Assembly: GCA_028281535.1 (NCBI GenBank)
Contig: JANQJS010000003.1
Span: 124,001-188,000 of the forward strand
From: Sedimentisphaerales bacterium
GTDB taxonomy: Bacteria > Planctomycetota > Phycisphaerae > Sedimentisphaerales > SM23-30
Length of the DNA stretch: 64,000 nucleotides
Reading direction: 5' to 3'
The notes beneath the pieces are model-generated. The model was not told the origin of the DNA. It searched no databases and was given only the letters and a program-made list of their open reading frames with translations. This document shows positions 1-64,000 of the stretch, piece by piece. A program made the translations under genes and the position numbers. How positions within the stretch are numbered: position 1 is the stretch's first letter; each line of letters starts with the position of its first letter.

Positions 1-318
1 ACCGGCATCTTTGGCTAGAGTGCCCATCCAGTTTTTACCTTCAAGGTGTAATCCATTTTGCAAGCAGATATCTGCTTTTAGAACGGTTTCCACGTCGCCC
101 GGTGTGGGGGTGTAAGTGTGTGGGTCGGCGCCCGGTGCGAGAATGCATTTGACAATGCATTGATCGCCAACGACTTGCCTGGCAAAGTCGGCGATTTGGG
201 TTGTCGATGCTACCACTACCAATTTCTTCTCATCATGATGTTCTGCCCAGCATGGGGTCGCATTAGTAAGAATCAAAAAGCCAAAACATGCTAATATCAA
301 TGAACGCAACATAAACAT
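1..318 (-). CDS. Metal ABC transporter substrate-binding protein, ZnuA/TroA family (3' part beyond window)
   Basis: The first 106 codons are present; the rest lies left of the window. The start at 318 follows a GAAAGGAA ribosome site; a second ATG two codons later (312) is possible. A signal peptide (hydrophobic run to about residue 25, ending CWA) is followed by a beta strand and a helix typical of cluster A-I binding proteins. The block DPHTYTPTPGD near residues 66-76 contains the family's first metal-ligand histidine, and NGLHLE near residue 91 looks like the second. The family captures Zn, Mn or Fe in the periplasm for an ABC importer; the sequence here cannot tell which metal. It lies downstream of a DtxR-family repressor on the same strand, with an operator-like palindrome 31 bp upstream of its start, so metal-repressed expression is likely. 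Confidence 0.9.
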   Translation of the reverse strand, partial: MFMLRSLILACFGFLILTNATPCWAEHHDEKKLVVVASTTQIADFARQVVGDQCIVKCILAPGADPHTYTPTPGDVETVLKADICLQNGLHLEGKNWMGTLAKDAG

Positions 319-348
319 TATTCCTTTCTCAAATGTTAGATGTAAAAA

Positions 349-362
349 TTAGCTGAAGCTAA
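349..362. promoter_or_regulatory. DtxR-type operator upstream of the metal-binding-protein gene
   Basis: TTAGCTGAAGCTAA is a perfect palindrome with 6-bp arms and a 2-bp centre. It shares the TTAGC...GCTAA arms with the site at 949-962 in front of the repressor gene. It sits 31 bp upstream of the substrate-binding-protein start, where a bound repressor would block expression. Confidence 0.6.
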
Positions 363-445
363 CTCTTGGTATTGAAAATAATTTTCTATCACAAATATCT
401 GAATACCTCAGATGGTTATTCCATTTTATTTGACTCATGAACTGA

Positions 446-931
446 TTATCGAGCTGTGACATGTGGATTCACATCACCAACCCGAATACCTTTTTTTTCG
501 ATGTTTAATGAATTCAATGTTTCATGTAATTCATAAAGCCATTTCTTGGACCCTGTATCTTTGGCATGTTTGACCAGAATTTCCAATCGAACCAGCACTT
601 CATGGCTGAGGACATGCTCCATGCGGCAGACTTCCATTTCGGCATCTTCCGCTGGCATACCAAGAACTTGAGTGAGTAATTCATTCAAACAATTATCGCG
701 TCGAATCACTGACTGAGCGGCTTCTTTACCTTGCTTAGTAATTTCAACGGTGCCATAGGATTCATGGGTTACCAAGCCTTCGTCGGCCAGTTTATTGATT
801 GCACGTGTGACGCTGGGTAATTTGACTCCCGCAGTTTTTGCTATATCACGAATTCTGACCACACCTTCCTGCGATAGGTTGTAGATCGTTTCCAGATAAT
901 TTTCCTGGCTAGCCGTTAATCGTTTGACCAT
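446..931 (-). CDS. DtxR/MntR-family metal-dependent transcriptional repressor
   Basis: The 161-residue protein has an N-terminal winged helix (about residues 5-65, with the recognition segment LPSVTRAINKLADEG) followed by the helical dimerisation and metal-binding domain. There is no C-terminal SH3 domain, as in MntR-like short members. The numbering runs parallel to DtxR: C102, E105 and H106 match primary-site ligands, the Met10 position is Asn (N11 here), and DtxR ancillary-site positions 79, 83 and 98 are Asp, Asn and Glu. The metal site is therefore neither classic DtxR nor classic MntR. The gene precedes the metal-binding-protein gene on the same strand. Its own promoter carries two operator-like palindromes, which suggests autoregulation. 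The metal (Fe, Mn or Zn) is not decided. Confidence 0.92.
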   Translation of the reverse strand: MVKRLTASQENYLETIYNLSQEGVVRIRDIAKTAGVKLPSVTRAINKLADEGLVTHESYGTVEITKQGKEAAQSVIRRDNCLNELLTQVLGMPAEDAEMEVCRMEHVLSHEVLVRLEILVKHAKDTGSKKWLYELHETLNSLNIEKKGIRVGDVNPHVTAR

Positions 932-948
932 AGTCTTAATTCCTTAAG

Positions 949-962
949 TTAGCATTCGCTAA
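949..962. promoter_or_regulatory. DtxR-type operator in the repressor's own leader
   Basis: TTAGCATTCGCTAA has 5-bp inverted arms and a 4-bp spacer. It lies 18 bp upstream of the repressor start and shares its arms with the site at 349-362. Confidence 0.6.
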
Positions 963-972
963 GTTTTGTGTA

Positions 973-1000
973 ATGATAGCCCAGGCTAACTTTTTGTCAA
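973..1000 (-). promoter_or_regulatory. Promoter of the DtxR-family gene with an operator inside the spacer
   Basis: On the minus strand the -35 TTGACA (1000-995) and -10 TATCAT (978-973) are separated by 16 bp. The palindrome TAGCCCAGGCTA (977-988) sits in the spacer and touches the -10 box, so a bound repressor would exclude RNA polymerase. The second palindrome (949-962) lies just downstream of the expected transcription start. Confidence 0.65.
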
Positions 1001-1114
1001 CATCTTTTTTTTGAAAAATCATTCTTACTGGATGGGTTGCAAGCAAGTTTTGTCTTTACAAAGAGTAGGAGGGTGTGTATAACTTTGCCTTATTGATAAA
1101 CTTAGGATTCGTTA

Positions 1115-1191
1115 GCGCCCGTAGCTCAATTGGATAGAGTAGCAGACTTCGAATCTGAAGGTTGGAGGTTCGAGTCCTCCCGGGCGCACCA
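1115..1191 (+). tRNA. tRNA-Arg (anticodon TCG)
   Basis: The acceptor arms GCGCCCG (1115-1121) and CGGGCGC (1181-1187) pair, followed by A and an encoded CCA (1189-1191). The D arm GCTC...GAGT, the T arm with GGTTCGAGTCC and the anticodon loop CTTCGAA (1147-1153) are clear. The anticodon TCG (1149-1151) reads CGA arginine codons. The outermost pair of the anticodon stem (27-43) is a G-A mismatch. Confidence 0.96.
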
Positions 1192-1359
1192 TAAATACCA
1201 TGTGGGTTCACAAACATTTCAGAGTGATAATTTTGCAGGTTCCTTATCACATTTTATCCAATAACCATTTGCATTTTTTGGCAATTGCGCCAAAATATCG
1301 TCATTCATATTTGTAACGTAGGGTTGCAAACGTTCAAACATAAAAAAGGAAAAAGTCGC

Positions 1360-2424
1360 ATGCGTTTTAAAGTCTTGATTTTGTCTTTGGTGGTTTTGAT
1401 GTCCAGTAATCTGTTGGCTGATGAAGTCATTTTTAAAAATGGCGAAAAGCTCATTGGTAAACTCGTACGTCTGGAAGGGGGCAAGCTCACATTCAAATCC
1501 GATATGATCGGCGAGCAAACCTTCGATGTCTCAGCTGTCAAAAACTTTACCTCTGACTCCAAAATTGACATTCACTTGCCTAATGGTGCGGTGATCGTGG
1601 ATTCTATTCAATCGGCAGGTGATGGGAAAATTAACTCTGATAGTAAGACCATCAATATCTCTGAAATAAAATCGATTAATCCGGTCAAAGTGCCACCTGT
1701 AAAATGGTCTGGTAATTTAAATGTTGGTTTTACGAGTGCTCATGGCAATACCTTTAGTCAGTCTGGTAGTTTTGGTGTAGATCTTAAAAAAGATGATACG
1801 AAAAACAAAACCGTGACAGATTTAGGTGCATTATATGTTATAGCTAGAAGTGAGGGGGGAGATGGAGAGAAAGAGACAACAGAAGAAAATGTGACAGCGA
1901 GAGGAAAAAAATCATTTTTTGTTTCTGATAAAAAGTATCATTTTGTTAGTGGAAAATTTAAGAAAGATCATATTGCCGATTTAGATCGTCGTCTAATTGG
2001 TACATTGGGTAGTGGGTACCAATGGGTCAAGAATGATAAAACAAGTTTCAGTACCGATCTTGGTTTAGCGATCTTGCATGAAAAATATGTGGTCAAAAAG
2101 ACGGTTGATACGGATCCGGGACCAGGTGTAACTCTTGCGAGAGTAACAGAAATTACTCAAAATGATGAGTTGTCTGCGAATATTAGTTATAAGTTAGAAA
2201 CCAAAGTTAATGATAAAGTGAAATTTATTCATGAAACAATTTATTATCCAAGCTTTAATCGTATTTCAGATTACTATCTATCAAGTAGTGCTGAACTTCG
2301 TGCAAATATTACTGACGACATGTTTACCAGTCTAAAAGCCTTACTGGATTATGATTCTACGCCCGCTGATGATTCAAGTACGACAGATACAAAATACATA
2401 GTTTCTCTTGGTTGGGGTTTTTAG
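1360..2424 (+). CDS. DUF481-family outer-membrane protein with signal peptide
   Basis: The start at 1360 is preferred over an in-frame upstream ATG (1285) because it follows AAAAAGGA and begins directly with a signal peptide (MRFKVLIL... to SSNLLA, about 20 residues). Residues 21-105 form a small beta domain typical of the N-terminus of planctomycete DUF481 proteins (NGEKLIGKLVRLEGG). Residues from about 115 to the end alternate polar and hydrophobic strands and finish in an aromatic residue (LGWGF), as in an outer-membrane barrel. DUF481 (YdiY-like) proteins are salt- or stress-related outer-membrane proteins of unknown role. The downstream genes also act at the envelope. Confidence 0.8.
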   Translation: MRFKVLILSLVVLMSSNLLADEVIFKNGEKLIGKLVRLEGGKLTFKSDMIGEQTFDVSAVKNFTSDSKIDIHLPNGAVIVDSIQSAGDGKINSDSKTINISEIKSINPVKVPPVKWSGNLNVGFTSAHGNTFSQSGSFGVDLKKDDTKNKTVTDLGALYVIARSEGGDGEKETTEENVTARGKKSFFVSDKKYHFVSGKFKKDHIADLDRRLIGTLGSGYQWVKNDKTSFSTDLGLAILHEKYVVKKTVDTDPGPGVTLARVTEITQNDELSANISYKLETKVNDKVKFIHETIYYPSFNRISDYYLSSSAELRANITDDMFTSLKALLDYDSTPADDSSTTDTKYIVSLGWGF

Positions 2425-2482
2425 GGACAATACTTAAATTTGTAGGGATTTTAACATATAGACAATATCAGGAGAATTCTCA

Positions 2483-3376
2483 ATGTCAGCAGAAGAAACA
2501 AAAACTACCGCAGAAACGACAGCGGAAAATATTCAAAATACAATAAATGGTACTACCGAAGAAGTTTCTAAGATTTGGGAGATGATTCAAGGCTATGTGG
2601 CCGAATATGGTCTCAAAGTCATTGCCGCGATTGCTATATTAGTGATTGGTAAATGGGTCGTTGGGATCATCAGAAACATTATTAATAAGATGATGGGCAA
2701 ACGGAATGTAGATCCGACCATTGCTGCATTTGTTAGTAATATGGCCTATATCGCATTGATGGCTTTTGTTGTCGTTGCCGCGATTCAAAAGTTAGGTATC
2801 CACACCTCCTCCTTTGTTGCGATTATTGGTGCGGCTGGTTTGGCGATTGGTTTTGCATTGCAAGGATCGCTCTCGAACTTTGCCGCTGGCTTTTTAATGA
2901 TCCTTTTTCGACCCATCAAAAAAGGCGACTATATTGAAGGGGCCGGGACCAGCGGTATTGTGGATGAAATTCAAGTCTTTACTACGGTCTTAAAAACACC
3001 AGATAATAAAACGGTGATCATCCCTAATGGTAAATTGATGGGTGATAACATTATCAACTATTCAACCGAAGCGACACGGCGGGTCGATTTGGTCGCAGGT
3101 ATTGGTTATGGCGACGATATCAAGAAAGCGAAAGAAATCTTACATGCTATAGCTGAAAAAGATTCTCGTATTCTAAAAGATCCAGAGCCGCAAATTGTCG
3201 TTGGTGAACTGGCCGATAGCAGTGTGAACTTTACCGTGCGTTTATGGGTCAATGCCGCTGATTATTGGGGCGTTTATTTTGATACAACAGAAGCGATTAA
3301 GCTCACCTTTGATGCTGAAGGTATTAGTATTCCATTCCCACAACGTGATGTACATTTATTTCAAGAAAGTAATTAA
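2483..3376 (+). CDS. Small-conductance mechanosensitive ion channel, MscS family
   Basis: The 297-residue protein has an E. coli MscS-like length. Membrane segments lie near residues 40-60 and 82-105. The pore-lining TM3 (about 110-140) carries the Gly/Ala pattern AAGLAIGFALQGSLSNFAAG, followed by the MscS beta domain with RPIKKGDYIE and VIIPNGKL and the C-terminal alpha/beta domain. The start follows CAGGAG with good spacing. Such channels open under membrane tension to release solutes during hypo-osmotic shock. The gene lies 58 bp after the DUF481 gene and 17 bp before the AsmA-like gene, so the three may be co-transcribed. The N-terminal 35 residues are Thr/Glu-rich and probably periplasmic. 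Confidence 0.95.
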   Translation: MSAEETKTTAETTAENIQNTINGTTEEVSKIWEMIQGYVAEYGLKVIAAIAILVIGKWVVGIIRNIINKMMGKRNVDPTIAAFVSNMAYIALMAFVVVAAIQKLGIHTSSFVAIIGAAGLAIGFALQGSLSNFAAGFLMILFRPIKKGDYIEGAGTSGIVDEIQVFTTVLKTPDNKTVIIPNGKLMGDNIINYSTEATRRVDLVAGIGYGDDIKKAKEILHAIAEKDSRILKDPEPQIVVGELADSSVNFTVRLWVNAADYWGVYFDTTEAIKLTFDAEGISIPFPQRDVHLFQESN

Positions 3377-3393
3377 TCAGAAAGAAGCTTATC

Positions 3394-4197
3394 ATGCTCA
3401 AGAAACGACTACTTAAGATTGTAATAATCGCATTTGTCTCCTTTATTGTGATTATTATTTTAGGATTTAACATTTTTGGCAATCGCTTGATTAAAGATGG
3501 GATTGAAATTTTTGCCTCAGAAGCGATGGGGGTAAAAGTGGCTGTTGCAGATGTGGATTTGCGTCTCATGGGCGGTAAGGCAAGTATCAAAGAATTATCC
3601 ATCGATAACCCAGAAGGGTATCAGCATGATAAAATGATCGAAATGGGGCTGGCAAGTGTTCAGCTTAACAGTTCCTCTCTTTTTACAGATACGATTGAAA
3701 TCGAAGACATCACGCTAAAAGATTTTAAAATGGTGATGGAGCAGAAAGGCTTAACCAGTAATCTGCAGGAAATTATTAAACGGTTGCAAAGTGAAGAAGA
3801 GCAGGAAAAAGCTCATGGTGGCAAGAATCTGGTTATCAAGCGTCTGGAAATCTCCGGTGTTGAGGTTAATATCAAGTTGCTGCCAATACCCGGCGAAGCC
3901 GATACCATGAAAATCACAGTGGCACCAATTGTTATGGAGAACTTAGGGAGTGATAATAAAATGGATATGGCTGTCCTGACCGGAACAATTATGGTTGCTG
4001 TGGCGAAAGGTATTGCTAATCAGGGACAAGGTATTTTGCCTGATCAGTTGATTGGTCCTATGGGCGATATTTTAGGTGGAGTTGGTGAAGGTGCTGGAAA
4101 AGCTCTGAAAGATACCACGAAAATCGGTACCGATATTTTAAAAGATGCAACGGACAGTATTGGTAAAGGTTTGAAAATCTTCGATAAAGATAAATAG
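3394..4197 (+). CDS. AsmA-like single-pass membrane protein
   Basis: An N-terminal membrane anchor (about residues 8-29, rich in Ile/Val) is followed by GIEIFASEAMGVKVAVADVDLRLMGG, which resembles the start of AsmA/DUF748 proteins. Repeating strands (ASIKELSIDNPEGY, TIEIEDITLKDF, NLVIKRLEISGVEVNI) match the beta-groove repeat of that superfamily. The last 50 residues are Gly/Lys/Asp-rich and end in a helical repeat (KIGTDILKDATDSIGKGLK). AsmA-like proteins are proposed to take part in phospholipid transport between membranes, but the role of this short version (267 aa) is unknown. It starts 17 bp after mscS and is followed by a long palindrome that may end the transcript. Confidence 0.65.
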   Translation: MLKKRLLKIVIIAFVSFIVIIILGFNIFGNRLIKDGIEIFASEAMGVKVAVADVDLRLMGGKASIKELSIDNPEGYQHDKMIEMGLASVQLNSSSLFTDTIEIEDITLKDFKMVMEQKGLTSNLQEIIKRLQSEEEQEKAHGGKNLVIKRLEISGVEVNIKLLPIPGEADTMKITVAPIVMENLGSDNKMDMAVLTGTIMVAVAKGIANQGQGILPDQLIGPMGDILGGVGEGAGKALKDTTKIGTDILKDATDSIGKGLKIFDKDK

Positions 4198-4209
4198 TCA
4201 ATAATCGGA

Positions 4210-4265
4210 TGGCAGCCTCAGCTTAACTTAACAAGTTGAATTGAGGCTGCCACTCGTCTTTTTTT
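4210..4265. terminator. Palindrome / probable bidirectional terminator between converging genes
   Basis: TGGCAGCCTCA (4210-4220) and TGAGGCTGCCA (4242-4252) are perfect 11-bp inverted arms; inside them ACTT and AAGT pair. A T-run follows at about 4259-4265. The gene to the left and miaB to the right converge here. The arm sequence resembles the palindromes at 27806 and 30782, so this may belong to a dispersed repeat family. Confidence 0.7.
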
Positions 4266-4278
4266 AGGGGGGAAATTT

Positions 4279-5745
4279 CTAAGAATCCAATTCGCCAAAA
4301 AGCGTGACCGCAGAAGCTTTCTTAATTTGCACATCAACGATCTGGCCAATGAGTGATTTAGGACCATTGAAGACCGTAATATAATCTCCCTTGGTTCTGC
4401 CAACCAGCTGAATGATTTCTTCATTTGCTACTGGTTCAGCTTGCTTTGGTTTCGCAGAGACATTCACGATATTATGCAATTGGCTTATCGGAGTATCTGG
4501 AATGGTATTTAGATGCGGTTTTTTGCTGGGGCCTTCAACCAGAACATCAAATGTTTGCCCGATGAATTTTTGGTTATCTTCCTGGGCAATACTATTTTGT
4601 AGTGCCAGCAATTCATGATTACGTCGTTTTTTCACTTCCAAAGGAATATCATCAGGTAATTCTTTTTCAGCGTGTGTTTTTGGACGCGTGGAATATTGGA
4701 AGATGTAATTATTTTTAAATCGAATTTCGCGAAGAAGATCTTTGGTTTCTTCAAATTCTTCTTCGGTTTCACCGCAAAAACCGACAATAATATCACTTGC
4801 AATCGCAATATTTGGCACGGTCTCGCGATATTTATTGATTACATCGACGTATTGTTGGCGATCATAATGGCGATTCATTCGTTTGAGGACGGCATCGCTG
4901 CCATGCTGAGCAGGCATATGTAAATACTCGCACGCTTTAGGGAGCGTTGCCATGGCTTGCATAATTTCATCATGAAAATCAGTTGGATAACTGGTCACAA
5001 AACGAATGCGTTCCAACCCTGTAAAATCATGAATACGATACATGACATCAGCCAGTGTATGCGCTTTGCCATTAACGTAATGATAGGAATTTACCGTTTG
5101 GCCCAGCAGAGTAATTTCTTTCACACCGCCATCGACCAGTTTTTTGGTTTCTTCGACGATATTGTCAATGGGCCGAGATGACTCTAACCCACGGGTAAAT
5201 GGTACCACACAAAAATGACAAAACTTACTGCAGCCGCGAATCACTCGAACATAAGCAGAGAAGGGGGCTTCCTTATTGAAATTTTTTCGGGTCGCATCCA
5301 ACTCTTCCAGCTTTTCCATATCCGCTTTGCTATTTCGCATAACAATCGGGGCATGTGTTTTCTGCAGTTTGGTAATTTCTTCACCCAAGCGGTGTATTTG
5401 GCCAGGTCCGCAGACGATATCGACTTGCGGATTTTCTTCCTGCATTTTAGGCCCTTGGCGTTGTGCCATGCAGCCGATGACCGCCAGGGTCAAATCTTTC
5501 TTTTCTTTATGCCGCTTTTTCAGATTCCCGATCTTACTGATGACCTTATCTTCAGCATGCTGGCGAACCGAGCAAGTATTATATATGACAACACCCGCGT
5601 CGTCAGGATTGTCAGTGAGTTCGTAACCCATTTCAGTCAATTGACTTAGGACGAGTTCTGAGTCCAGTTTGTTCATCTGGCAACCCATGGTTTCCAGGTA
5701 AACCTTGTTCGAATCTGCTTTAGGGATTTTTGTATCTTTAATCAT
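4279..5745 (-). CDS. miaB: tRNA (N6-isopentenyl adenosine(37)-C2)-methylthiotransferase MiaB
   Basis: This radical-SAM enzyme adds the 2-methylthio group to i6A37 in tRNAs reading UNN codons. The N-terminal MTTase domain has its three cluster cysteines in ETMGCQMN, YNTCSVR and GCMAQR. The radical-SAM motif RGCSKFCHFC (CxxxCxxC) lies near residue 170. The C-terminus carries a TRAM domain (about 415-480). The ATG at 5745 is chosen over the TTG six codons earlier (5763); neither has a clear ribosome site. About 80 residues before the end an insertion with a Lys/Pro/Glu-rich patch (SAKPKQAEPVANEE) splits the TRAM region. The gene appears monocistronic and ends against the palindrome at 4210-4265. 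Confidence 0.96.
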   Translation of the reverse strand: MIKDTKIPKADSNKVYLETMGCQMNKLDSELVLSQLTEMGYELTDNPDDAGVVIYNTCSVRQHAEDKVISKIGNLKKRHKEKKDLTLAVIGCMAQRQGPKMQEENPQVDIVCGPGQIHRLGEEITKLQKTHAPIVMRNSKADMEKLEELDATRKNFNKEAPFSAYVRVIRGCSKFCHFCVVPFTRGLESSRPIDNIVEETKKLVDGGVKEITLLGQTVNSYHYVNGKAHTLADVMYRIHDFTGLERIRFVTSYPTDFHDEIMQAMATLPKACEYLHMPAQHGSDAVLKRMNRHYDRQQYVDVINKYRETVPNIAIASDIIVGFCGETEEEFEETKDLLREIRFKNNYIFQYSTRPKTHAEKELPDDIPLEVKKRRNHELLALQNSIAQEDNQKFIGQTFDVLVEGPSKKPHLNTIPDTPISQLHNIVNVSAKPKQAEPVANEEIIQLVGRTKGDYITVFNGPKSLIGQIVDVQIKKASAVTLFGELDS

Positions 5746-5842
5746 AGCAGGGTATTGTAGCAAATTTGGCTAAGCCATTCTAGATGAGAAATGATAATTT
5801 CCTAGGCACTTCTGACACTGACACTTCTCGGATTTTTGTAGG

Positions 5843-6967
5843 TTATTTTCGCTTACGCTTGAGCAAAGTGAGTCCGCCCAAAGACAATAAGCCGATGCTT
5901 GCCGGTTCCGGAATTGTTGCAATCCAGCCTTCCCCGTTTCCATCTGGATTGATGCCATTTCCAATGATTGTTTTTCCGTCAGCAGAAATCCCAGTCGCTT
6001 GAGTTAAATACCAGCCTGTTAAATCCAGAGAGTAATTGTTTGTTAATACATGATGGAGATTTTGTATGCCATTTATATTGTCCCAGAGAAATGCTTCTTC
6101 TACAAACAGATGATCTGTTTCACTGTAGCCAACAATGATTGAGCCATCGTGAGACATGGCGTTTGCATGGCTTAAATATTTTCCACCAGGTAAATCCCCT
6201 AAGCCGATGATCGTATCATTTTCCCAGCGAAATGCCTCTTGGCCATGGATGCCAGTTCCATTGCCGGTGATAATTGAACCATCTGTGGAAACGGCAATTG
6301 CTTCTTGTGCTAAGATGTTACTACCAGGAACGTTCAAATCACTGATGATGCCATTGTCCCAACGTACAGCGGCGATACCATTGTCATTTTGTCCAAGGCC
6401 CACTATGATCGATCCATCTGATGAGATATCATTTGCATAGCTACCTATTCTCCCGCCTGGTAAGTCACCTAGACTTGTCATCACACCATTTTCCCATCGA
6501 AAAGCCTCGTAGCCATTGCCAATTTCGCTTCCACCAACAATGATCGAACCATCAGGAGTGATCGCATGTGCTTGGCTATGATAAAGTCCTCCGGGCAGAG
6601 AACCTAATCCTGTCATCACACCATTTTCCCAACGGAATGCCTCCAACCCGTCATGGTTTGTGCTGGCACCAACAATAATGGAGCCATCTTCAGAAAGATC
6701 ATATCCTTTGCTATATTGATTGCCATAAGGTAAATCTCCAATTTCAGATATGACGCCGTTGTTCCAGCGGAAAGATGTAGTAAAAAGATGGCTATATCCA
6801 GCGATTGTCGAACCGTCTGGAGAGATGCTATCAGCTCGGCTCAAAGTAGAATTGTAAGGATTAGGGTAGTCACCAATGCCCATGAACGAGGCTGCGTTTA
6901 AAAGAGGTGAGGATATCAGAGAGATAAAAACAATACATGATTTTAGACGAATTTTTATATCAACCAT
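5843..6967 (-). CDS. PEP-CTERM protein built of HAF repeats
   Basis: A signal peptide (about residues 1-26) is followed by about seven HAF-type repeats with the recurring pattern DLPGG...A.ISxDGSIIVG.S and FRWENGVM, which probably form a beta-propeller-like surface domain. The C-terminus has the full PEP-CTERM signal: PEPASIG, a hydrophobic stretch LLSLGGLTLL and the basic tail KRKRK. Such proteins are cleaved and sorted by an exosortase, which is not in this window. The function of HAF proteins is unknown; an extracellular or surface role is inferred. A candidate promoter lies at 7075-7103. Confidence 0.9.
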   Translation of the reverse strand: MVDIKIRLKSCIVFISLISSPLLNAASFMGIGDYPNPYNSTLSRADSISPDGSTIAGYSHLFTTSFRWNNGVISEIGDLPYGNQYSKGYDLSEDGSIIVGASTNHDGLEAFRWENGVMTGLGSLPGGLYHSQAHAITPDGSIIVGGSEIGNGYEAFRWENGVMTSLGDLPGGRIGSYANDISSDGSIIVGLGQNDNGIAAVRWDNGIISDLNVPGSNILAQEAIAVSTDGSIITGNGTGIHGQEAFRWENDTIIGLGDLPGGKYLSHANAMSHDGSIIVGYSETDHLFVEEAFLWDNINGIQNLHHVLTNNYSLDLTGWYLTQATGISADGKTIIGNGINPDGNGEGWIATIPEPASIGLLSLGGLTLLKRKRK

Positions 6968-7074
6968 TTCTCGACACCTTTAAGTAGATACAATTTTTAC
7001 ATGAATTGGTGTGTCCAAATATCAAAAATAATATTGGGTCTCAAAACTCAAATCTCGATTTTATTACAATGGCA

Positions 7075-7103
7075 TCGTAAAGAAATTACGCAGGAGTTGT
7101 CAA
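7075..7103 (-). promoter_or_regulatory. Candidate promoter of the PEP-CTERM gene
   Basis: On the minus strand TTGACA (7103-7098) is followed after 17 bp by TTACGA (7080-7075), about 110 bp upstream of the start at 6967. The -35 is perfect but the -10 is poor. Confidence 0.35.
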
Positions 7104-7188
7104 TTATAAATTTTAAGTTGGACAATTAGATATCATAATTATTCTAAACGAAATAATGTTTGAAGAATTTGTCCAATGGTGAAATTAA

Positions 7189-9987
7189 TCACAGCTGCTG
7201 AGCGAATGTTTCCATACGATTAAGCCAGGCGTTTTGTGTTCCGCTATGCGTTTTTTGGATGGTCGTGATGATTTGTTTGACATTTTCGCTGCCTTGTTGG
7301 TGGTAGAGGCAAAGCAGACCATAGAAGCGGGCTTCCCACCAGTAGTAGTCTATCTCTTTTTGTTGGTTGTTTTGGGTCGCCTGTCGAATGTGATACCAGA
7401 GCTTTTGTGATTCGGCATACTCTTTTTGCGAATAGTGCCATAGTGCTTGGCAGCGAATCAGCCACATTTGTTTACTATAATTTGGATTGCTTTTGAGTTC
7501 TTCTATGAGTTGACTGCATTGCGATTGGCGTTTTTGTAAAAGAGTTGTTTCATTGTTGGTTGGGTCCATCGAGATCAACCATAAGGTAATATGCTCAAGG
7601 AGTAATTGTTTGGTTCGGAGGCGGTTTGATTTAGAATCTTGATCGGTAAGTTGTGCGTAAATCAATTCGTTTAATTCCAAAGATTGTTCCAGTGTTGACA
7701 TGAGCTGTTGCATATTCCCTTGTGCATGCCATCGCAGGATATTGTGCTTGTGTTGTCCAAGTAGGTTTAGAGCCAGTGCGATATTATTTTTATTTTTCAG
7801 TTGTGTTGAATCCGTACGGTTCAATTCGGCAATCGCCAAATCGGATTGATTTAGCTTTTGGTAAGCATTGATTTTTAGTAATTTCGCATTCAATACTGCA
7901 GGATCGTCAGGCGGCAATTGTTTCAAAGCCGCATCGTATGTTTCTATAAGATCCAAACAGTTTTGAGGTTTTTGTAAATCCATATATATATTGGCGATGA
8001 GCAATATCGTACTTATTTGGGTGGAGTTCAGGTGAGATTCTTTAGGCAGTGTCTCGGTTAAGCGTTTGAGTTCTTCAATCGCTGTTTCTACTTTTAGGCT
8101 TGGTAAATTTTGTTTTAAGAGCTTTTGCCAACAAAGTGCAATCTGATAGCAGGCCGAATGATAGTTTTTATCACTTACAGGTACTTTATTAAATATCTTG
8201 ATGGCCATTTCGACGTTAATGGTATTTTTCAGGACCATTGCGAAGTAATAACGATACTGTTCTGCTTGAGGTGTATTGGCGTAGGGGGCTGTGTTTATCA
8301 GCAACGACATAATTTCAACAGCGGTTTGTTGATATTTGCTTGGGTTACTTTGGTATAATTGGTATGCAAGGGCTGTTGACATGTGAGCTGCCATGTGTGA
8401 ATGTGCTTGTGGGTTGTTAGGATGTTTCCAGCCAGGAAATGTTTTGGCCAAATGATGCCATGAATGACTGGCTTTTAAGAGATGGGTTTCTGATGCCTCT
8501 AAATCACTTTCTTCTTTTCTTTGCTCTGCTAATAGATAATGGCAATAGGCTTGATCATACCAAAATTCAGCCTCCACCGGATGATGAAATCTTAATTGTC
8601 TGAAAAATAGCTCACAGGTTTTTATGGCATTGAGTAAATCAGGTGGCTCGAGTGATAGAAAATACTGTTTGAGAGCTTTGCATTCGATAATACCCCAATT
8701 TGTCTGATGGATATTGGAATCAAAATTTTGTAGATGTTCAGAAAGCTGTTGGGCAATCTTCTCGTAGATAATCGGTTTTAATTCCGGATGTAATTCTAAT
8801 ATAGCCTTGAGCGGTTCAATATGTTTTATCAAAGCCTTTGGACTATTTTTGTCTGTGATTTGGCGTGCGTCCAGTTGCGATTTCATCATGGCAAGGGTCA
8901 GGTGTTTTTCAGAGAAATAGGTCAACGCCCCACGATTTTCAGAAAGCCATTGCTGTGTTTTATCAATCTGTGCTCTAATATAATTATTCTCTTTGTCGTT
9001 AGAGTTTAATATGAACAATAGGGCTTCATAGCGAATTTGCCATTCCTGTTCAGCCGTGTTAGTTAATTTAAATATTTTTTGTAAAAGTGTTTGTGATGCA
9101 GTGTGGTTGTCTGACGAATGGTCTATCATTCGTTGCAGTCTATATTTCCATAATTCTAAGAAAAATTGATCGGCGGTTTGGCTATCTTTTAGTGTATGAT
9201 CGATGGCTTCTATCCCCTGGGCTAGCGGTGGTAGTAGCGAATCATAGCTTTTATTTTGCATGAGTTCTAGCGATGCCTGGTAATAGCAATAAAACCCTTT
9301 TAGTAGTTTTGATTGTATTTCTATGGAAAGAATGTTTTCATAAAAAGAGGTTTCGCCAAATTTTTGATGCCATAAATTCACAGGATACCATTCCATAAAG
9401 GCATGGCACTTTTTTGTGACGTCATCGATCACGCTTAGATAGGTCGTGACTTTATTCAGGTGGTCATTAAATTGTTCGATCTGTTTTGTTTGGGCACTGC
9501 CAATAAAAAATTGACACTGCTGATATTGAATGGGGCCTATTTGGAGAAGTACCGCTTCGCAGCTTTTAAGCATCCATAATAGAACTTCGGTATTTTCCTG
9601 GTCGATCATCGTTTGAACGGCAACGGAGCGTTCAGGGGCTGGTGTATTAGATTTTATGGCGAGTAGTTTATCTGATAATGTCTCAAAGTCACTAAATTGC
9701 TGGCTCACTTCGGCAATCATGCGATCATAAAGGTCAAGTTCTTTTAAGGCGATGCGTACTGCTTCTTTATCACTTTGGGCTGGCGTTTGTTGGAGGGTAA
9801 ACAGTTGGACTTTTAAATGGTGAATCGGTTTTGCGTTATTACCCAGTTCTTGAACTTGTCGAATATATAGTTCAACCATTCCACGTTTTTCAAGAGATTT
9901 AAGAAGCATTTGATCTTCATGGGAGATCTCTGCTAATGTAAACGATGTGAAGCAAAGGAGGAATAAAATGAAACATACTCGCAGCAT
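7189..9987 (-). CDS. Large secreted/periplasmic TPR-like helical protein, last gene of the ExbBD-VWA operon
   Basis: The 932-residue protein begins with a signal peptide (about residues 1-19, ending TLA). The remainder is predicted from its composition to be almost wholly helical, with TPR-like patterns (for example AEFWYDQAYCHYLLAEQRKEESDLEASETHLLKASHSWHHLA split over two helices, and YQIALCWQKLL). It contains no recognisable catalytic motif and few glycines. The start is 4 bp after the stop of the second ExbD gene, so translation is coupled. It is probably a periplasmic scaffold or lipid-facing partner of the ExbB/ExbD/VWA complex. The assignment as TPR is by pattern only; I do not recognise a named family. 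Confidence 0.75.
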   Translation of the reverse strand: MLRVCFILFLLCFTSFTLAEISHEDQMLLKSLEKRGMVELYIRQVQELGNNAKPIHHLKVQLFTLQQTPAQSDKEAVRIALKELDLYDRMIAEVSQQFSDFETLSDKLLAIKSNTPAPERSVAVQTMIDQENTEVLLWMLKSCEAVLLQIGPIQYQQCQFFIGSAQTKQIEQFNDHLNKVTTYLSVIDDVTKKCHAFMEWYPVNLWHQKFGETSFYENILSIEIQSKLLKGFYCYYQASLELMQNKSYDSLLPPLAQGIEAIDHTLKDSQTADQFFLELWKYRLQRMIDHSSDNHTASQTLLQKIFKLTNTAEQEWQIRYEALLFILNSNDKENNYIRAQIDKTQQWLSENRGALTYFSEKHLTLAMMKSQLDARQITDKNSPKALIKHIEPLKAILELHPELKPIIYEKIAQQLSEHLQNFDSNIHQTNWGIIECKALKQYFLSLEPPDLLNAIKTCELFFRQLRFHHPVEAEFWYDQAYCHYLLAEQRKEESDLEASETHLLKASHSWHHLAKTFPGWKHPNNPQAHSHMAAHMSTALAYQLYQSNPSKYQQTAVEIMSLLINTAPYANTPQAEQYRYYFAMVLKNTINVEMAIKIFNKVPVSDKNYHSACYQIALCWQKLLKQNLPSLKVETAIEELKRLTETLPKESHLNSTQISTILLIANIYMDLQKPQNCLDLIETYDAALKQLPPDDPAVLNAKLLKINAYQKLNQSDLAIAELNRTDSTQLKNKNNIALALNLLGQHKHNILRWHAQGNMQQLMSTLEQSLELNELIYAQLTDQDSKSNRLRTKQLLLEHITLWLISMDPTNNETTLLQKRQSQCSQLIEELKSNPNYSKQMWLIRCQALWHYSQKEYAESQKLWYHIRQATQNNQQKEIDYYWWEARFYGLLCLYHQQGSENVKQIITTIQKTHSGTQNAWLNRMETFAQQL

Positions 9988-9990
9988 GGA

Positions 9991-10485
9991 TTACTCGGCT
10001 AAAACAAAGGTGATATTTTTTAAATCTAACTGCCAGATGGCATCATAGGCTTTGACGACATGATCCCATTTGGTGCGAGCGGTGGGAATAAGTTTGATCG
10101 GGTCCATTAGCCCTCGTCCTTGCTCATCAAGTACAGACTTAAGGCGTTGACTTAAAATGTCAAATTCTGATCGCTGCGTTTCATCAGTTTTTAGTTGAAT
10201 CGCAAATGCTTCTGTTTGACCGATTTGTACATGACAACTGCCATCAGGTTTCGAATCGACCTGAACATCAAGTGGAACAAACTCCAGCTGTTCTGCTCGC
10301 GTAACCTGTTGAGGAAGTTCGGCAGGTAAAAAACCTTCTTTGCTGCGAAAATTGGCCGTTAGTAAAAAGAAGATCAATAGCAAAAAGACCACATCAATCA
10401 TGGGCGTCATTTTAATTTCAAAACGACGTCGCTCTTTACGATGTGTGCGATTTGGGTGATAAGATTTTAATGTGTGTAGTGACAT
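9991..10485 (-). CDS. exbD: ExbD/TolR-family biopolymer transport protein (second copy)
   Basis: The 164-residue protein has a cytoplasmic basic N-terminus, one membrane helix (about residues 27-45) with the family's key aspartate in MTPMIDVVFLLLIFFLLTAN, and a periplasmic alpha/beta domain. In ExbD and TolR this Asp takes part in proton flow through the ExbB pore. It lies 4 bp after the stop of the first ExbD gene and 4 bp before the large TPR gene. Two different ExbD proteins next to one ExbB suggest a mixed ExbD dimer inside the ExbB pentamer. Confidence 0.93.
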   Translation of the reverse strand: MSLHTLKSYHPNRTHRKERRRFEIKMTPMIDVVFLLLIFFLLTANFRSKEGFLPAELPQQVTRAEQLEFVPLDVQVDSKPDGSCHVQIGQTEAFAIQLKTDETQRSEFDILSQRLKSVLDEQGRGLMDPIKLIPTARTKWDHVVKAYDAIWQLDLKNITFVLAE

Positions 10486-10488
10486 AAA

Positions 10489-10959
10489 TTATTCTTGATC
10501 GTTTTTAAATGCTGCAAGTTGTACTTTTTGTATTCCGCCAGCGGAGAGTGCCTGTAGAGCTAGCTGGACCTGTTTATAGGTTAAATCTTTATCGGCACGC
10601 AGGTGAACCAGTTGATTTTCTTTACGACTGGTTTGCACAGAAATCTCATTGGACATGTCTTCTAATAGTAATGTCTGGCTATCATAATTTTTCGGTAGAA
10701 ATTGACTGCTCCGTACTGCGTAAAAAACATCTTCATTGTTCTCTGTTGGGATAACAGACACCGTGACAGCATTTTGATCCTGGTTGTCAGGTACGACCGC
10801 ATTCACACAGTCATCCGGAATGGCCAGTGTAAAATTTTCCTGTACGATAAATTGGCAAATCAACATAAAGAAAATGATCAATAAAAAGACCACATCAATC
10901 ATGGCGGTCATGTTGAATTGACTGTCGCTATGCGTTTTTAATATGGAGTTAATTTTCAT
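10489..10959 (-). CDS. exbD: ExbD/TolR-family biopolymer transport protein (first copy)
   Basis: The protein has 156 residues and the same plan as its neighbour: a short cytoplasmic start, a single membrane helix with the proton-path aspartate in NMTAMIDVVFLLIIFFML (about residues 16-33), then a periplasmic domain. The two copies differ strongly outside the membrane helix, so they are not a recent duplication. It lies 12 bp downstream of exbB. Confidence 0.93.
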   Translation of the reverse strand: MKINSILKTHSDSQFNMTAMIDVVFLLIIFFMLICQFIVQENFTLAIPDDCVNAVVPDNQDQNAVTVSVIPTENNEDVFYAVRSSQFLPKNYDSQTLLLEDMSNEISVQTSRKENQLVHLRADKDLTYKQVQLALQALSAGGIQKVQLAAFKNDQE

Positions 10960-10971
10960 GGCAGCAGCAAA

Positions 10972-11682
10972 TTACTTGAACGTTTGGATATTACGTAAGA
11001 TTTCTTCTGACTCAACGGCGGTGTCTGCCGCTAATGTGTCGATGCGGTTACGTAGAAAGCCATAGGCTGCCAGCGATGGAATCGCAACGACCAATCCCCA
11101 CCAGGTGGTTACCAGTGCGACAGAAATACCATCGGCTAAATCCACGGGTTCCGGCTGACCGCCGGCAATGACGATGCCATTGAAAGCATTGATCATGCCC
11201 CAGACGGTGCCAAACAAGCCAATCATCGGTGCGACATTTCCTATAATATTGAGCCATTCGATTTTTCGAAGGTAATGGGTCGTTTGTTGTTCGATCATTT
11301 CTGCCATGGCGTTTTCCATTGCAGCTCTTCCATGAAAAGATTCCGCCAGGCCGGCATGCAATGTGAGGCCCATAAAGTTTTTCTGCTCTTTGAGAAAATC
11401 AACTGCAGCTAAGGTGTTGTCTTGTTCGATATGCCGGTTGGTCGTATCGATAACCTCTTGTGGGATGAGATGATTGCGTCGGATTGCCAGGCAGTTCTTG
11501 ATGACCAATTGAATGGCCAGGGCAGAAAGAGGCAGTAATACCAGCCAGACCAGCAGGCCGCCATCAATAAAAAATTTCTGAAAGTAACTTGATTGTGTCT
11601 GGGCAGACTCAGCAGCAAATAGCCCTGTTGTGGCTAGCATGAGTGTAACGGTAATGAACAAAACATTTTTCAATCGAAACAT
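10972..11682 (-). CDS. exbB: MotA/TolQ/ExbB-family proton channel protein
   Basis: The 236-residue protein carries a signal-like hydrophobic N-terminus (about 1-24), which is common in planctomycete ExbB proteins, then a first membrane helix (about 38-62). The conserved pair of pore helices follows: NVAPMIGLFGTVWGMINAF (about 148-168) and ALVTTWWGLVVAIPSLAAYGF (about 190-212). The family forms a pentamer that uses the proton motive force through two ExbD helices. It starts 6 bp after the stop of the upstream TPR gene. No separate tonB or tolA gene is adjacent; the first gene of the operon may fill this role. Confidence 0.95.
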   Translation of the reverse strand: MFRLKNVLFITVTLMLATTGLFAAESAQTQSSYFQKFFIDGGLLVWLVLLPLSALAIQLVIKNCLAIRRNHLIPQEVIDTTNRHIEQDNTLAAVDFLKEQKNFMGLTLHAGLAESFHGRAAMENAMAEMIEQQTTHYLRKIEWLNIIGNVAPMIGLFGTVWGMINAFNGIVIAGGQPEPVDLADGISVALVTTWWGLVVAIPSLAAYGFLRNRIDTLAADTAVESEEILRNIQTFK

Positions 11683-11687
11683 AGAAT

Positions 11688-12248
11688 TTATTTCTGGATC
11701 CTTTGGGGTGTGTTGGCTAATTCAAATTTTTGTAAAAAGCGACTGGCTCTGCCACGAGCAGGACTATTATTGACACTGGAAGGCAATTGGCTTGTTTGGA
11801 CATATAGCTTGCCAGCCAGATCATGACGGTCGAGTCGTTCATGTACCTGAGCTAATCGATAAAGGGCCAAGCCATAGCAGCTCGACTCTGGGTAAAACAA
11901 TTCAATTCTGACAAAGTGAAGTCCTGCCAAAGCAAAGTCTCCCAGGCCCATGTGTGCCATTCCTGAGAGATAGTGCCATTGAGCTTTAAGCTCGTTGGTG
12001 CGTAATTTGCTTTTTAATTTTTCAAGTTGCTTCACAACGTTTAAGTAGTCTTTCTTTTTGAGAAGTTGCGTCGCTATTTTTAATTGCGAATCAAACTTCA
12101 GGTTAAAAGGTCGTATTGGTTGAGCATTCCAGTAGGGCTTGCTCATTTGGGTTTCATAAAATAATGGCTTATTGGCTAAAGTCGTTTTAGTTGAAGCCAG
12201 TAATACAAGTAGTGCAATCATGCTGAGTGTCATCCTTGACGTTCTCAT
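11688..12248 (-). CDS. Small periplasmic TPR-like protein of the ExbBD-VWA operon
   Basis: The 186-residue protein has a signal peptide (about residues 1-25, ending TTLA). Two or three TPR-like helix pairs follow (QLKIATQLLKKKDYLNVVKQL, AQWHYLSGMAHMGLGDFALA, GLALYRLAQVHERLDRHDLA). It probably acts in the periplasm as a scaffold. It lies 27 bp after the VWA gene and 6 bp before exbB. Confidence 0.75.
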   Translation of the reverse strand: MRTSRMTLSMIALLVLLASTKTTLANKPLFYETQMSKPYWNAQPIRPFNLKFDSQLKIATQLLKKKDYLNVVKQLEKLKSKLRTNELKAQWHYLSGMAHMGLGDFALAGLHFVRIELFYPESSCYGLALYRLAQVHERLDRHDLAGKLYVQTSQLPSSVNNSPARGRASRFLQKFELANTPQRIQK

Positions 12249-12275
12249 GACGTGACATCCTTTCTTTGTTATTGT

Positions 12276-13259
12276 TTATTGTGCGATAGCGGCATCTAAC
12301 TCCATTGTTGTTACAAATCGACAAATTCCTTTGTTCTGCAGGGCAAATCGTTTGAGATTTGATTGATTATCTTTATTGCCACACGCAATGACATTAATCG
12401 GGATTTTGCGTGTGGATGTTTGTTGCAATTGGCGGGTGGCTTGTTGGACGATCTTGTGGTCAAATTCACCATCGGTAATCAGGTAGATCAAATCGGGGGG
12501 CTGATTTTCTGGTGATTTAAAATTAAACGCTTTTTTAAGGGCTGCAACAACTGATTGTGCCGCATCAGCTTGGTTGCCTGCACTGGCAAGTTGGATTGTT
12601 TTTAAAAAGTTAAGAGTATTCACTCGGTTTTGTTGCGTCGCACGAATCATCTGGTCGTGAGGTAAGGTCTTGGGGGTGCCGCCAGTGTAAAAGATCATCT
12701 GGAAATAATGAGCCGGGCTTAACTGCTGAATGGTTTTCTGGAGTTCTTTGCGAACATATTCAAAGGCGATGACCATTGAGCCGGAATAATCCACTACATA
12801 ACAAATACGTTTGGCATTCGTGTTGGTGTTAGCGAATTGGCTGCTGAAACTTTTATAAGTTGTATTGACCGGCACGGAGAAATTGAGTGAGCCTTGAGAG
12901 CTGGCGATCATCGGATCAGATTGCGTTGGTGTTGGCATCGAAATCGCATCTAAGCTCGGGGCTTGTAAGTCGGGCAAGTCTGGCATCGCCTGTTGTTCAA
13001 GCGTGGGTGTTTCAATCTGCAAATCATTGATAATTGGCTCGATTTCCAAAGATTCAATCGGTTCATCGATGCTGGCAGTAGGGGCCTGTTTTTGTCCCAT
13101 CGCAACATGTTTGTTTGAGTCGGTTATGAGAAAGAAAACGAGTGCTACCAGCAGGTGGATCACAATGGAGACCGTCCAGGAAGAATTCAGCCCATACTGT
13201 TGGAGGAATCCGTCTGAGTGGGTCTGTTTCTTAGAAGATTTTCTATTAGAAAGTGCCAT
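12276..13259 (-). CDS. VWA-domain protein with a TonB/TolA-like membrane anchor, first gene of the operon
   Basis: The 327-residue protein has a basic cytoplasmic start, one membrane helix (about residues 28-45) and a Pro/Asp/Glu-rich periplasmic linker (about 55-115). A von Willebrand A domain follows (about 150-325). The MIDAS motif DYSGS is at about residue 157, and the later metal-site positions fit TGGT and ITDGEFD. The membrane helix contains S31-x3-H35 (SIVIH), the same pattern that TonB and TolA use to engage ExbB/ExbD or TolQ/TolR. That arrangement (anchor, extended linker, C-terminal effector domain) and the downstream exbB/exbD genes suggest that this is the energised partner. This role is inferred. 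VWA proteins of Bat operons differ: their VWA domain lies between membrane helices. Confidence 0.88.
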   Translation of the reverse strand: MALSNRKSSKKQTHSDGFLQQYGLNSSWTVSIVIHLLVALVFFLITDSNKHVAMGQKQAPTASIDEPIESLEIEPIINDLQIETPTLEQQAMPDLPDLQAPSLDAISMPTPTQSDPMIASSQGSLNFSVPVNTTYKSFSSQFANTNTNAKRICYVVDYSGSMVIAFEYVRKELQKTIQQLSPAHYFQMIFYTGGTPKTLPHDQMIRATQQNRVNTLNFLKTIQLASAGNQADAAQSVVAALKKAFNFKSPENQPPDLIYLITDGEFDHKIVQQATRQLQQTSTRKIPINVIACGNKDNQSNLKRFALQNKGICRFVTTMELDAAIAQ

Positions 13260-13384
13260 GGGATAAGATTTTAACGATTTGCTGTGGGATGTGAAACAAA
13301 AAAACTCTTTTTTGCAGCTTGTTACCTCATGAAATATCGGGATTTAGGGACTGTGAGGCTCTGGTTAAAATTCTCCCAAATGGC

Positions 13385-13413
13385 TTGTAAAAATGGCATT
13401 AATAATGTATTAT
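13385..13413 (+). promoter_or_regulatory. Promoter of the acetolactate synthase gene
   Basis: TTGTAA (13385-13390), a 17-bp spacer and TATTAT (13408-13413) form a good sigma-70-type promoter 46 bp upstream of the start codon, giving a leader of about 39 nt with GGAG before the ATG. No leader peptide with a branched-chain codon run is visible. Confidence 0.6.
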
Positions 13414-13458
13414 GATAAATTCGAGTTATTTTAAGAAATTTGAATTTTTGGAGCAATC

Positions 13459-15330
13459 ATGAGTACTATACCAAAACCGAACACGCAGTCACAGCAAACG
13501 CAAAAACACCCACTGGCAGGTCAAACAATGACCGGTGCCCAGATGGTGGTCCAGGTGTTGGCGGACGCCGGTGTGGATACGATTTTTGGATATAGCGGCG
13601 GAGCAATTCTGCCAACCTATGATGCGATTTTCCAATTTAATCGCGAGCATCAAGATGAGAAGGACAAGCAAATCCAGCTGATTGTTCCAGCCAATGAGCA
13701 GGGCGCTGGCTTCATGGCCGCAGGTTATTCTCGTAGTAGTGGTCGCATTGGGGTCTCCCTGGTAACGTCTGGTCCAGGTGCTACCAATAGTTTGACGCCT
13801 GTTCGCGATTGCATGGCCGATTCGATTCCAATGTTATTACTTTGTGGTCAGGTTGTTCGCAAAGCGATGGGCAGCGATGCTTTTCAGGAAGCACCTGTTT
13901 ATAATGTCATGCATCCTTGTGCTAAGCATGTTTTTCTTGTGACTAATCCAGAAGAATTGGAAGCTACGGTTCGTACGGCTATTCAGGTTGCCATGAGCGG
14001 AAGACCTGGTCCGGTGGTGATTGATATTCCTAAAGATGTGCAAAACTGGGAAGGGCCTTACCAAGGTGAAGGTACTTTGAGTTTTCCTGGCTATGAAAAA
14101 CGTATGCAGTTGTTAGATCAATCGCGTGTTTATGATAAAAAGAGCGAAAGCTTTTTCAAAATGCTCTCTGAAAGCGAACGCCCACTCATTTATATGGGCG
14201 GTGGTGTGATTAATAGTAACGCCTCTGAGCAATTACGAAAATTTGCGGAAACGTTTCAGATTCCTGTTGTAACGACCCTGATGGGTATTGGTGGCATGGA
14301 TCCTGAAAGCGATTTGTATCTGCATATGCTCGGTATGCACGGAACCGCTTATGCGAACTATGCTGTGGAAGATTGTGATTTCCTCATCGCGGTTGGTTCA
14401 CGATTTGATGATCGTGTTGCTGGTAAAGTTCATGAATTTGCTCCGAACGCCAAAGCAATTGCTCATATTGATATCGACGCGGCAGAAATTGGCAAGGTTA
14501 AACCTGCCAAATGGTCACATGTGGGTGATGCCGGTGTTGCTTTGGAAGATTTGATGACCGCGGCTAACGATCTTAAATTCAAAAAAGATTACAGCAGCTG
14601 GGTAGAGCATATCAAGCAGCTGAAAAAAGATTATGCCATGAGTTACGAAAAAGGTACCGATTTGATTCAACCGCAATATGTGGTTGAGTGCCTGGCAAAA
14701 GTCACTGATGGAAAAGCCTTTGTTGCCACCGGCGTGGGGCAGCATCAAATGTGGGCCGCACAATATGGCCAATATAAAAACCCACGTACCTGGCTAACCT
14801 CAGGGAGTATGGGCACAATGGGCTTTGGGTTGCCAGCGGCAATTGGTGCTCAATTCGCTAATCCTGATGCGATTTGTGTCGACATCGATGGCGATGGTAG
14901 TATTCGTATGAATCTTGGTGATCTGGAAACCATTACAACTTACAATTTACCTGTTAAAGTGCTTCTGCTAAACAATCTGGGTGATGGCATGGTGCGTCAA
15001 TGGCAGCGTAGTTATTTCGGTAATCGTTTTTCTGGTACTGATAAATCGCTCCACAGTAAAAACTTTACCTTAGCCGCTAAAGCCGATGGTTTTGAATTCG
15101 CAGAAACATTAGATGATAAATCCAAAGTCATGGAAACCATGGAACGCTTCATCAAGTTCGATGGTCCAGCCTTTTTGGAAGTTATGATCGATCGCGAAAC
15201 CGACGTTATGCCGATGGTCGGTCCTGGCATGGGCTACAAAGACATGGTCACCGGCCCATACATCGACAGCCGCGAATCCAATCCAGCCCCAGCAGGCGAC
15301 CCGGACGCCAAACAACCCGAATTATTCTAA
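13459..15330 (+). CDS. ilvB: Acetolactate synthase large subunit (acetohydroxyacid synthase)
   Basis: This enzyme joins two pyruvates (or pyruvate and 2-oxobutyrate) in the first common step of valine, leucine and isoleucine synthesis. The 623-residue protein has the three ThDP-enzyme domains. The catalytic glutamate lies in VPANEQGAGFMAAGYSR, the FAD/central domain contains VGSRFDDRVAGK, and the ThDP-Mg motif GDGSIRMNLGDLETITTYNL lies near residue 480. The last 20 residues are a Pro/Ala/Asp tail unusual for the family. No small subunit (ilvN) follows; a strong terminator lies 30 bp downstream, so the regulatory subunit must be elsewhere. A second, shorter paralogue is at 33181-34833. Confidence 0.95.
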   Translation: MSTIPKPNTQSQQTQKHPLAGQTMTGAQMVVQVLADAGVDTIFGYSGGAILPTYDAIFQFNREHQDEKDKQIQLIVPANEQGAGFMAAGYSRSSGRIGVSLVTSGPGATNSLTPVRDCMADSIPMLLLCGQVVRKAMGSDAFQEAPVYNVMHPCAKHVFLVTNPEELEATVRTAIQVAMSGRPGPVVIDIPKDVQNWEGPYQGEGTLSFPGYEKRMQLLDQSRVYDKKSESFFKMLSESERPLIYMGGGVINSNASEQLRKFAETFQIPVVTTLMGIGGMDPESDLYLHMLGMHGTAYANYAVEDCDFLIAVGSRFDDRVAGKVHEFAPNAKAIAHIDIDAAEIGKVKPAKWSHVGDAGVALEDLMTAANDLKFKKDYSSWVEHIKQLKKDYAMSYEKGTDLIQPQYVVECLAKVTDGKAFVATGVGQHQMWAAQYGQYKNPRTWLTSGSMGTMGFGLPAAIGAQFANPDAICVDIDGDGSIRMNLGDLETITTYNLPVKVLLLNNLGDGMVRQWQRSYFGNRFSGTDKSLHSKNFTLAAKADGFEFAETLDDKSKVMETMERFIKFDGPAFLEVMIDRETDVMPMVGPGMGYKDMVTGPYIDSRESNPAPAGDPDAKQPELF

Positions 15331-15360
15331 AAGGGTTATTTTAATCTCAAACATCTAAAG

Positions 15361-15389
15361 GATGGAGTTTCTCGCTCCATCTTTTTTTT
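15361..15389 (+). terminator. Rho-independent terminator after ilvB
   Basis: GATGGAG (15361-15367) pairs with CTCCATC (15375-15381) across a 7-nt loop and is followed by eight T residues. Confidence 0.9.
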
Positions 15390-15431
15390 ATGCACATAAG
15401 TGTTAGTGTCGGGTGTGTCGTGAATGGAAAG

Positions 15432-16322
15432 TTATTTCCACTCGAGTAGGTCGATTTGACCGTTGGGTTGAATGCGGATGTAGTCTTGTTTGGTACCGAT
15501 CCAGCAGCCGCTATTGTAGTACCAGCCTTTGAAGGCGCGGGCGGCGTGTGTGTGGCCGGCGATGACCACATCGACATTGGCTCGGGCTCGTTCTTTTTTG
15601 AATAGGCCCAGCATACCTTTGGCGCGAGCAGGACTTTGGGAGGGAGTCAATTCGCGCTCAATGTGATAGACACGTGGTTTTTTCTTTTTCTTTTTTTTCT
15701 TCTTCTTATTTTTTTTATTTTCTTTTTTTGTCGCTTTATTTTCCAGGCGGTTCATGTACATGTTCCAGAGCCAGGCGAAACGTTGTCCCATTCCTAGCCA
15801 GGCTTTTTCGGAAGCACCATCGGCTGAAAGAAGGGGTGAGCCTTTTTTATCTTCAATGATCCCGCGGATAATGGTAAAGATCGTTCCCCAGCCTGGATTG
15901 CCATCACGTTGAAAAGGTTCGACTTCATGGCCATGCAGAAATTTTATTTTTTTACCGCCAATGGTCTGAATGAAAGGGCCGGTCATGCGTGAGAAAAATG
16001 GGTGAGCTAAAAGGTCAGAGCCAATAAAGGCTTCCAGCTGAATGTCATGATTGCCGATCATATAAATTGCCTGCATTTGATCAAATCGGTCGATCCAATT
16101 GCGGCGGGTGACCAGTACTTTGCCCATATTGGCTTTCCAGAATTCGAACAGATCGCCCAGGATGATGAGTTGACCATTTTCTTTTTTGACGTGACTGAGA
16201 AATTGTTTCAGAGCGGCCTCTTTATTATCTGCCTCAAAGTTATCGCGAGGGCCTTGGTCGCCCATATGCAGGTCGCTGATAATAAAGATTGGTCGGGTTT
16301 TATCGAGTTTGATTTTACTCAT
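15432..16322 (-). CDS. Calcineurin-like metallophosphoesterase, LpxH-like, with a lysine-rich insert
   Basis: The 296-residue protein has the full set of metal-binding motifs of the family: ISDLHMGD near residue 15, LGDLFEFW near 57, IGNHD near 92, LHGHEVEPF near 130 and AGHTHAAR near 258. The pattern SDLHMGD plus GDLFEFW is that of UDP-2,3-diacylglucosamine hydrolases (LpxH/YbbF), which cleave a lipid A precursor; the length (usual 240) and the insert leave the substrate open. Between about residues 196 and 216 a tract dominated by lysine (encoded by a long A-rich run, 15675-15740) interrupts the fold and may contact membrane or nucleic acid. Confidence 0.85.
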   Translation of the reverse strand: MSKIKLDKTRPIFIISDLHMGDQGPRDNFEADNKEAALKQFLSHVKKENGQLIILGDLFEFWKANMGKVLVTRRNWIDRFDQMQAIYMIGNHDIQLEAFIGSDLLAHPFFSRMTGPFIQTIGGKKIKFLHGHEVEPFQRDGNPGWGTIFTIIRGIIEDKKGSPLLSADGASEKAWLGMGQRFAWLWNMYMNRLENKATKKENKKNKKKKKKKKKKPRVYHIERELTPSQSPARAKGMLGLFKKERARANVDVVIAGHTHAARAFKGWYYNSGCWIGTKQDYIRIQPNGQIDLLEWK

Positions 16323-16443
16323 GTTGCCTCCATCATACTTTTCTGTGGGGGTGTGTCAAATTAAATAGCTTTTTCAAGCTATTCAAATGATTTGGGATAA
16401 GCTACAATTTCAATGTAAATTTGATTGATCGAGAGCTGTTTCT

Positions 16444-16950
16444 ATGATGATAGTTTGGTTAATATTATTGGTGGTGCTGAATTTGTTCTGGCTTTTTCTG
16501 GTGGCCTTTGGCATTCCAGGGAATTGGCTAATGCTTCTTTCAGTACTGGTTTTTACTTGGCTGGTCGAAGGGCAAGTGGCGTTTGATTCGATCATCTTAT
16601 GGGTGGTCGGTGGATTGGCGTTAGCAGGTGAGATTATCGAGATCGTTGCTGGAGTCCGAGGTGCCAAAAAGGGTGGTGCTAAAAAGTGGGGGAGTATTGG
16701 AGCTTTACTTGGCAGTTTTGTAGGGGCCATCGTGGGAACATCGATCTTTCCATTAATTGGAACACTCATTGGTATTGGTGTAGGTGCTTTTTTGGGAGCG
16801 GTTTTGTTAGAAACAATCACAGGGCGGAAATTAAAAGAATCCACCAAGGCAGGTGCCAGCGCAGGAGTCGGGCAAGTCATTGGAACAAGTACTAAATTAT
16901 TCATCGGTGTTGTCATTTGGCTGGTCATTGCAATCGCAGCTTTTTGGTAG
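16444..16950 (+). CDS. DUF456 family integral membrane protein
   Basis: The 168-residue protein matches DUF456: membrane helices near 1-22, 28-45 and 50-70, a Gly-rich middle (GAKKWGSIGALLGSFVGAIV, followed by FPLIGTLIGIGVGAFLGAVL) and a final helix. DUF456 proteins have no known biochemical role. The gene stands alone between the phosphoesterase gene (divergent) and a 379-bp gap. Confidence 0.85.
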   Translation: MMIVWLILLVVLNLFWLFLVAFGIPGNWLMLLSVLVFTWLVEGQVAFDSIILWVVGGLALAGEIIEIVAGVRGAKKGGAKKWGSIGALLGSFVGAIVGTSIFPLIGTLIGIGVGAFLGAVLLETITGRKLKESTKAGASAGVGQVIGTSTKLFIGVVIWLVIAIAAFW

Positions 16951-17329
16951 AAGGTCATATCGCCATAATATAAGTTGGGTTTGTGAGAGTGTATACGAAA
17001 AATCTTTAGCATGATGCCTGCAGGGCAGTCCACTGTTTATACAAATTTCTATGAATAAATTGGTTATGACGTTCATACAAAAGTTGGGGAAAAGTATTGA
17101 GTTTACATACTATTTTTAGTACTATAGACGGCCTACTACTACCTTACGCTATAATCCCATAATGACTTAATAGATAAAGGTGTAGTTCTTGCTTATCCAG
17201 CTAACATTCCCAGATTAATTGCCTGCGGCGATTCTGCGCACATTCTTTGTCTATTAATCTCAAAATTTGCAAAACTAGTGTTCTCTTTTACATATTAAAT
17301 TGGTTGATGACTTTTATTAAGGAGATATC
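16951..17329. other. Intergenic region before the first LamG gene
   Basis: This 379-bp AT-rich stretch holds no open reading frame that I can support. It contains a short palindrome around GCCTGCAGGGC (about 17018-17028) and a weak promoter-like pair near 17270-17300, and ends in AAGGAG in front of the ATG at 17330. Confidence 0.5.
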
Positions 17330-20185
17330 ATGATAACCAACCCTCGTTCATTACTGCGATTTTGTATTGCCTTTTTGTTTTGTGCGTTGAGCGTTCAAAT
17401 GGCTTATGCGGCGTTAGAGCCCAGCGAAGATTTCGGCGCTTATTATACTAAGCTGGATACCGGAGCCGATTTTGAAAGGATTTATCGTGCCGGAAAATTT
17501 GTCGATATCATCGTTGAATTGGGTGAAGACAATGGCAAGCTTGTATTCTGGTGTGGCACGAGTTTCTTGCCATACTGGGAAACTCCAGAAGGAAAATGGT
17601 CTTTGGATGAACTCGTTCCACGAAAAGGTGACGGTCCTAAAGAGCGTCCTGATGATGTGAACTCTTTTTCGGTTGTTAAAATTATTGAAAGCTCTGAAGA
17701 ACAGGTCGTTGTTCACTGGCGTTATTTGCCCGTGTTTGGTGCAGGTAATCCAAAAACAGGTGTATCTGCAACAAAATTTGTGGACGAATATTTTTATGTC
17801 AAGCCGGATGGTAGCGTGTTACGTACGGTTAAAAAGGGGACAGAAAAAGTTCTTGATTGGGTTGATGAAGATAATTTTTCAAGTTACCGTTTTAACTTAA
17901 AGAAAAACGGTATTTCAAAAGCCTCTGTCAAGATTGGAAAACCTTCAGGTAGCGATAAGAAAGTCAGTGGTAGTGTTGTGGTTTCAAAAGTGGCCGCCAA
18001 GCCAGTTGCCTGGTGGACATTTGATGAAGGCCAGGGAGAGCAGGCGAGCGAAAGTCTCAGTGGGAAATCACAAACCATTACCGGTAACAAGAGCCTTTGG
18101 CGTAAAGGTGTTTCCGGGACATCGCTGCAGTTTGATGGTTATAATACGAAGATTGAAGTGCCTGCCAGTCAAGCTCCAAAGATTTCATCAGCGATTACCT
18201 TGGAAGGTTGGGTCGCTTTAGGGGCTTATCCATGGAACTGGACACCCATCGTTCAGCAGATGAAAGATGTGCCTGAAGAAATTGATACAACGCAAGGGCA
18301 AAGTGGTGCGTTAACGGGAGAAGATGGCCGCGAAGCCTATGAAGAATCAGTAGAGAGTAGTCCTTTCAATGATTATTTTGTGAAATATAAATATGAAGAT
18401 GACTATGGCTATTTTTTAGGAATCAATGGTGATGGCAACCCTGGTTTGAAGTTGCGTGTGGATGGTAAGTGGCAGGAGTTAACCGGTAAGAAAGTACTTG
18501 AGCGTCGTCAGTGGTATCATTTGGCGGGAACCTATGACAAAAAAACAGGTACGATGTCTGTTTATGTCGATGGTGAATTGGTTGGACAAAAAACCATCGC
18601 TAAAGGGAATATCGAGCTATCGAGTAAGCCTCTTAAAATTGGTCAGGGTAAAGAGCGTCGTCAGATCAATCCGGTTCGTGCCAATACTTTTCCCGGGCAA
18701 TTTTCTGTCGATGGTTTATTGGATGAAGTACGAATTTACGATGTCGCATTAACAGCTAATCAAGTTGCCTCCAATTTCAAAGCGTATGACAAAAATACTC
18801 CTATTGAAATGGATCAGCGTGTATTGCCTAAAGGACGTAATTCAGGTGAATTTGGTGCTTACTATACGCACTTGAGTTACTATGATGTTTGGGATAATCT
18901 CTGGCGTTTTGGTGAACATCCTGATGTGGTCGTTGAGTTTGATGAGTCACCAGCGAAGTTTGTTTTCTGGCGTGGTGTGAGTTACATTCCTATGTTGGTC
19001 AATGATTTGGCTCAATGGTACAGTAACGAATTTAATGAAACCTGGAGTACTTCAGGTGGTGCCGGTTGCCAGGAGCCGATGTCAGATAAGCAAAGTTATC
19101 ATAACCATGCGAAGATTATTGAAAATACGCCAGCTCGTACCGTTGTTCAATGGCGTTTTCCATTGGTTGATGTGCAGCACATCATGGCGAACTTCGATGA
19201 CAATACTGGTTGGTCTGACTGGAGTGAATGGACTTATTACATTTATCCTGATGGTGTTGGTTGTAAATACTTGCAACTCTTTACGCATGGGTTCCGTAAT
19301 CACGAATGGCAGGAATCGATGGCGATCTTTGGTCCTGACCAGCATCCTGAGCAGATCATTGAGAAAAAGGGTGCTGTGACGATGATTAATCTGGAAGGCG
19401 AATCAGAAAGTTATGACTGGCTTAAGCTACCTCCGAACAGTGTTGAAGAGCCTGCGGGTGCTTGTATTCAGCATATTAACTATACGGGTGAGTATGATCC
19501 TGTGACCATTTCGGATCCATTCTTATGGAATGGTGTCTATGGCGGTGAGTTGACCTCATATTCTGTGTTTCCAACTTGGAACCACTGGCCTGTCGCTCAG
19601 CTTCCTTCCGATGGTCGTTATGCGAACTTTCCTGATCGTACATCGCATAGTTCACTGACGCATTTGTTTCCGCAATTTTATGAAGATGTTGAAACGGGTC
19701 CCAAGCCATATTATTCTAAAATATTCTTAGAGGGTATGCTTAAAACTACGCAGGCTGAATTGATTGGTCTGGCCAAGTCCTGGCAGTATGCACCAAAGAT
19801 TTCAAATAATATGGTCGAGACCATCCAAAGTGTTGGTTACGATCGTGCGCAGCGTGCTTATATCCTTAAAGTGATGCGTGAAGTTGAAGAAGAAGGCAAT
19901 GATGACGACGACGAAGAAGACGATGAGGAGGATGAAGAAGACGAAGAAGGTCCTGGCATGGCCGCTGGATTCAGAATCAATGCCAGTAAGTCTTATCCTT
20001 TTGTTAATGGTTGTTTTGTTATTCGAAGCTACAATGATAAAACGCCTCTGGCCGCCTTTATTGATGGCAAGCCCGTGAAGACGCGTCAGGGTGATACCCG
20101 CAATACCGATGGTCAATGGGATAAAGTGATTTGGGTCGAAGCGAAGATGAACAAACCATTTGTTCTTACCTTTGAGCCTGAATAA
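17330..20185 (+). CDS. Giant secreted LamG-domain protein, paralogue A
   Basis: The 951-residue protein starts after a strong AAGGAG site. A signal peptide (about 1-27, ending AYA) is followed by module 1 (about 34-190: FGAYYTKLDTGADF ... VVHWRYLP) and a LamG/concanavalin-like domain (about 224-500, beginning AWWTFDEGQG and containing RRQWYHLAGTYDKKTG and VDGLLDEVRIYD). A second copy of the module (about 505-690: FGAYYTHLSYYDVWDNLWR ... TVVQWRFP), an Asp/Glu tract (about 852-875) and a C-terminal beta domain ending TFEPE complete it. LamG domains usually bind glycans or proteins; the repeated module is unknown to me. Its nearest relative is the next gene; both have strong terminators and are probably transcribed separately. 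No anchor or sorting signal is seen. Confidence 0.85.
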   Translation: MITNPRSLLRFCIAFLFCALSVQMAYAALEPSEDFGAYYTKLDTGADFERIYRAGKFVDIIVELGEDNGKLVFWCGTSFLPYWETPEGKWSLDELVPRKGDGPKERPDDVNSFSVVKIIESSEEQVVVHWRYLPVFGAGNPKTGVSATKFVDEYFYVKPDGSVLRTVKKGTEKVLDWVDEDNFSSYRFNLKKNGISKASVKIGKPSGSDKKVSGSVVVSKVAAKPVAWWTFDEGQGEQASESLSGKSQTITGNKSLWRKGVSGTSLQFDGYNTKIEVPASQAPKISSAITLEGWVALGAYPWNWTPIVQQMKDVPEEIDTTQGQSGALTGEDGREAYEESVESSPFNDYFVKYKYEDDYGYFLGINGDGNPGLKLRVDGKWQELTGKKVLERRQWYHLAGTYDKKTGTMSVYVDGELVGQKTIAKGNIELSSKPLKIGQGKERRQINPVRANTFPGQFSVDGLLDEVRIYDVALTANQVASNFKAYDKNTPIEMDQRVLPKGRNSGEFGAYYTHLSYYDVWDNLWRFGEHPDVVVEFDESPAKFVFWRGVSYIPMLVNDLAQWYSNEFNETWSTSGGAGCQEPMSDKQSYHNHAKIIENTPARTVVQWRFPLVDVQHIMANFDDNTGWSDWSEWTYYIYPDGVGCKYLQLFTHGFRNHEWQESMAIFGPDQHPEQIIEKKGAVTMINLEGESESYDWLKLPPNSVEEPAGACIQHINYTGEYDPVTISDPFLWNGVYGGELTSYSVFPTWNHWPVAQLPSDGRYANFPDRTSHSSLTHLFPQFYEDVETGPKPYYSKIFLEGMLKTTQAELIGLAKSWQYAPKISNNMVETIQSVGYDRAQRAYILKVMREVEEEGNDDDDEEDDEEDEEDEEGPGMAAGFRINASKSYPFVNGCFVIRSYNDKTPLAAFIDGKPVKTRQGDTRNTDGQWDKVIWVEAKMNKPFVLTFEPE

Positions 20186-20210
20186 TGATTATGTAGCATT
20201 CTAAATTTAG

Positions 20211-20246
20211 AAGGCCTTTAGCATATTTGCTAAGGGCCTTTTTTTT
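20211..20246 (+). terminator. Rho-independent terminator after LamG paralogue A
   Basis: AAGGCCTTTAGCA pairs with TGCTAAGGGCCTT (one bulged G) and is followed by a run of T residues to 20246. Confidence 0.92.
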
Positions 20247-20638
20247 AGACCTTGTATGTCTCTAGCGAAGTATTAGGGGCAGGTATGTCAGTCGTGTAGG
20301 GCAGAGACAATGGTTGATTGTTGCCACAGGCAAATAAAGTGATTTTTCATGTTCCAACTGGTGTAGATTTAAGTAGTTATAGGGCCTTGTTTTCTCGTTG
20401 GAATTTGATTGCACTTTTGGAGGTTTTCATCTATTCTTTTGGATCGTTAGCTACCCCAATTTGACGAACTCAAAATTGTTTTAAGATAAGATTGTCCACC
20501 TGCTTAGACGTTCAGTTTGAAAAGATTTTATATTGATAATTCGTTGTTTGGCACAAGATATATCGATAGGTTTATCTTGTTTACCAAAGTTATTGAATAA
20601 GTGTGAAATAAGAAATTGAGTTTTGTTAAGGAGAAACC
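20247..20638. other. Intergenic region between LamG paralogues A and B
   Basis: The stretch has no supported gene. An inverted pair AAGATA...TATCTT lies near 20547-20576 and could be an operator. The region ends with TTAAGGAG before the ATG, resembling the leader of paralogue A. Confidence 0.4.
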
Positions 20639-23518
20639 ATGATGCCCCTTTCCCGTTTTACCCACCGTTTGATTCTTATGATGGTCTGTTCGCTATCAGG
20701 TATTCAATTAACGCATGCGGCGTTAACGCCCTGTGAAGATTTTGGTGCTTATTATACCAAGTTAGATACTGGTGCTGATTTTGAAAAATATTATCGTGCC
20801 GGAGAGTTCACTGATGTCGTTGTCGATATGGGCAAAGACAATGGGCAGCTCATTTTCTGGCGGGGGACCAGTTATCTTCCGATGTGGAAAACGGCAAAAG
20901 GAGAATGGATGCTGGATGAACTGATTAAACGAAAAGGTGATGGTCCAAAAAAGCGTCCCGATAAAGTGAATCTGTTTTCGGTTGTCAAAATTATTGAAAG
21001 CAATAATGAGCAAGTTGTGATTCACTGGCGTTACTTGCCAGAGTTTGGTGATGGCAATCCCAAAACGGGTGTTGCTTCGACGAAATTTGTGGATGAATAT
21101 TTTTATATTCAACCAGATGGCAGTATCAAACGTACATTGAAAAAAGGTACGACCAAGCTTTTAGATTGGGTCGACCCTGATAACATTTCAGTGTATGAGT
21201 TTAATCTAAAACTCAACGGCATTTCTAAAGCTTCAGTTAAAAAGGGCAAGGCGTCAGGCAAAGATAAAAAAGTAGAAGGCAATGCGATTGTTTCTAAAGT
21301 TGCTATTGATCCTGTGGCTTGGTGGAAATTTGATGAAGGCATGGGCGACATGGCAAAAGAAAGTGTCAAAGGCCAAAAAAGAGATATTGCTGGTGGCAAA
21401 AGCCTCTGGCGTCAAGGTGTCTCTGGTACGGCTTTGCAGTTTGATGGTTACAAAACCAAAATCGAACTGCCTGCCAAACATGCTCCCAAAATTAAATCGG
21501 CGATTACCCTGGAAGGTTGGGCTGTATTAGGTTCTTATCCTTGGAACTGGGTTCCGATTGTTCAGCAATCGACCGATGTGCCAGAAGAAATCGAACAATT
21601 TCGTCGTGAACTAGAGGAAGGTGAAGATCCAGATGACGCGTATAGCGTTCAATATAAATATGAAGATGATCATGGTTACTTCTTGGGTATCAATGGCGAT
21701 GGCTTTGCTGGTATGAAAATTCGTGTAGGCGGCAAATGGGAAGAACTCACGGCCAACACCTTTATGGAACGTCGTCAGTGGTATCATATCGTTGGTACCT
21801 ATGATAAGAAGACGGGTAAGATGTCGATCTATGTTGATGGTCAGTTGTCTGGGCAAAAGACTGTTGCAAAAACCAATATCGAAACCGCTTCTGATAAGCC
21901 ATTAAAAATTGGTCAAGGTAAAATGCGTCGCCAGATTAATCCTGTGCGAGAAAATACCTTTCCTGGTCAATATTCCTTTGATGGTTTGATTGACGAAGTG
22001 CGTATTTATGATTCTGCTTTATCTGATGGTCAGGTGGCGGCCAATTATAGTGCTTATCGTAAAATCGCCGTGGATATGGACAAACGTGTTTTGCCTGCTG
22101 GTAAAAATACGGGTGAGTTTGGCGCTTACTATACCCATTTGAAATTCTATGATGTGTGGGATAACCTCTGGCGTTTTGGTGATCATCCAGACGTGGTGGT
22201 TGAGTTTGCCGATTCGCCAGCGAAGTTTGTTTTCTGGCGTGGTGTAAGTTTCATTACGATGATGGTAAACGACAAAGCACAATGGTACAGCAACGAATTT
22301 AATGAAACCTGGGAAACCTCAGGCGGTGCTGGTTGCCAGGAACCGATGTCAGATAAACAGAGTTGGCATAATCATGCTAAGATTATTGAAAACACCCCAG
22401 CTCGCAGTGTTGTGCAATGGCGTTTTCCATTGGTTGATGTTCAACATGTGATGGCCAATTACGATGAAGAATCTGGTTGGTGTGACTGGAGTGAATGGAC
22501 TTATTACATTTATCCAGATGGCGTTGCCGCGAAATATATGCAGCTCTTTACTCATGGCAATCGCAATCACGAATGGCAGGAATCGATGGCGATCTTTGGT
22601 CCTGACCAGCATCCTGAACAAATCATTGAAACCAAAGGTGCGGTGACGATGGTGACTTTGGATGGCGAATATAAAACCTACGATTGGGTCAATGGTCCGC
22701 CACCTTCTGTTGATGAACCAGCTGGTGCATGTATTCAGTACATTAACTATACAGGAGAATATGATCCTGTGACAATTACCGATCCATTTGAAGGCACCAA
22801 TGTGTATGGTGGTGAATTAACCCCTTATGCCGTTTTTCCAACCTGGAACCATTGGCCTGTTGCTCAACTGCCTTCCGATGGTCGTTATGCCAGCTTCCCT
22901 GACCGTACATCACACAGTTCTTTGACCCACGTCTATCCTCCAATTTATGAATATGTGGTCGATGATCCTGTACCTTTCTATTCTAAAATTATGCTCGAAG
23001 GGATGCTCAAAACCAAGCCACTTGAATTGGTGGATCTGGCCAAGTCCTGGCAGTATGCTCCGAAGATTTCTAATCTTACTGGATTCCAGGGAATTGGTTA
23101 TGATCGTGCTCAACGTGCTTATATCTTCAAAGTAATGAAGCCGGAAGAAGATGGCGATGAGTTGGCCCGAGCCGAATTGGAAGAAGAAGGCGAAGATGAA
23201 GGTGAAGATGAGGGCGATGAGGAGGAAGAACATGATGAACAAGGTGACGACGACGAAGGTGAGGAAGAAGACGAGGAGGAGGAAGACTCTCAAGCCCTTG
23301 GTTTCCGTGTGAATGCCAGCAAAACCTTTCCGTTTGTAAATGGTTGTTTTGTCTTGAAAGATTGGAACAACAAAGATGATGTGAGCATTTGGGTGGATGA
23401 TACCCTTGTCGATATCAAACAAGGTAACGTGCGTAATACCCGTGGCCAATGGGATAAACTCATCTGGCTTGAAAAAACAGCCTCCAAACCATTTACGGTT
23501 ACGTTTGAACTTCAATAA
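20639..23518 (+). CDS. Giant secreted LamG-domain protein, paralogue B
   Basis: The 959-residue protein has the same order as paralogue A: signal peptide (about 1-28), module 1 (about 35-190), LamG (about 220-485, beginning AWWKFDEGMG), module 2 (about 491-680), a hyperacidic tract and a C-terminal beta domain. The acidic tract (about residues 835-884) is roughly twice as long as in A and almost only Asp, Glu and Gly. Long segments are nearly identical to A (for example AIFGPDQHPEQIIE and WNHWPVAQLPSDGRYA), so the pair arose by tandem duplication. A sharp terminator follows. The likely location is the cell surface or medium; the ligand is unknown. Confidence 0.85.
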   Translation: MMPLSRFTHRLILMMVCSLSGIQLTHAALTPCEDFGAYYTKLDTGADFEKYYRAGEFTDVVVDMGKDNGQLIFWRGTSYLPMWKTAKGEWMLDELIKRKGDGPKKRPDKVNLFSVVKIIESNNEQVVIHWRYLPEFGDGNPKTGVASTKFVDEYFYIQPDGSIKRTLKKGTTKLLDWVDPDNISVYEFNLKLNGISKASVKKGKASGKDKKVEGNAIVSKVAIDPVAWWKFDEGMGDMAKESVKGQKRDIAGGKSLWRQGVSGTALQFDGYKTKIELPAKHAPKIKSAITLEGWAVLGSYPWNWVPIVQQSTDVPEEIEQFRRELEEGEDPDDAYSVQYKYEDDHGYFLGINGDGFAGMKIRVGGKWEELTANTFMERRQWYHIVGTYDKKTGKMSIYVDGQLSGQKTVAKTNIETASDKPLKIGQGKMRRQINPVRENTFPGQYSFDGLIDEVRIYDSALSDGQVAANYSAYRKIAVDMDKRVLPAGKNTGEFGAYYTHLKFYDVWDNLWRFGDHPDVVVEFADSPAKFVFWRGVSFITMMVNDKAQWYSNEFNETWETSGGAGCQEPMSDKQSWHNHAKIIENTPARSVVQWRFPLVDVQHVMANYDEESGWCDWSEWTYYIYPDGVAAKYMQLFTHGNRNHEWQESMAIFGPDQHPEQIIETKGAVTMVTLDGEYKTYDWVNGPPPSVDEPAGACIQYINYTGEYDPVTITDPFEGTNVYGGELTPYAVFPTWNHWPVAQLPSDGRYASFPDRTSHSSLTHVYPPIYEYVVDDPVPFYSKIMLEGMLKTKPLELVDLAKSWQYAPKISNLTGFQGIGYDRAQRAYIFKVMKPEEDGDELARAELEEEGEDEGEDEGDEEEEHDEQGDDDEGEEEDEEEEDSQALGFRVNASKTFPFVNGCFVLKDWNNKDDVSIWVDDTLVDIKQGNVRNTRGQWDKLIWLEKTASKPFTVTFELQ

Positions 23519-23544
23519 GAATTATTCTTAAATAGATGATTGAT

Positions 23545-23580
23545 AAGGCCTTCGGTAATGCATACTGAAGGCCTTTTTTT
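23545..23580 (+). terminator. Rho-independent terminator after LamG paralogue B
   Basis: AAGGCCTTCGGT (23545-23556) pairs with ACTGAAGGCCTT (23564-23575), followed by T residues to 23580. Confidence 0.92.
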
Positions 23581-23662
23581 ATAACTTTTCGGAATTGCAA
23601 TACGTCAGAGTTGGGGATATCCTATCTTGAAGAGGTTGCAGACATTTTCTGGAGGTAATATC

Positions 23663-24751
23663 ATGTTTCTAATCAGTCGATATTTCAGGATAATATTTGT
23701 TTTGGTCGTTGGATTATTTTTTCAAACGTTTGTGTTGGGAAGTGAGCAAGCAGGCCCTCTTGAAGAGCAAATTCAATTACTTCAAACTAAGATCGACCAG
23801 AAGGGTGGTTTTGGTATTGTTGGAAAGGTTGAATTTGAAGATGGGAAAAAAATAAACGGGGGCACTGATGTACAAATTAACTATCATAGTGATGGGGATC
23901 GTCCTGCTAAAATAAATGATGATGGTTGGTTTTATTTCTATGTTCCCTTAGAAAGGTCTTATACGGGTGCTGGTGGTAAAGTCACTATTCGTGCATTTGG
24001 CTATCGTCCCATTGAAGATGAGATTAATCTAGCCGATGGCAAGGTGCACCAATTAAAGTATAAACTAACAAAGTTACCTGATTCTGATTTGTCTGCTGTA
24101 AATGGTGTAATCTTGGACGAATCTCAAAATCCTGTAGATGGTGCTAACGTAACGTTATTCTATCCTTTTACTAATCATGGTATAGGAAATCATCCGGTGC
24201 TTACCTATAAGACTGGTGTAGATGGTGTATATAAGTTTGAAGGACTCGAGCCCGCAAAATTTAGGTTTTATGCTGAAGGTTCGAATGGCGCATTTAATCG
24301 AAGAATGTTTACTCCTAAGCGAGGAGAAAATATTCTACAGGAGATGACGATTTTCGCTATCCGAAAGTTGACATTGGATTATGTGTATCAGGCCAATGGA
24401 ACCCGGGACTTTCTATATGGCGACTTACGTTACGGCCGAATCGAATGGTCAGAAAGGCAAGGAGGCTTAGATTTTTCTGAGGCCAGAATTGAGCGTAATG
24501 ATCATGATACCTATCGAGATCTTGAAATGTATAGAGATTATAACAAAATTGCCCTTGTCTTCAGAGTTCTCTATGTGTCGGACTCAAATGGATTTTATGA
24601 TGCAGGTCTAGTCGACTTGAGTGAAATCATCGAAGCAAAGCCTGAAGGTTATTCAAGTAATGCCGCACCTTGTATATTGGGACATACCTATGTCGTAAAA
24701 ACCTATGAAGGCCACTATGCAAAGTTTAAGGTTATTGAGATAAACCCATAG
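23663..24751 (+). CDS. Secreted protein with carboxypeptidase-regulatory-like beta domains
   Basis: The ATG at 23663 is chosen because CTGGAGGT lies 7 bp upstream and the protein then opens with a signal peptide (about 1-25); the longer frame from 23627 lacks both. Residues about 45-145 and 150-235 each look like a CarboxypepD_reg/Cna-B type beta sandwich (AVNGVILDESQNPVDGANVTLFYP ... DGVYKFEGLEPAKFRFYAEG, given here in two pieces of a longer block). Residues 240-362 form a separate domain that I do not recognise, with Tyr/Asp-rich strands. A surface or matrix role is inferred. It is a single gene between LamG paralogue B and the zinc-ribbon gene. Confidence 0.7.
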   Translation: MFLISRYFRIIFVLVVGLFFQTFVLGSEQAGPLEEQIQLLQTKIDQKGGFGIVGKVEFEDGKKINGGTDVQINYHSDGDRPAKINDDGWFYFYVPLERSYTGAGGKVTIRAFGYRPIEDEINLADGKVHQLKYKLTKLPDSDLSAVNGVILDESQNPVDGANVTLFYPFTNHGIGNHPVLTYKTGVDGVYKFEGLEPAKFRFYAEGSNGAFNRRMFTPKRGENILQEMTIFAIRKLTLDYVYQANGTRDFLYGDLRYGRIEWSERQGGLDFSEARIERNDHDTYRDLEMYRDYNKIALVFRVLYVSDSNGFYDAGLVDLSEIIEAKPEGYSSNAAPCILGHTYVVKTYEGHYAKFKVIEINP

Positions 24752-24861
24752 AGTACTCTTTTCATATATTTGCATCAGTGAGGGAATCTCGATATAATAG
24801 TGAACTGAATTGCTAAATTGTCGTACTATTCATGTCAATGTAGTTTAGTAAGGAATCTATC

Positions 24862-25479
24862 ATGACATTCCGTAACAGCCTTTTATTAGGTTTTGGTTTA
24901 CTATTGTCGATAAATGTATCACTATTTGCTCAGGGGGATTCTGTAAATCCCCCTTGTGTTGTGTGCAATCACTCCGTTTCAGATGGCGTGCAGCCGATCC
25001 AGTATAAAGGGCGTCAGGTACATGTATGTACAGGTAAATGTCAGGAGCACTGGCTTGCTGAACCTGATCGCCATTTCGCTAAAATGCAATCTCGCAGTGC
25101 GTTATTTGATGAAAAGAGTGTGAATGAAAATCCAGTGAATTATGGTTGGCTCTATTTTGGATTTTACATGCTGGCAGGAATGATATTTGGTGGACTCTGT
25201 GGATTTCAAGCGTTAGGAAAAGGGTTAGATCCTCAGTTCTGGTTTTTGATCGGGTTGTTTTTTAATGTGATTGCTTACGTGATGATTTCTACGACACCAA
25301 AAGGGGATTTATCGGGTTTGCCGGCAGGGGTGCCTGCGGGATTTGGGAAAATTCCTTCGACCGTTTTGCCGATCCAATGTCCGCATTGTGATCAGAAGGT
25401 TCATCCAAGTGCTCGTTATTGTAGTGGCTGTCAAGTTAAGTTAGAACCTAAAATCGAATCTGAAACCTCTCGCATCTAA
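24862..25479 (+). CDS. Membrane protein with YHS-like metal-binding domain and C-terminal zinc ribbon
   Basis: The 205-residue protein has a signal peptide (about 1-23). A Cys-rich segment follows (PPCVVCNHSVSDG ... VHVCTGKCQEHW, about 29-70) that resembles YHS/TRASH metal-sensing domains. Two membrane helices (about 92-112 and 120-142) come next, then a zinc ribbon with CPHC and CSGC pairs (about 173-195). It ends 12 bp before the flavoprotein-ferredoxin gene and probably forms an operon with it. The metal or electron-transfer role is inferred from the cysteines and this neighbour. Confidence 0.7.
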   Translation: MTFRNSLLLGFGLLLSINVSLFAQGDSVNPPCVVCNHSVSDGVQPIQYKGRQVHVCTGKCQEHWLAEPDRHFAKMQSRSALFDEKSVNENPVNYGWLYFGFYMLAGMIFGGLCGFQALGKGLDPQFWFLIGLFFNVIAYVMISTTPKGDLSGLPAGVPAGFGKIPSTVLPIQCPHCDQKVHPSARYCSGCQVKLEPKIESETSRI

Positions 25480-25491
25480 CAGGAAAACTAT

Positions 25492-27780
25492 ATGTTCAAC
25501 ATTCGTGAAAAACTGGAAGGTGTCTTAACCAGCGGTTCCAGGGATAATCGTCGTCCTGAAATCAGAAAAGGGAACGAATCCAATATTAAAGGATTATTTA
25601 TTATTGGTGATCTTGCCGGGGCGCCTGTGATTAAGCTCGCCATGGCACAAGGGGTTGAGGTGATTGATTACATTTCTCAGTTGCCTGACATGAAACAGCA
25701 TGCCCAAGGGGCGCATACCGATGAAGATGAGATGATTGATGTGTTGATCGTAGGTGCAGGGGCTTCTGGCTTGAATGCGGCACTGGCAGCACAAGAACGT
25801 GGCTTGACGCACATTATTTTAGAGAAAAATAAAATTGCCAACACGATCGAAAATTTCCCTGAAGGCAAATGGATTTATGCCGAACCTGATAGTGTGCCAC
25901 CGAAAGGAAAGCTCTGGCTGGATGGTGCCACGAAAGAAGATTTGGTGGGGCGGTGGAATCAAATCGTTGAGGAAAATAATCTACGAATTTCAACGGAAGA
26001 ATCTTTAATTGGCATTCAAAAGCAATCGAATGGAACTTTCATTGCTACATCGGACAAGCATTCCTATCATGTGCGAAAAATTGTTTTAGCGACAGGGCAG
26101 CGGGGAAATCCGCGTAAACTCAATGTGCCTGGCGAAGATCAGGAAGCTGTCTATCATCGTTTATACTCTCCTAAATCTTATAAAGATGAGAAGATTCTTG
26201 TGGTGGGTGGTGGGAATAGTGCCGTCGAAGCGGCATTGACATTAGCTGAGCAAAACAAAGTCTACCTTAGTTATCGCAAAAGTGAGTTTGCCCGCTTGTT
26301 CAAAGACAATCAGCGAAAAATCGATGATGCGATCGCAGAGGGTCGTATTGAAGTGATTTTCAATTCCAACATAACAGAATTTGGTGATGGCATAGCAACT
26401 TTATCAATTAAGGAGGAAACCCGAGAAATCCCTATGGATCATGGGTTTGTTTTGATTGGTGCCGAACTGCCCGTGAGATTTCTAAAATCTTTAGGCATTA
26501 AATTAGAAAACGAATGGGAAGGGTCCTTTATATTAGCAACGATTTGGACATTTATTATGTTTCTCGGTTTATGGTTTTACGGAGGGCAGGTTGAAAAATT
26601 TAATACGCAATTAATTCAAGGGATAGGTTTTGTCACTGCTTGGTTTTCTATGATGTTCTTAGTAACAAGAGGATACATGGGCAATCGTTGGTGTTGGTTA
26701 GGTATTTCATTTTTTATCTGGTATTCGATTTATGGCATTAAAGTGGGACCTGGTCAGGAATTCTGGCCCTATCGCGGGTGGGGGTATGATCTTCTTTCAT
26801 TTTTTGATCGTCCCTGGCCGTTTTGGTATACGGTCATCTATACGGCGCTCATGACTATTTTTGGTATCATCGCGATGAAGCGTTGGGGCTTTGATCGAAA
26901 GGACCGTTTGCAAATCTGGCGTTTTGTGAGCTTGATTGCTTTTCAGTGGATTTTCTTTTTTATCGTTCCGGAATTTTTATTCCAATGGGCCGTCAAATAT
27001 CAGTGGGTAGGTGAAAGCCTGGCAACGAATCCACAATTTGCCGATCAAGCCTGGCGGTCGTATGGGTTGATCTATGCATGGCCTTTATTCTTTTATACCT
27101 TTTTCTATGACCCACATATGATTTGGGTTGTTTGGGGAGTGTTGCTTACCTTTGTCGTCATTCCCATATTTGTCCTCTTTCATGGCAAACGTTATTGCAG
27201 TTGGATCTGTGGCTGTGGTGGACTGGCTGAAACATTTGGTGATCGCTGGCGACATTTGGCTCCTAAAGGTAAATCAAGTATCAAATGGGAAGAGATGGGA
27301 CTGGTGATATTAATCATGGCAACGGTTATTACTCTCATGATGCTTGCCAAAGATACTTATATCTTTTTACGAGAGCCAACAGATAAAGCAATGAATTTTT
27401 ATCGCATTGTCGCTGACGTCTGGCTGGTAGGTATATTGCCAGTGACGGTGTATCCTTTCATGGGTGGGAAAGTCTGGTGCCGTTATTGGTGTCCGCTTGC
27501 CAAGCTGATGCAGGTGATGTCAAAGGTCTATACCAAGTTTGGTTTTTCTAAATTTCATATCGTTTCAAATGACAAATGCATTGCCTGCAACGAATGCAGT
27601 CGCAATTGCCAGGTCGGCATCGATGTCATGCAATATGCCCTTAAGCAGGAAACGCTCGATAATCAAACTTCCAGCTGCATTGGTTGCGGCATCTGCGTGA
27701 GCGTCTGTCCAATGGATACCTTGTCTTATTCTAAAACAGACCCCAACAAACCTCGAAAACTTCACACGATTCAAAAATAG
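25492..27780 (+). CDS. Fusion of an FAD/NAD(P) oxidoreductase with a NapH-like membrane polyferredoxin
   Basis: The 762-residue protein has four parts. Residues about 1-60 hold GLFIIGDLAGAPVIKLAMAQ, which resembles the C-terminal FAD-binding GD motif of thioredoxin-reductase-like enzymes. Residues 80-335 hold the FAD motif VGAGASGLNAALAA (about 84) and the NAD(P) motif VVGGGNSAVEAAL (about 237), without a CxxC redox pair. Residues about 344-640 contain several membrane helices and CSWICGCGG (about 569), and CRYWCPLAK lies near 661. The C-terminus has two [4Fe-4S] motifs: CIACNECSRNC (about 696) and CIGCGICVSVCP (about 729). It probably passes electrons from NAD(P)H through FAD to membrane iron-sulfur centres, or the reverse; the partner is unknown. 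Confidence 0.88.
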   Translation: MFNIREKLEGVLTSGSRDNRRPEIRKGNESNIKGLFIIGDLAGAPVIKLAMAQGVEVIDYISQLPDMKQHAQGAHTDEDEMIDVLIVGAGASGLNAALAAQERGLTHIILEKNKIANTIENFPEGKWIYAEPDSVPPKGKLWLDGATKEDLVGRWNQIVEENNLRISTEESLIGIQKQSNGTFIATSDKHSYHVRKIVLATGQRGNPRKLNVPGEDQEAVYHRLYSPKSYKDEKILVVGGGNSAVEAALTLAEQNKVYLSYRKSEFARLFKDNQRKIDDAIAEGRIEVIFNSNITEFGDGIATLSIKEETREIPMDHGFVLIGAELPVRFLKSLGIKLENEWEGSFILATIWTFIMFLGLWFYGGQVEKFNTQLIQGIGFVTAWFSMMFLVTRGYMGNRWCWLGISFFIWYSIYGIKVGPGQEFWPYRGWGYDLLSFFDRPWPFWYTVIYTALMTIFGIIAMKRWGFDRKDRLQIWRFVSLIAFQWIFFFIVPEFLFQWAVKYQWVGESLATNPQFADQAWRSYGLIYAWPLFFYTFFYDPHMIWVVWGVLLTFVVIPIFVLFHGKRYCSWICGCGGLAETFGDRWRHLAPKGKSSIKWEEMGLVILIMATVITLMMLAKDTYIFLREPTDKAMNFYRIVADVWLVGILPVTVYPFMGGKVWCRYWCPLAKLMQVMSKVYTKFGFSKFHIVSNDKCIACNECSRNCQVGIDVMQYALKQETLDNQTSSCIGCGICVSVCPMDTLSYSKTDPNKPRKLHTIQK

Positions 27781-27805
27781 AGATATCATTAAGATTTTAT
27801 TTGGG

Positions 27806-27838
27806 TGGCAGTCTCAGTTCGATGAACTAAGGTTGCCA
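27806..27838. repeat. Short palindrome of the TGGCAG family
   Basis: TGGCA (27806-27810) and TGCCA (27834-27838) form the outer arms, AGTTC (27816-27820) and GAACT (27824-27828) the inner ones. It lies 26 bp after the flavoprotein stop and resembles the palindromes at 4210 and 30782. It could also act as a weak terminator, though no T-run follows. Confidence 0.5.
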
Positions 27839-27902
27839 TGCGAGTTTACCACTCTTAAAATTCTCACTATCTTAAAATCATAAAATGAGCTAAGATAACA
27901 GG

Positions 27903-28235
27903 ATGAGTTCACGAGAAAACGCAAAGTCATCTGAGATGTATGCTGTGATTTTTACCTCTGTTCGTACTGAAGGAGATCATGGTTATGCTCAAATGGCTGA
28001 ACATATGTTTCAATTAGCTTCCCAGCAGCCAGGCTTTATTGATGTGGAATCGGCTTGTGATGATGCTTTGGGTATTACGGTGAGTTATTGGGATAGTTTG
28101 CAAGCCATCGAAAAATGGAAAGCTCATAGCGAACATCTCATGGCAAAAAAATTAGGTAAAGAAAAATGGTACGAATCATTTAAGCTTAGAATTTGTAAAG
28201 TCCAAAAGGAATTAACATTTGATAAAAACAGCTAA
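27903..28235 (+). CDS. ABM-superfamily (antibiotic biosynthesis monooxygenase-like) small protein
   Basis: The 110-residue protein has the ferredoxin-like fold pattern of the ABM family: YAVIFTSVR strand, MAEHMFQLASQQPGFIDVES, ITVSYWDSLQAIEKWKAHSE and a final strand LRICKVQ. Members include small cofactor-free oxygenases and heme-degrading enzymes, and many uncharacterised ones. The start at 27903 follows a weak AACAGG; Met12 (27936) is an alternative. It overlaps the next gene by 17 bp and probably leads a three-gene operon. Confidence 0.75.
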   Translation: MSSRENAKSSEMYAVIFTSVRTEGDHGYAQMAEHMFQLASQQPGFIDVESACDDALGITVSYWDSLQAIEKWKAHSEHLMAKKLGKEKWYESFKLRICKVQKELTFDKNS

Positions 28236-29037
28236 CTATCAATTGGATGAGTCCATAGAGACATTATTGATCGCCAGTGATCTTCATAGTCATATCCGAG
28301 GTTTACAGGCATTTGAGCGTGAATATGATAAGATCTCAGGGAGTAAACAACTTATTTTTAATGGTGATTTATTTTACGGTGGTCCTTATCCTGTCGAGTG
28401 TGCCCAATGGATCATTGAACGCGCTGGTCCTTACATGACATTAGGGAACCATGATGAAGGTATGCTCAAGCAGGCTGATGATATTAGCGATGCCTATGGC
28501 GAAAAAGGCGCCTTTGAAAGATTATCTCAACCGCAGCGGGATCATTTTTCCAACTTACCCTTACGGTTAGAATTGCAATGGCGAGGTAAAAAGATTGTTT
28601 GTCAGCATGGTCATTTATTGCCCGATGGATCGGATGGCAATTGGATGGCAACGCCCATGGAACAAGTTCAACATTATCAACATGAAAAAGAAGATTTAGT
28701 TTGTCTGGGACACACTCATTATCCCTTTATCCAAAAAAGTGTTAATAAATTCATCGCCAATAGCGGTTCACTTTGTATGCCCTTTTACAAAATTATCGCT
28801 GGTCATCAAACACATTATCAAAAAGGTCAGGCAGAGTGGGGAGAAGAAGTGGATTTGCGTTGTAGTTTCCTCATTGTTTGTATAGAAAAAAATGAACTAG
28901 TCGTGCAGCTCAAAAGGTTTGACGTTGATCGTGAAGCAATGCTGGAAGACCTTAAAGATATTGAAGATCCATGGATTAATGTCCACCGTGGTTGTATTAA
29001 AGAGGGGGTTGTTATTATGCCAGAGGTAGTACAATGA
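28219..29037 (+). CDS. Calcineurin-like metallophosphoesterase, YfcE/MJ0936-like
   Basis: The 272-residue protein shows SDLHSH (about residue 18), NGDLFYGG (about 49), LGNHDEG (about 75), CQHGHL (about 131) and GHTHYPF (about 170), the metal ligands of the family. The start is a TTG at 28219 with AAAAGGA about 9 bp upstream, inside the end of the preceding gene. The substrate is unknown. Its stop overlaps the ATG of the MOSC gene (ATGA), so the two are coupled. Confidence 0.85.
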   Translation: MIKTANYQLDESIETLLIASDLHSHIRGLQAFEREYDKISGSKQLIFNGDLFYGGPYPVECAQWIIERAGPYMTLGNHDEGMLKQADDISDAYGEKGAFERLSQPQRDHFSNLPLRLELQWRGKKIVCQHGHLLPDGSDGNWMATPMEQVQHYQHEKEDLVCLGHTHYPFIQKSVNKFIANSGSLCMPFYKIIAGHQTHYQKGQAEWGEEVDLRCSFLIVCIEKNELVVQLKRFDVDREAMLEDLKDIEDPWINVHRGCIKEGVVIMPEVVQ

Positions 29038-29687
29038 AATTAGTTTCAGTCAATGTTGGCCTGCCTCGTGAGGTGGAATTTAATGGCCGCACTATTTCAA
29101 CGGGGATTTTTAAATCTGCCGTCGAGGGACCGGTACAAATGGAGCCACTTAATCTTGAAGGGGATGGTCAGGCGGATCTTAAAGTTCATGGCGGCATTCA
29201 CAAAGCGGTTTATGCCTACCCATATGAACATTACGCAACCTGGCAAGACGAATTGGGGCGTGATGATTTTTCCATGGGCCAGTTTGGTGAAAATTTAACG
29301 GTTCAGGGATTATTGGAACCTGAAGTGCATATTGGCGATCAATTTCGAATTGGTCAAGCTCTGGTTGAGGTTACCCAGCCTCGAGAGCCTTGTTTCAAGT
29401 TGGGGGTCCGTATGGGCGATCCATCCTTTATCAAGACCTTTCTTCACAGCGGTCGTGTGGGATTTTATTTGCGGGTTTTACAGTCAGGACAAATTCAGGC
29501 TGGAGACGCTATCGAAAGAATTCATACAGATCCAGCAGACGTAAGCATACGCGATATCTGGCATTTGAACTATTTTGATCAAACGAACGTAGAAATGATG
29601 AAAAAAGTGATTGCTATTGAGGCCTTGTCCCCTGAGTGGCGAAAACCGTTTCAGAAACGTTTGGATGAACTTACTGAGCAAGCGTAA
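29034..29687 (+). CDS. MOSC-domain protein, YiiM-like
   Basis: The 217-residue protein matches YiiM: VSVNVGLPREVEFNGR at the start, GDGQADLKVHGGIHKAVYAY (about 43-62), FGENLTVQGL (about 83), and the MOSC motif with the catalytic-type cysteine in TQPREPCFKLG (about 112-122). YiiM-type proteins use molybdenum cofactor to reduce N-hydroxylated compounds such as 6-hydroxylaminopurine. Here this is inferred from family resemblance. Its ATG overlaps the stop of the phosphoesterase. Confidence 0.88.
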   Translation: MKLVSVNVGLPREVEFNGRTISTGIFKSAVEGPVQMEPLNLEGDGQADLKVHGGIHKAVYAYPYEHYATWQDELGRDDFSMGQFGENLTVQGLLEPEVHIGDQFRIGQALVEVTQPREPCFKLGVRMGDPSFIKTFLHSGRVGFYLRVLQSGQIQAGDAIERIHTDPADVSIRDIWHLNYFDQTNVEMMKKVIAIEALSPEWRKPFQKRLDELTEQA

Positions 29688-29854
29688 ACTTTCCTGTAGA
29701 ATTACGTTTACTTCTAATTGCACAGGCGTTATAAGTGCAGTCATATGTTAAGTTATTGAGATAAATGCTATTCCTAGGCGGTCATATCCACATTGGTATG
29801 AAACCAGCCCCAGTGAAAAGCGTACAATGAATATTACGATATGGAGGTGTTGCT

Positions 29855-30769
29855 ATGAATGATTATCCTATCAAACCTGGCCGTTATGTTGGTTTAATGG
29901 TCACCGTTGTGATTTTTCTAGTTGTTGTCATATTAGGAACCAAAATTTTTAAAACCGTTCCCGCTGGACAAGTGGGGGTTGCGACGTTGTTTGGTAAAGT
30001 TCAGGAGAATGTCTATCCCGAAGGTTTGCATATCCCTGTGAACCCGCTTTATAAGTGGACTATTTTTGATGTGCGACAAAAAACGCACAAAGAAACGGCT
30101 GGCGTTCCCAGTCAGGATCAATTAATCACATCGATTGAAGTGTCAGTGCAATATCGTGTTAGCAAGGTCATGGCACCCAAAATTTTGCAGGAAACTGGTA
30201 CGACAGAACAAGCACTGCAGGTCCATTTGGTTCCCAAGTTAAGATCGCTTTTGCGTGAACAGGGTAAAACAATCAAGCGGGCGGAAGATTTCTTTTTAGA
30301 GCAGACCCAGCAAACACTTCAAGTTTCTTTGACGAGAGATCTGAAAGATTTCCTTTTACCTAAAGGGATTGATGTTGAAAATGTTTTGATTCGTGATATT
30401 CGTCTTCCGGCATTTATTACGAAAGCGATCGAGCAGAAAAAGGAACGTGAACAGGCAGTCGAAAAACAAAAAGCAGAACTGTTAAGATTTGAAACCGAGC
30501 AGAAACAAAAACTGGCTCAGGCCAGAGCAGAAAAAGATGCCGCTGAACAAAAAGCTTTGCAAGTTAAATTGTTGGCAGATGCTCAAGCCTACGAAATTCA
30601 AAAAATCAATGACGCGATAGCAAATAATCCTGCTTACATTCAATTACAAGCCATGGAAGCGCTAAAATCGATTTCAAAAGATCCTGCCTCAAAAATGTAT
30701 TTTATCAACAGCGATAGCAGCATGCCTCTACCGCTTATGCATATGGGATTGGATAATATCAAGAAATAA
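29855..30769 (+). CDS. SPFH/Band 7 (prohibitin-like) membrane protein
   Basis: The 304-residue protein has an N-terminal membrane helix (about 11-31), the SPFH domain (about 35-200, with TVPAGQVGVATLFGKVQ and a prohibitin-like YPEGLHIPVNP) and a long coiled coil (about 190-265, rich in Glu, Lys, Gln and Ala). A C-terminal tail follows. Family members form ring-shaped scaffolds on membranes and often modulate proteases such as FtsH. No protease or NfeD partner is adjacent. The ATG follows GGAGGT by 7 bp. Confidence 0.93.
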   Translation: MNDYPIKPGRYVGLMVTVVIFLVVVILGTKIFKTVPAGQVGVATLFGKVQENVYPEGLHIPVNPLYKWTIFDVRQKTHKETAGVPSQDQLITSIEVSVQYRVSKVMAPKILQETGTTEQALQVHLVPKLRSLLREQGKTIKRAEDFFLEQTQQTLQVSLTRDLKDFLLPKGIDVENVLIRDIRLPAFITKAIEQKKEREQAVEKQKAELLRFETEQKQKLAQARAEKDAAEQKALQVKLLADAQAYEIQKINDAIANNPAYIQLQAMEALKSISKDPASKMYFINSDSSMPLPLMHMGLDNIKK

Positions 30770-30781
30770 GATTAAATAAAA

Positions 30782-30856
30782 GGGTGGCAGCGTCAAGCTT
30801 TGCTTGGCGATGGTTTTTATTTTGCCATCGCCAAATTTCGTTTGACGCTGTGACCC
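30782..30856. repeat. Imperfect long palindrome (repeat copy 1) downstream of the SPFH gene
   Basis: Two 32-nt arms (30782-30813 and 30825-30856) match at 24 of 32 positions, including CAGCGTCAA and TTGGCGATGG, around an 11-nt T-rich loop. A second copy of the left arm occurs inverted at 31665-31700. It may double as the terminator of the SPFH gene and of the converging lipoprotein gene. Confidence 0.75.
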
Positions 30857-30869
30857 GATATTTTTACTT

Positions 30870-31622
30870 TCATTTAATTAGAAGATAAGGGGCAATCATC
30901 TCTTTATTCCATTGATAAAAGAGCATGCCGAAATGATCGCCTAGATGACCTGTTTCTTTGAAGCTTTCTTGTGTCCAGGGGATTTCTATCAACTTTATGC
31001 GATCGGTTTGGTTAGGGATTGCCGACTCAATATCAAATCCAACTTTTCCTGCAGCATCCGATTGTAATCGATCGGACGTTCCAAAGATTTTTGTTCCCAA
31101 GCCCAAAAACAGCCAATCAGATTCACAGTAGAAGTTGACGATGTTTCCTTTTGTGTGTGAAAGTGCTGGTGTTAGGTTATATTTTGGACTAATTGCAGAT
31201 TGCACCAATAGAATATTTCGAATTTTTATGTCGTTGTCAAGGGCTTCAACAGTCATTAATGCAATCGGTCCGCCACCTGAATAGCCAACAAAATCAATTG
31301 GCGTGTTGGGGTAGTTCTTGCGATAGTCTGAAACCTTATTGGCAATCTTAAGGGCTCGTTTTCGGTTACCATCTTCATCCATTAAATTATCTAAGAAGCT
31401 AATAAATGGAATGCGTTGGTAATCAAATGAAATAATGGCCGACTTGACACCTGCATCGCGATAGGCCCTACGTGATTCGGCCATGGCCCAGTCACCTCCA
31501 AAAACACCTGGAAAGCTGACAATCAGTCCCGTTTGTAATTCTTGTTGAGTTGGTTTGGGTGTACCGCAACCCGCGATCATCATGAAAATACAGATGAATC
31601 CTATTTGGCTTGGCTGTTTCAT
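30870..31622 (-). CDS. Alpha/beta-hydrolase lipoprotein
   Basis: The start at 31622 gives a lipoprotein signal peptide with lipobox IAGC (Cys at about residue 18) and lies about 9 bp behind AGGGA; an ATG two codons earlier (31628) is also possible. The 250-residue protein has an alpha/beta-hydrolase plan: SFPGVFGG, DFVGYSGGGPIAL (nucleophile Ser in GYSGG), a likely acid in CESDW, and the late histidine in TGHLGDHFG. The substrate is unknown. Long inverted copies of a palindromic repeat lie on both sides of this gene (30782-30856 and 31665-31700). Confidence 0.75.
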   Translation of the reverse strand: MKQPSQIGFICIFMMIAGCGTPKPTQQELQTGLIVSFPGVFGGDWAMAESRRAYRDAGVKSAIISFDYQRIPFISFLDNLMDEDGNRKRALKIANKVSDYRKNYPNTPIDFVGYSGGGPIALMTVEALDNDIKIRNILLVQSAISPKYNLTPALSHTKGNIVNFYCESDWLFLGLGTKIFGTSDRLQSDAAGKVGFDIESAIPNQTDRIKLIEIPWTQESFKETGHLGDHFGMLFYQWNKEMIAPYLLIK

Positions 31623-31664
31623 GTTCATATTTCCCTGTGTTAAGTTATCTCGATGGGATATTGT

Positions 31665-31700
31665 AAAACCATCGCCAAGCAAAACTTGACGCTGCTACCC
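31665..31700. repeat. Repeat copy 2, inverted relative to 30782-30813
   Basis: On the minus strand this 36-nt stretch equals the left arm of the element at 30782 with two mismatches. It lies between the aldehyde dehydrogenase gene end and the lipoprotein start. Only one arm of the palindrome is present here. Confidence 0.8.
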
Positions 31701-31731
31701 AGTATTGTTCAAAATTAAATGATCAGATAAT

Positions 31732-33162
31732 TTATTTTGGATGCCGAATGACCATTAACCGTACTTCAGTCATATCTTCAATGGCAAACCGAATACCTTC
31801 GCGACCGAGTCCACTATCTTTAACGCCGCCGTAAGGCATGTGATCGACTCGCCATGATGGTATTTCGCCGATGAGAACGCCGCCAACATCTAATGTATCC
31901 CAAGCCTTATGTGCTTTATAAATATCGCGTGTGAATATACCCGCTTGCAAACCAAAGTCACTGTTATTAACATCCTCTAATGCTTGGTCAAAATCATTGA
32001 AGGGGGTTAGTATGGCTGCTGGGCCAAAAGCTTCCTGGCAACTCAGGTTGCTTTTCGTGCTGACATTTTCCAGTAGAGTGGCTTCAAGCATGTTTCCATA
32101 ACATTTTCCACCACAGAGAAGCTTCGCACCATCGTCGATTGCTTCTTGAATCCAGCCATACAATCGAGATGCCTCTTTTTCTGAAATCATGGGACCGATG
32201 AAAGTCTCTTCTTCTTTGGGATTTCCCATTTTTAAATTTTTTGTTGCCGCGACGAGTTTTTCTTTGAAGGACTCATAGACAGATTCATGAATATGAATTC
32301 TTTGTACACTAATACAGCTCTGACCTGATTGATAAAATGCACCTACAATGATCCGTTCGACTGCATCATCCAGATCTGCATCTTCATCGACGATGCAAGA
32401 TGCATTACCGCCTAATTCTAGAATCACTTTTTTCTTGCCCGCTTTGGCTTTTAAATCCCAACCAACTTCTGGAGATCCTGTAAAACTCAATAGTTTGAGG
32501 CGGTCATCCGTAGTAAACAGTTCTGCACCATCTCGTTTACAGGGGAGTATGGAAAAAGCGCCTTCGGGCAGATCTGTTTCAGCTAATATTTCGCCAATAA
32601 TAATCGCACCAATGGGTGTTAGGCTGGCGGGTTTTAAAATAAATGGACATCCCACGGCCAACGCCGGAGCAACTTTATGTGCCGCCAGGTTGAGTGGGAA
32701 ATTAAAAGGGCTAATAAAAGAGCAGGGGCCAATCGGAACACGTTTCCACATGCCACTATACCCAACGGCTCGGGCGGAAATGTCCATTGGCATTACTTCA
32801 CCATAAATGCGAACGGCTTCTTCCGCGGCAATACGAAAGGTATCGATCAATCGTGAGACTTCGCCACGAGAATCTTTGATAGGTTTACCTGCTTCGATGC
32901 AAAGTGCATCCGCCAATTCATCTTGTCGCTGGGTAAAGCGATTTACGCAATGATTCAAAATCTCCTGGCGATGATGTGCAGGCATCTTTCGCATCGGTTC
33001 ATCCGCTTTCATCGCCGCAGCAATGGCCTGGTCAATCGTTGCTTGATCTGCCATTGCAACACGCGTGGCAACTTCGCCAGTAAATTTATCAAACACTTCC
33101 AGATCGGTGTTGGGGGATTGAGGTTTGTTCGCTAGATAAAATGGATAGGTTTCTTTTAGCAT
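31732..33162 (-). CDS. NAD(P)-dependent aldehyde dehydrogenase
   Basis: The 476-residue protein has all hallmarks of the family: FISPFNFPLNLAAHKVAPAL with the catalytic-site Asn, cofactor segment KPASLTPIGA, FTGSPEVGW, the general base Glu in LELGGNASCIV, the nucleophile Cys in SGQSCISVQ (about 280) and FGPAAILTPF. It oxidises an aldehyde to an acid; the substrate is not evident. AAGGTGAG precedes the start. It lies 18 bp after the ThDP-enzyme gene, with which it forms an operon. Confidence 0.93.
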   Translation of the reverse strand: MLKETYPFYLANKPQSPNTDLEVFDKFTGEVATRVAMADQATIDQAIAAAMKADEPMRKMPAHHRQEILNHCVNRFTQRQDELADALCIEAGKPIKDSRGEVSRLIDTFRIAAEEAVRIYGEVMPMDISARAVGYSGMWKRVPIGPCSFISPFNFPLNLAAHKVAPALAVGCPFILKPASLTPIGAIIIGEILAETDLPEGAFSILPCKRDGAELFTTDDRLKLLSFTGSPEVGWDLKAKAGKKKVILELGGNASCIVDEDADLDDAVERIIVGAFYQSGQSCISVQRIHIHESVYESFKEKLVAATKNLKMGNPKEEETFIGPMISEKEASRLYGWIQEAIDDGAKLLCGGKCYGNMLEATLLENVSTKSNLSCQEAFGPAAILTPFNDFDQALEDVNNSDFGLQAGIFTRDIYKAHKAWDTLDVGGVLIGEIPSWRVDHMPYGGVKDSGLGREGIRFAIEDMTEVRLMVIRHPK

Positions 33163-33180
33163 CCGCTCACCTTTTAAATG

Positions 33181-34833
33181 TTAGATCGGACAGACGATAT
33201 TTCCTAATCGTTCTGTCAGTAATTCGTTTTCACGATAGTCTATTGGGATAGCAATCAGGCTAGGGCCATCTTCACTAAAGGCCTTGTCTAATGTTGATTG
33301 AAGGTCTTTACTATTTTTTACATGGTGTCCATGCCAGCCAAATGATTCTGATAATTTGAGCCAGTTTGGATTTCCAAAAGATAAATCAGTGTGTTTTCCA
33401 AATTCATTGTCTTGTTTCCAGGCAATCAAGCCATAAGAAAAATCTTCCCAGACCATGACGACAATATTTGAGTTGAGTCGCTTAGCGGTTTCCATTTCCT
33501 GGACATTCATCATGAAACCCGCATCGCCGCATATCGCTAAAATCTTTTTCTCTGGATATACCAATGATGCCGCAATCGCACCGGGTAATGCAAATCCCAT
33601 TGAGCAAAATCCATTCGGGATTAAGCAGGTATTTGGCTGGTGACACTGGTAATATCTCGCGATCCACATTTTGTGAGCACCGACATCCGACAAAAGAATA
33701 TCCTCTGCTCCCATGACCGTTCGGGCGTCCCACAACGCTTTTTGTGGTCGAATCGACCCTTGCGTATCATCCTGACTATGTTTTTTGAAATCCGCTTTCA
33801 TCTCCCTGCGGGCTGCTTGTTGTGTTGGTAAATCAAATGACAAACCGCCATCCTGATCAATCCGTTCGTTGAGCATCCAAAGCGTATGCGCCAGGTCGGC
33901 ATTGATTTCCACTTCCGGCATATAGCATTCATCAATTTCAGCAGGAAGGAAATCGATGTGTAGAATTTTCTGCGAACCATCAGCGTTCCAAAGTCTTGGG
34001 TGGTACTCCACCATATCATAACCAAGCGTGATGACCAGATCTGCAGCATCAATGGCACAGGCAACATGGTCTTTGGCTTGCAGACCAATTGTATAGAGGC
34101 AATAATCCGCATCCATATCCACGCAGCCTTTGGCCATAAAAGTGCTAACGACGCCGATGTTTGTTTTCTCACAAAAAAGTCGAAGCTGTTTACTGGCTCG
34201 TTTACGAATCGCACCGTTTCCGGCTAGAATGATAGGGCGTTTAGCACTTTTGATCAGGTCATATGCACGATCTATAATTTTATCTGCCGGAACTGATCGT
34301 CGTAGGCGACGAACTGGCAGAGGTTCTTTGTCAGAGGGGAGTTTTGCCAGATCTTCTGGGAGCTCTAATAAACAAGCTCCTGGCTTTTCTGTACGTGCAA
34401 CGCGAACGGCTTTGCGCACCATTTCTGGAATATTGTCAGGGTGTCGAACCGTTTCAGCCCATTTGGTGACTGGATCATACATCGCAATCACATCCATGAC
34501 TTGGTGCGATTCTTTATGCAATCGTGTGGTCGCGCCTTGACCGGTTAAAACGAGCATGGGGGCGCGATCCATATTCGCATCGGCAACGCCTGTAATTAAA
34601 TTCGTGGCTCCCGGTCCCAGTGTACCCAGACAAGCGGCAGGGTTGCCTGTAAGCCTGCCATAAATTTCCGCCATGAATGCAGCACCTTGCTCATGGCGAG
34701 TTAAAATGAAACGAATCTTTTCTGATTGTTCCAGAGACATCATGAAGTCCGCGTTTTCTTCGCCCGGCACACCGAAAATAAATTCGATATTTTCATTTTC
34801 CAGACACTTGACAAAAAGATCGGATGCCTTCAT
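33181..34833 (-). CDS. Thiamine-diphosphate enzyme, acetolactate-synthase-like
   Basis: The ATG at 34833 is chosen because CAGGAG lies 6 bp before it; the ATG two codons upstream directly abuts that site. The 550-residue protein has the catalytic Glu in LTRHEQGAAFMAE, GTLGPGATNLITG and the ThDP-Mg motif GDAGFMMNVQEMETAKRLN. It resembles catabolic acetolactate synthases more than the anabolic IlvB at 13459. Its partners (aldehyde dehydrogenase downstream, ABM protein upstream) suggest that it may work as a 2-oxoacid decarboxylase or ligase in a catabolic route. No acetolactate decarboxylase is present. Confidence 0.88.
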   Translation of the reverse strand: MKASDLFVKCLENENIEFIFGVPGEENADFMMSLEQSEKIRFILTRHEQGAAFMAEIYGRLTGNPAACLGTLGPGATNLITGVADANMDRAPMLVLTGQGATTRLHKESHQVMDVIAMYDPVTKWAETVRHPDNIPEMVRKAVRVARTEKPGACLLELPEDLAKLPSDKEPLPVRRLRRSVPADKIIDRAYDLIKSAKRPIILAGNGAIRKRASKQLRLFCEKTNIGVVSTFMAKGCVDMDADYCLYTIGLQAKDHVACAIDAADLVITLGYDMVEYHPRLWNADGSQKILHIDFLPAEIDECYMPEVEINADLAHTLWMLNERIDQDGGLSFDLPTQQAARREMKADFKKHSQDDTQGSIRPQKALWDARTVMGAEDILLSDVGAHKMWIARYYQCHQPNTCLIPNGFCSMGFALPGAIAASLVYPEKKILAICGDAGFMMNVQEMETAKRLNSNIVVMVWEDFSYGLIAWKQDNEFGKHTDLSFGNPNWLKLSESFGWHGHHVKNSKDLQSTLDKAFSEDGPSLIAIPIDYRENELLTERLGNIVCPI

Positions 34834-34880
34834 GGTCATCTCCTGTTTATCAGGTTGTTTTTATCTCCAACATGACGATT

Positions 34881-35180
34881 TTAGCCAATAGGATTCCATA
34901 GCGTAATTTCGACAGGTTCGTCGAGAAGTTCTTCGCCTCGTTCACCAGCTGCGACGAGATAAGGCATTTCTAAATGTTTATCAAGTGCCTCTTTACTGGT
35001 CCAATTTTCATAAAAAACAAATAAGCTTGGATCTTCTTGATGAACATGCAGGTCATAATTAATGCAACCGGCTTCCTGGCGTGTTGGACCAATGAGTCCT
35101 AAGAGCATTTCTTTGGTTTCTTCAATTTTATCTGCTTTAGCTTTGATACGAGCGATGACGGTGAGTTGTTCGTTATTCAT
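34881..35180 (-). CDS. ABM-superfamily protein, YgiN-like
   Basis: The ATG at 35180 follows GAGGGA; a TTG four codons earlier is less likely. The 99-residue protein shows TVIARIKAKADKIEETKEML, TRQEAGCINYDLHVHQEDP and FVFYENWTSKEALDKHLE, the pattern of YgiN-type quinol monooxygenases and similar small proteins. It lies 47 bp before the ThDP-enzyme gene on the same strand and is probably the first gene of that operon. Confidence 0.85.
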   Translation of the reverse strand: MNNEQLTVIARIKAKADKIEETKEMLLGLIGPTRQEAGCINYDLHVHQEDPSLFVFYENWTSKEALDKHLEMPYLVAAGERGEELLDEPVEITLWNPIG

Positions 35181-35291
35181 AAAGTCCCTCAAGAATGTTG
35201 AAATTATTTATAATTGAATCGATGCGCAAGGGTATACGAATTTGCTAAAAGTTGCAAGTCTTAATGAGAAAGCGGCTTTTAAAGGCTGGAA

Positions 35292-36701
35292 TTATAATTC
35301 TTCAAGCTGGATCGTATCAACCATTTTTCCGCGAATACGGACATCGGTGATGAAAACGACTTTGCTGCCGCGTTTAACCAGGTCATGTTTCATAAGAAAG
35401 CGGCTGGCTTCTTTGACGGTTTCGTTGGAGTCTTCAGAAAAATCGATCACAAATGGTTCCGTTCCCCATAAAAGAGCGATTTGCTTTTGGGTAAGCTCTT
35501 TATTGGTAAAAGCAAAAATCTTGGTATGAAGTGATCGTGTCCAGGCAGCATTTTTGGCCATGCGACCATCTCGGGTAAAGATAACAATTGCATCAGCGTC
35601 CACTTCTTTGGCCATCGATGAAGCAGCATAAACCAGTTTTGAGGCAACAGATTTTCTTTCACCCAATTCAGCATAATTGGCACCGCCACTACGCTCAATT
35701 CGTCGTGCAATTTTGCTCATGGTTTCAACTGATTCTGCTGGATATTTTCCAACGGAAGTTTCGCCTGAAAGCATGATTGCATCAGCCTGTTCAAAAACAG
35801 CATTGGCTACGTCGGTCACTTCTGCTCGCGTTGGCATTGGATTATCGATCATCGATTCCAACATGTGGGTTGCAACAATCACAGGGCAGCCCTTGATGAT
35901 ACAACTTTTTACAATATGCCGTTGAATCGGGGGTAGGTCTTCAATGGCCACTTCAATACCTAGATCGCCACGGGCGACCATGATCGCATCGGCGACTTCG
36001 ATAATCTCATCAAGATTTTTGACACCTTGCTGATCTTCCAGCTTAGCGACAATTTTTTGCGGGGCATTTCGGTAATCCAAAATTGCTCGAAGACGCATGA
36101 CATCTTGAGCTTCACGTACGAATGACATCGCAAAAATATCGACACCAATCTCAATGCCCAATTCAATATCTTTGATATCTTTTTCTGTGAGTGCAGGCAA
36201 GTTAACGCGTACGCCAGGCAAATTGATGTGACGACGACTTCCCAAAACACCTTCGGTTAATACTTCGCAACGCAGATGATTCTGCTGCTTATCTAGAACT
36301 TTTAATTTGATATTACCATTATCAACAATGACGACATCATCGACATTGATATCATCACACAGGTGTTCGTAGTTCACATCGACAGAATGGAATTCTTCGG
36401 ATGTTTCACCTCGTACGGTCAGAGCGATAACATCGCCTGGGGTTAGGTCGATTTCGGTTGAGAGATCACCCGTTCGAATAGCAGGGCCTTGAGTATCCAT
36501 CAAAATACCCACATTGCGATCTACCCTTTTGCTGATGTCTCGAATGCGATCAACAATTTCTTTTGCCCCTTCGTGGCTAGCATGGGACATATTAATCCGG
36601 GCGACATTCATGCCCGCCAGGATGAGTTTTTCCAGTTGTTCTTCTGAGTCTGTAGCGGGTCCGATCGTAGCGATAATTTTAGTTCGTCTTGGTAAGCTCA
36701 T
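35292..36701 (-). CDS. pyk: Pyruvate kinase
   Basis: This glycolytic enzyme converts phosphoenolpyruvate and ADP to pyruvate and ATP. The ATG at 36701 begins the normal N-terminus (MSLPRRTKIIATIGPA); the open frame extends 41 codons further upstream without family similarity. Motifs are NMSHASHEG, MDTQGPAIRTG, the active-site block MVARGDLGIE and ATHMLESM followed by PTRAEVTDVANAVFEQADA, and the C-terminal lid and effector-domain regions. The length (469 aa) is typical. The gene has its own promoter (36823-36851) and a leader of about 115 nt containing a GC-rich hairpin. Confidence 0.97.
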   Translation of the reverse strand: MSLPRRTKIIATIGPATDSEEQLEKLILAGMNVARINMSHASHEGAKEIVDRIRDISKRVDRNVGILMDTQGPAIRTGDLSTEIDLTPGDVIALTVRGETSEEFHSVDVNYEHLCDDINVDDVVIVDNGNIKLKVLDKQQNHLRCEVLTEGVLGSRRHINLPGVRVNLPALTEKDIKDIELGIEIGVDIFAMSFVREAQDVMRLRAILDYRNAPQKIVAKLEDQQGVKNLDEIIEVADAIMVARGDLGIEVAIEDLPPIQRHIVKSCIIKGCPVIVATHMLESMIDNPMPTRAEVTDVANAVFEQADAIMLSGETSVGKYPAESVETMSKIARRIERSGGANYAELGERKSVASKLVYAASSMAKEVDADAIVIFTRDGRMAKNAAWTRSLHTKIFAFTNKELTQKQIALLWGTEPFVIDFSEDSNETVKEASRFLMKHDLVKRGSKVVFITDVRIRGKMVDTIQLEEL

Positions 36702-36738
36702 ATTATTTCTGTGTTTATAAAAGTTAGGGGTTCTATAT

Positions 36739-36769
36739 GTGGTGGTGGACCGGTAGGGACCACAACCAC
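36739..36769 (-). promoter_or_regulatory. Hairpin in the pyk leader
   Basis: GTGGTGGTGGACC (36739-36751) pairs with GGGACCACAACCAC (36756-36769) with two mismatches over a tetraloop-size loop. On the minus strand it lies in the pyk 5' leader, about 38 nt before the start codon. No T-run follows, so it is not a simple terminator. Confidence 0.5.
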
Positions 36770-36822
36770 TTACATTCACGAGGTCAGAACAAAAAGCGGC
36801 TGAGGTCGTGAAGCCAAAGCCC

Positions 36823-36851
36823 ATTATAAATAGTTAAATATAGGGGATCAA
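36823..36851 (-). promoter_or_regulatory. Promoter of pyk
   Basis: On the minus strand TTGATC (36851-36846), a 17-bp spacer and a perfect TATAAT (36828-36823) lie about 120 bp upstream of the pyk start, between pyk and the preceding membrane-protein gene. Confidence 0.65.
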
Positions 36852-36866
36852 GGAACTTCGATAAGT

Positions 36867-37322
36867 TCAGCCACTTTTCTCGTAAGCTTCTTTTTCAAAG
36901 GGATTATCCAGGTAAGGATCAAAACCTCGCCATTTTTGGATCAGGCCGGCAAGTAGATAAGCTGGAATGAAAAAAGGGCCCCATCTTTCGCATTGGCGGA
37001 CATGAACATGTTCGTGATCTCGGCAATCATCCAGGCATTGCTGATTGCAACCCACAATCACATGGCCAAGTGTCATAGCAGCTGCTTGACCTACAAAAGG
37101 AGAGATAAACCTCAGCATTTTTTCTACACCAGGTCCTTGCAATTCTAACACACCTCGAACTACACGGATGGAGCTGTTTTTAGTAAGTGCAAATGGGATA
37201 AAGAGTAGCCCAAATAATGTCGTTGGGCTTACCCAAATATATACCAACAAGGCCCAAAAGCATTGCAATAATTCAAGACATCTGTTCATATCAGTGCAGC
37301 TTTTCTTGGAGATGTTAATCAC
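36867..37322 (-). CDS. Small membrane protein with an HExxH motif
   Basis: The 151-residue frame starts at a GTG (37322) that overlaps the stop of the upstream 55-codon gene, suggesting coupled translation; an ATG at 37289 is an alternative. A membrane segment (about 15-42) is followed by LRFISPFVGQAAAMTLGHVIVG, then DHEHVHVRQCERWGPFFIPAY. HEHVH fits HExxH, with a downstream Glu/Asp-rich tail (DNPFEKEAYE), as in a very small gluzincin-like peptidase. Similar proteins occur in planctomycetes and other bacteria, unnamed to my knowledge. A protease role is inference only. Confidence 0.7.
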   Translation of the reverse strand: MINISKKSCTDMNRCLELLQCFWALLVYIWVSPTTLFGLLFIPFALTKNSSIRVVRGVLELQGPGVEKMLRFISPFVGQAAAMTLGHVIVGCNQQCLDDCRDHEHVHVRQCERWGPFFIPAYLLAGLIQKWRGFDPYLDNPFEKEAYEKSG

Positions 37323-37482
37323 CGGTTAATCGTTCCAGTTTATTGAGGCGTTGTTCAATTTCTAATAATTTATGGATGATGATGATATGTGTTTTTTTGG
37401 CATCAATTCCCACTGGGCTATCTTTGCAGGAGATCAATTTTTCGATTTTTTCGAAGGCGATTTTGTCTAATTCAAGCTCCAT
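37315..37482 (-). CDS. Small acidic/lysine-rich helical protein (55 aa)
   Basis: The start ATG at 37482 follows AAGGAG with good spacing. The product (MELELDKIAFEKIEKLI ... RLNKLERLTGD) is helical, with a coiled-coil-like C-terminal half (LLEIEQRLNKLERL). Its stop overlaps the GTG start of the HExxH membrane protein by 8 bp, so it is probably its operon partner. I do not recognise a family. Confidence 0.7.
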   Translation of the reverse strand: MELELDKIAFEKIEKLISCKDSPVGIDAKKTHIIIIHKLLEIEQRLNKLERLTGD

Positions 37483-37681
37483 ATCAATGCTCCTTAACGG
37501 TTGTGTGGTTTACTTAGCAATGCTTATCTGTTAGTGTATCATGCTGGCAGTAGAATTACAACTTGATTGCGATCGATTCACTAGATTGATAACTGGTTGA
37601 TTGTCGATTGGTTATGACGTTGTGATGCTATACTGTTTTTTTGTTTATACAGATAGGATGTGATTTCTAAAGGGTTTTGAC

Positions 37682-38053
37682 ATGTTTAGACTGATTTCAC
37701 TTTTTGTCATCTTAGCCTTGGCTGCTTGTATCTTTGTGCAATATAACGATGCTGATGGCTTTTGGTGGATGTTGATTTATGCTATTGTGATTATGGTGAC
37801 TCTATTACAATTTTGGAACAAGCATAAACCGTTTGCTTTGATAGGGTGTCTTGGTGGACTGGTTGGGTTTGTCATCTTTATGCCAGGCTGGGGGCTAGAT
37901 ACTTGGATACTTCTGGCAAAACCCAAGGATGATATTAACCAAGTAGAGTTGGTGCGAGAAGCTGTAGGGCTTTTGTTGTGCAGTTTTTGGTTGTTTGTAC
38001 TGCTAGTGAGTAAAAATAAAAAAAACGCCCCTGGAGAAAACAGGAGCGTTTAA
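37682..38053 (+). CDS. TMEM220-family integral membrane protein
   Basis: The 123-residue protein has four predicted membrane helices (about 2-20, 28-44, 50-68, 92-110). The markers of the TMEM220 family are VQYNDADGFWWMLIY near the start and ELVREAVGLLL near residue 88. The function is unknown. The last codons (about KNAPGENRSV) are encoded by the terminator hairpin at 38023-38051. Confidence 0.85.
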   Translation: MFRLISLFVILALAACIFVQYNDADGFWWMLIYAIVIMVTLLQFWNKHKPFALIGCLGGLVGFVIFMPGWGLDTWILLAKPKDDINQVELVREAVGLLLCSFWLFVLLVSKNKKNAPGENRSV

Positions 38054-38062
38054 TATTTTTTA
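38023..38062. terminator. Terminator overlapping the end of the TMEM220-like gene
   Basis: AAACGC-C-CCTG and CAGG-A-GCGTTT form a hairpin (38023-38051) with one internal mismatch, followed by a T-rich tail; A residues precede it, so it can serve the converging gene too. The stop codon TAA lies at its end. Confidence 0.8.
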
Positions 38063-38275
38063 TTCGCTTTTACTATTATCATCGGCTGGTTCAGGTTCAT
38101 CATCATTATCATCATCTGACAGCTGAAGAGGGTTTGTGTGGTCTGTTAATTGGGGTTTTTCGATTCTATCATGGAGTGAGCACTCTCTGGCTTCAGAGGT
38201 ACTTAGGCCTACAAAAGAAAGTAGGGCAAAGAGTGAGCATAGAAAATATAGGGCGGCTTTTTTGGGACATCTCAT
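38060..38275 (-). CDS. Small secreted acidic protein (71 aa)
   Basis: The ATG at 38275 follows GAAAGGAA. The peptide has a signal sequence (about 1-27, LYFLCSLFALLSFVGLSTSEA) and a mature part of about 43 residues ending in a tract of Asp, Glu, Pro and Asn. I recognise no family. It lies just upstream, in transcription order, of the bidirectional terminator. Confidence 0.65.
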   Translation of the reverse strand: MRCPKKAALYFLCSLFALLSFVGLSTSEARECSLHDRIEKPQLTDHTNPLQLSDDDNDDEPEPADDNSKSE

Positions 38276-38443
38276 AATATTCCTTTCAAAATAGAAGATA
38301 GTATTAACTTTATGTTTTTTGACCGCCTGCTTTCCTGGATTGGTTAATTTAAGTGTAAAATATAACATTATCGGGGCAAATAAATTGTTAATTATTACTT
38401 AAAAAATTATCTTTTTCTAATCGTTATAAGCCGCAAATTTCTC

Positions 38444-38476
38444 CATAAAAAAAGGCCCGAAGTATCGGGCCTTTTT
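38444..38476 (-). terminator. Rho-independent terminator after LamG paralogue C
   Basis: AAAGGCCCGA (38451-38460) and TCGGGCCTTT (38465-38474) are perfect arms around a 4-nt loop. Reading from the minus strand a run of T residues follows. Confidence 0.93.
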
Positions 38477-38500
38477 AAGCAAACTATTTAAATTAAATAA

Positions 38501-41305
38501 TTAACGCGAGATGCTGATGTCTAATGCTTTGGTCGCTGATTTTTTCACCCAGATGACCAGCATTTGTTTGCCCTCAGTATCGCGTGTAACACCTTGTCGG
38601 AAATCTGGGCCAGGTTTGATTTTCTTGTCATTGATTTTCAGTTTGGCAAGGCTATCGCTGTTCCAATTTTTGACGACAAAGCTAGGATTCACAACAGGAG
38701 ATTTCTTAGAAGCTTTTAAGCTAAAGGATAACTTTCCTTTTTTAGTAGTAAATTCAAATGCTCTTTGAGATTTATTATAACCAAGAAATTTTCCGCCATC
38801 AACATCTTTGGCTTTTGCTGGGAAGTTCCAGGACTTCGCTAGAGGTAGTAAGGCTTTAACGTCGGTATTGTTGGTGAAGCCATACATACCCATATTGCCA
38901 TGCTGGACAACATTATCAGCAGCTGCCAGTGCAACGTGGTTGACACGGTCGTAGTCAACCGCAAAGCGTCCATCAGATGGGATTTGACTAACAGGCCAGT
39001 GATTCCATGGGCCAGCAAATGGATCTTCAGCGTGTGTATGCTTAGATTGTTCAACATGTCCCCAAGGTGTAATGTAAGTACCTTTTTGGAAGATACCAAA
39101 CACTTTATAGTCAGATTTGAAATTGATGAGTTCAATGCAAGCGTCTTTTAATTCATTGGTAGGGACTTTGTTGGGAAGTTCCCACTGAAGAGGTAATACT
39201 TTTCCATCGAGGTTTGCAAGTGTGATAGCTTGCAAATCAATTTGGTCCAGTGGTTTTACATCAGGTTGGCTAAAGAATTGAATGTCCTGCCATCCTGCTT
39301 CACCTGCATGGTATGTTACAAAGCGAATTCCCAATGAGTCAGGGTAGAAGGTATGATATTCATCTGCCCATGCAAGTGGCTCTGGGAAAAGATAGTTAAC
39401 ATCGTTGGAGGGGTATCGCCAGTGAATGACAACGCGAGCAGGAGTATTTTCAATGATTTCTACAAGACCATATCGCATATCTTTGTCTGCCATGTGTTCA
39501 GAGCAACCATGTTTACCCCATACTTCACAACTTTGATCTGCCATCCAGATGTTATTGTCTGTAACCCAACCTGGACCGTAGTTACCACCACGCCAGTAAA
39601 CCACTTTTGCTGGAGAAGAATCAAATTGAATGACCACATCTGAGTAGTCGTCACTTCGCCACATATTATCCCAAAGATCATGATATTTTAGTTTGGTATA
39701 GTATGCGCCAAATGCTTTAGCCGGTTTGCCATCCACTTCACCAGGCAAAACACGTTTTTCAATATCTGGATTTTGAATAATTTTATCGCTAGGTTTGTTT
39801 TTACTGTAGTTTTGTTTAATCTGTTCTTTGCTTAATGCGCTGCTATAGACTTTTACTTCATCAATTAAGCCTTCAATACCATATATCGTAGGAAGGTGTT
39901 CCAATGGAGATCGCACTGGATCTGAGGGGTAAGCCATTTGATTATTGATACCAACCAGTAGCGGAGTGCCTGCAGGGACCTCAACATTTCCTGATACCGA
40001 AATGGTTTCAATTTCTTCGCCATTGACGAACAAGCTCATAGAGCCATTGCCATAGCTTCCTGCCAGATGAACCCATTTATTACGAGGTAATTTTTCTTTT
40101 GATTTTAAGATATAGTTATTAACGACAAACAGAGCGTGATTGTAAGGGCCGACACCCAGGTAGTAACCTTTTCCAGGTTTTCTTTCTTCTGCTTTACGCT
40201 TGAAGTCTGCCAAGCCACCAGTTTCAACTGGACCAGGATCCATGATGGAGTGGTGGACAATCGGAGCCCAGTTCCAAGGATTCGCACCCAGAGTTACCCA
40301 GCTTTCAACTGAAACAGCATCTGTCACTTTAGGGGCTGCACTGGCAGGGACAGAGATTTTAGTATAATAACCATCAAATCCCAGGGCAGTACCTGATGCC
40401 CCTGATTTCCAAGCCGCTTTATGGCCTTGGATCGGGTAGCGTTGCTTAGACTGATTTTCTTTGGTCATTTCACTAGCAGCATCATCAAATTTGAACCATA
40501 AATCAGGATTGATGACGTTATATGTTTTCGTAGGGTTTTGCGGGGCAGAAGCTGTCGCATGGCGTTCTAGGCTTTCGGTATGAGATAATACTTTTATTCC
40601 ATCGGTATCGAGCTTGAGCCATTGGGTTTTAGTTTTCCAGACGTCTGTTTTTCCCGTAGCTTGGCGAACTTCGCGTTTAACGCGATGGTCAGGTGTAATG
40701 GTAAAAAATTCATGTGCAACACCATCAAAGTCTGGATTATCAAAATCTGGAACATATCGCCAGTGGATCACGATTTCATCAGAGTTGTTTTTGATGATAC
40801 GGGAATAGCTATAAAGGCAACCAATATCTTTGTCGCGTTTATGGCTAATGATACCTTGTTCAGGGTGATCATGTTTCACTTCATCTACCAACCATGAGCC
40901 TTTAGGTGTTACCCATTTAGGTTCGTAACTGGTTTCACGTGAAAAGACCAGTTGATGACCTTTAGAAAGATTGACAATGATATCAGCATATTTTCCAGTG
41001 ATTTTTCCTGATCTTTCACCACCTTCTTCATCGTCATCCTCATCTTCATCATCATACTCTTCATCCTCTCCATCTTCTTCTTCGTCCTCATCTTCTCCTT
41101 CTTCCTCTTCTCCATCAAGTGGGATTCCGGTGTAATCGAACTCATCAGTTTGAGGTAAGTAGCTTAACATTTCATCGACTGGAATATCATAATTCAAGCG
41201 AGTGTAGTAAGCGTAAAAATCTGAGGATGCCATGACATTGCCTGTGACAAACATCAAGGCAAGAATAATTACTAGATATGAAATGGCTGGACGGTTTTTT
41301 TCCAT
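38501..41305 (-). CDS. Giant secreted LamG-domain protein, paralogue C
   Basis: The 934-residue protein has a signal peptide (about 1-26) and the common module 1 (from FYAYYTRLNYD near residue 30). Here the hyperacidic tract (about 62-95) is inserted inside module 1, not near the C-terminus. The LamG domain lies at about 265-515 (WFKFDDAASEM ... NKWVHLAGSYGNGS ... IEGLIDEVKVYSS). Module 2 starts near 531 (FGAYYTKLKYHDLWDNMWR), and the C-terminal beta domain ends at KALDISISR. It is more distant from A and B than these are from each other. It is transcribed on its own or after paralogue D, 278 bp upstream, from which it is separated by a terminator. Confidence 0.85.
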   Translation of the reverse strand: MEKNRPAISYLVIILALMFVTGNVMASSDFYAYYTRLNYDIPVDEMLSYLPQTDEFDYTGIPLDGEEEEGEDEDEEEDGEDEEYDDEDEDDDEEGGERSGKITGKYADIIVNLSKGHQLVFSRETSYEPKWVTPKGSWLVDEVKHDHPEQGIISHKRDKDIGCLYSYSRIIKNNSDEIVIHWRYVPDFDNPDFDGVAHEFFTITPDHRVKREVRQATGKTDVWKTKTQWLKLDTDGIKVLSHTESLERHATASAPQNPTKTYNVINPDLWFKFDDAASEMTKENQSKQRYPIQGHKAAWKSGASGTALGFDGYYTKISVPASAAPKVTDAVSVESWVTLGANPWNWAPIVHHSIMDPGPVETGGLADFKRKAEERKPGKGYYLGVGPYNHALFVVNNYILKSKEKLPRNKWVHLAGSYGNGSMSLFVNGEEIETISVSGNVEVPAGTPLLVGINNQMAYPSDPVRSPLEHLPTIYGIEGLIDEVKVYSSALSKEQIKQNYSKNKPSDKIIQNPDIEKRVLPGEVDGKPAKAFGAYYTKLKYHDLWDNMWRSDDYSDVVIQFDSSPAKVVYWRGGNYGPGWVTDNNIWMADQSCEVWGKHGCSEHMADKDMRYGLVEIIENTPARVVIHWRYPSNDVNYLFPEPLAWADEYHTFYPDSLGIRFVTYHAGEAGWQDIQFFSQPDVKPLDQIDLQAITLANLDGKVLPLQWELPNKVPTNELKDACIELINFKSDYKVFGIFQKGTYITPWGHVEQSKHTHAEDPFAGPWNHWPVSQIPSDGRFAVDYDRVNHVALAAADNVVQHGNMGMYGFTNNTDVKALLPLAKSWNFPAKAKDVDGGKFLGYNKSQRAFEFTTKKGKLSFSLKASKKSPVVNPSFVVKNWNSDSLAKLKINDKKIKPGPDFRQGVTRDTEGKQMLVIWVKKSATKALDISISR

Positions 41306-41365
41306 AGTGATGGATCTCCTAGGTTTAAATGATTCACTAATTTATTTATCATTCTGAGCTTATTG

Positions 41366-41384
41366 GGTAGACGTAGTATCTTAC
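41366..41384 (-). promoter_or_regulatory. Motif GTAAGATAC-N5-CTACC upstream of LamG paralogue C
   Basis: On the minus strand this 19-bp motif lies about 61 bp before the start codon. The same two blocks with the same spacing occur upstream of LamG paralogue D (44950-44968). Confidence 0.4.
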
Positions 41385-41493
41385 TTCACAGCACAATTGA
41401 ATTCAATTAAATTAAACATATATTTGTAACCTTTTTAGACATATGAGGTTGTGATAATGATGTTTGTGGGTCTATTTTATGGTAGAGATAGAG

Positions 41494-41538
41494 ATAAAAA
41501 AACCAACTATAAATGACTTGCGAATCACTCATAGTTGG
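41494..41538 (-). terminator. Terminator after LamG paralogue D
   Basis: CCAACTATAAATGA (41503-41516) and TCACTCATAGTTGG (41525-41538) pair with two G-T or A-C type imperfections over an 8-nt loop. Reading from the minus strand a T-run follows. Confidence 0.8.
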
Positions 41539-41583
41539 CAGGTTGTTTAAAAGATATCGTTGACGATTATTGCTATGTGTCTT

Positions 41584-44500
41584 TTATTTAGAAATCACGA
41601 TGTTAGTGGTTTTTGTTGCTTCAAATTTAATCCAGATCACTTTATTTAAAGTTCCATCGGTCGCAATAGTTACCCCTTGGCGGAAGTCCGTTCCGGATTC
41701 AATTGTTTGACCATTAATTGTCATTTTTGCTAAAACATCATCATGCCATCCCTGGATTAAGACACATGGATTCAGTAATGGATTTTCATCAGAAGCGGGC
41801 AATGTAAATTTGATGCTCGAAGTTGGATCCTTTAAAATATAAGCCGCTTGCGATTGATCATAGCCAAGGCTTTTTGCACCACTGATTTTTGTTACTTCAG
41901 GAGCTTGAAGCCAGGATCGTCCTCGTTTGGCTAATTCGCGTGCGGGTTTTGTCGTCATGCCATTTAAATAAAGTTTAACACCTAAATTTTCATCTAGATG
42001 AAAAAATTCATTTACTGTATCTAACCAGAACATGGACGTTGATGTTGTTCTGTCAACAGTATGGGCATGGTGTCCATCTGAAATCACATAGGACATTGGC
42101 CAATGATTGAACCAGGAAAATTTTGAATATTTGGTAAACTCTCTTGGATCATTATACGCTGCTAAGATGAGTTCATCGCTGGGGGGACCAATCACAAATG
42201 GGTCCCAATCAGCTTTCAAATTCATCACAGCAATATTTCGATCTTTAGGTTCTCGCATACCACCGCCATGGTATTCGCCTTGAGGTGGGCCGTCTTTCCA
42301 GGAGTAAGTGTGACTTTCGCCTAGCAAGTTCGCCAATGTCATAGCGTCCCATTCAAGGTTATCTTCAGGACGCTGTTCAGGGCCATTCAAAATAATCCCT
42401 TCATGCCATTCGCGATCTCCAGGTTCTATACTCCAGGCATGCTGGGCACGGACGCTAACGCCATCAGGGTAAATGACATGATATTCATCCGTCCAGTCTC
42501 CCCACTGGCCTGGCTCTTCGACTCCTGCGCTATCGTATTTAACATCAACAAGAGCATATCGCCAATGTAAGACGACCCGAGCTGGCGTATTTTCAATAAT
42601 TCTTACGTAAGAGTGTCTGCTTTCTTTGTCAGACATGGGTTCAGCGCAACCATATTCTGTACCAGATTCAGTAAACTCCTGTGTTGCCCAGATATTATTT
42701 TCTGAGACCCAGTGCGGAATGTAGCTGGTGCCACGCCAAAAGATCAGTTGGACTGGCAATTCATCAAATTGCACGACCAAATCAGAATGATCGCCCACAC
42801 GCCATCGATTGTCCCAAGTATCATAAAATTTCAATTTCGTGTAGTAAGCACCAAATCGTTTTGACTGCAAACCATTACCAGGCAACACACGTTTTTGAAG
42901 ATCTGGATTTTGTCGTCGCAGATCATTAGGCTTATGCTGAGCATAGGTTTTATAGATCTGGTCTGGTCCTAAATACGTGTCATAGATTTTGACTTCATCA
43001 ATTATTCCATCAAAGGCAAATTCAGACGTGTCGGTAAAAAATGGGCGAATAGGCAATGCCGGTTTCATAGGTGTGCCTTTACCGATACGCACGTCAAGTT
43101 GATCAGCAGTTTGATTATTTGCTGCCATGAATAATTCCCGGCCTGAGGTTTCCAGGTCGCCTGCTTTTTGGCCGTTGATGTAAATAGTCATCATGCCTTT
43201 TTTACTTTCATAGGTCGCGGCGACGTGCACCCATTTATTTCTGGGGAGTTTTTCTTTGGAGATCACTTCAAACCAGCCGCCACCAATGGCTGCTTTGAAT
43301 CCGAGGTGACCATAATAATCAATCCCAAAGAAATAGCCATTTTTTCCGGGTATGCTTTGCTGGATGATAGGGCACCAGTTCCAAGGGTAGGCCTTAATCG
43401 CGATCCAGGCTTCCATGGAAAGTTCACCAACGGTCACATCGCGTTTAAATGATTCGTACAGGAATGGAGATTTTTCGACGGGTAGTGAAACCATCGAACT
43501 CCATCCGTTAAATACCAGGCCACTGCCAGAAACCCCTGCCCCCCAAATCGCATTATCACCTTCGATTTTACTAGTGGTGTTGCCAATGATTTCTGTTGTG
43601 ATATCGCCTTGTGTTTCATCAAAGGTCCACCAGGCAATCGGAGGAGTGACAGGTTGAGATTTTTCCTTAAAATGGAGTGTGATTGTATCTTCATGGCTGA
43701 ATTCACCATCTTCTGCTTTTAAGGTTAAGATATAACTGCCAGACCGAGAGAAAGTAACTAGTGTTGTTGGGGATGTTTCATCTTCAAAATCAACATTACC
43801 AGGTCCTTTGCTTTTTGACCATTTGATTTTAAGATCTGAGTTTGGTAGGCCATCATCTTTGACTGAAGCTTGAAGTTCATATTCAATTTCTTCGGAATCA
43901 TTATCTTCAATGATAATGGATTGGTCTTTGCCGGCGTCAACAATAGGAGCTTGATTCACAACTGGTATATCAACGTGTTTAGGTGTAATCGTCACTAAGC
44001 TGTTGTTTCGAATATTTTCACTGATTGAAATAATCAAGTCCGTACCAGCCAGTGTGTGGAGATATCCTGTTTTAATATTTTGAATGGTTCTATCTTTTAT
44101 TGAGATTTTTTCAATGGCATGTTCACCCCAGTTCTTAATTAAGAATGCAGGGTGGGCAAGTCCGTCATTCACCGTAAAGGTTAATGGCTTACCGAATGCT
44201 TTTATGTCTGTATTTATTTTAAAGCATCGTTGAGCGGCATCATAACCAGCAAATGAGTATCCTTTGCTAACTTGTGAAATTCCTCTTTTCTCAGTTGATG
44301 AAATCTCTGACGTCTTGATGCCATTATTATTCAATATTGATGTTGTGACTTTGAGGTTGGATGGGCTTTTCCAGTCGTCTAATTTTGTTGCTCCTGGTCT
44401 AAATGAACGGTTGACAATTCCGCTGGGATAGAAATAAAAGTATTCATCTACATAGTATGTTAATCCTACTTTAGACAAATCAGGAGCATAACGCCAATGG

Positions 44501-44868
44501 ACAACGATACGTGCAGGGGTATTTTCAATTAAGCGTATTTTTGAATATCGATTTTGTTTATCAGGCATGGTTTTACTGCCATCGCCTTTGCGTGGCACCA
44601 TTTCATCAAAAGTAAACCTTCCATCGGGAGTTTCCAGGATGGGCAGATAGCTGGTCCCTCGCCAGAAGTATACTTTTATATTGCTGTTAATTTGCACAAC
44701 CAGCTCAGCATATTTTCCAGCTCGATAATCTTTCTCGAACTCTTCACCGATATCAATCTTGGTATAATATGCCTTAAACGTTTGAGCGATTGAAAGCTGG
44801 CTGTCAAATGTTAGGGGTCCTAAAGATACAATCACCACCATGGCGACAAGATTAGCCAATTTTGTCAT
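41584..44868 (-). CDS. Giant secreted LamG + PKD protein, paralogue D
   Basis: The longest paralogue (1094 aa) has a signal peptide (about 1-28), module 1 (about 30-170) and a first C-terminal-type beta domain (about 215-295: FAGYDAAQRCFKI ... FLIKNWGEHAIEKI). A PKD domain follows (about 308-405: VDAGKDQSI ... GSYILTLKAEDGEFSHEDTI), then LamG (about 410-660), module 2 (about 675-850) and a second C-terminal-type beta domain (about 1005-1094: SLGYDQSQAAYIL ... CVLIQGWHDDVLAKMTI). The first beta domain is absent from A-C, so D shows a duplicated two-domain unit with PKD and LamG between. It has no hyperacidic tract. It is secreted and probably acts outside the cell; the ligand is unknown. Confidence 0.87.
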   Translation of the reverse strand: MTKLANLVAMVVIVSLGPLTFDSQLSIAQTFKAYYTKIDIGEEFEKDYRAGKYAELVVQINSNIKVYFWRGTSYLPILETPDGRFTFDEMVPRKGDGSKTMPDKQNRYSKIRLIENTPARIVVHWRYAPDLSKVGLTYYVDEYFYFYPSGIVNRSFRPGATKLDDWKSPSNLKVTTSILNNNGIKTSEISSTEKRGISQVSKGYSFAGYDAAQRCFKINTDIKAFGKPLTFTVNDGLAHPAFLIKNWGEHAIEKISIKDRTIQNIKTGYLHTLAGTDLIISISENIRNNSLVTITPKHVDIPVVNQAPIVDAGKDQSIIIEDNDSEEIEYELQASVKDDGLPNSDLKIKWSKSKGPGNVDFEDETSPTTLVTFSRSGSYILTLKAEDGEFSHEDTITLHFKEKSQPVTPPIAWWTFDETQGDITTEIIGNTTSKIEGDNAIWGAGVSGSGLVFNGWSSMVSLPVEKSPFLYESFKRDVTVGELSMEAWIAIKAYPWNWCPIIQQSIPGKNGYFFGIDYYGHLGFKAAIGGGWFEVISKEKLPRNKWVHVAATYESKKGMMTIYINGQKAGDLETSGRELFMAANNQTADQLDVRIGKGTPMKPALPIRPFFTDTSEFAFDGIIDEVKIYDTYLGPDQIYKTYAQHKPNDLRRQNPDLQKRVLPGNGLQSKRFGAYYTKLKFYDTWDNRWRVGDHSDLVVQFDELPVQLIFWRGTSYIPHWVSENNIWATQEFTESGTEYGCAEPMSDKESRHSYVRIIENTPARVVLHWRYALVDVKYDSAGVEEPGQWGDWTDEYHVIYPDGVSVRAQHAWSIEPGDREWHEGIILNGPEQRPEDNLEWDAMTLANLLGESHTYSWKDGPPQGEYHGGGMREPKDRNIAVMNLKADWDPFVIGPPSDELILAAYNDPREFTKYSKFSWFNHWPMSYVISDGHHAHTVDRTTSTSMFWLDTVNEFFHLDENLGVKLYLNGMTTKPARELAKRGRSWLQAPEVTKISGAKSLGYDQSQAAYILKDPTSSIKFTLPASDENPLLNPCVLIQGWHDDVLAKMTINGQTIESGTDFRQGVTIATDGTLNKVIWIKFEATKTTNIVISK

Positions 44869-44949
44869 TTTTGCACGTCCTCTAGTTTGTTTATTTTAGG
44901 ATAATTATGTGTCAATGTAGACATCCCGTCAATGATTTCAAGGATGGTT

Positions 44950-44968
44950 GGTAGTAAACGTATCTTAC
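44950..44968 (-). promoter_or_regulatory. Motif GTAAGATAC-N5-CTACC upstream of LamG paralogue D
   Basis: The motif lies about 82 bp before the start codon and repeats both blocks and the spacing of 41366-41384. Confidence 0.4.
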
Positions 44969-45105
44969 CCGAAAATGTGACGAGCAACAACAGAAAACCT
45001 AAAGACTGTTGGCTGCAATCTAATAAAATTGGAGGTGTTAACGGTTTAAAATAAAACAACTTCTGTCGTTAAACCTCAGTTTGTAATTAAGCAAGACCAA
45101 TCAAA

Positions 45106-45396
45106 TTATAAAATACCACGTTTGATTTTGTGGATTTTGGAGCTGATATGCAGTTTGCCCTGACCTTCCCCAAGCGTGTTAACCTGTTGGAAAATCAAAT
45201 GCTCACCCACTTGAAAATCTCTGGGTTCAGTGACTAATTTTTCATAGTCGGTGATGTGTGGCTTGGGATTTTTGGTGATATAGCGATGTTCAATACTTCC
45301 TAAAAGGGCATAATGGAACATAAAGACACCATTTTTGCGTATCTCTTCTCGGCTAATCACCTCATAAATTGTGCCTGATACTGTTTTGAACTTCAT
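45106..45396 (-). CDS. Small conserved-looking protein of unknown function (96 aa)
   Basis: The ATG at 45396 has AAGGGA 7 bp upstream. The protein is mostly beta strand by composition (MKFKTVSGTIYEVISREEIR, GEHLIFQQVNTLGEGQGKL), basic, with no signal peptide or cysteines. I do not recognise a family. It stands alone between paralogue D and suhB. Confidence 0.55.
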   Translation of the reverse strand: MKFKTVSGTIYEVISREEIRKNGVFMFHYALLGSIEHRYITKNPKPHITDYEKLVTEPRDFQVGEHLIFQQVNTLGEGQGKLHISSKIHKIKRGIL

Positions 45397-45513
45397 GCGG
45401 AATCCCTTATTATACACGCTGTCGTCGCAAAGAAGGCTTGTTACAGTCAGAAACGAATTGTTAAATCCAGATGATAAGTATACTTAATATTGGGTATTTG
45501 GCTAGTAAAAAAT

Positions 45514-46296
45514 CTATTTTACCTGATGTGATTTGATTGTCGTTAAATAGTTAATTAAATCATCGTGAATGCTACCATTGGTGCCCACCGTTTCGTTGGG
45601 AATGTTCGCTTGGCCATTGTCATAGTCAGTAAGCTTGCCACCAGCTTCTTCCAGAATGAGCCAGCCCGCTGAGATGTCGTAAGGTTTTAGGTTTAGTTCC
45701 CAGAAACCTTCCATTCTGCCGCAAGCAACGTAGCAAAGATCGATGGCTGCCGAACCGTAGCGACGTATGCCGCGAATGTTGGGTAAGATTTTTTCGAAGT
45801 AGGGCATGTTGTTGTGGGTAAGATCGCTACGAACACACGCAAACCCTGTAGCTAATACAGAGTCGATCAATTTGTCACGGTTTGAAACACGAATCGGTTT
45901 ATTATTCAGTGTCGCACCACATCCTTTTTGTGCTTCGAATAATTCATCCAATGCGGGTGCATTGACTGCAGCACATTCTAAAACGCCATTTTTTTCATAG
46001 GCAATCGAAACGGAGAAGTAAAGTTGTTGATGAACAAATGACGTTGTACCATCAATCGGATCGATAATCCAGCGATGTTCGTTGCCTTCATGTTGGCCGG
46101 TTTCTTCTGCAAAGATCGCATGGTCAGGATAGGCCTTTTGGATCTCAGAAATTAAAAATGCTTCAACAGCTTCGTCGGCTTCACTGACCAGATCTTTGTC
46201 AGATTTTCGATTCACTTTTAACTCAGAGGCTTGGTTTCGATAATCCATTGCAATCTGCCCGGCTTGCGTGATGATGTTATTTAAAAATTCTTTCAT
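45514..46296 (-). CDS. suhB: Inositol monophosphatase family protein (SuhB-like)
   Basis: The 260-residue protein has the Mg-binding motifs of the family: FAEETG (about 64), WIIDPIDGTTSFVHQ (about 81-95) and the C-terminal YDISAGWLILEEAGG (about 211-225). It dephosphorylates inositol-1-phosphate or related sugar phosphates. It lies 71 bp after the symporter gene on the same strand and may be the last gene of the salvage operon, but the link is uncertain. Confidence 0.9.
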   Translation of the reverse strand: MKEFLNNIITQAGQIAMDYRNQASELKVNRKSDKDLVSEADEAVEAFLISEIQKAYPDHAIFAEETGQHEGNEHRWIIDPIDGTTSFVHQQLYFSVSIAYEKNGVLECAAVNAPALDELFEAQKGCGATLNNKPIRVSNRDKLIDSVLATGFACVRSDLTHNNMPYFEKILPNIRGIRRYGSAAIDLCYVACGRMEGFWELNLKPYDISAGWLILEEAGGKLTDYDNGQANIPNETVGTNGSIHDDLINYLTTIKSHQVK

Positions 46297-46367
46297 TATA
46301 TCTCACTATGAATGCTGATTTAGTTTAACTTGATGTCTCTATACTATAGACCTTATTCTTCATTTCG

Positions 46368-48077
46368 CTACTGTTTTCTCAGTTGATTGACGATATAGGC
46401 AATACAAAAAATGGCGATGGTAGCTAAGATTTTGGCCTGGCCTGGAAAGCCTAATAAGAATTTTCCTAACGCAAACGATGAACTTAAGATCCCCGCGCTG
46501 CCCACAATCCAATTGATAATTTGCCGCAGGCTTTTTGGGGTTTTCCTTTCTTTGGCTAGAGGTTTCCAAAATCCAAAGGGTTTTACTTTGTTATAAAAGT
46601 GTTGAAGATGATCCCGGCTGGTCGGTTTTGTGATGATCGTGATCGATAAAGACGCAATGATGGACGATGCCACCGAAATGAGAAGAATGGTTGGGTAACT
46701 AAAAATCGTTTTGTGATAGAGGATTGGCACCAATATGGATGAGGTTAAAATTGCTACGATTTCACTGTAAGCATTGATACGCCACCAGAACCAGCGCAAA
46801 ATATAGATCCCTCCTATACCACTGCTAAAGGCTAAAAGAAATTTAAATAAATCTGAAATCGAATCAAAGAGCGATGCAATCACACAGCTGATGATCATCA
46901 CGATGACATTGCAAAGTCGAGCAACCCAAACGCAATGTTTTTCGCTGGCGGTTGGATTTAGAAAACGCTTATAAATATCATTCACTAGATAAGCACTCGA
47001 TAGGTTTGTAGTGGAATCGATGGTCGACATAAATGCGGCTAAAAAGGTCATGACCATCAAACCGAGCAGAGGGGAGGGCATGAACTTTTTGATCATCATT
47101 GGGTAAGCAGCTTCCGGATCGCTCACATTTGGGAAAATAAGTATGGAAGCGAGTGCTACCAAAATCCAGGGCCAGGGCCGTAAAACATAGTGAGCGAAGT
47201 TAAACCACAAAATACTTAATAAGGCATGACGCTCATTTTTCGTTGCAGACATTCGTTGGATAAATATACCGCCTCCGTCTGCATTTTTATTGGCCCACCA
47301 TTGAACCAAAATAATTGAAGAGAAGGCGAGTATGGGGCCTTGCCAAAATTCCTTTGAGAAAAATGGTGTCCCTTCAGGTAGGAATGGAAAAAAATGTAAC
47401 GCGGGCTTCGTCAGTTTAGATAGTTCCTGTTGAAATGTTTCCAGTGACCCAAAATGTTTGATAGAGAAAATGGCTAAAATGATGGTGCCAATCATTGCGA
47501 TACAAAATTGAATCAAATCTGTGACAGTAACGCCCCAAAGGCCAGAAAGCGCAGAATAAAAGGTCGCTAGCCCAACGCAAATATAGATTGCCGTCGTTCC
47601 ATCAATATTAAATAAAACATTGAGAAATTTAATCATTGCGACAATGACCCAAGCCATCGTAATGCAATGAACGGGGACGGCCAGGTAGAAAGCTTTAATA
47701 CCGCGAAGCCATGCCGCGGCAGTGCCATCATATCGTAACTCGGTTAATTCCACATCCGTGGTCACTTCTGCACGTCGCCATAGCTTGGAAAATATAAAAA
47801 CGTTAAGTATATGTCCAATCGCAAACCCCCACATTAGCCATAAGCCATTTAGGCCTTCATTACGAATCCAGCCAGTGATAACCAAAGGCGTATCGGAGGC
47901 AAACGTGGTGGCAACCATGGATGTCCCAGCCAGCCACCAGGGAAGATTGCGACCTGATAGGAAAAAGTCATCGCTGCTTTGAGACGCACGACGAGTAAAA
48001 TAGAGACCCACCCCAAGCATAAACAAAAGGTAGGTTGCTATGATGGTCCAGTCCCAAATGGTTAATACATCAAACAT
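46368..48077 (-). CDS. Sodium/solute symporter (SSS family), putative MurNAc-type sugar importer
   Basis: The 569-residue protein has about 13-14 membrane helices and the SSS signature regions: FFLSGRNLPWWLAGTSMVAT (about 37-56), a conserved SDTPL after it, and MTFLAAFMSTIDSTTNLSSAY (about 345-365). The substrate is not directed by sequence. The gene follows murQ by 16 bp in an operon with anmK and a GH20 hexosaminidase, so N-acetylmuramate, anhydro-MurNAc or a disaccharide is a reasonable guess. The C-terminus is a longer helix-rich tail. Confidence 0.9.
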   Translation of the reverse strand: MFDVLTIWDWTIIATYLLFMLGVGLYFTRRASQSSDDFFLSGRNLPWWLAGTSMVATTFASDTPLVITGWIRNEGLNGLWLMWGFAIGHILNVFIFSKLWRRAEVTTDVELTELRYDGTAAAWLRGIKAFYLAVPVHCITMAWVIVAMIKFLNVLFNIDGTTAIYICVGLATFYSALSGLWGVTVTDLIQFCIAMIGTIILAIFSIKHFGSLETFQQELSKLTKPALHFFPFLPEGTPFFSKEFWQGPILAFSSIILVQWWANKNADGGGIFIQRMSATKNERHALLSILWFNFAHYVLRPWPWILVALASILIFPNVSDPEAAYPMMIKKFMPSPLLGLMVMTFLAAFMSTIDSTTNLSSAYLVNDIYKRFLNPTASEKHCVWVARLCNVIVMIISCVIASLFDSISDLFKFLLAFSSGIGGIYILRWFWWRINAYSEIVAILTSSILVPILYHKTIFSYPTILLISVASSIIASLSITIITKPTSRDHLQHFYNKVKPFGFWKPLAKERKTPKSLRQIINWIVGSAGILSSSFALGKFLLGFPGQAKILATIAIFCIAYIVNQLRKQ

Positions 48078-48093
48078 AATATAATTAATTTAC

Positions 48094-48987
48094 TTATTGA
48101 AGTGCTTGTCTTAATGATCCTTTGGCAAGCTTTAGTTCTTTGGTCGCTTTAGGATAATCTAATGCTTTTTTATGCATTAGAATCGCAGTTTTGACTTCAC
48201 CGTTAGATTTTTTTAGCAAGGTTTTCGTTTTTTGTCTTGAGAGTTTAGTGACTTCCATGACGATGCGTTCAGCTCGATCTTCCAGTTTTTTATTCGTCGC
48301 GTTCAAGTCAACCATCAGGTTCTGATAAACTTTTCCAATTTTGATCATCGATGCGGTTGTTAGCGTATTTAAAACCAGTTTTGTCGCGGTGCCCGCTTTC
48401 ATGCGAGTAGATCCTGTTACCACTTCTGGTCCAACGACAGGATTAATCACGACATCGACATTGAGTTTCTTTTTAACTTCTGGTGCACAGGTGATAAATG
48501 CGGTGTTGCATCCCATCGATTTAGCTTTTTTGATAGCGCCATGGACAAAAGGTGTAAGCCCGCATGCCGCAATGCCAATCACAATATCATTCGTGCGAAT
48601 TTTTTTAGTTATGATGTTTTGGCCTTCATCAAAATTATCTTCAGCACCTTCAATGGATCTTACCAGGGCGCGCTTACCACCAGCGATAATACCTTGAACC
48701 ATAGCGGGAGAGCTGCCATAGGTTGGGGGACATTCTGCTGCATCCAAAACGCCTAATCGGCCACTGGTCCCGGCACCAACATAAAAAAGACGTCCTTTGT
48801 TTTGGAATGATTGGACGATGAGATCAATTACATCTGCGATGTTCTTTTTTTCTTTGGTAATCGCTTTTATGACACGTTCGTCTTCGTCATTAATACAGCT
48901 TACCATCTCTAATGTAGAGAGTGTGTCTATGTTTCGACTACGTGGGTTTCGCTTTTCGGTGGTTAATTTGTGACGATCTTTCATCAT
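48094..48987 (-). CDS. murQ: N-acetylmuramic acid 6-phosphate etherase
   Basis: MurQ removes the lactyl ether from MurNAc-6-phosphate, giving GlcNAc-6-phosphate and D-lactate in the cytoplasm. The 297-residue protein has the SIS fold and the family hallmarks: TEKRNPRSRNIDTLSTLEM at the start, VGAGTSGRLGVLDAAECPPT (about 70-89), with the catalytic Glu in AAECPPTYG, and GPEVVTGSTRMKAGTATKL (about 186-204). Its start overlaps the end of anmK by 4 bp. Confidence 0.97.
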   Translation of the reverse strand: MMKDRHKLTTEKRNPRSRNIDTLSTLEMVSCINDEDERVIKAITKEKKNIADVIDLIVQSFQNKGRLFYVGAGTSGRLGVLDAAECPPTYGSSPAMVQGIIAGGKRALVRSIEGAEDNFDEGQNIITKKIRTNDIVIGIAACGLTPFVHGAIKKAKSMGCNTAFITCAPEVKKKLNVDVVINPVVGPEVVTGSTRMKAGTATKLVLNTLTTASMIKIGKVYQNLMVDLNATNKKLEDRAERIVMEVTKLSRQKTKTLLKKSNGEVKTAILMHKKALDYPKATKELKLAKGSLRQALQ

Positions 48988-50150
48988 GAAGGCAATGTGA
49001 TCTTTCCTAAAATTGTATTTCGTTTGGCTCCTGTAACATGGCGACTGTTAACAGGGTTTTGGTAAATAGTTTCTCTGGCTAAAATCGCAAAACAAATTGC
49101 TTCTTTCGCATCGCAGTCGATCCCGAAATCATCACTGGTTAAAAGGTCGATTGGGGCGAGCTTCTTTTTTAGCATGCTTACTAATGTATTATTATGTACA
49201 CCGCCGCCACAAAGTATAACTTCATTTAATTTTTTCGGAAGATAATTCTTATAAGCCATGCAAATCGATTCAGCTGTGAAAGCGGTCAGAGTCGCAATAA
49301 CATCTTCCTGCGATAATTTGTATTTTTTCTTATGCTTCAGAATGTTTTTAAAATAGTTTTCGCTAAAGAGTTCTCGTCCTGTCGATTTTGGAGGTGGGCA
49401 TTTGAAATAAGGGTGTTTCATCAATGATTTCAAAAGAGGTTTATTTAATGAACCCTGGGCAGCTATGTTTCCTTGGTCATCGAAATAGTTTTTGCCTTTT
49501 GTAAAAGTCGTTATTGCCATATCAATGAGCATATTGCCCGGGCCCGTATCAAAACCTATTATTTTATTTTTCCCAGCTGGCAAATATGTTACGTTACCGA
49601 TACCACCAATATTTTGTATCGCTCGATGTTTCACGTTATGGCGAAACAACACGGCATCTGCAAATGGAACCAAAGGAGCACCTTGACCGCCCGTGGCAAG
49701 ATCACCGCTTCGAAAATCATGAATAACACAGGCTCCAAAGCGTTGAGATAGGTAGTCCGCTTGACCGATCTGGTAGGTTGAGCGAATGTGATGTTTGCCA
49801 ATTTTACGTCCATCAGGATTGTGATGGATCGTTTGGCCATGTGATCCGATCAGGTCAATACTTTTAAGTGGGATATTAGATTCTTTACAGAGTCGTTCCA
49901 GAGCCAGCGAATGTAACTGGCCGATAAGTGCATTTAAATCGCTTAAGTCTCCGGCAGACTGTTTTTTGCCACTGGCAGTATCTAAAATCCATTGTCGCAC
50001 ATCATCAGGATAAGGGGTTGTTGAAAAACTCAATGGAGTGATTTTCTTCTTTGAACAATCTACAATGGCAGCATCAATGCCGTCAATAGAGGTGCCCGAC
50101 ATGAGACCTGCTATGCGAAGGGTTTTCTTTTTTGCCAGTGATTCTATCAT
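48984..50150 (-). CDS. anmK: Anhydro-N-acetylmuramic acid kinase
   Basis: AnmK opens the 1,6-anhydro ring and phosphorylates anhydro-MurNAc to MurNAc-6-phosphate, the substrate of the next gene product. The 388-residue protein has GLMSGTSIDGIDAAIVD (about 16-32), IGSHGQTIHHNP (about 98) and FDTGPGNMLIDMAI (about 199), all typical. It starts within the stop of the GH20 gene and ends within the start of murQ (4-bp overlaps), so the three are translationally coupled. Confidence 0.97.
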   Translation of the reverse strand: MIESLAKKKTLRIAGLMSGTSIDGIDAAIVDCSKKKITPLSFSTTPYPDDVRQWILDTASGKKQSAGDLSDLNALIGQLHSLALERLCKESNIPLKSIDLIGSHGQTIHHNPDGRKIGKHHIRSTYQIGQADYLSQRFGACVIHDFRSGDLATGGQGAPLVPFADAVLFRHNVKHRAIQNIGGIGNVTYLPAGKNKIIGFDTGPGNMLIDMAITTFTKGKNYFDDQGNIAAQGSLNKPLLKSLMKHPYFKCPPPKSTGRELFSENYFKNILKHKKKYKLSQEDVIATLTAFTAESICMAYKNYLPKKLNEVILCGGGVHNNTLVSMLKKKLAPIDLLTSDDFGIDCDAKEAICFAILARETIYQNPVNSRHVTGAKRNTILGKITLPS

Positions 50151-51985
50151 AGCTTCTTTAATATTTTTTCAAGCTCTTTATCAGAGCGTTTAAAAAGGTT
50201 TAGATTGTCTTTTAGTCGAGAAGGTCGATTCCGATTGAGCCAGGCTTTTTCAAATTGTTTGGCCATTGAGCGATATTCTTTTTTCAATTGACGACATTCC
50301 GTTTTATCGACGGTGCCTAGCTGTCGCAATGATTTTCCTATAATCGTACGTTTTAACGCTAATCGTTCCATTGCAACGCCACACAATATGTCCTTGAGTG
50401 TCTGCTTATCAAAGCTGGCTAACGGTTTACTCTCAATAGATAGATTTAATGCGTCAAATTTCTTTAGAAGAAGTTGACATTTTTTACTATCTAACAGATC
50501 CATTCGACTTTTTATATTTTCTCTGGTTTTCATAAGCGGTTCAACCAGTGAAAAATAAAGCCCATTCTCATTAAACCATGGGGCGCCATTTTGAGAATAG
50601 GTTGATCCCATCAGTTTTAGTGAATTGTATACTTTGCGATAATCTTTGCCAAATGTTTGCTGGCAATATCTTCGTGTAAACGTAGGCTCATTCACTTTAC
50701 CAGGTTGCCAGCTATGGGCCGCACCATGCGCGAAGCCATGCATGCTAAGTCCAAGAAGGTTGCGATGCCCATTGTCTCCCCAGTCGGTATTTAACACGCC
50801 TTTACTGCCAAATTGCTTACCTGTTTTGGCAAAGTGCCGCACATTATCCATAGCGTTGCCTAAACGGGTGCCATGCGTTTGCCAGCTACTGGTGCCAGGG
50901 CATACCATAAAGTTCAGATTTTTTTCAGCGAGTTGTTTGGTTTCTTGGATGCGTGGGCCATTGGCTTCATATTCCCAGTTTAATAAGACAATATCACGAG
51001 GTAGTTTTTTGATGATCTGAGGGTATTTCAACACAATATCTGCCCACAGGTTCATCCGTTTGCCATAGCTTTCGCAAAGACGATGCAATTTTAGTAAATA
51101 GTCTAAATAGATTTGGCCTGCACCAAGCTTATTTGCTTTTGCCTTGCTTCGTCCTTGACCTAACTCCCAGGGTTCATCACAACAGACATTAAAATCATCT
51201 GCATCGAACAAGGGAATATATTCTTCATATAATGATGAAATAAATTGAATCGATTTTGGGTCTGTTGGACAGAGTGTTGTCCCTCCCGGGTGTCCTCGAA
51301 ATCCAGGCAATTCTGCTAGAGGCTGGTATTCTTTAATCGAAAGAATTTTTTCCATATGTCCCAGGCTGGCCAGGCTGCCTACCAAGCGAATATGATGCTT
51401 TTGGCAATGCTGCTGTAATTCAAGAATGTCAGTAGGGGAAAAAGGATGAGTGCCACGTCCAATGTTTGGGTGTTGCTTAAATTGAAACACATTTTCAATG
51501 TATAGTTGAAGCTCATTGACTTTCCAGTGAGCCAACCGTTCTACCAGATTTTTTAATGTGGTTAGTTTGGGAACTTTTCCACGAGAACAATCCAATGATA
51601 TGCCACGACGATGAAATTGTGGTTTGTCTTTGATCGTACCGCATCGTAATCGTCCAATTTTTATGAGATCAATAAGTGTTTGGATGGCATAATAACAACC
51701 TGCATCGTCACCTGAGATAATAGTGATTTTATTTCTTTCAATTGAAAGTTGATAACTTTCTTTTGTGAATCGATGCTCTCGAAGTAGCCGTAACGTTGCA
51801 CTACCGTATGCATTCCAATGAATGGTTGTTTTTGAATGTTTTTGTTTTAATATTTTAGTGAGCTGGGATAGAGCCATTTCATCCGAGCGATGACAGCTGG
51901 CTAGGACCCATTCTTTTGGCCAACGGAAAAAACCGTTTTGAGGCTCAAATTTCAAGATAGGAATCAATAAATTTTCAATTGGCAT
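50147..51985 (-). CDS. GH20 beta-N-acetylhexosaminidase-like protein
   Basis: The 612-residue protein starts without signal peptide, so it may be cytoplasmic or use another export route. An N-terminal GH20b-type domain (about 1-125: ITIISGDDAGCYYAIQTLIDL) precedes the TIM barrel (about 128-480) with RRGISLDCSRGKVP. The catalytic-type Asp-Glu pair is in FNVCCDEPWELG (about 269-270). The C-terminus is helical. The family removes terminal GlcNAc/GalNAc. As the first gene before anmK and murQ it probably supplies amino sugars from muropeptides or chitin-like glycans. It would replace NagZ (GH3), which is not seen here. Confidence 0.9.
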   Translation of the reverse strand: MPIENLLIPILKFEPQNGFFRWPKEWVLASCHRSDEMALSQLTKILKQKHSKTTIHWNAYGSATLRLLREHRFTKESYQLSIERNKITIISGDDAGCYYAIQTLIDLIKIGRLRCGTIKDKPQFHRRGISLDCSRGKVPKLTTLKNLVERLAHWKVNELQLYIENVFQFKQHPNIGRGTHPFSPTDILELQQHCQKHHIRLVGSLASLGHMEKILSIKEYQPLAELPGFRGHPGGTTLCPTDPKSIQFISSLYEEYIPLFDADDFNVCCDEPWELGQGRSKAKANKLGAGQIYLDYLLKLHRLCESYGKRMNLWADIVLKYPQIIKKLPRDIVLLNWEYEANGPRIQETKQLAEKNLNFMVCPGTSSWQTHGTRLGNAMDNVRHFAKTGKQFGSKGVLNTDWGDNGHRNLLGLSMHGFAHGAAHSWQPGKVNEPTFTRRYCQQTFGKDYRKVYNSLKLMGSTYSQNGAPWFNENGLYFSLVEPLMKTRENIKSRMDLLDSKKCQLLLKKFDALNLSIESKPLASFDKQTLKDILCGVAMERLALKRTIIGKSLRQLGTVDKTECRQLKKEYRSMAKQFEKAWLNRNRPSRLKDNLNLFKRSDKELEKILKKL

Positions 51986-52034
51986 GTGCTAATTGTATCT
52001 TAGACGCTGATAAGTTCAAGACCGATATTATTAA

Positions 52035-52130
52035 ACAAAATCCTTTGTTAGTGATAACATTACGGATATTAACGATGATAACGTTGTAAATTATTTAGAC
52101 TTAGCCCTATTTGTAACAGATTGGCCATAG
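52035..52130 (+). pseudogene. Dockerin C-terminal remnant
   Basis: The frame ending in TAG at 52128 reads ...DINDDNVVNYLDLALFV TDWP, which matches the second dockerin repeat of the gene downstream (ADINEDAFVNLYDYSIFTEF WP). The D-x-N-x-D-x-x-V-N-x-x-D pattern of dockerin calcium loops is intact. An in-frame stop at 52032-52034 and the absence of a start show that the rest of the protein is gone. It is probably the tail of a lost dockerin protein. Confidence 0.7.
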
Positions 52131-52276
52131 CGAGACTCAGTGGCTTGATTTCTCGGGGGCATTTTGCTACAATAATCCACTTCTGATGCTATTATTGGTC
52201 TCATGGACGTTCTGTCCTTTTATCAATAAAATCTCAATCAAAGTAAGAGTACGTATCAATTGTATAAGGTGTATTT

Positions 52277-54325
52277 GTGTTAAATTGTCTGCGCAATCTT
52301 GTTTTTTGCTTGCTTGGAATAGTACTGTTGTTTGGCGGGCAACCTATTGAATCAATTGATGACAAGTTAGCCACTCAAAAAAAATATCTAAACGCATCTG
52401 GTTGGATGTTATCAAAAGGTCCAGCCGTTTGTTATGCGCCAGACACATCTTCTGATAGGATTGAAGAGCATACCTGCCATCAAGCAGACTATTCATCGAA
52501 TTCCTCATTTGCAGCTTTCCAATTTGATGACAGCGATCGTTGGTCAAGTACTGCAACCAATGGTTCAGGATTACCACAAGGCGAGCCAACCACAATTACT
52601 TGGAGTATTGTTCCTGACGGTACGATGATCGATGGATTTAATGGCGAGCCAGATGCCGCGAGTGATTTGATTGCCTTTTTGGATGGCATTTATCCTGATC
52701 CCAATAATTCCATCGATATTGTTGATAAACCCTGGTTTATTTATTTTGAAGAGATGTTTGAGAGCTGGGGAGAGTTGACAGGAGTGACCTATATTTATGA
52801 GGCCAATGATGATGGCAGTCGTTGGAGGCAGCAAGGTCCTTATGTTAATATTCCTTCTGGCCAACTGGGTGTCCGTGGGGATGTTAGAATTGGCGGGCAT
52901 TACATTGATGGCACAAATGATGTGTTAGCGTATAATTTTTTCCCAAACATAGGCGACATGGTCATAGATACCGGCGATAGTTTTTTTAATGACACCAGTA
53001 ATGATTCGCGAAAACTTCGTAATGTCCTGGCACATGAGCATGGTCATGGCATTGGATTGGGACATGTCTGCCCGGTCAGTCAAAGCAAGCTAATGGAACC
53101 CTTTGTTTCGACCTTATTTGTTGGGCCACAATTTGATGATATTCTTGCCGGGCATCGCGGCTATGGAGATCCTTTTGAAGATAATGATACCTTTGTCGAT
53201 GCAACCTTTTTACCGACTCCCAATTTGGGTGAAACCCTCATCGAAACCGGCATCAGTATTGATGATAATTCTGATGTGGATATTTTTAGCATCTATTTTG
53301 AGTCAGGCAGTATTATTTCTGTTACCGTGACTCCTACAGGACCGACCTACTTAAGTGGTCAGCAGAATTCAAATGGTTCCTGTTCGGCAGGGACGAATTT
53401 TAATGCCGTTGCCCAAAGCAATCTTTGGTTTGAAATTATTGCCCCCAATCAGAGCAGTGTGCTTGCTACGGCAAATTCAACTGCGGCGGGGTATGCAGAA
53501 AACGTTATTGATTTGGAGTTAGTCGATGGCAACGATGATTATTATGTCCGTATTTATGGTAACGATAATGCTGCACAAATGTATGATCTTGCGATCACTG
53601 TCGAGCCCGTATGTGAAGAAGTATGGGTTGTCAGTCAGCCCGAAGTATTACAGGTTGTTTGTCTCGATGAGATGGCCATCTTTTCTGTTGAAGCGGTGGG
53701 TACTGATCCCATTAACTACCAATGGCGGAAAAATGCAGTTAATTTACCTGGCCAGACAGATCCAAATTTAATCCTAGATAATATTCAGCCCAGCGATAAT
53801 GGGTTTTATGATGTGGTCGTAACCAATGCATGTGGCAGCGAAACAAGTTCACTTGGCCAGCTAATCGTTGAACAGATTGACTCACCCGTTCTGGATGATT
53901 TACCTGAAAACACTATAGGAGTTTGCCAAACGATTTTCTGGGACAGCGTGGTTGATGCAGAGCAATATTTAATTGAATTTTCGGATGATCCAAATTTTAA
54001 TTCAGTTATTGATGATAGTGGATGGATCATTGATCTAAGTCACGAATTTTGTGGATTAGAAGATGGTATGACGTATTATTATCGCGGTTTGGCACGAACA
54101 GATAATCACTGTGAAAGTGCCCCGTCAGATAGTGTCTTTTCAACGCAATGTGATTCACCTGCTGATCAAAACGAAGATTGTGTTGTCGATTTTGTCGATC
54201 TCGCCATCTTTGCAGAACATTGGCTCTTTGATTGCAATGTAAACGAGTGTGATCGGGCAGACATCAACGAAGATGCTTTCGTTAATCTATACGATTATTC
54301 AATCTTTACGGAGTTTTGGCCTTAA
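52277..54325 (+). CDS. Secreted M10-like metalloprotease with Ig-like domain and C-terminal dockerin
   Basis: The GTG start (52277) follows ATAAGGTG and a signal peptide (about 1-24). The zinc motif H253-E-x-x-H257-x-x-G260-x-x-H263 with a later Met (about 273) is that of M10/metzincin proteases. A PPC-like beta domain (about 315-445), an Ig-like domain (about 455-535, ending in DNGFYDVVVTNACGS), a fibronectin-like segment and the C-terminal dockerin follow (DCVVDFVDLAIFAEHW and ADINEDAFVNLYDYSIF). It is secreted; dockerin suggests binding to a cohesin, but none is in the window. A remnant of a similar tail lies just upstream. Confidence 0.85.
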   Translation: MLNCLRNLVFCLLGIVLLFGGQPIESIDDKLATQKKYLNASGWMLSKGPAVCYAPDTSSDRIEEHTCHQADYSSNSSFAAFQFDDSDRWSSTATNGSGLPQGEPTTITWSIVPDGTMIDGFNGEPDAASDLIAFLDGIYPDPNNSIDIVDKPWFIYFEEMFESWGELTGVTYIYEANDDGSRWRQQGPYVNIPSGQLGVRGDVRIGGHYIDGTNDVLAYNFFPNIGDMVIDTGDSFFNDTSNDSRKLRNVLAHEHGHGIGLGHVCPVSQSKLMEPFVSTLFVGPQFDDILAGHRGYGDPFEDNDTFVDATFLPTPNLGETLIETGISIDDNSDVDIFSIYFESGSIISVTVTPTGPTYLSGQQNSNGSCSAGTNFNAVAQSNLWFEIIAPNQSSVLATANSTAAGYAENVIDLELVDGNDDYYVRIYGNDNAAQMYDLAITVEPVCEEVWVVSQPEVLQVVCLDEMAIFSVEAVGTDPINYQWRKNAVNLPGQTDPNLILDNIQPSDNGFYDVVVTNACGSETSSLGQLIVEQIDSPVLDDLPENTIGVCQTIFWDSVVDAEQYLIEFSDDPNFNSVIDDSGWIIDLSHEFCGLEDGMTYYYRGLARTDNHCESAPSDSVFSTQCDSPADQNEDCVVDFVDLAIFAEHWLFDCNVNECDRADINEDAFVNLYDYSIFTEFWP

Positions 54326-54341
54326 GTATTTTGAATATCTT

Positions 54342-54396
54342 TTAATCTAAAAGCATTTTTTGCTGGTATTCTGGCAGTGCTGTTTTTCAGCCAAAC
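54342..54396 (-). pseudogene. Remnant of the C-terminus of an MBL/beta-CASP paralogue
   Basis: Read on the minus strand in frame, this gives FG*KTALPEYQQKMLLD followed by a stop. The intact gene at 55138-56544 ends FGWKTTLPEYQQEVILD. The DNA match is about 83% over 53 bp, with a stop where Trp stood. The remnant lies directly downstream of the lipoprotein gene and repeats the end of the gene upstream of it. Confidence 0.75.
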
Positions 54397-54400
54397 GCTT

Positions 54401-55132
54401 TTAGTGATAACGCCCCGTAAAAACTTTTCCACCAATGGCTGTTGTTCCGTCATCCGTTTCAATGGTATAGGCCCATAGGCATGGAGGACCACCATAATTA
54501 CTGTGGTCAGTAACTGTTTGGCCAGGTTGAATCCATTCGCTTGATTGACCATACCATGTCATGAATTGTTCTTTGGTATAAGTGATCTCTGCGCCATATT
54601 TCAATCCTTTTTTTATATAAGGCGAGAAATTAATAATTCGTATTTTTTTATCTGAAATATTTTTGATAGATGTCGAATAATAGAGTTTTTCAGAGTCGAC
54701 TTGAGTGCTGGGGCCATAAACGACATTGATTATTTTATTTCCTTTTACCAGATCTTTCAGCGTAAGAATTTTTTCTTTTTTATTATAGTGGATAACTAAA
54801 CCACTTGTTTCTTCAGGTAGAGGGATTGTCTCTGAATTAAAATCGAGTATTTCACCATTGGGATATGTAATTAAATACGCTTTAATCGTTTCAGCTTTTA
54901 TCAATTGGTTGCCAATTTTGACCTGGTTTGTTGGGATATAGTTGGCTTTAACCCATTTTATAGGATTGTCCAAGGGCACACCAATATAAAGTCGGTAGTC
55001 ACTCCGATTATTAAAATGTTTAGCAATTGCGGTGTGGTCTGAAGTCTTGGGTGTATCAGCGATATCTTTATTGCAAGAAAAGATAAAGATGCCCGCAGTA
55101 ATTATAATGATAATAGGTATGCTATGATTCAT
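54401..55132 (-). CDS. Putative lipoprotein of unknown function
   Basis: The start at 55132 is chosen because a short lipoprotein signal (MNHSIPIIIIITAGIFIFSC) begins there; the longer frame runs into the MBL gene. The 243-residue protein has a lipobox-like FSC, then a mixed beta-rich region (YRLYIGVPLDNPIKW, GEILDFNSETIPLPEETSGL) and a C-terminal block GSQS-like WIQPGQTVTDHSNYGGPPCLW. I recognise no family. It lies 5 bp after the MBL gene end and is followed by a copy of that end. Confidence 0.7.
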   Translation of the reverse strand: MNHSIPIIIIITAGIFIFSCNKDIADTPKTSDHTAIAKHFNNRSDYRLYIGVPLDNPIKWVKANYIPTNQVKIGNQLIKAETIKAYLITYPNGEILDFNSETIPLPEETSGLVIHYNKKEKILTLKDLVKGNKIINVVYGPSTQVDSEKLYYSTSIKNISDKKIRIINFSPYIKKGLKYGAEITYTKEQFMTWYGQSSEWIQPGQTVTDHSNYGGPPCLWAYTIETDDGTTAIGGKVFTGRYH

Positions 55133-55137
55133 TGTTG

Positions 55138-56544
55138 TTAATCCAGAATCACTTCTTGTTGGTATTCTGGCAGTGTTGTTTTCCAGCCAAAAGTCTTTTC
55201 TATATGTTCGCCAAAGGCTTTTGAGCTTTCCGCTTCGCCATGCACGATAAACGTATTTTTGGGTGCTGCCTGAAAGCCGCTGAGCCATTTTGTTAATTCA
55301 TCTCTATCGGCATGGCCGCTGAAGCCATGGATGCGTTCGATATTTGCTTTGACTTCGTGCATTTCACCAAAGAGACGAACTTCTTCTGGTTTGTCGAGAA
55401 TAATGCGTCCTAGTGTGCCATGAGCTTGATAGCCAACAAAGAGGATCGTACTTTCTGGGCGGCTGATATTGGCAGCTAAGTGATGTTTTACGCGACCGCC
55501 GGTGCACATGCCCGAACCTGCAATGACCATGATCGTTCCTTTGATATGGTTAATCGCTTTAGATTCACGTGTATGACTGGTCATTTTCAAACCCGGAAAA
55601 TGAAAAGGGTCGTCATAATTTTCGTAATATTCTCTCGCATCTTCATCATACATCTCAGGATGATCTTTAAAGACTTGAGTGACTTTGATAGCCATGGGGC
55701 TGTCTAAAAAGGTCATGATGTTGGGGATGCGATCTTCCAATGTTAATTCGTTGAGGTAATAGATCAATTCTTGTGATCGCTCGACCGCAAAGCTGGGCAC
55801 AACCAGGTTGCCTCCTGCTTCGTAGGTTCGATTTACCGCATCCGCAAGAAGTGATTTAATGTTATTATTGCTCTCATGTATGCGATCGCCATAGGTTGAT
55901 TCAACCAACACATAATCTGCTTCTGTCAGAAGGGTTGGGTCTCGTAAGATGGGGGCTCCGCAGCGACCAATATCGCCAGAGAAGACAATCTTACGTGATT
56001 CGCCGCCTTGTGTAATTTTTAATGAAATGGATGATGAGCCTAAAATATGACCTGCATCATAAAAAGTTGCTTCGATACCTTCGGCAAGTTGTAGTGGGGT
56101 TTGATATTTTATCGAATGAAATAGAGGGTAGCATGCTTGGGCATCTTCTTTGGTATAAAGTGGCTCGACAGGGCGTTTGGGTGTATGTTTTTTCCGTTTG
56201 TGGCGTTTTTTCTTAAACTCCGCATCCTCTTCTTGAATATGAGCGGCATCCATAATAATGACTTTTGCAATTTCCGTAGTTGCAGATGTTCCATAAATTT
56301 TTCCGCTGTAGCCTTCTTTGACCAGTTTGGGTAAAAGTCCGCAGTGGTCCAGGTGGGCATGTGTGAGTAGAACAGCATCAATGGTATTAGGATGGACCGG
56401 AAAGGGGTCCCAGTTGCGATCTTGAAATTTTCGTTCTTGAAAAAAACCACAATCAATGAGTAATTTGAATCCATTAATATCCAGTAAATATCTCGAACCT
56501 GTTACATTTTGGGCTGCACCTAGAAACGTCAGTTTAATATTCAT
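55138..56544 (-). CDS. MBL-fold beta-CASP ribonuclease-like protein
   Basis: The 468-residue protein has the metallo-beta-lactamase motif THAHLDHCG (about 60-68), a later GHILGSSSI (about 172-180) and FSGDIGR (about 193). The beta-CASP region (about 240-390) with SGMCTGGRVKHHL, and the C-terminal GFSGHADRDELTKW, are also present. These are features of CPSF-like RNA-processing nucleases. A Lys/Arg-rich insert (KKKRHKRKKHTPKR near residue 110) is unusual and may bind RNA. A duplicate of its 3' end lies at 54342-54396. Confidence 0.93.
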   Translation of the reverse strand: MNIKLTFLGAAQNVTGSRYLLDINGFKLLIDCGFFQERKFQDRNWDPFPVHPNTIDAVLLTHAHLDHCGLLPKLVKEGYSGKIYGTSATTEIAKVIIMDAAHIQEEDAEFKKKRHKRKKHTPKRPVEPLYTKEDAQACYPLFHSIKYQTPLQLAEGIEATFYDAGHILGSSSISLKITQGGESRKIVFSGDIGRCGAPILRDPTLLTEADYVLVESTYGDRIHESNNNIKSLLADAVNRTYEAGGNLVVPSFAVERSQELIYYLNELTLEDRIPNIMTFLDSPMAIKVTQVFKDHPEMYDEDAREYYENYDDPFHFPGLKMTSHTRESKAINHIKGTIMVIAGSGMCTGGRVKHHLAANISRPESTILFVGYQAHGTLGRIILDKPEEVRLFGEMHEVKANIERIHGFSGHADRDELTKWLSGFQAAPKNTFIVHGEAESSKAFGEHIEKTFGWKTTLPEYQQEVILD

Positions 56545-56860
56545 AGAGTCATTTTCCTCTGCAGATTTTTATTATTGGTTGTTATTTAGCAGGATGATCG
56601 ACGCGTCCTCGCAAGTCCCGAATTATAGCCCACATTTTTAGCTGATTCCATCTAAATTGTTTAGTGGATACATGCAAAAAAATGGTGAATTATTGAGTTG
56701 GATCAAGAGGCTTTTTTGGTAAGCACTTTCATTGCAATGAGTTAAGCCTGTGGTTTGATAAAGGGTGAAAAAATATTTATTTTAATTGAAAATTACATGA
56801 TAATCGTGTAATAATATATAAATAAGGTTAACTATTCACAACATATAAGAAAGCCTGCCC
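56545..56860. other. Intergenic region between the MBL and DUF2975 genes
   Basis: The divergent genes share this stretch. It holds the promoter at 56786-56814 and no other supported feature. Confidence 0.5.
56786..56814 (+). promoter_or_regulatory. Promoter of the DUF2975-XRE pair
   Basis: TTGAAA (56786-56791), a 17-bp spacer and TAATAA (56809-56814) lie about 47 bp upstream of the DUF2975 start, in an AT-rich region. Confidence 0.6.
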
Positions 56861-57370
56861 ATGCATACATTCATTGAAGAAAATAAGAGGTTGCTCAAAC
56901 CCTTTTATTTATCTGCCAATATTCTTGGCGTGTTGCTTTTGATTTTTGGTTGTTCTGCAACGATCTTTCATTTTTATGAAATCTTTGCTGATAAACTTCC
57001 ACTGCACCCATTTGTGGATTTCTATTTTGATGAAGTTCCCTGGAATTACATTGAGTGTGTTCCGTTTGGACTTTTAGTTTTGGGTTTAGGGCAATTTATT
57101 AAATATATTTTTGACGAGGATGCCAGCATTGGTTGGGTTTTAAAACATAGTCAATCGATCATATATTTTTTTATCGTTTATCATCTTGTCACTCATATAA
57201 CGAACATTACATTAAGCATTCTGTATGACTGGCCTGACATTATTGAGAGAATGATTTTTTTCCCCTTAGCTATTTTTTGGTTAGTAGGTGTCCTTCTATT
57301 ATTACTAGCCATGAGCTTAATTGTTAAACGTGTGATTCCCATGGTGGAAGAATCAAAGACTCTGGTCTAA
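56861..57370 (+). CDS. DUF2975 family membrane protein
   Basis: The 169-residue protein has four membrane helices (about 16-36, 58-78, 95-120, 135-158) and the general layout of DUF2975 proteins. It is followed, 13 bp later, by a small XRE regulator. Such pairs (YoaS/YozG-like in Bacillus) are common, and the membrane protein is thought to control or be controlled by the regulator. No substrate is known. Confidence 0.75.
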   Translation: MHTFIEENKRLLKPFYLSANILGVLLLIFGCSATIFHFYEIFADKLPLHPFVDFYFDEVPWNYIECVPFGLLVLGLGQFIKYIFDEDASIGWVLKHSQSIIYFFIVYHLVTHITNITLSILYDWPDIIERMIFFPLAIFWLVGVLLLLLAMSLIVKRVIPMVEESKTLV

Positions 57371-57383
57371 GGATTTTCATGAT

Positions 57384-57626
57384 ATGATCAATATTAGACT
57401 GGACTATCTTCTGCTAGATAAGCGGATGAAGCTTAAAGAGCTATCTGAAGCCACAGGTATTTCTGTAAATAATTTATCTGTGTTAAAAACGAATAAAGCA
57501 CGTGCTATTCGCTTTTCCACGCTTGAAAAATTATGCCAAGCGTTGGATTGCGAGCCTGGAGAATTATTAGAATATATTGAAGAAGATGCAACCGTTTCAT
57601 CTGATGTAAGTGATAAAGATAAGTAG
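57384..57626 (+). CDS. XRE-family helix-turn-helix regulator (YozG-like)
   Basis: The 80-residue protein is one HTH domain (about 5-65: LLDKRMKLKELSEATGISVNNLSVLKTNKARAIRF, read as two helices) plus a short acidic tail ending DVSDKDK. It resembles the Cro/CI-type regulators that partner DUF2975 proteins. It lies downstream of and close to the DUF2975 gene; autoregulation is likely but unproven. Confidence 0.88.
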   Translation: MINIRLDYLLLDKRMKLKELSEATGISVNNLSVLKTNKARAIRFSTLEKLCQALDCEPGELLEYIEEDATVSSDVSDKDK

Positions 57627-58037
57627 CGTCTGTATATTAGAAATTGTGTTAAGCTTACAAATTAAACAATACCTTCTTTCCCTTTTGACAAGGGTTGGAA
57701 GGGGTGAATAAACTTTAGGCATGTGCCTGACAACTTAACGATATGTGTGTGCTGCGAAGCACCGGCAAATTTGAATAAGAATGATTATGTGGAAGTTATT
57801 TTTATTTAAATATTGTATTGTATAACTGGGTAGTGAATAGTTATTAGTTGTCAGGCCATGCCTTTTTTTTGTTAGATCTGAAATAAAACCTGAAAAATAT
57901 CAAAAAAATAGCAATTTTTTGTAATTTTTGGGTTTGGTATCCGTCAATATTTTATATGCTATCATCTATGTAGCAATGTTCTTGCAAGTCGATCCATTTT
58001 TATATGCTGGATCATACTCTTTCAGGTCTTAAAACAT
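57627..58037. other. Intergenic region before the efflux operon
   Basis: It holds a hairpin (57672-57702: CCTTC, CCCTT / AAGGG, GAAGG), the inverted-repeat element at 57718-57870 and a GATCCA/TGGATC inverted pair near 57991-58013. No reading frame is supported. Confidence 0.5.
57718..57870 (+). ncRNA. Candidate structured RNA or small inverted-repeat element
   Basis: GGCATGTGCCTGACAACTTA (57718-57737) can pair with TTAGTTGTCAGGCCATGCC (57844-57862), which is followed by eight T residues, so a transcript would end with a closing helix plus a U-tract. A GTGCT-GCGA-AGCAC hairpin (57749-57762) with a GNRA loop lies inside. It may be a small RNA, a leader of the efflux operon or a MITE-like repeat. 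Confidence 0.4.
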
Positions 58038-59423
58038 ATGAAAAAACTAGTAACGGTTCTTTTTATCACGCTTCTATTCATTCTCATAATTTTAGGTATT
58101 ATCTATTTTGCTAAATCTACATTTTCCAAAGCCAAGAAAGAGCCAGTCGTTGTTCGCATTGAAAAACCGACTCAAGGTCAGTTAATTGAGTATATTAATG
58201 CGCCTGGGGAAGTTCGTCCTCAGAAAAAAGTGGATATCAGTGCCAAAATTGCTGCACGAATCATGGAATTACCTTTAAAAGAAGGCATGCAAGCCATCAA
58301 AGGAGATGATGATAATCCTCCTTCCGTATTAGTTAAGCTAGATGCGAGTGATCTTGAGGCCAGTTTAAAATCAGCTCAAGCTCAATTTGATGCCAGAAAA
58401 ACACAAATTGAATTATCCAAATTGGAGGTGGAATCCCAACAAGCCTCGATTAATGCAACAATGGCTTCGTACGTGCAAGCTCAGCGTGATCTTGATCGAC
58501 AAAAAGCTCTCTTGGCCACCAAAGATGTCAGTCAATCAGTCGTAGATCAGGCGCAAAGTACCTATGACCAACTCAAAGCCAATCTCGAAGCGGCACAAAA
58601 TGGTCTTCAGCGTGCCAAGCTTCAAATTCAAGTCTCTGAACATAACCTGGAAGAAGCCGCAGCGAATATTACGCGTGCCAAGGAAGATTTATCCTACACG
58701 ATTATCAATTCTCCGATTGATGGAACGATCACTCGGCTAAATGCAGAAGTAGGGGAATTAGTCATGACCGGCACGATGAATAATGCTGGAACGGTGATTT
58801 TGACTGTTGCTGATTTATCGACCATGCTCTTGGTCGCAGAAATTGATGAAATAAATATTAATCGTGTGAAAGTTGGACAAAATGCTCGTGTAAATATTCA
58901 TGCCATGCCAGAGCAAGTGTTTGATGGCACTGTTAAATCCATTGCTTTATCCAATAGCCTTAGCAGCAGCGGTGCGAAATTTTTTGAAACCAAGATTCTA
59001 ATTGATATTAAGGATCAACGGATTTTGACTGGCCTGACAGCGGATGTTGATATTGAGGTGGGGCTCTATGATAACATCATAAAAATTTCCAGCCAAGCGG
59101 TACTGGAACGGCGTGTTGAAAATCTACCCTTTGATGTTCGTGAAAACTCTGAGATCATCGACAAAAAGAAAACCTTTGTTGCAGTTGTCTATCGCTATAT
59201 CGATGGCAAAGCAATCGTAACCCCCGTAAATATTGGTCCTAGCGATGCAACACATACCATTATAAAAAATGGTTTAGCTTTAGACGATCAGGTGATTGTC
59301 GGTCCCTTTAAAGTTTTAGAAGGTGTTAAACATCAACAAGAAGTTGAAGATGAAACCTTGACAAAAAGATCCCAAGAGGTTGAAGAAGATATGGGCCTTG
59401 TACAGGAACGAAAATTTGATTAA
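58038..59423 (+). CDS. Periplasmic adaptor (membrane fusion) protein of an efflux system, MacA-like
   Basis: The 461-residue protein has an N-terminal membrane anchor (about 5-27) and a lipoyl-type half (about 45-110: GEVRPQKKVDISAKIAARI). A long alpha hairpin (about 115-215, rich in Gln, Ala and Leu) follows, then the second lipoyl half (TIINSPIDGTITRLNAEVGE) and a beta barrel. It links an inner-membrane ABC transporter to an outer-membrane channel. It is the first gene of a four-gene operon. Confidence 0.92.
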   Translation: MKKLVTVLFITLLFILIILGIIYFAKSTFSKAKKEPVVVRIEKPTQGQLIEYINAPGEVRPQKKVDISAKIAARIMELPLKEGMQAIKGDDDNPPSVLVKLDASDLEASLKSAQAQFDARKTQIELSKLEVESQQASINATMASYVQAQRDLDRQKALLATKDVSQSVVDQAQSTYDQLKANLEAAQNGLQRAKLQIQVSEHNLEEAAANITRAKEDLSYTIINSPIDGTITRLNAEVGELVMTGTMNNAGTVILTVADLSTMLLVAEIDEININRVKVGQNARVNIHAMPEQVFDGTVKSIALSNSLSSSGAKFFETKILIDIKDQRILTGLTADVDIEVGLYDNIIKISSQAVLERRVENLPFDVRENSEIIDKKKTFVAVVYRYIDGKAIVTPVNIGPSDATHTIIKNGLALDDQVIVGPFKVLEGVKHQQEVEDETLTKRSQEVEEDMGLVQERKFD

Positions 59424-59429
59424 TTTTTT

Positions 59430-60128
59430 ATGCTGATTCAATTACAAGACATTAAAAAAACATACAATATGGGATCGGAAAAAATTCATGCTCTCAATGG
59501 CGTGAATCTTTCCATTTCCAAAAATGAATATGTCGCTATTATGGGCTCCAGTGGTAGCGGTAAAAGCACACTGATGAATTTGTTAGGTTGTTTGGATCGC
59601 GCGACCAGTGGCAATTATACATTAACCGGATATGATACCACCAAATTGGGAGCTGGGGCCTTAGCAAAAGTTCGCAATGAACAAATCGGATTTGTCTTTC
59701 AATCCTTTGAGTTGCTTCCCAGGCTCAATGCTGCACGAAATGTGGAGCTCCCGCTCATTTATTCAAAAGGGAATCAGTGGCGATCAAGACGAAAGCGGGC
59801 TAAAGAAGTGCTGGATCGTGTCGGGCTTAAAGATCGTATGTATCATCGACCCAATCAACTCTCAGGAGGTGAACGACAGCGAGTGGCCATTGCCCGTGCT
59901 TTGATTTGCCAACCTAGCATTTTGCTCGCCGATGAACCGACTGGAAATTTAGACAGCAAAAACAGTGAAAGTATCATGGCACTCTTTGATCAGCTTTATA
60001 ATGAGGGCCAAACAATTATTATGGTTACCCATGAAGAAAATATCGCGGCGTTTGCCAAACGCATCATTCGTATGAAAGATGGCCAAATCGTTTCAGATGA
60101 ATCAGTCAATGGAGGTAGCGTCCATTGA
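59430..60128 (+). CDS. ABC transporter ATPase, MacB/LolD type
   Basis: The 232-residue protein has Walker [10 protein letters not shown] (about 37-45), the Q-loop with [10 protein letters not shown], the signature [15 protein letters not shown] (about 143-157), Walker [14 protein letters not shown] and the switch His in VTHEE. It lies 6 bp after the adaptor gene. In MacB proper this domain is fused to the permease; here they are separate. Confidence 0.95.
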
Positions 60129-61387
60129 GAAAATTATTTGCAGCGCCACTTCGTTTTATCATTTTTATTATCCAGAGCATTCAGTTGGCACTCGGACAAA
60201 TTTGGGCCAATAAAATGCGTTCTATGCTGACAACCATTGGTATTATCATTGGTGTGGCTTCAGTGACCGCCGTTGTGGCTGCCATGACAGGACTTAAAAC
60301 AAAAGTTCTTAAAGAATTTGAATCATTCGGTGCCAACAGTATTTATTTAACGCCGCGAGTACCTGAAGAGGGCCGACTTAAAAATGCGGCTATGCGACTC
60401 ATTCAGTTTAAACCTTCCGAATTTAATGGTGTGCTTGAACATTGTGAGTCCATCGAATATTTTTCCAGAATGGGATTCACGGGACAGAATGTGAGAAAAG
60501 GCCAACGTTCGATTCAAAACGTCGAAATAACGGGCATCGAACCTTCATGGCATAAAATTGAAGATCGGTCTGTGGTCATGGGGCGCCCCTTTACCATTGT
60601 CGACAAAAACCAAACCGGTCGTGTTTGTTTGATTACCCCAGATGTTCGCGACAAACTTTACCTCGATTACGATTGTATTGGCCAAACGATTGTTGTGGGG
60701 GGACGCACGTTTACCATTGTTGGTGTCGTCGATAAACGCATTGAATCCTCAATGTTTGGTGGAAGTGGAGAATCCTTTGAAATCTATGTACCTTATCAAA
60801 CAGCTTATAAATTATGGCAACCCTACACCATGTTACTCGCGGCAAGCAAAACACCGGAACTGGCCAATGACGCAAGAGCCGAATTACGTTTTTACATGCG
60901 ACGAATCAAAAACCTCAAGCCGGGTGATCCCGATACCTTTCGCATTGATGTCATTCAACAAGTGGTCAATCGGTTTAATCAACTCTCGATGGTTATGACA
61001 GCCGTTGCTGCAGGCATCGTCGGTATTTCATTGTTGGTGGGTGGTGTTGGTATCATGAACATTATGCTGGTCTCGGTGTCAGAGAGAACACGCGAGATCG
61101 GTTTGCGTAAAGCGGTTGGTGCACGTCCCGCAGCCATATTATTACAATTTCTCGTTGAGGCGGTCATGCTTTGTTTGATGGGAGGGTTGTTAGGGATTCT
61201 CTTCGGCCAAGTTTTTACAATGGGAATATCAAAAATTCCCAATGCCAATCTCGATTTGTCATATATACCCGCTTGGGCGGTATCGGTTTCATTTGGTTTT
61301 TCCGCACTTGTGGGAGTCACTTTTGGCATGTTTCCGGCAATCAAAGCATCACAACTAGATCCCATAGAGGCGTTGCGGCATGAATAA
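60125..61387 (+). CDS. ABC transporter permease, MacB/FtsX type
   Basis: The 420-residue protein has a first membrane helix (about 26-48), a large periplasmic domain (about 50-285) and three C-terminal helices with the FtsX signature [21 protein letters not shown] followed by LRKAVGA (about 307-335). The start is a TTG (60125) behind GGAGGT, overlapping the stop of the ATPase gene. It probably exports a toxin, peptide or lipid-like compound with its partners. Confidence 0.94.
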
Positions 61388-63074
61388 ATGGTTAAGCACT
61401 TTTCTTTGTTTTGGCATAATGTTTTTCAATGGATGTTATCTATTTGATGAATATACGATGTCTGAACATATACCTTCAAATGAAAAAATATCAGAGATAG
61501 AGCCATTAGAATTAACCTCTGTCTCGTCAACAAAACCCCGTAAAGAGCCAAATCAACCTGCAGCTGAATCGCCTAAAGAGTTGTCACTGACAATCGAAGA
61601 ATCAAGAGCTCATGCACTAAGAAATAATTTAGATCTAAAAGTAAGTCTATTTACTCCGAAAATTACCGACGAATCGATTCAGCAAGCTCAAGCAAGATTT
61701 GAGCCGCTGTTTCTTTCCCAATTTAATTTTGCAAAATCTGATACACCTGCTGGTACACCTATTTCTGTGACTTTAGATTCCGATGAGAGCCAGAATTTTA
61801 ATTCCAGCGCAGGTCTGCAATTTCCATTAAAAACGGGAGGGCAGCTCCAATTTAACTCAGGGCTTAATCGTGTGAAATCGTCTGCTCAAAAAGTCGATCT
61901 ACTAGATAAAAATGGTGATCCTGTTATAGGGGATGATGATGAACCCATTCAGGTCATTATTGATGATCCTCGATATGCAACCGATTTATCAATGACATTG
62001 ACTCAGCCGCTTCTACGCGGTGCTGGTGTTAAAACGAATACCCATGAAATTCGGGTTGCCGTTTATGATTCTAAAATTGAACGAGCCAGAACGCGATTGG
62101 AAGTGATTCGTGTCTTAGCAGCTGTCGATCGAGTTTATTGGCGTTTGTATGCAGCCCGTCGTGAACAAGACGTACGAAAGCAGCAATACAAATTGGCGAA
62201 TGAACAACTCAATCGAGCAATTCGAATGGAAAAAGAAGGGCAATCTGCTGAAATTGAAGTGATTCGGGCCGAAGAAGCACTCGCCAAAAGCTGGGAAGAA
62301 ATCATCAAGTCAGACAACGCCGTTCGAGATCGTGAGCGGGAATTAAAGCAGGTCTTAAACATTTCTGGCATTGAGCTGGAGTCGGATACCACACTTCTAA
62401 TAGACACTCAACCAAACCCTTTACAATACGAAATAAACACCCAGGCATTAATTAAATTTGCCATGAAACATCGTATGGAATTACTCGTCGATGAATTAAC
62501 CATTCTAAAAAATAATAGTACCATTGATCTGCAAAAAAATGGATTACTACCATTGTTATCTTTGAATTATACTTACAATATCAATGGCTTGGGATTCGCG
62601 GCCAGCGATTCCTATGATTTACTTTCTGAAAATCGTTTTGTCGATCATCAGATTGGGCTCTCATTAGAAATTCCTTTAGGTAATAAGGATGCCCTCAGCA
62701 AATTGCGAACAGCCATCCTGCAACGTCAGCAGAATTATGCCAACAAGGAAAAAAGCCGGTTGACCGTAAAAAAAGAAGTGCTCGATGCGGCTGACCAATT
62801 GCAAACCAACTGGCAGCGTGTCGTCGCCAGTGGTAAATCCGCTATGCTTGCAGAACGGACCTATAAAGCAGAAAGACGCCAATTCGAATTAGGCCTCCAA
62901 ACATCCACACAGGTTCTCGATGCCCAAACACGTTTTGCCGATGCCCAACTTGCTGAAATCCAGGCCATCACCGAATATCAAATTTCGCAAGTCGACCTGG
63001 CCTTTGCCTCCGGTAGCCTCATCGGCGCCGCACAAATCGTCTGGAATAACGAGATAGAAAGCCTATCACAATAG
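61380..63074 (+). CDS. TolC-family outer-membrane efflux lipoprotein
   Basis: The 564-residue protein has a lipoprotein signal (lipobox FFNGC, Cys about residue 19) and two repeats of the TolC fold (about 75-310 and 330-550) with long coiled coils and GAGVKTNTHEIRVAVYD and KEVLDAADQLQTNWQRV. It forms the outer-membrane channel of the efflux system. The ATG overlaps the end of the permease gene. Confidence 0.93.
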   Translation: MNKWLSTFLCFGIMFFNGCYLFDEYTMSEHIPSNEKISEIEPLELTSVSSTKPRKEPNQPAAESPKELSLTIEESRAHALRNNLDLKVSLFTPKITDESIQQAQARFEPLFLSQFNFAKSDTPAGTPISVTLDSDESQNFNSSAGLQFPLKTGGQLQFNSGLNRVKSSAQKVDLLDKNGDPVIGDDDEPIQVIIDDPRYATDLSMTLTQPLLRGAGVKTNTHEIRVAVYDSKIERARTRLEVIRVLAAVDRVYWRLYAARREQDVRKQQYKLANEQLNRAIRMEKEGQSAEIEVIRAEEALAKSWEEIIKSDNAVRDRERELKQVLNISGIELESDTTLLIDTQPNPLQYEINTQALIKFAMKHRMELLVDELTILKNNSTIDLQKNGLLPLLSLNYTYNINGLGFAASDSYDLLSENRFVDHQIGLSLEIPLGNKDALSKLRTAILQRQQNYANKEKSRLTVKKEVLDAADQLQTNWQRVVASGKSAMLAERTYKAERRQFELGLQTSTQVLDAQTRFADAQLAEIQAITEYQISQVDLAFASGSLIGAAQIVWNNEIESLSQ

Positions 63075-63213
63075 GGTAGGGCTATGCTACGCGTTTAAGC
63101 TAAAACCATTTGATATTCACCTTCCCACGATGTATAATGCAATCTGGTTTAGATCCTCACCTGATCAGCGTACGCTACATCAGTGAGAGGGGAATGATAA
63201 ATCTGGAGGTATC

Positions 63214-64000
63214 ATGGTTCATAAGATCAAATTTTGTTGGGTTCTTTTTGTAATGTTATGCACGCAAGGTGTTTATGCAAATGACGAGTTCGCACCGTTT
63301 TGGCGTGGCTTTTCCAATACCGCCAAGATCGTTTACAATTTTGATAATCCAGCAAATTTGAATCAAGCCAGCCTAATCACCGGTCCAGACGCTGGACTTA
63401 TTACGGCAGGTGTTCTGCCTGGTTTGGAATTTGGCACACAAGCATGCCAAACAGCTGGCCAACAAGGTGTCGTTACCCAGGACAATATTCTGAGTTTCTT
63501 TACCAACGTGACCTTTGATAGTGAACACGTTATTGTACGTATACAAATTACTTCAACGTTAACAGAAATTCCCTTTATTGCCATTGAATCTGCAGAAGGA
63601 TATTTTGCTGATCCAGGATTTCAATTTTGTGATGGCATCGAAATAACAGATAATTCATATACCATTGGCCAGGCAGATCTCGGCAATGGTTTAACCACTC
63701 TGGCGTATGAAGTACTTCTAACGAATCCTTCTGGCTGTGAAAATATCCAGATTCTAATAGAAGGTATGGGGGGGGCTTGTTTGGACGAAGTCATCATCGA
63801 TACACGTCATGACCTTAGCACACTTTACAGTATTGTTGCAGCGGTTGAACCTCCAAGCGTGACCGTCATCGAAGGACAATCTTCTGTTGATATGGTGGTA
63901 ACAATAGATCCTTCCATGGGCCCAGTCACAGACAATGTGACGTTGACTTTAGATTCTTTCAGCGGCGAAGATGTCAAATTAAATAATCAATTTCCACCGC
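63214..64000 (+). CDS. Secreted protein, partial (continues beyond window)
   Basis: The first 262 codons are present. The start follows CTGGAGGT, and a signal peptide (about 1-22, ending VYA) follows. Residues about 25-190 form a beta-rich domain with scattered Cys (about 78, 143, 179, 190); VEPPSVTVIEGQSSVDMVV (about 214-232) looks like the start of a Calx-beta or Ig-like domain. I recognise no named family. It stands downstream of the efflux operon in its own transcription unit. Confidence 0.8.
   Translation, partial: MVHKIKFCWVLFVMLCTQGVYANDEFAPFWRGFSNTAKIVYNFDNPANLNQASLITGPDAGLITAGVLPGLEFGTQACQTAGQQGVVTQDNILSFFTNVTFDSEHVIVRIQITSTLTEIPFIAIESAEGYFADPGFQFCDGIEITDNSYTIGQADLGNGLTTLAYEVLLTNPSGCENIQILIEGMGGACLDEVIIDTRHDLSTLYSIVAAVEPPSVTVIEGQSSVDMVVTIDPSMGPVTDNVTLTLDSFSGEDVKLNNQFPP

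Follow-up and report, generated by a model that had tools for sequence, protein, structure and literature searches.

The window, by which we mean the whole stretch of 64,000 nucleotides analysed from the genome of a Sedimentisphaerales bacterium (contig JANQJS010000003.1), carries four paralogous genes that we call A to D. The gene for protein D occupies positions 41584-44868 of the minus strand, and its translation is an unbroken frame of 1094 aa. The protein is a chain of leader, first module (modN), first beta domain (beta1), PKD-like domain, LamG domain, second module (modC), a segment named mid, and second beta domain (beta2), the domain borders having been set with profiles built in this analysis. 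The features of D, followed by its three paralogues, are given here in window coordinates.

44782..44868, minus strand: leader of D, aa 1-29, a hydrophobic N terminus and probable Sec signal peptide, read from the translation
44284..44787, minus strand: module 1 (modN) of D, aa 28-195, homologous to the core's first half but shorter, from profiles and a high-confidence prediction
43969..44280, minus strand: beta domain 1 (beta1) of D, aa 197-300, a predicted beta-sandwich, from profiles and structure prediction
43654..43956, minus strand: PKD-like domain of D, about aa 305-405, PF22352, 24 bits against a cut-off of 27
42922..43650, minus strand: LamG domain of D, aa 407-649, PF13385, 71 bits, E 1e-19
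42325..42837, minus strand: module 2 (modC) of D, aa 678-848, predicted first half of a beta-supersandwich, from profiles and structure model
41917..42324, minus strand: mid segment of D, aa 849-984, predicted second part of the beta-supersandwich, from profiles and structure model
41587..41916, minus strand: beta domain 2 (beta2) of D, aa 985-1094, from profiles and structure model
17330..20185, plus strand: paralogue A, modN-LamG-modC-mid-beta, from profiles
20639..23518, plus strand: paralogue B, modN-LamG-modC-mid-beta, from profiles
38501..41305, minus strand: paralogue C, modN-LamG-modC-mid-beta, its modN carrying an acidic insert, from profiles

The LamG domain of D stands above the curated PF13385 cut-off (71 bits against 27.6), as do those of A, B and C, and the PF22352 match spans aa 329-397, with a score just below its 27-bit cut-off. 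A sequence-only reading of this DNA had held that A, B and C lack the first beta domain, and the profile search agrees; such a domain was not simply overlooked, because the first module and LamG are separated in these proteins by only about 15-20 aa. The C-terminal units of A and B are 75% identical. Long runs of Asp and Glu are inserted in domain loops, namely in modN of C and in the beta domains of A and B, the longest being in B, and similar runs occur in two further family members, L013 and L097.

The same reading had proposed that D arose by duplication of a unit composed of a module and a beta domain, with the PKD and LamG domains placed in between. The repetition is real. The module occurs twice in D (aa 28-195 and aa 678-848); module 1 is recognized by a C-terminal-module profile built without D (E 1.4e-28), and the profile of modN matches that of the core with 99.9% probability and E 1.5e-33. 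Likewise, two beta domains flank the PKD-like and LamG domains, and beta1 is matched by a beta profile, also built without D, at E 1.5e-14, where the best of 1000 shuffles reached 0.042. In the strand lists of two predicted models, strands correspond in order between both modules and between both beta domains. The modules of D are thus duplicates and its beta domains are homologous, so that neither non-aligning copies nor different beta folds are found. What does not stand is the plain two-part unit. Copy 2 contains the mid segment, about 135 aa between module 2 and beta2 with the family motif NHWP...SDGR...DR, and no mid follows module 1. The minimal family protein is module-mid-beta (465-500 aa), and therefore the true unit is module, mid and beta together, about 410 aa, which we call the core.

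Proteins built on this core are numerous. The 4.44 Mb genome from which the window was taken holds 28 family genes, and a scan of named genomes returned 76 family loci from Planctomycetota, Verrucomicrobiota, Bacteroidota, Acidobacteriota, Ignavibacteriota, Calditrichota, Aminicenantota, Hydrogenedentota and others, with relatives of the core in at least seven phyla. Cultured hosts include Flagellimonas algicola and Parabacteroides bouchesdurhonensis. The matches were obtained with a closer subset of sequences, the 25-row alignment being too diverse for search patterns, and a scan of genome contigs with D as the lone query gave nothing. One member, L099, lies in a contig labelled Lokiarchaeota, which may reflect transfer or mis-binning.

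LamG is present in most members. The set of 139 units used for trees comprises 77 LamG-core units, 33 that bear modN and 29 that are core-only, the last class including some units cut by contig ends; core-only genes often adjoin LamG-core genes. Two proteins of the window's own genome (L012 and L016) join modN to the core without LamG and carry about 800 aa more with Ig/fn3-like matches. Another (L033, genome G020), of 1110 aa, carries LamG and two tandem cores, the second mid being matched only in part; here the whole unit was duplicated, so this kind of event happens too. When 102 cores were compared with Pfam, no family matched more than one member and no match was significant, and our literature search found no description of a module-mid-beta family. 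It is a large, unannotated, secreted, bacterial family without a Pfam model. It resembles other modular secreted proteins of the LamG/PKD kind (PF13385, PF22352) in the LamG of most members and the PKD-like domain of D, but differs from them in its defining core, which in the 102 members scanned has no Pfam model.

The module had been taken for a possible new fold, a reading that was dropped once structure comparison placed the core in the beta-supersandwich. The model of the D core (pLDDT 93, pTM 0.93) confidently predicts that module 2 and mid together form a complete beta-supersandwich, the galactose-mutarotase-like fold, over core-model residues 1 to about 311; the module by itself would be half of a known fold. 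The best structural match of module 2 plus mid is the GH174 endo-1,3-fucanase 9k1g (Z 13.5, 244 aa, 3.8 A), followed by PL26 lyase (Z 13.1), PL8 hyaluronate lyase (12.8), GH38 (12.7), OpgG (12.5) and LacZ (12.4), and a second GH174 structure, 8jd7, matches the core at Z 12.4. Altogether 333 chains reach Z >= 8 against the core, the top rows being mostly known supersandwich proteins. In the model of the N-terminal half of D, module 1 plus beta1 (pLDDT 92, pTM 0.90), module 1 residues 1-165 match part of the supersandwich (Z 8.8 to GH38, 8.3 to LacZ) without a mid segment.

The likeness to GH174 (Fun174A and Fun174Sb, 8jd7 and 9k1g) deserves comment. GH174 is a free-standing supersandwich enzyme of the same fold, and its substrate, sulfated fucan, agrees with the fucosidase neighbours of the family described below. 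However, there is no detectable sequence similarity to the core, identity in the structural alignment is 6%, and GH174 leads the other supersandwich proteins by less than 1 Z unit. Since the Z scores of the top matches differ so little, GH174 is a lead and not an assignment, and a common fold does not show a common function. A profile of the 102 cores retrieved no chain among PDB sequences up to E 10, although that database includes 8jd7 and 9k1g, and neither PDB sequences nor Pfam gave a sequence link of the core to any enzyme family. PL26, PL8 and PL15 lyases, OpgG/OpgD, LacZ domain 5, the GH38 C-terminal domain and galactose mutarotase have the same fold as predicted for the core, but no sequence relationship to it, and in most of them the fold is just one part of a bigger, multidomain enzyme. 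The catalytic residues of Fun174A are D119, E120 and E218 (PMC11943901). Among the acidic residues of the core are the invariant E67 and D71 and the neighbouring pair D118-E119.

Conservation within the core is strong. E67, D71 and R88 occur in 102 of 102 cores, E58 in 101, H246 in 97, D118 in 95 and E119 in 93, and the nearly invariant set (core numbering) consists of E58, E67, D71, R88, W93-R94-Y95, D118-E119, Y124-P-D, R131 and H246-W-P. The 23 modN rows keep E58 in three cases, E67 in three and R88 in four, and have lost the H246-W-P motif along with mid; module 1 of D retains R88, and P and K replace E58 and E67. From these alignments it looks as if the core has retained an active or metal site that modN no longer has. 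We had considered module 1 as a second complete enzyme domain, and dropped the idea because it has no mid and because E58, E67 and R88 are seldom preserved among its homologues. Having lost mid and several conserved residues, module 1 is probably non-catalytic, with a binding or structural role.

The same facts can be turned towards a family in which no member is catalytic, all domains being adhesive parts of glycan-binding or surface-layer proteins and the fucosidases lying nearby on account of a common substrate. Binding is the usual task of LamG and PKD domains, the supersandwich of lyases and of LacZ often has an accessory role, and modN is plainly degenerate. We regard this as a substantial possibility, though one to which we give well under an even chance; the near-invariant E, D, R and H of 102 diverse cores, core-only proteins included, resemble an active or metal site, and OpgG/OpgD and GH174 demonstrate that a supersandwich fold can be catalytic alone.

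The layout of D had also been read as ancestral, with A to C derived from it by loss, and this part is not supported by the wider family. A search of 161 genomes of the order with the N-terminal half of D found one other protein of its layout (L116, genome G093, from another family of the order), and the notion that the layout is unique to D was rejected accordingly. L116 shares modN-beta-PKD-LamG with D at 33% identity over 575 aligned positions, and its PKD domain scores 42 bits to PF22352, above the cut-off of 27. The gene (L222:3357-6625, G093:C27) consists of two overlapping frames split inside LamG, so that either the frame is broken in the genome itself or the assembly is wrong there. 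When beta1 plus PKD was searched at the level of class and phylum, almost all matches were unrelated PKD domains. Hence beta1 is found in two of about 45 distinct modN proteins, D and L116, while the rest pass from modN directly to LamG or the core, and the D layout is a rare variant of the family.

Trees of these short domains are weakly resolved. The modN copies form one clade (support 100/99), whose first branch is L012/L016, without beta1 (99/98). The C-terminal unit of D groups with A, B and other modN proteins that have no beta1 (support 70). Beta2 of D falls inside the modN-type beta clade (95/89) and the beta1 domains of both D and L116 fall outside it; a tree constrained to include them is worse by 42 log-likelihood units but is not rejected (p-AU 0.098). 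Basal placements of D in the modN tree are not rejected (p-AU 0.37-0.48), and a constraint that joins D and L116 in modN gave no clear preference. The core subtype of L116 (nearest L097, L106 and L023) differs from that of D (nearest L045 and L082), so the same N-terminal half sits on a different core subtype, which points to shuffling.

Because the deepest modN branch and the kin of D's C-terminal unit have no beta1, beta1 must have been lost three times or more if it was ancestral, where a single gain would do otherwise, and a gain of beta1 and PKD is the simpler history. Retention would mean that a full module-mid-beta unit was duplicated, or that neighbouring genes fused, that copy 1 lost mid and that only D keeps beta1. 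Fusion is easy to imagine, given tandem full cores such as L033 and core-only genes so often beside LamG-core genes; beta1 is highly divergent, as expected of an old copy, and a tree with D and L012/L016 outside all other modN is not rejected (p-AU 0.48). Retention nevertheless has to accommodate these separate losses and the 43 of 45 modN proteins, from several phyla, that are without beta1, as well as the kinship of the D C-terminal unit to A and B, and we think it unlikely. A partial duplication, then insertion of beta1 and PKD and later shuffling of halves is, in our judgement, favoured over retention.

The surroundings of the family genes offer a hint of their role. Among the neighbours of the 76 named loci (n=95) there are seven GH29, four GH95 and eight sulfatase matches. 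In Verrucomicrobiota, the combination of GH29, GH95 and sulfatases is a mark of growth on or other use of fucose polysaccharides that are sulfated (PMC8857213). The window's genome lies outside the 76-locus set and is a fresh test of the neighbourhood. In it, three of five GH29 genes and one of three GH95 genes have a family gene no more than 2.7 kb away (129, 1593, 2516 and 2609 bp from the family match), for which chance gives about 4e-4; the core gene L018 and the GH29 gene that follows it point the same way, 47 bp apart. None of the 14 sulfatases of this genome is close to a family gene, the nearest being 7.1 kb away. In control regions of the genome, the 25 families listed are mostly housekeeping and glycosyltransferase families and include neither fucosidases nor sulfatases. 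Another 13 genomes contain 72 GH29 genes, of which 11 have a family gene at 3 kb or less where 0.9 were expected, nine of the 11 coming from two family-rich genomes. Family genes adjoin GH29 and GH95 alpha-L-fucosidases more often than expected, but glycan genes cluster anyway, which counts against reading GH29 proximity as function. The most likely role that we infer for the family is to cleave or bind fucose-rich glycans outside the cell. Around the paralogue loci of the window's genome (L009-L028), Sigma-70 region 2 accounts for six and FecR for three of 93 neighbours, and some paralogues may accordingly be under ECF/FecR control.

No fucosidase gene lies near D, and its substrate may differ for that reason. 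Upstream of D, on the minus strand at 45514-51985, lie genes for a GH20 enzyme, AnmK (anhydro-MurNAc kinase), a MurQ-like SIS protein, an SSF symporter and an inositol monophosphatase, which look like an amino-sugar salvage cluster; further along, at 52277-54325, is a Matrixin-like (M10) peptidase with Ig-like domains. D and C could accordingly serve amino-sugar glycans, such as cell-wall fragments or glycosaminoglycan-like chains, in place of fucans and together with the GH20-AnmK-MurQ-symporter genes, which share the strand of D. The nearest cluster gene, the inositol monophosphatase, is over 600 bp away from D, and no comparative sign of a conserved association between D and the cluster was found; we consider this reading quite improbable.

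The explanation that we put just above an even chance is a secreted family with a supersandwich core acting on fucose glycans, in which module 1 is degenerate and beta1 and PKD were inserted in D. D would be one of 28 secreted modular proteins built on the core of about 410 aa, a supersandwich of module and mid followed by a small beta-sandwich. The C-terminal core is probably the working part, and its most likely targets would be fucose-containing, often sulfated, glycans, both target and catalysis being suggested by neighbourhood, fold and conservation. LamG would tether the protein or bind glycan. Module 1 may have arisen early, through partial duplication of the core's first half, and then have lost mid and several conserved residues, and the cassette of beta1 and PKD, common to L116, would have entered between module 1 and LamG in D, the order of these events being inferred.

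Among algal polysaccharides, sulfated fucans belong to those degraded most slowly, and few fucanase families are known. More speculatively, and rather doubtful at present, the core could define a new enzyme family that is active on fucans and spread over at least seven bacterial phyla, with 28 copies in one planctomycete, whose paralogues are tuned to different sulfated fucose glycans through shuffling of a degenerate half-supersandwich and of LamG, PKD and beta domains. The family provides concrete candidates for assay, being unannotated and secreted, with enzyme-like conservation, a fold that also occurs in a fucanase, and fucosidase genes as neighbours. It also provides a clean case of a beta-supersandwich that was partly duplicated and cut down to a half-domain. 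The layout of D as such matters less than the family to which it belongs, and the larger result is a widespread and expanded supersandwich family linked to fucose-glycan loci.
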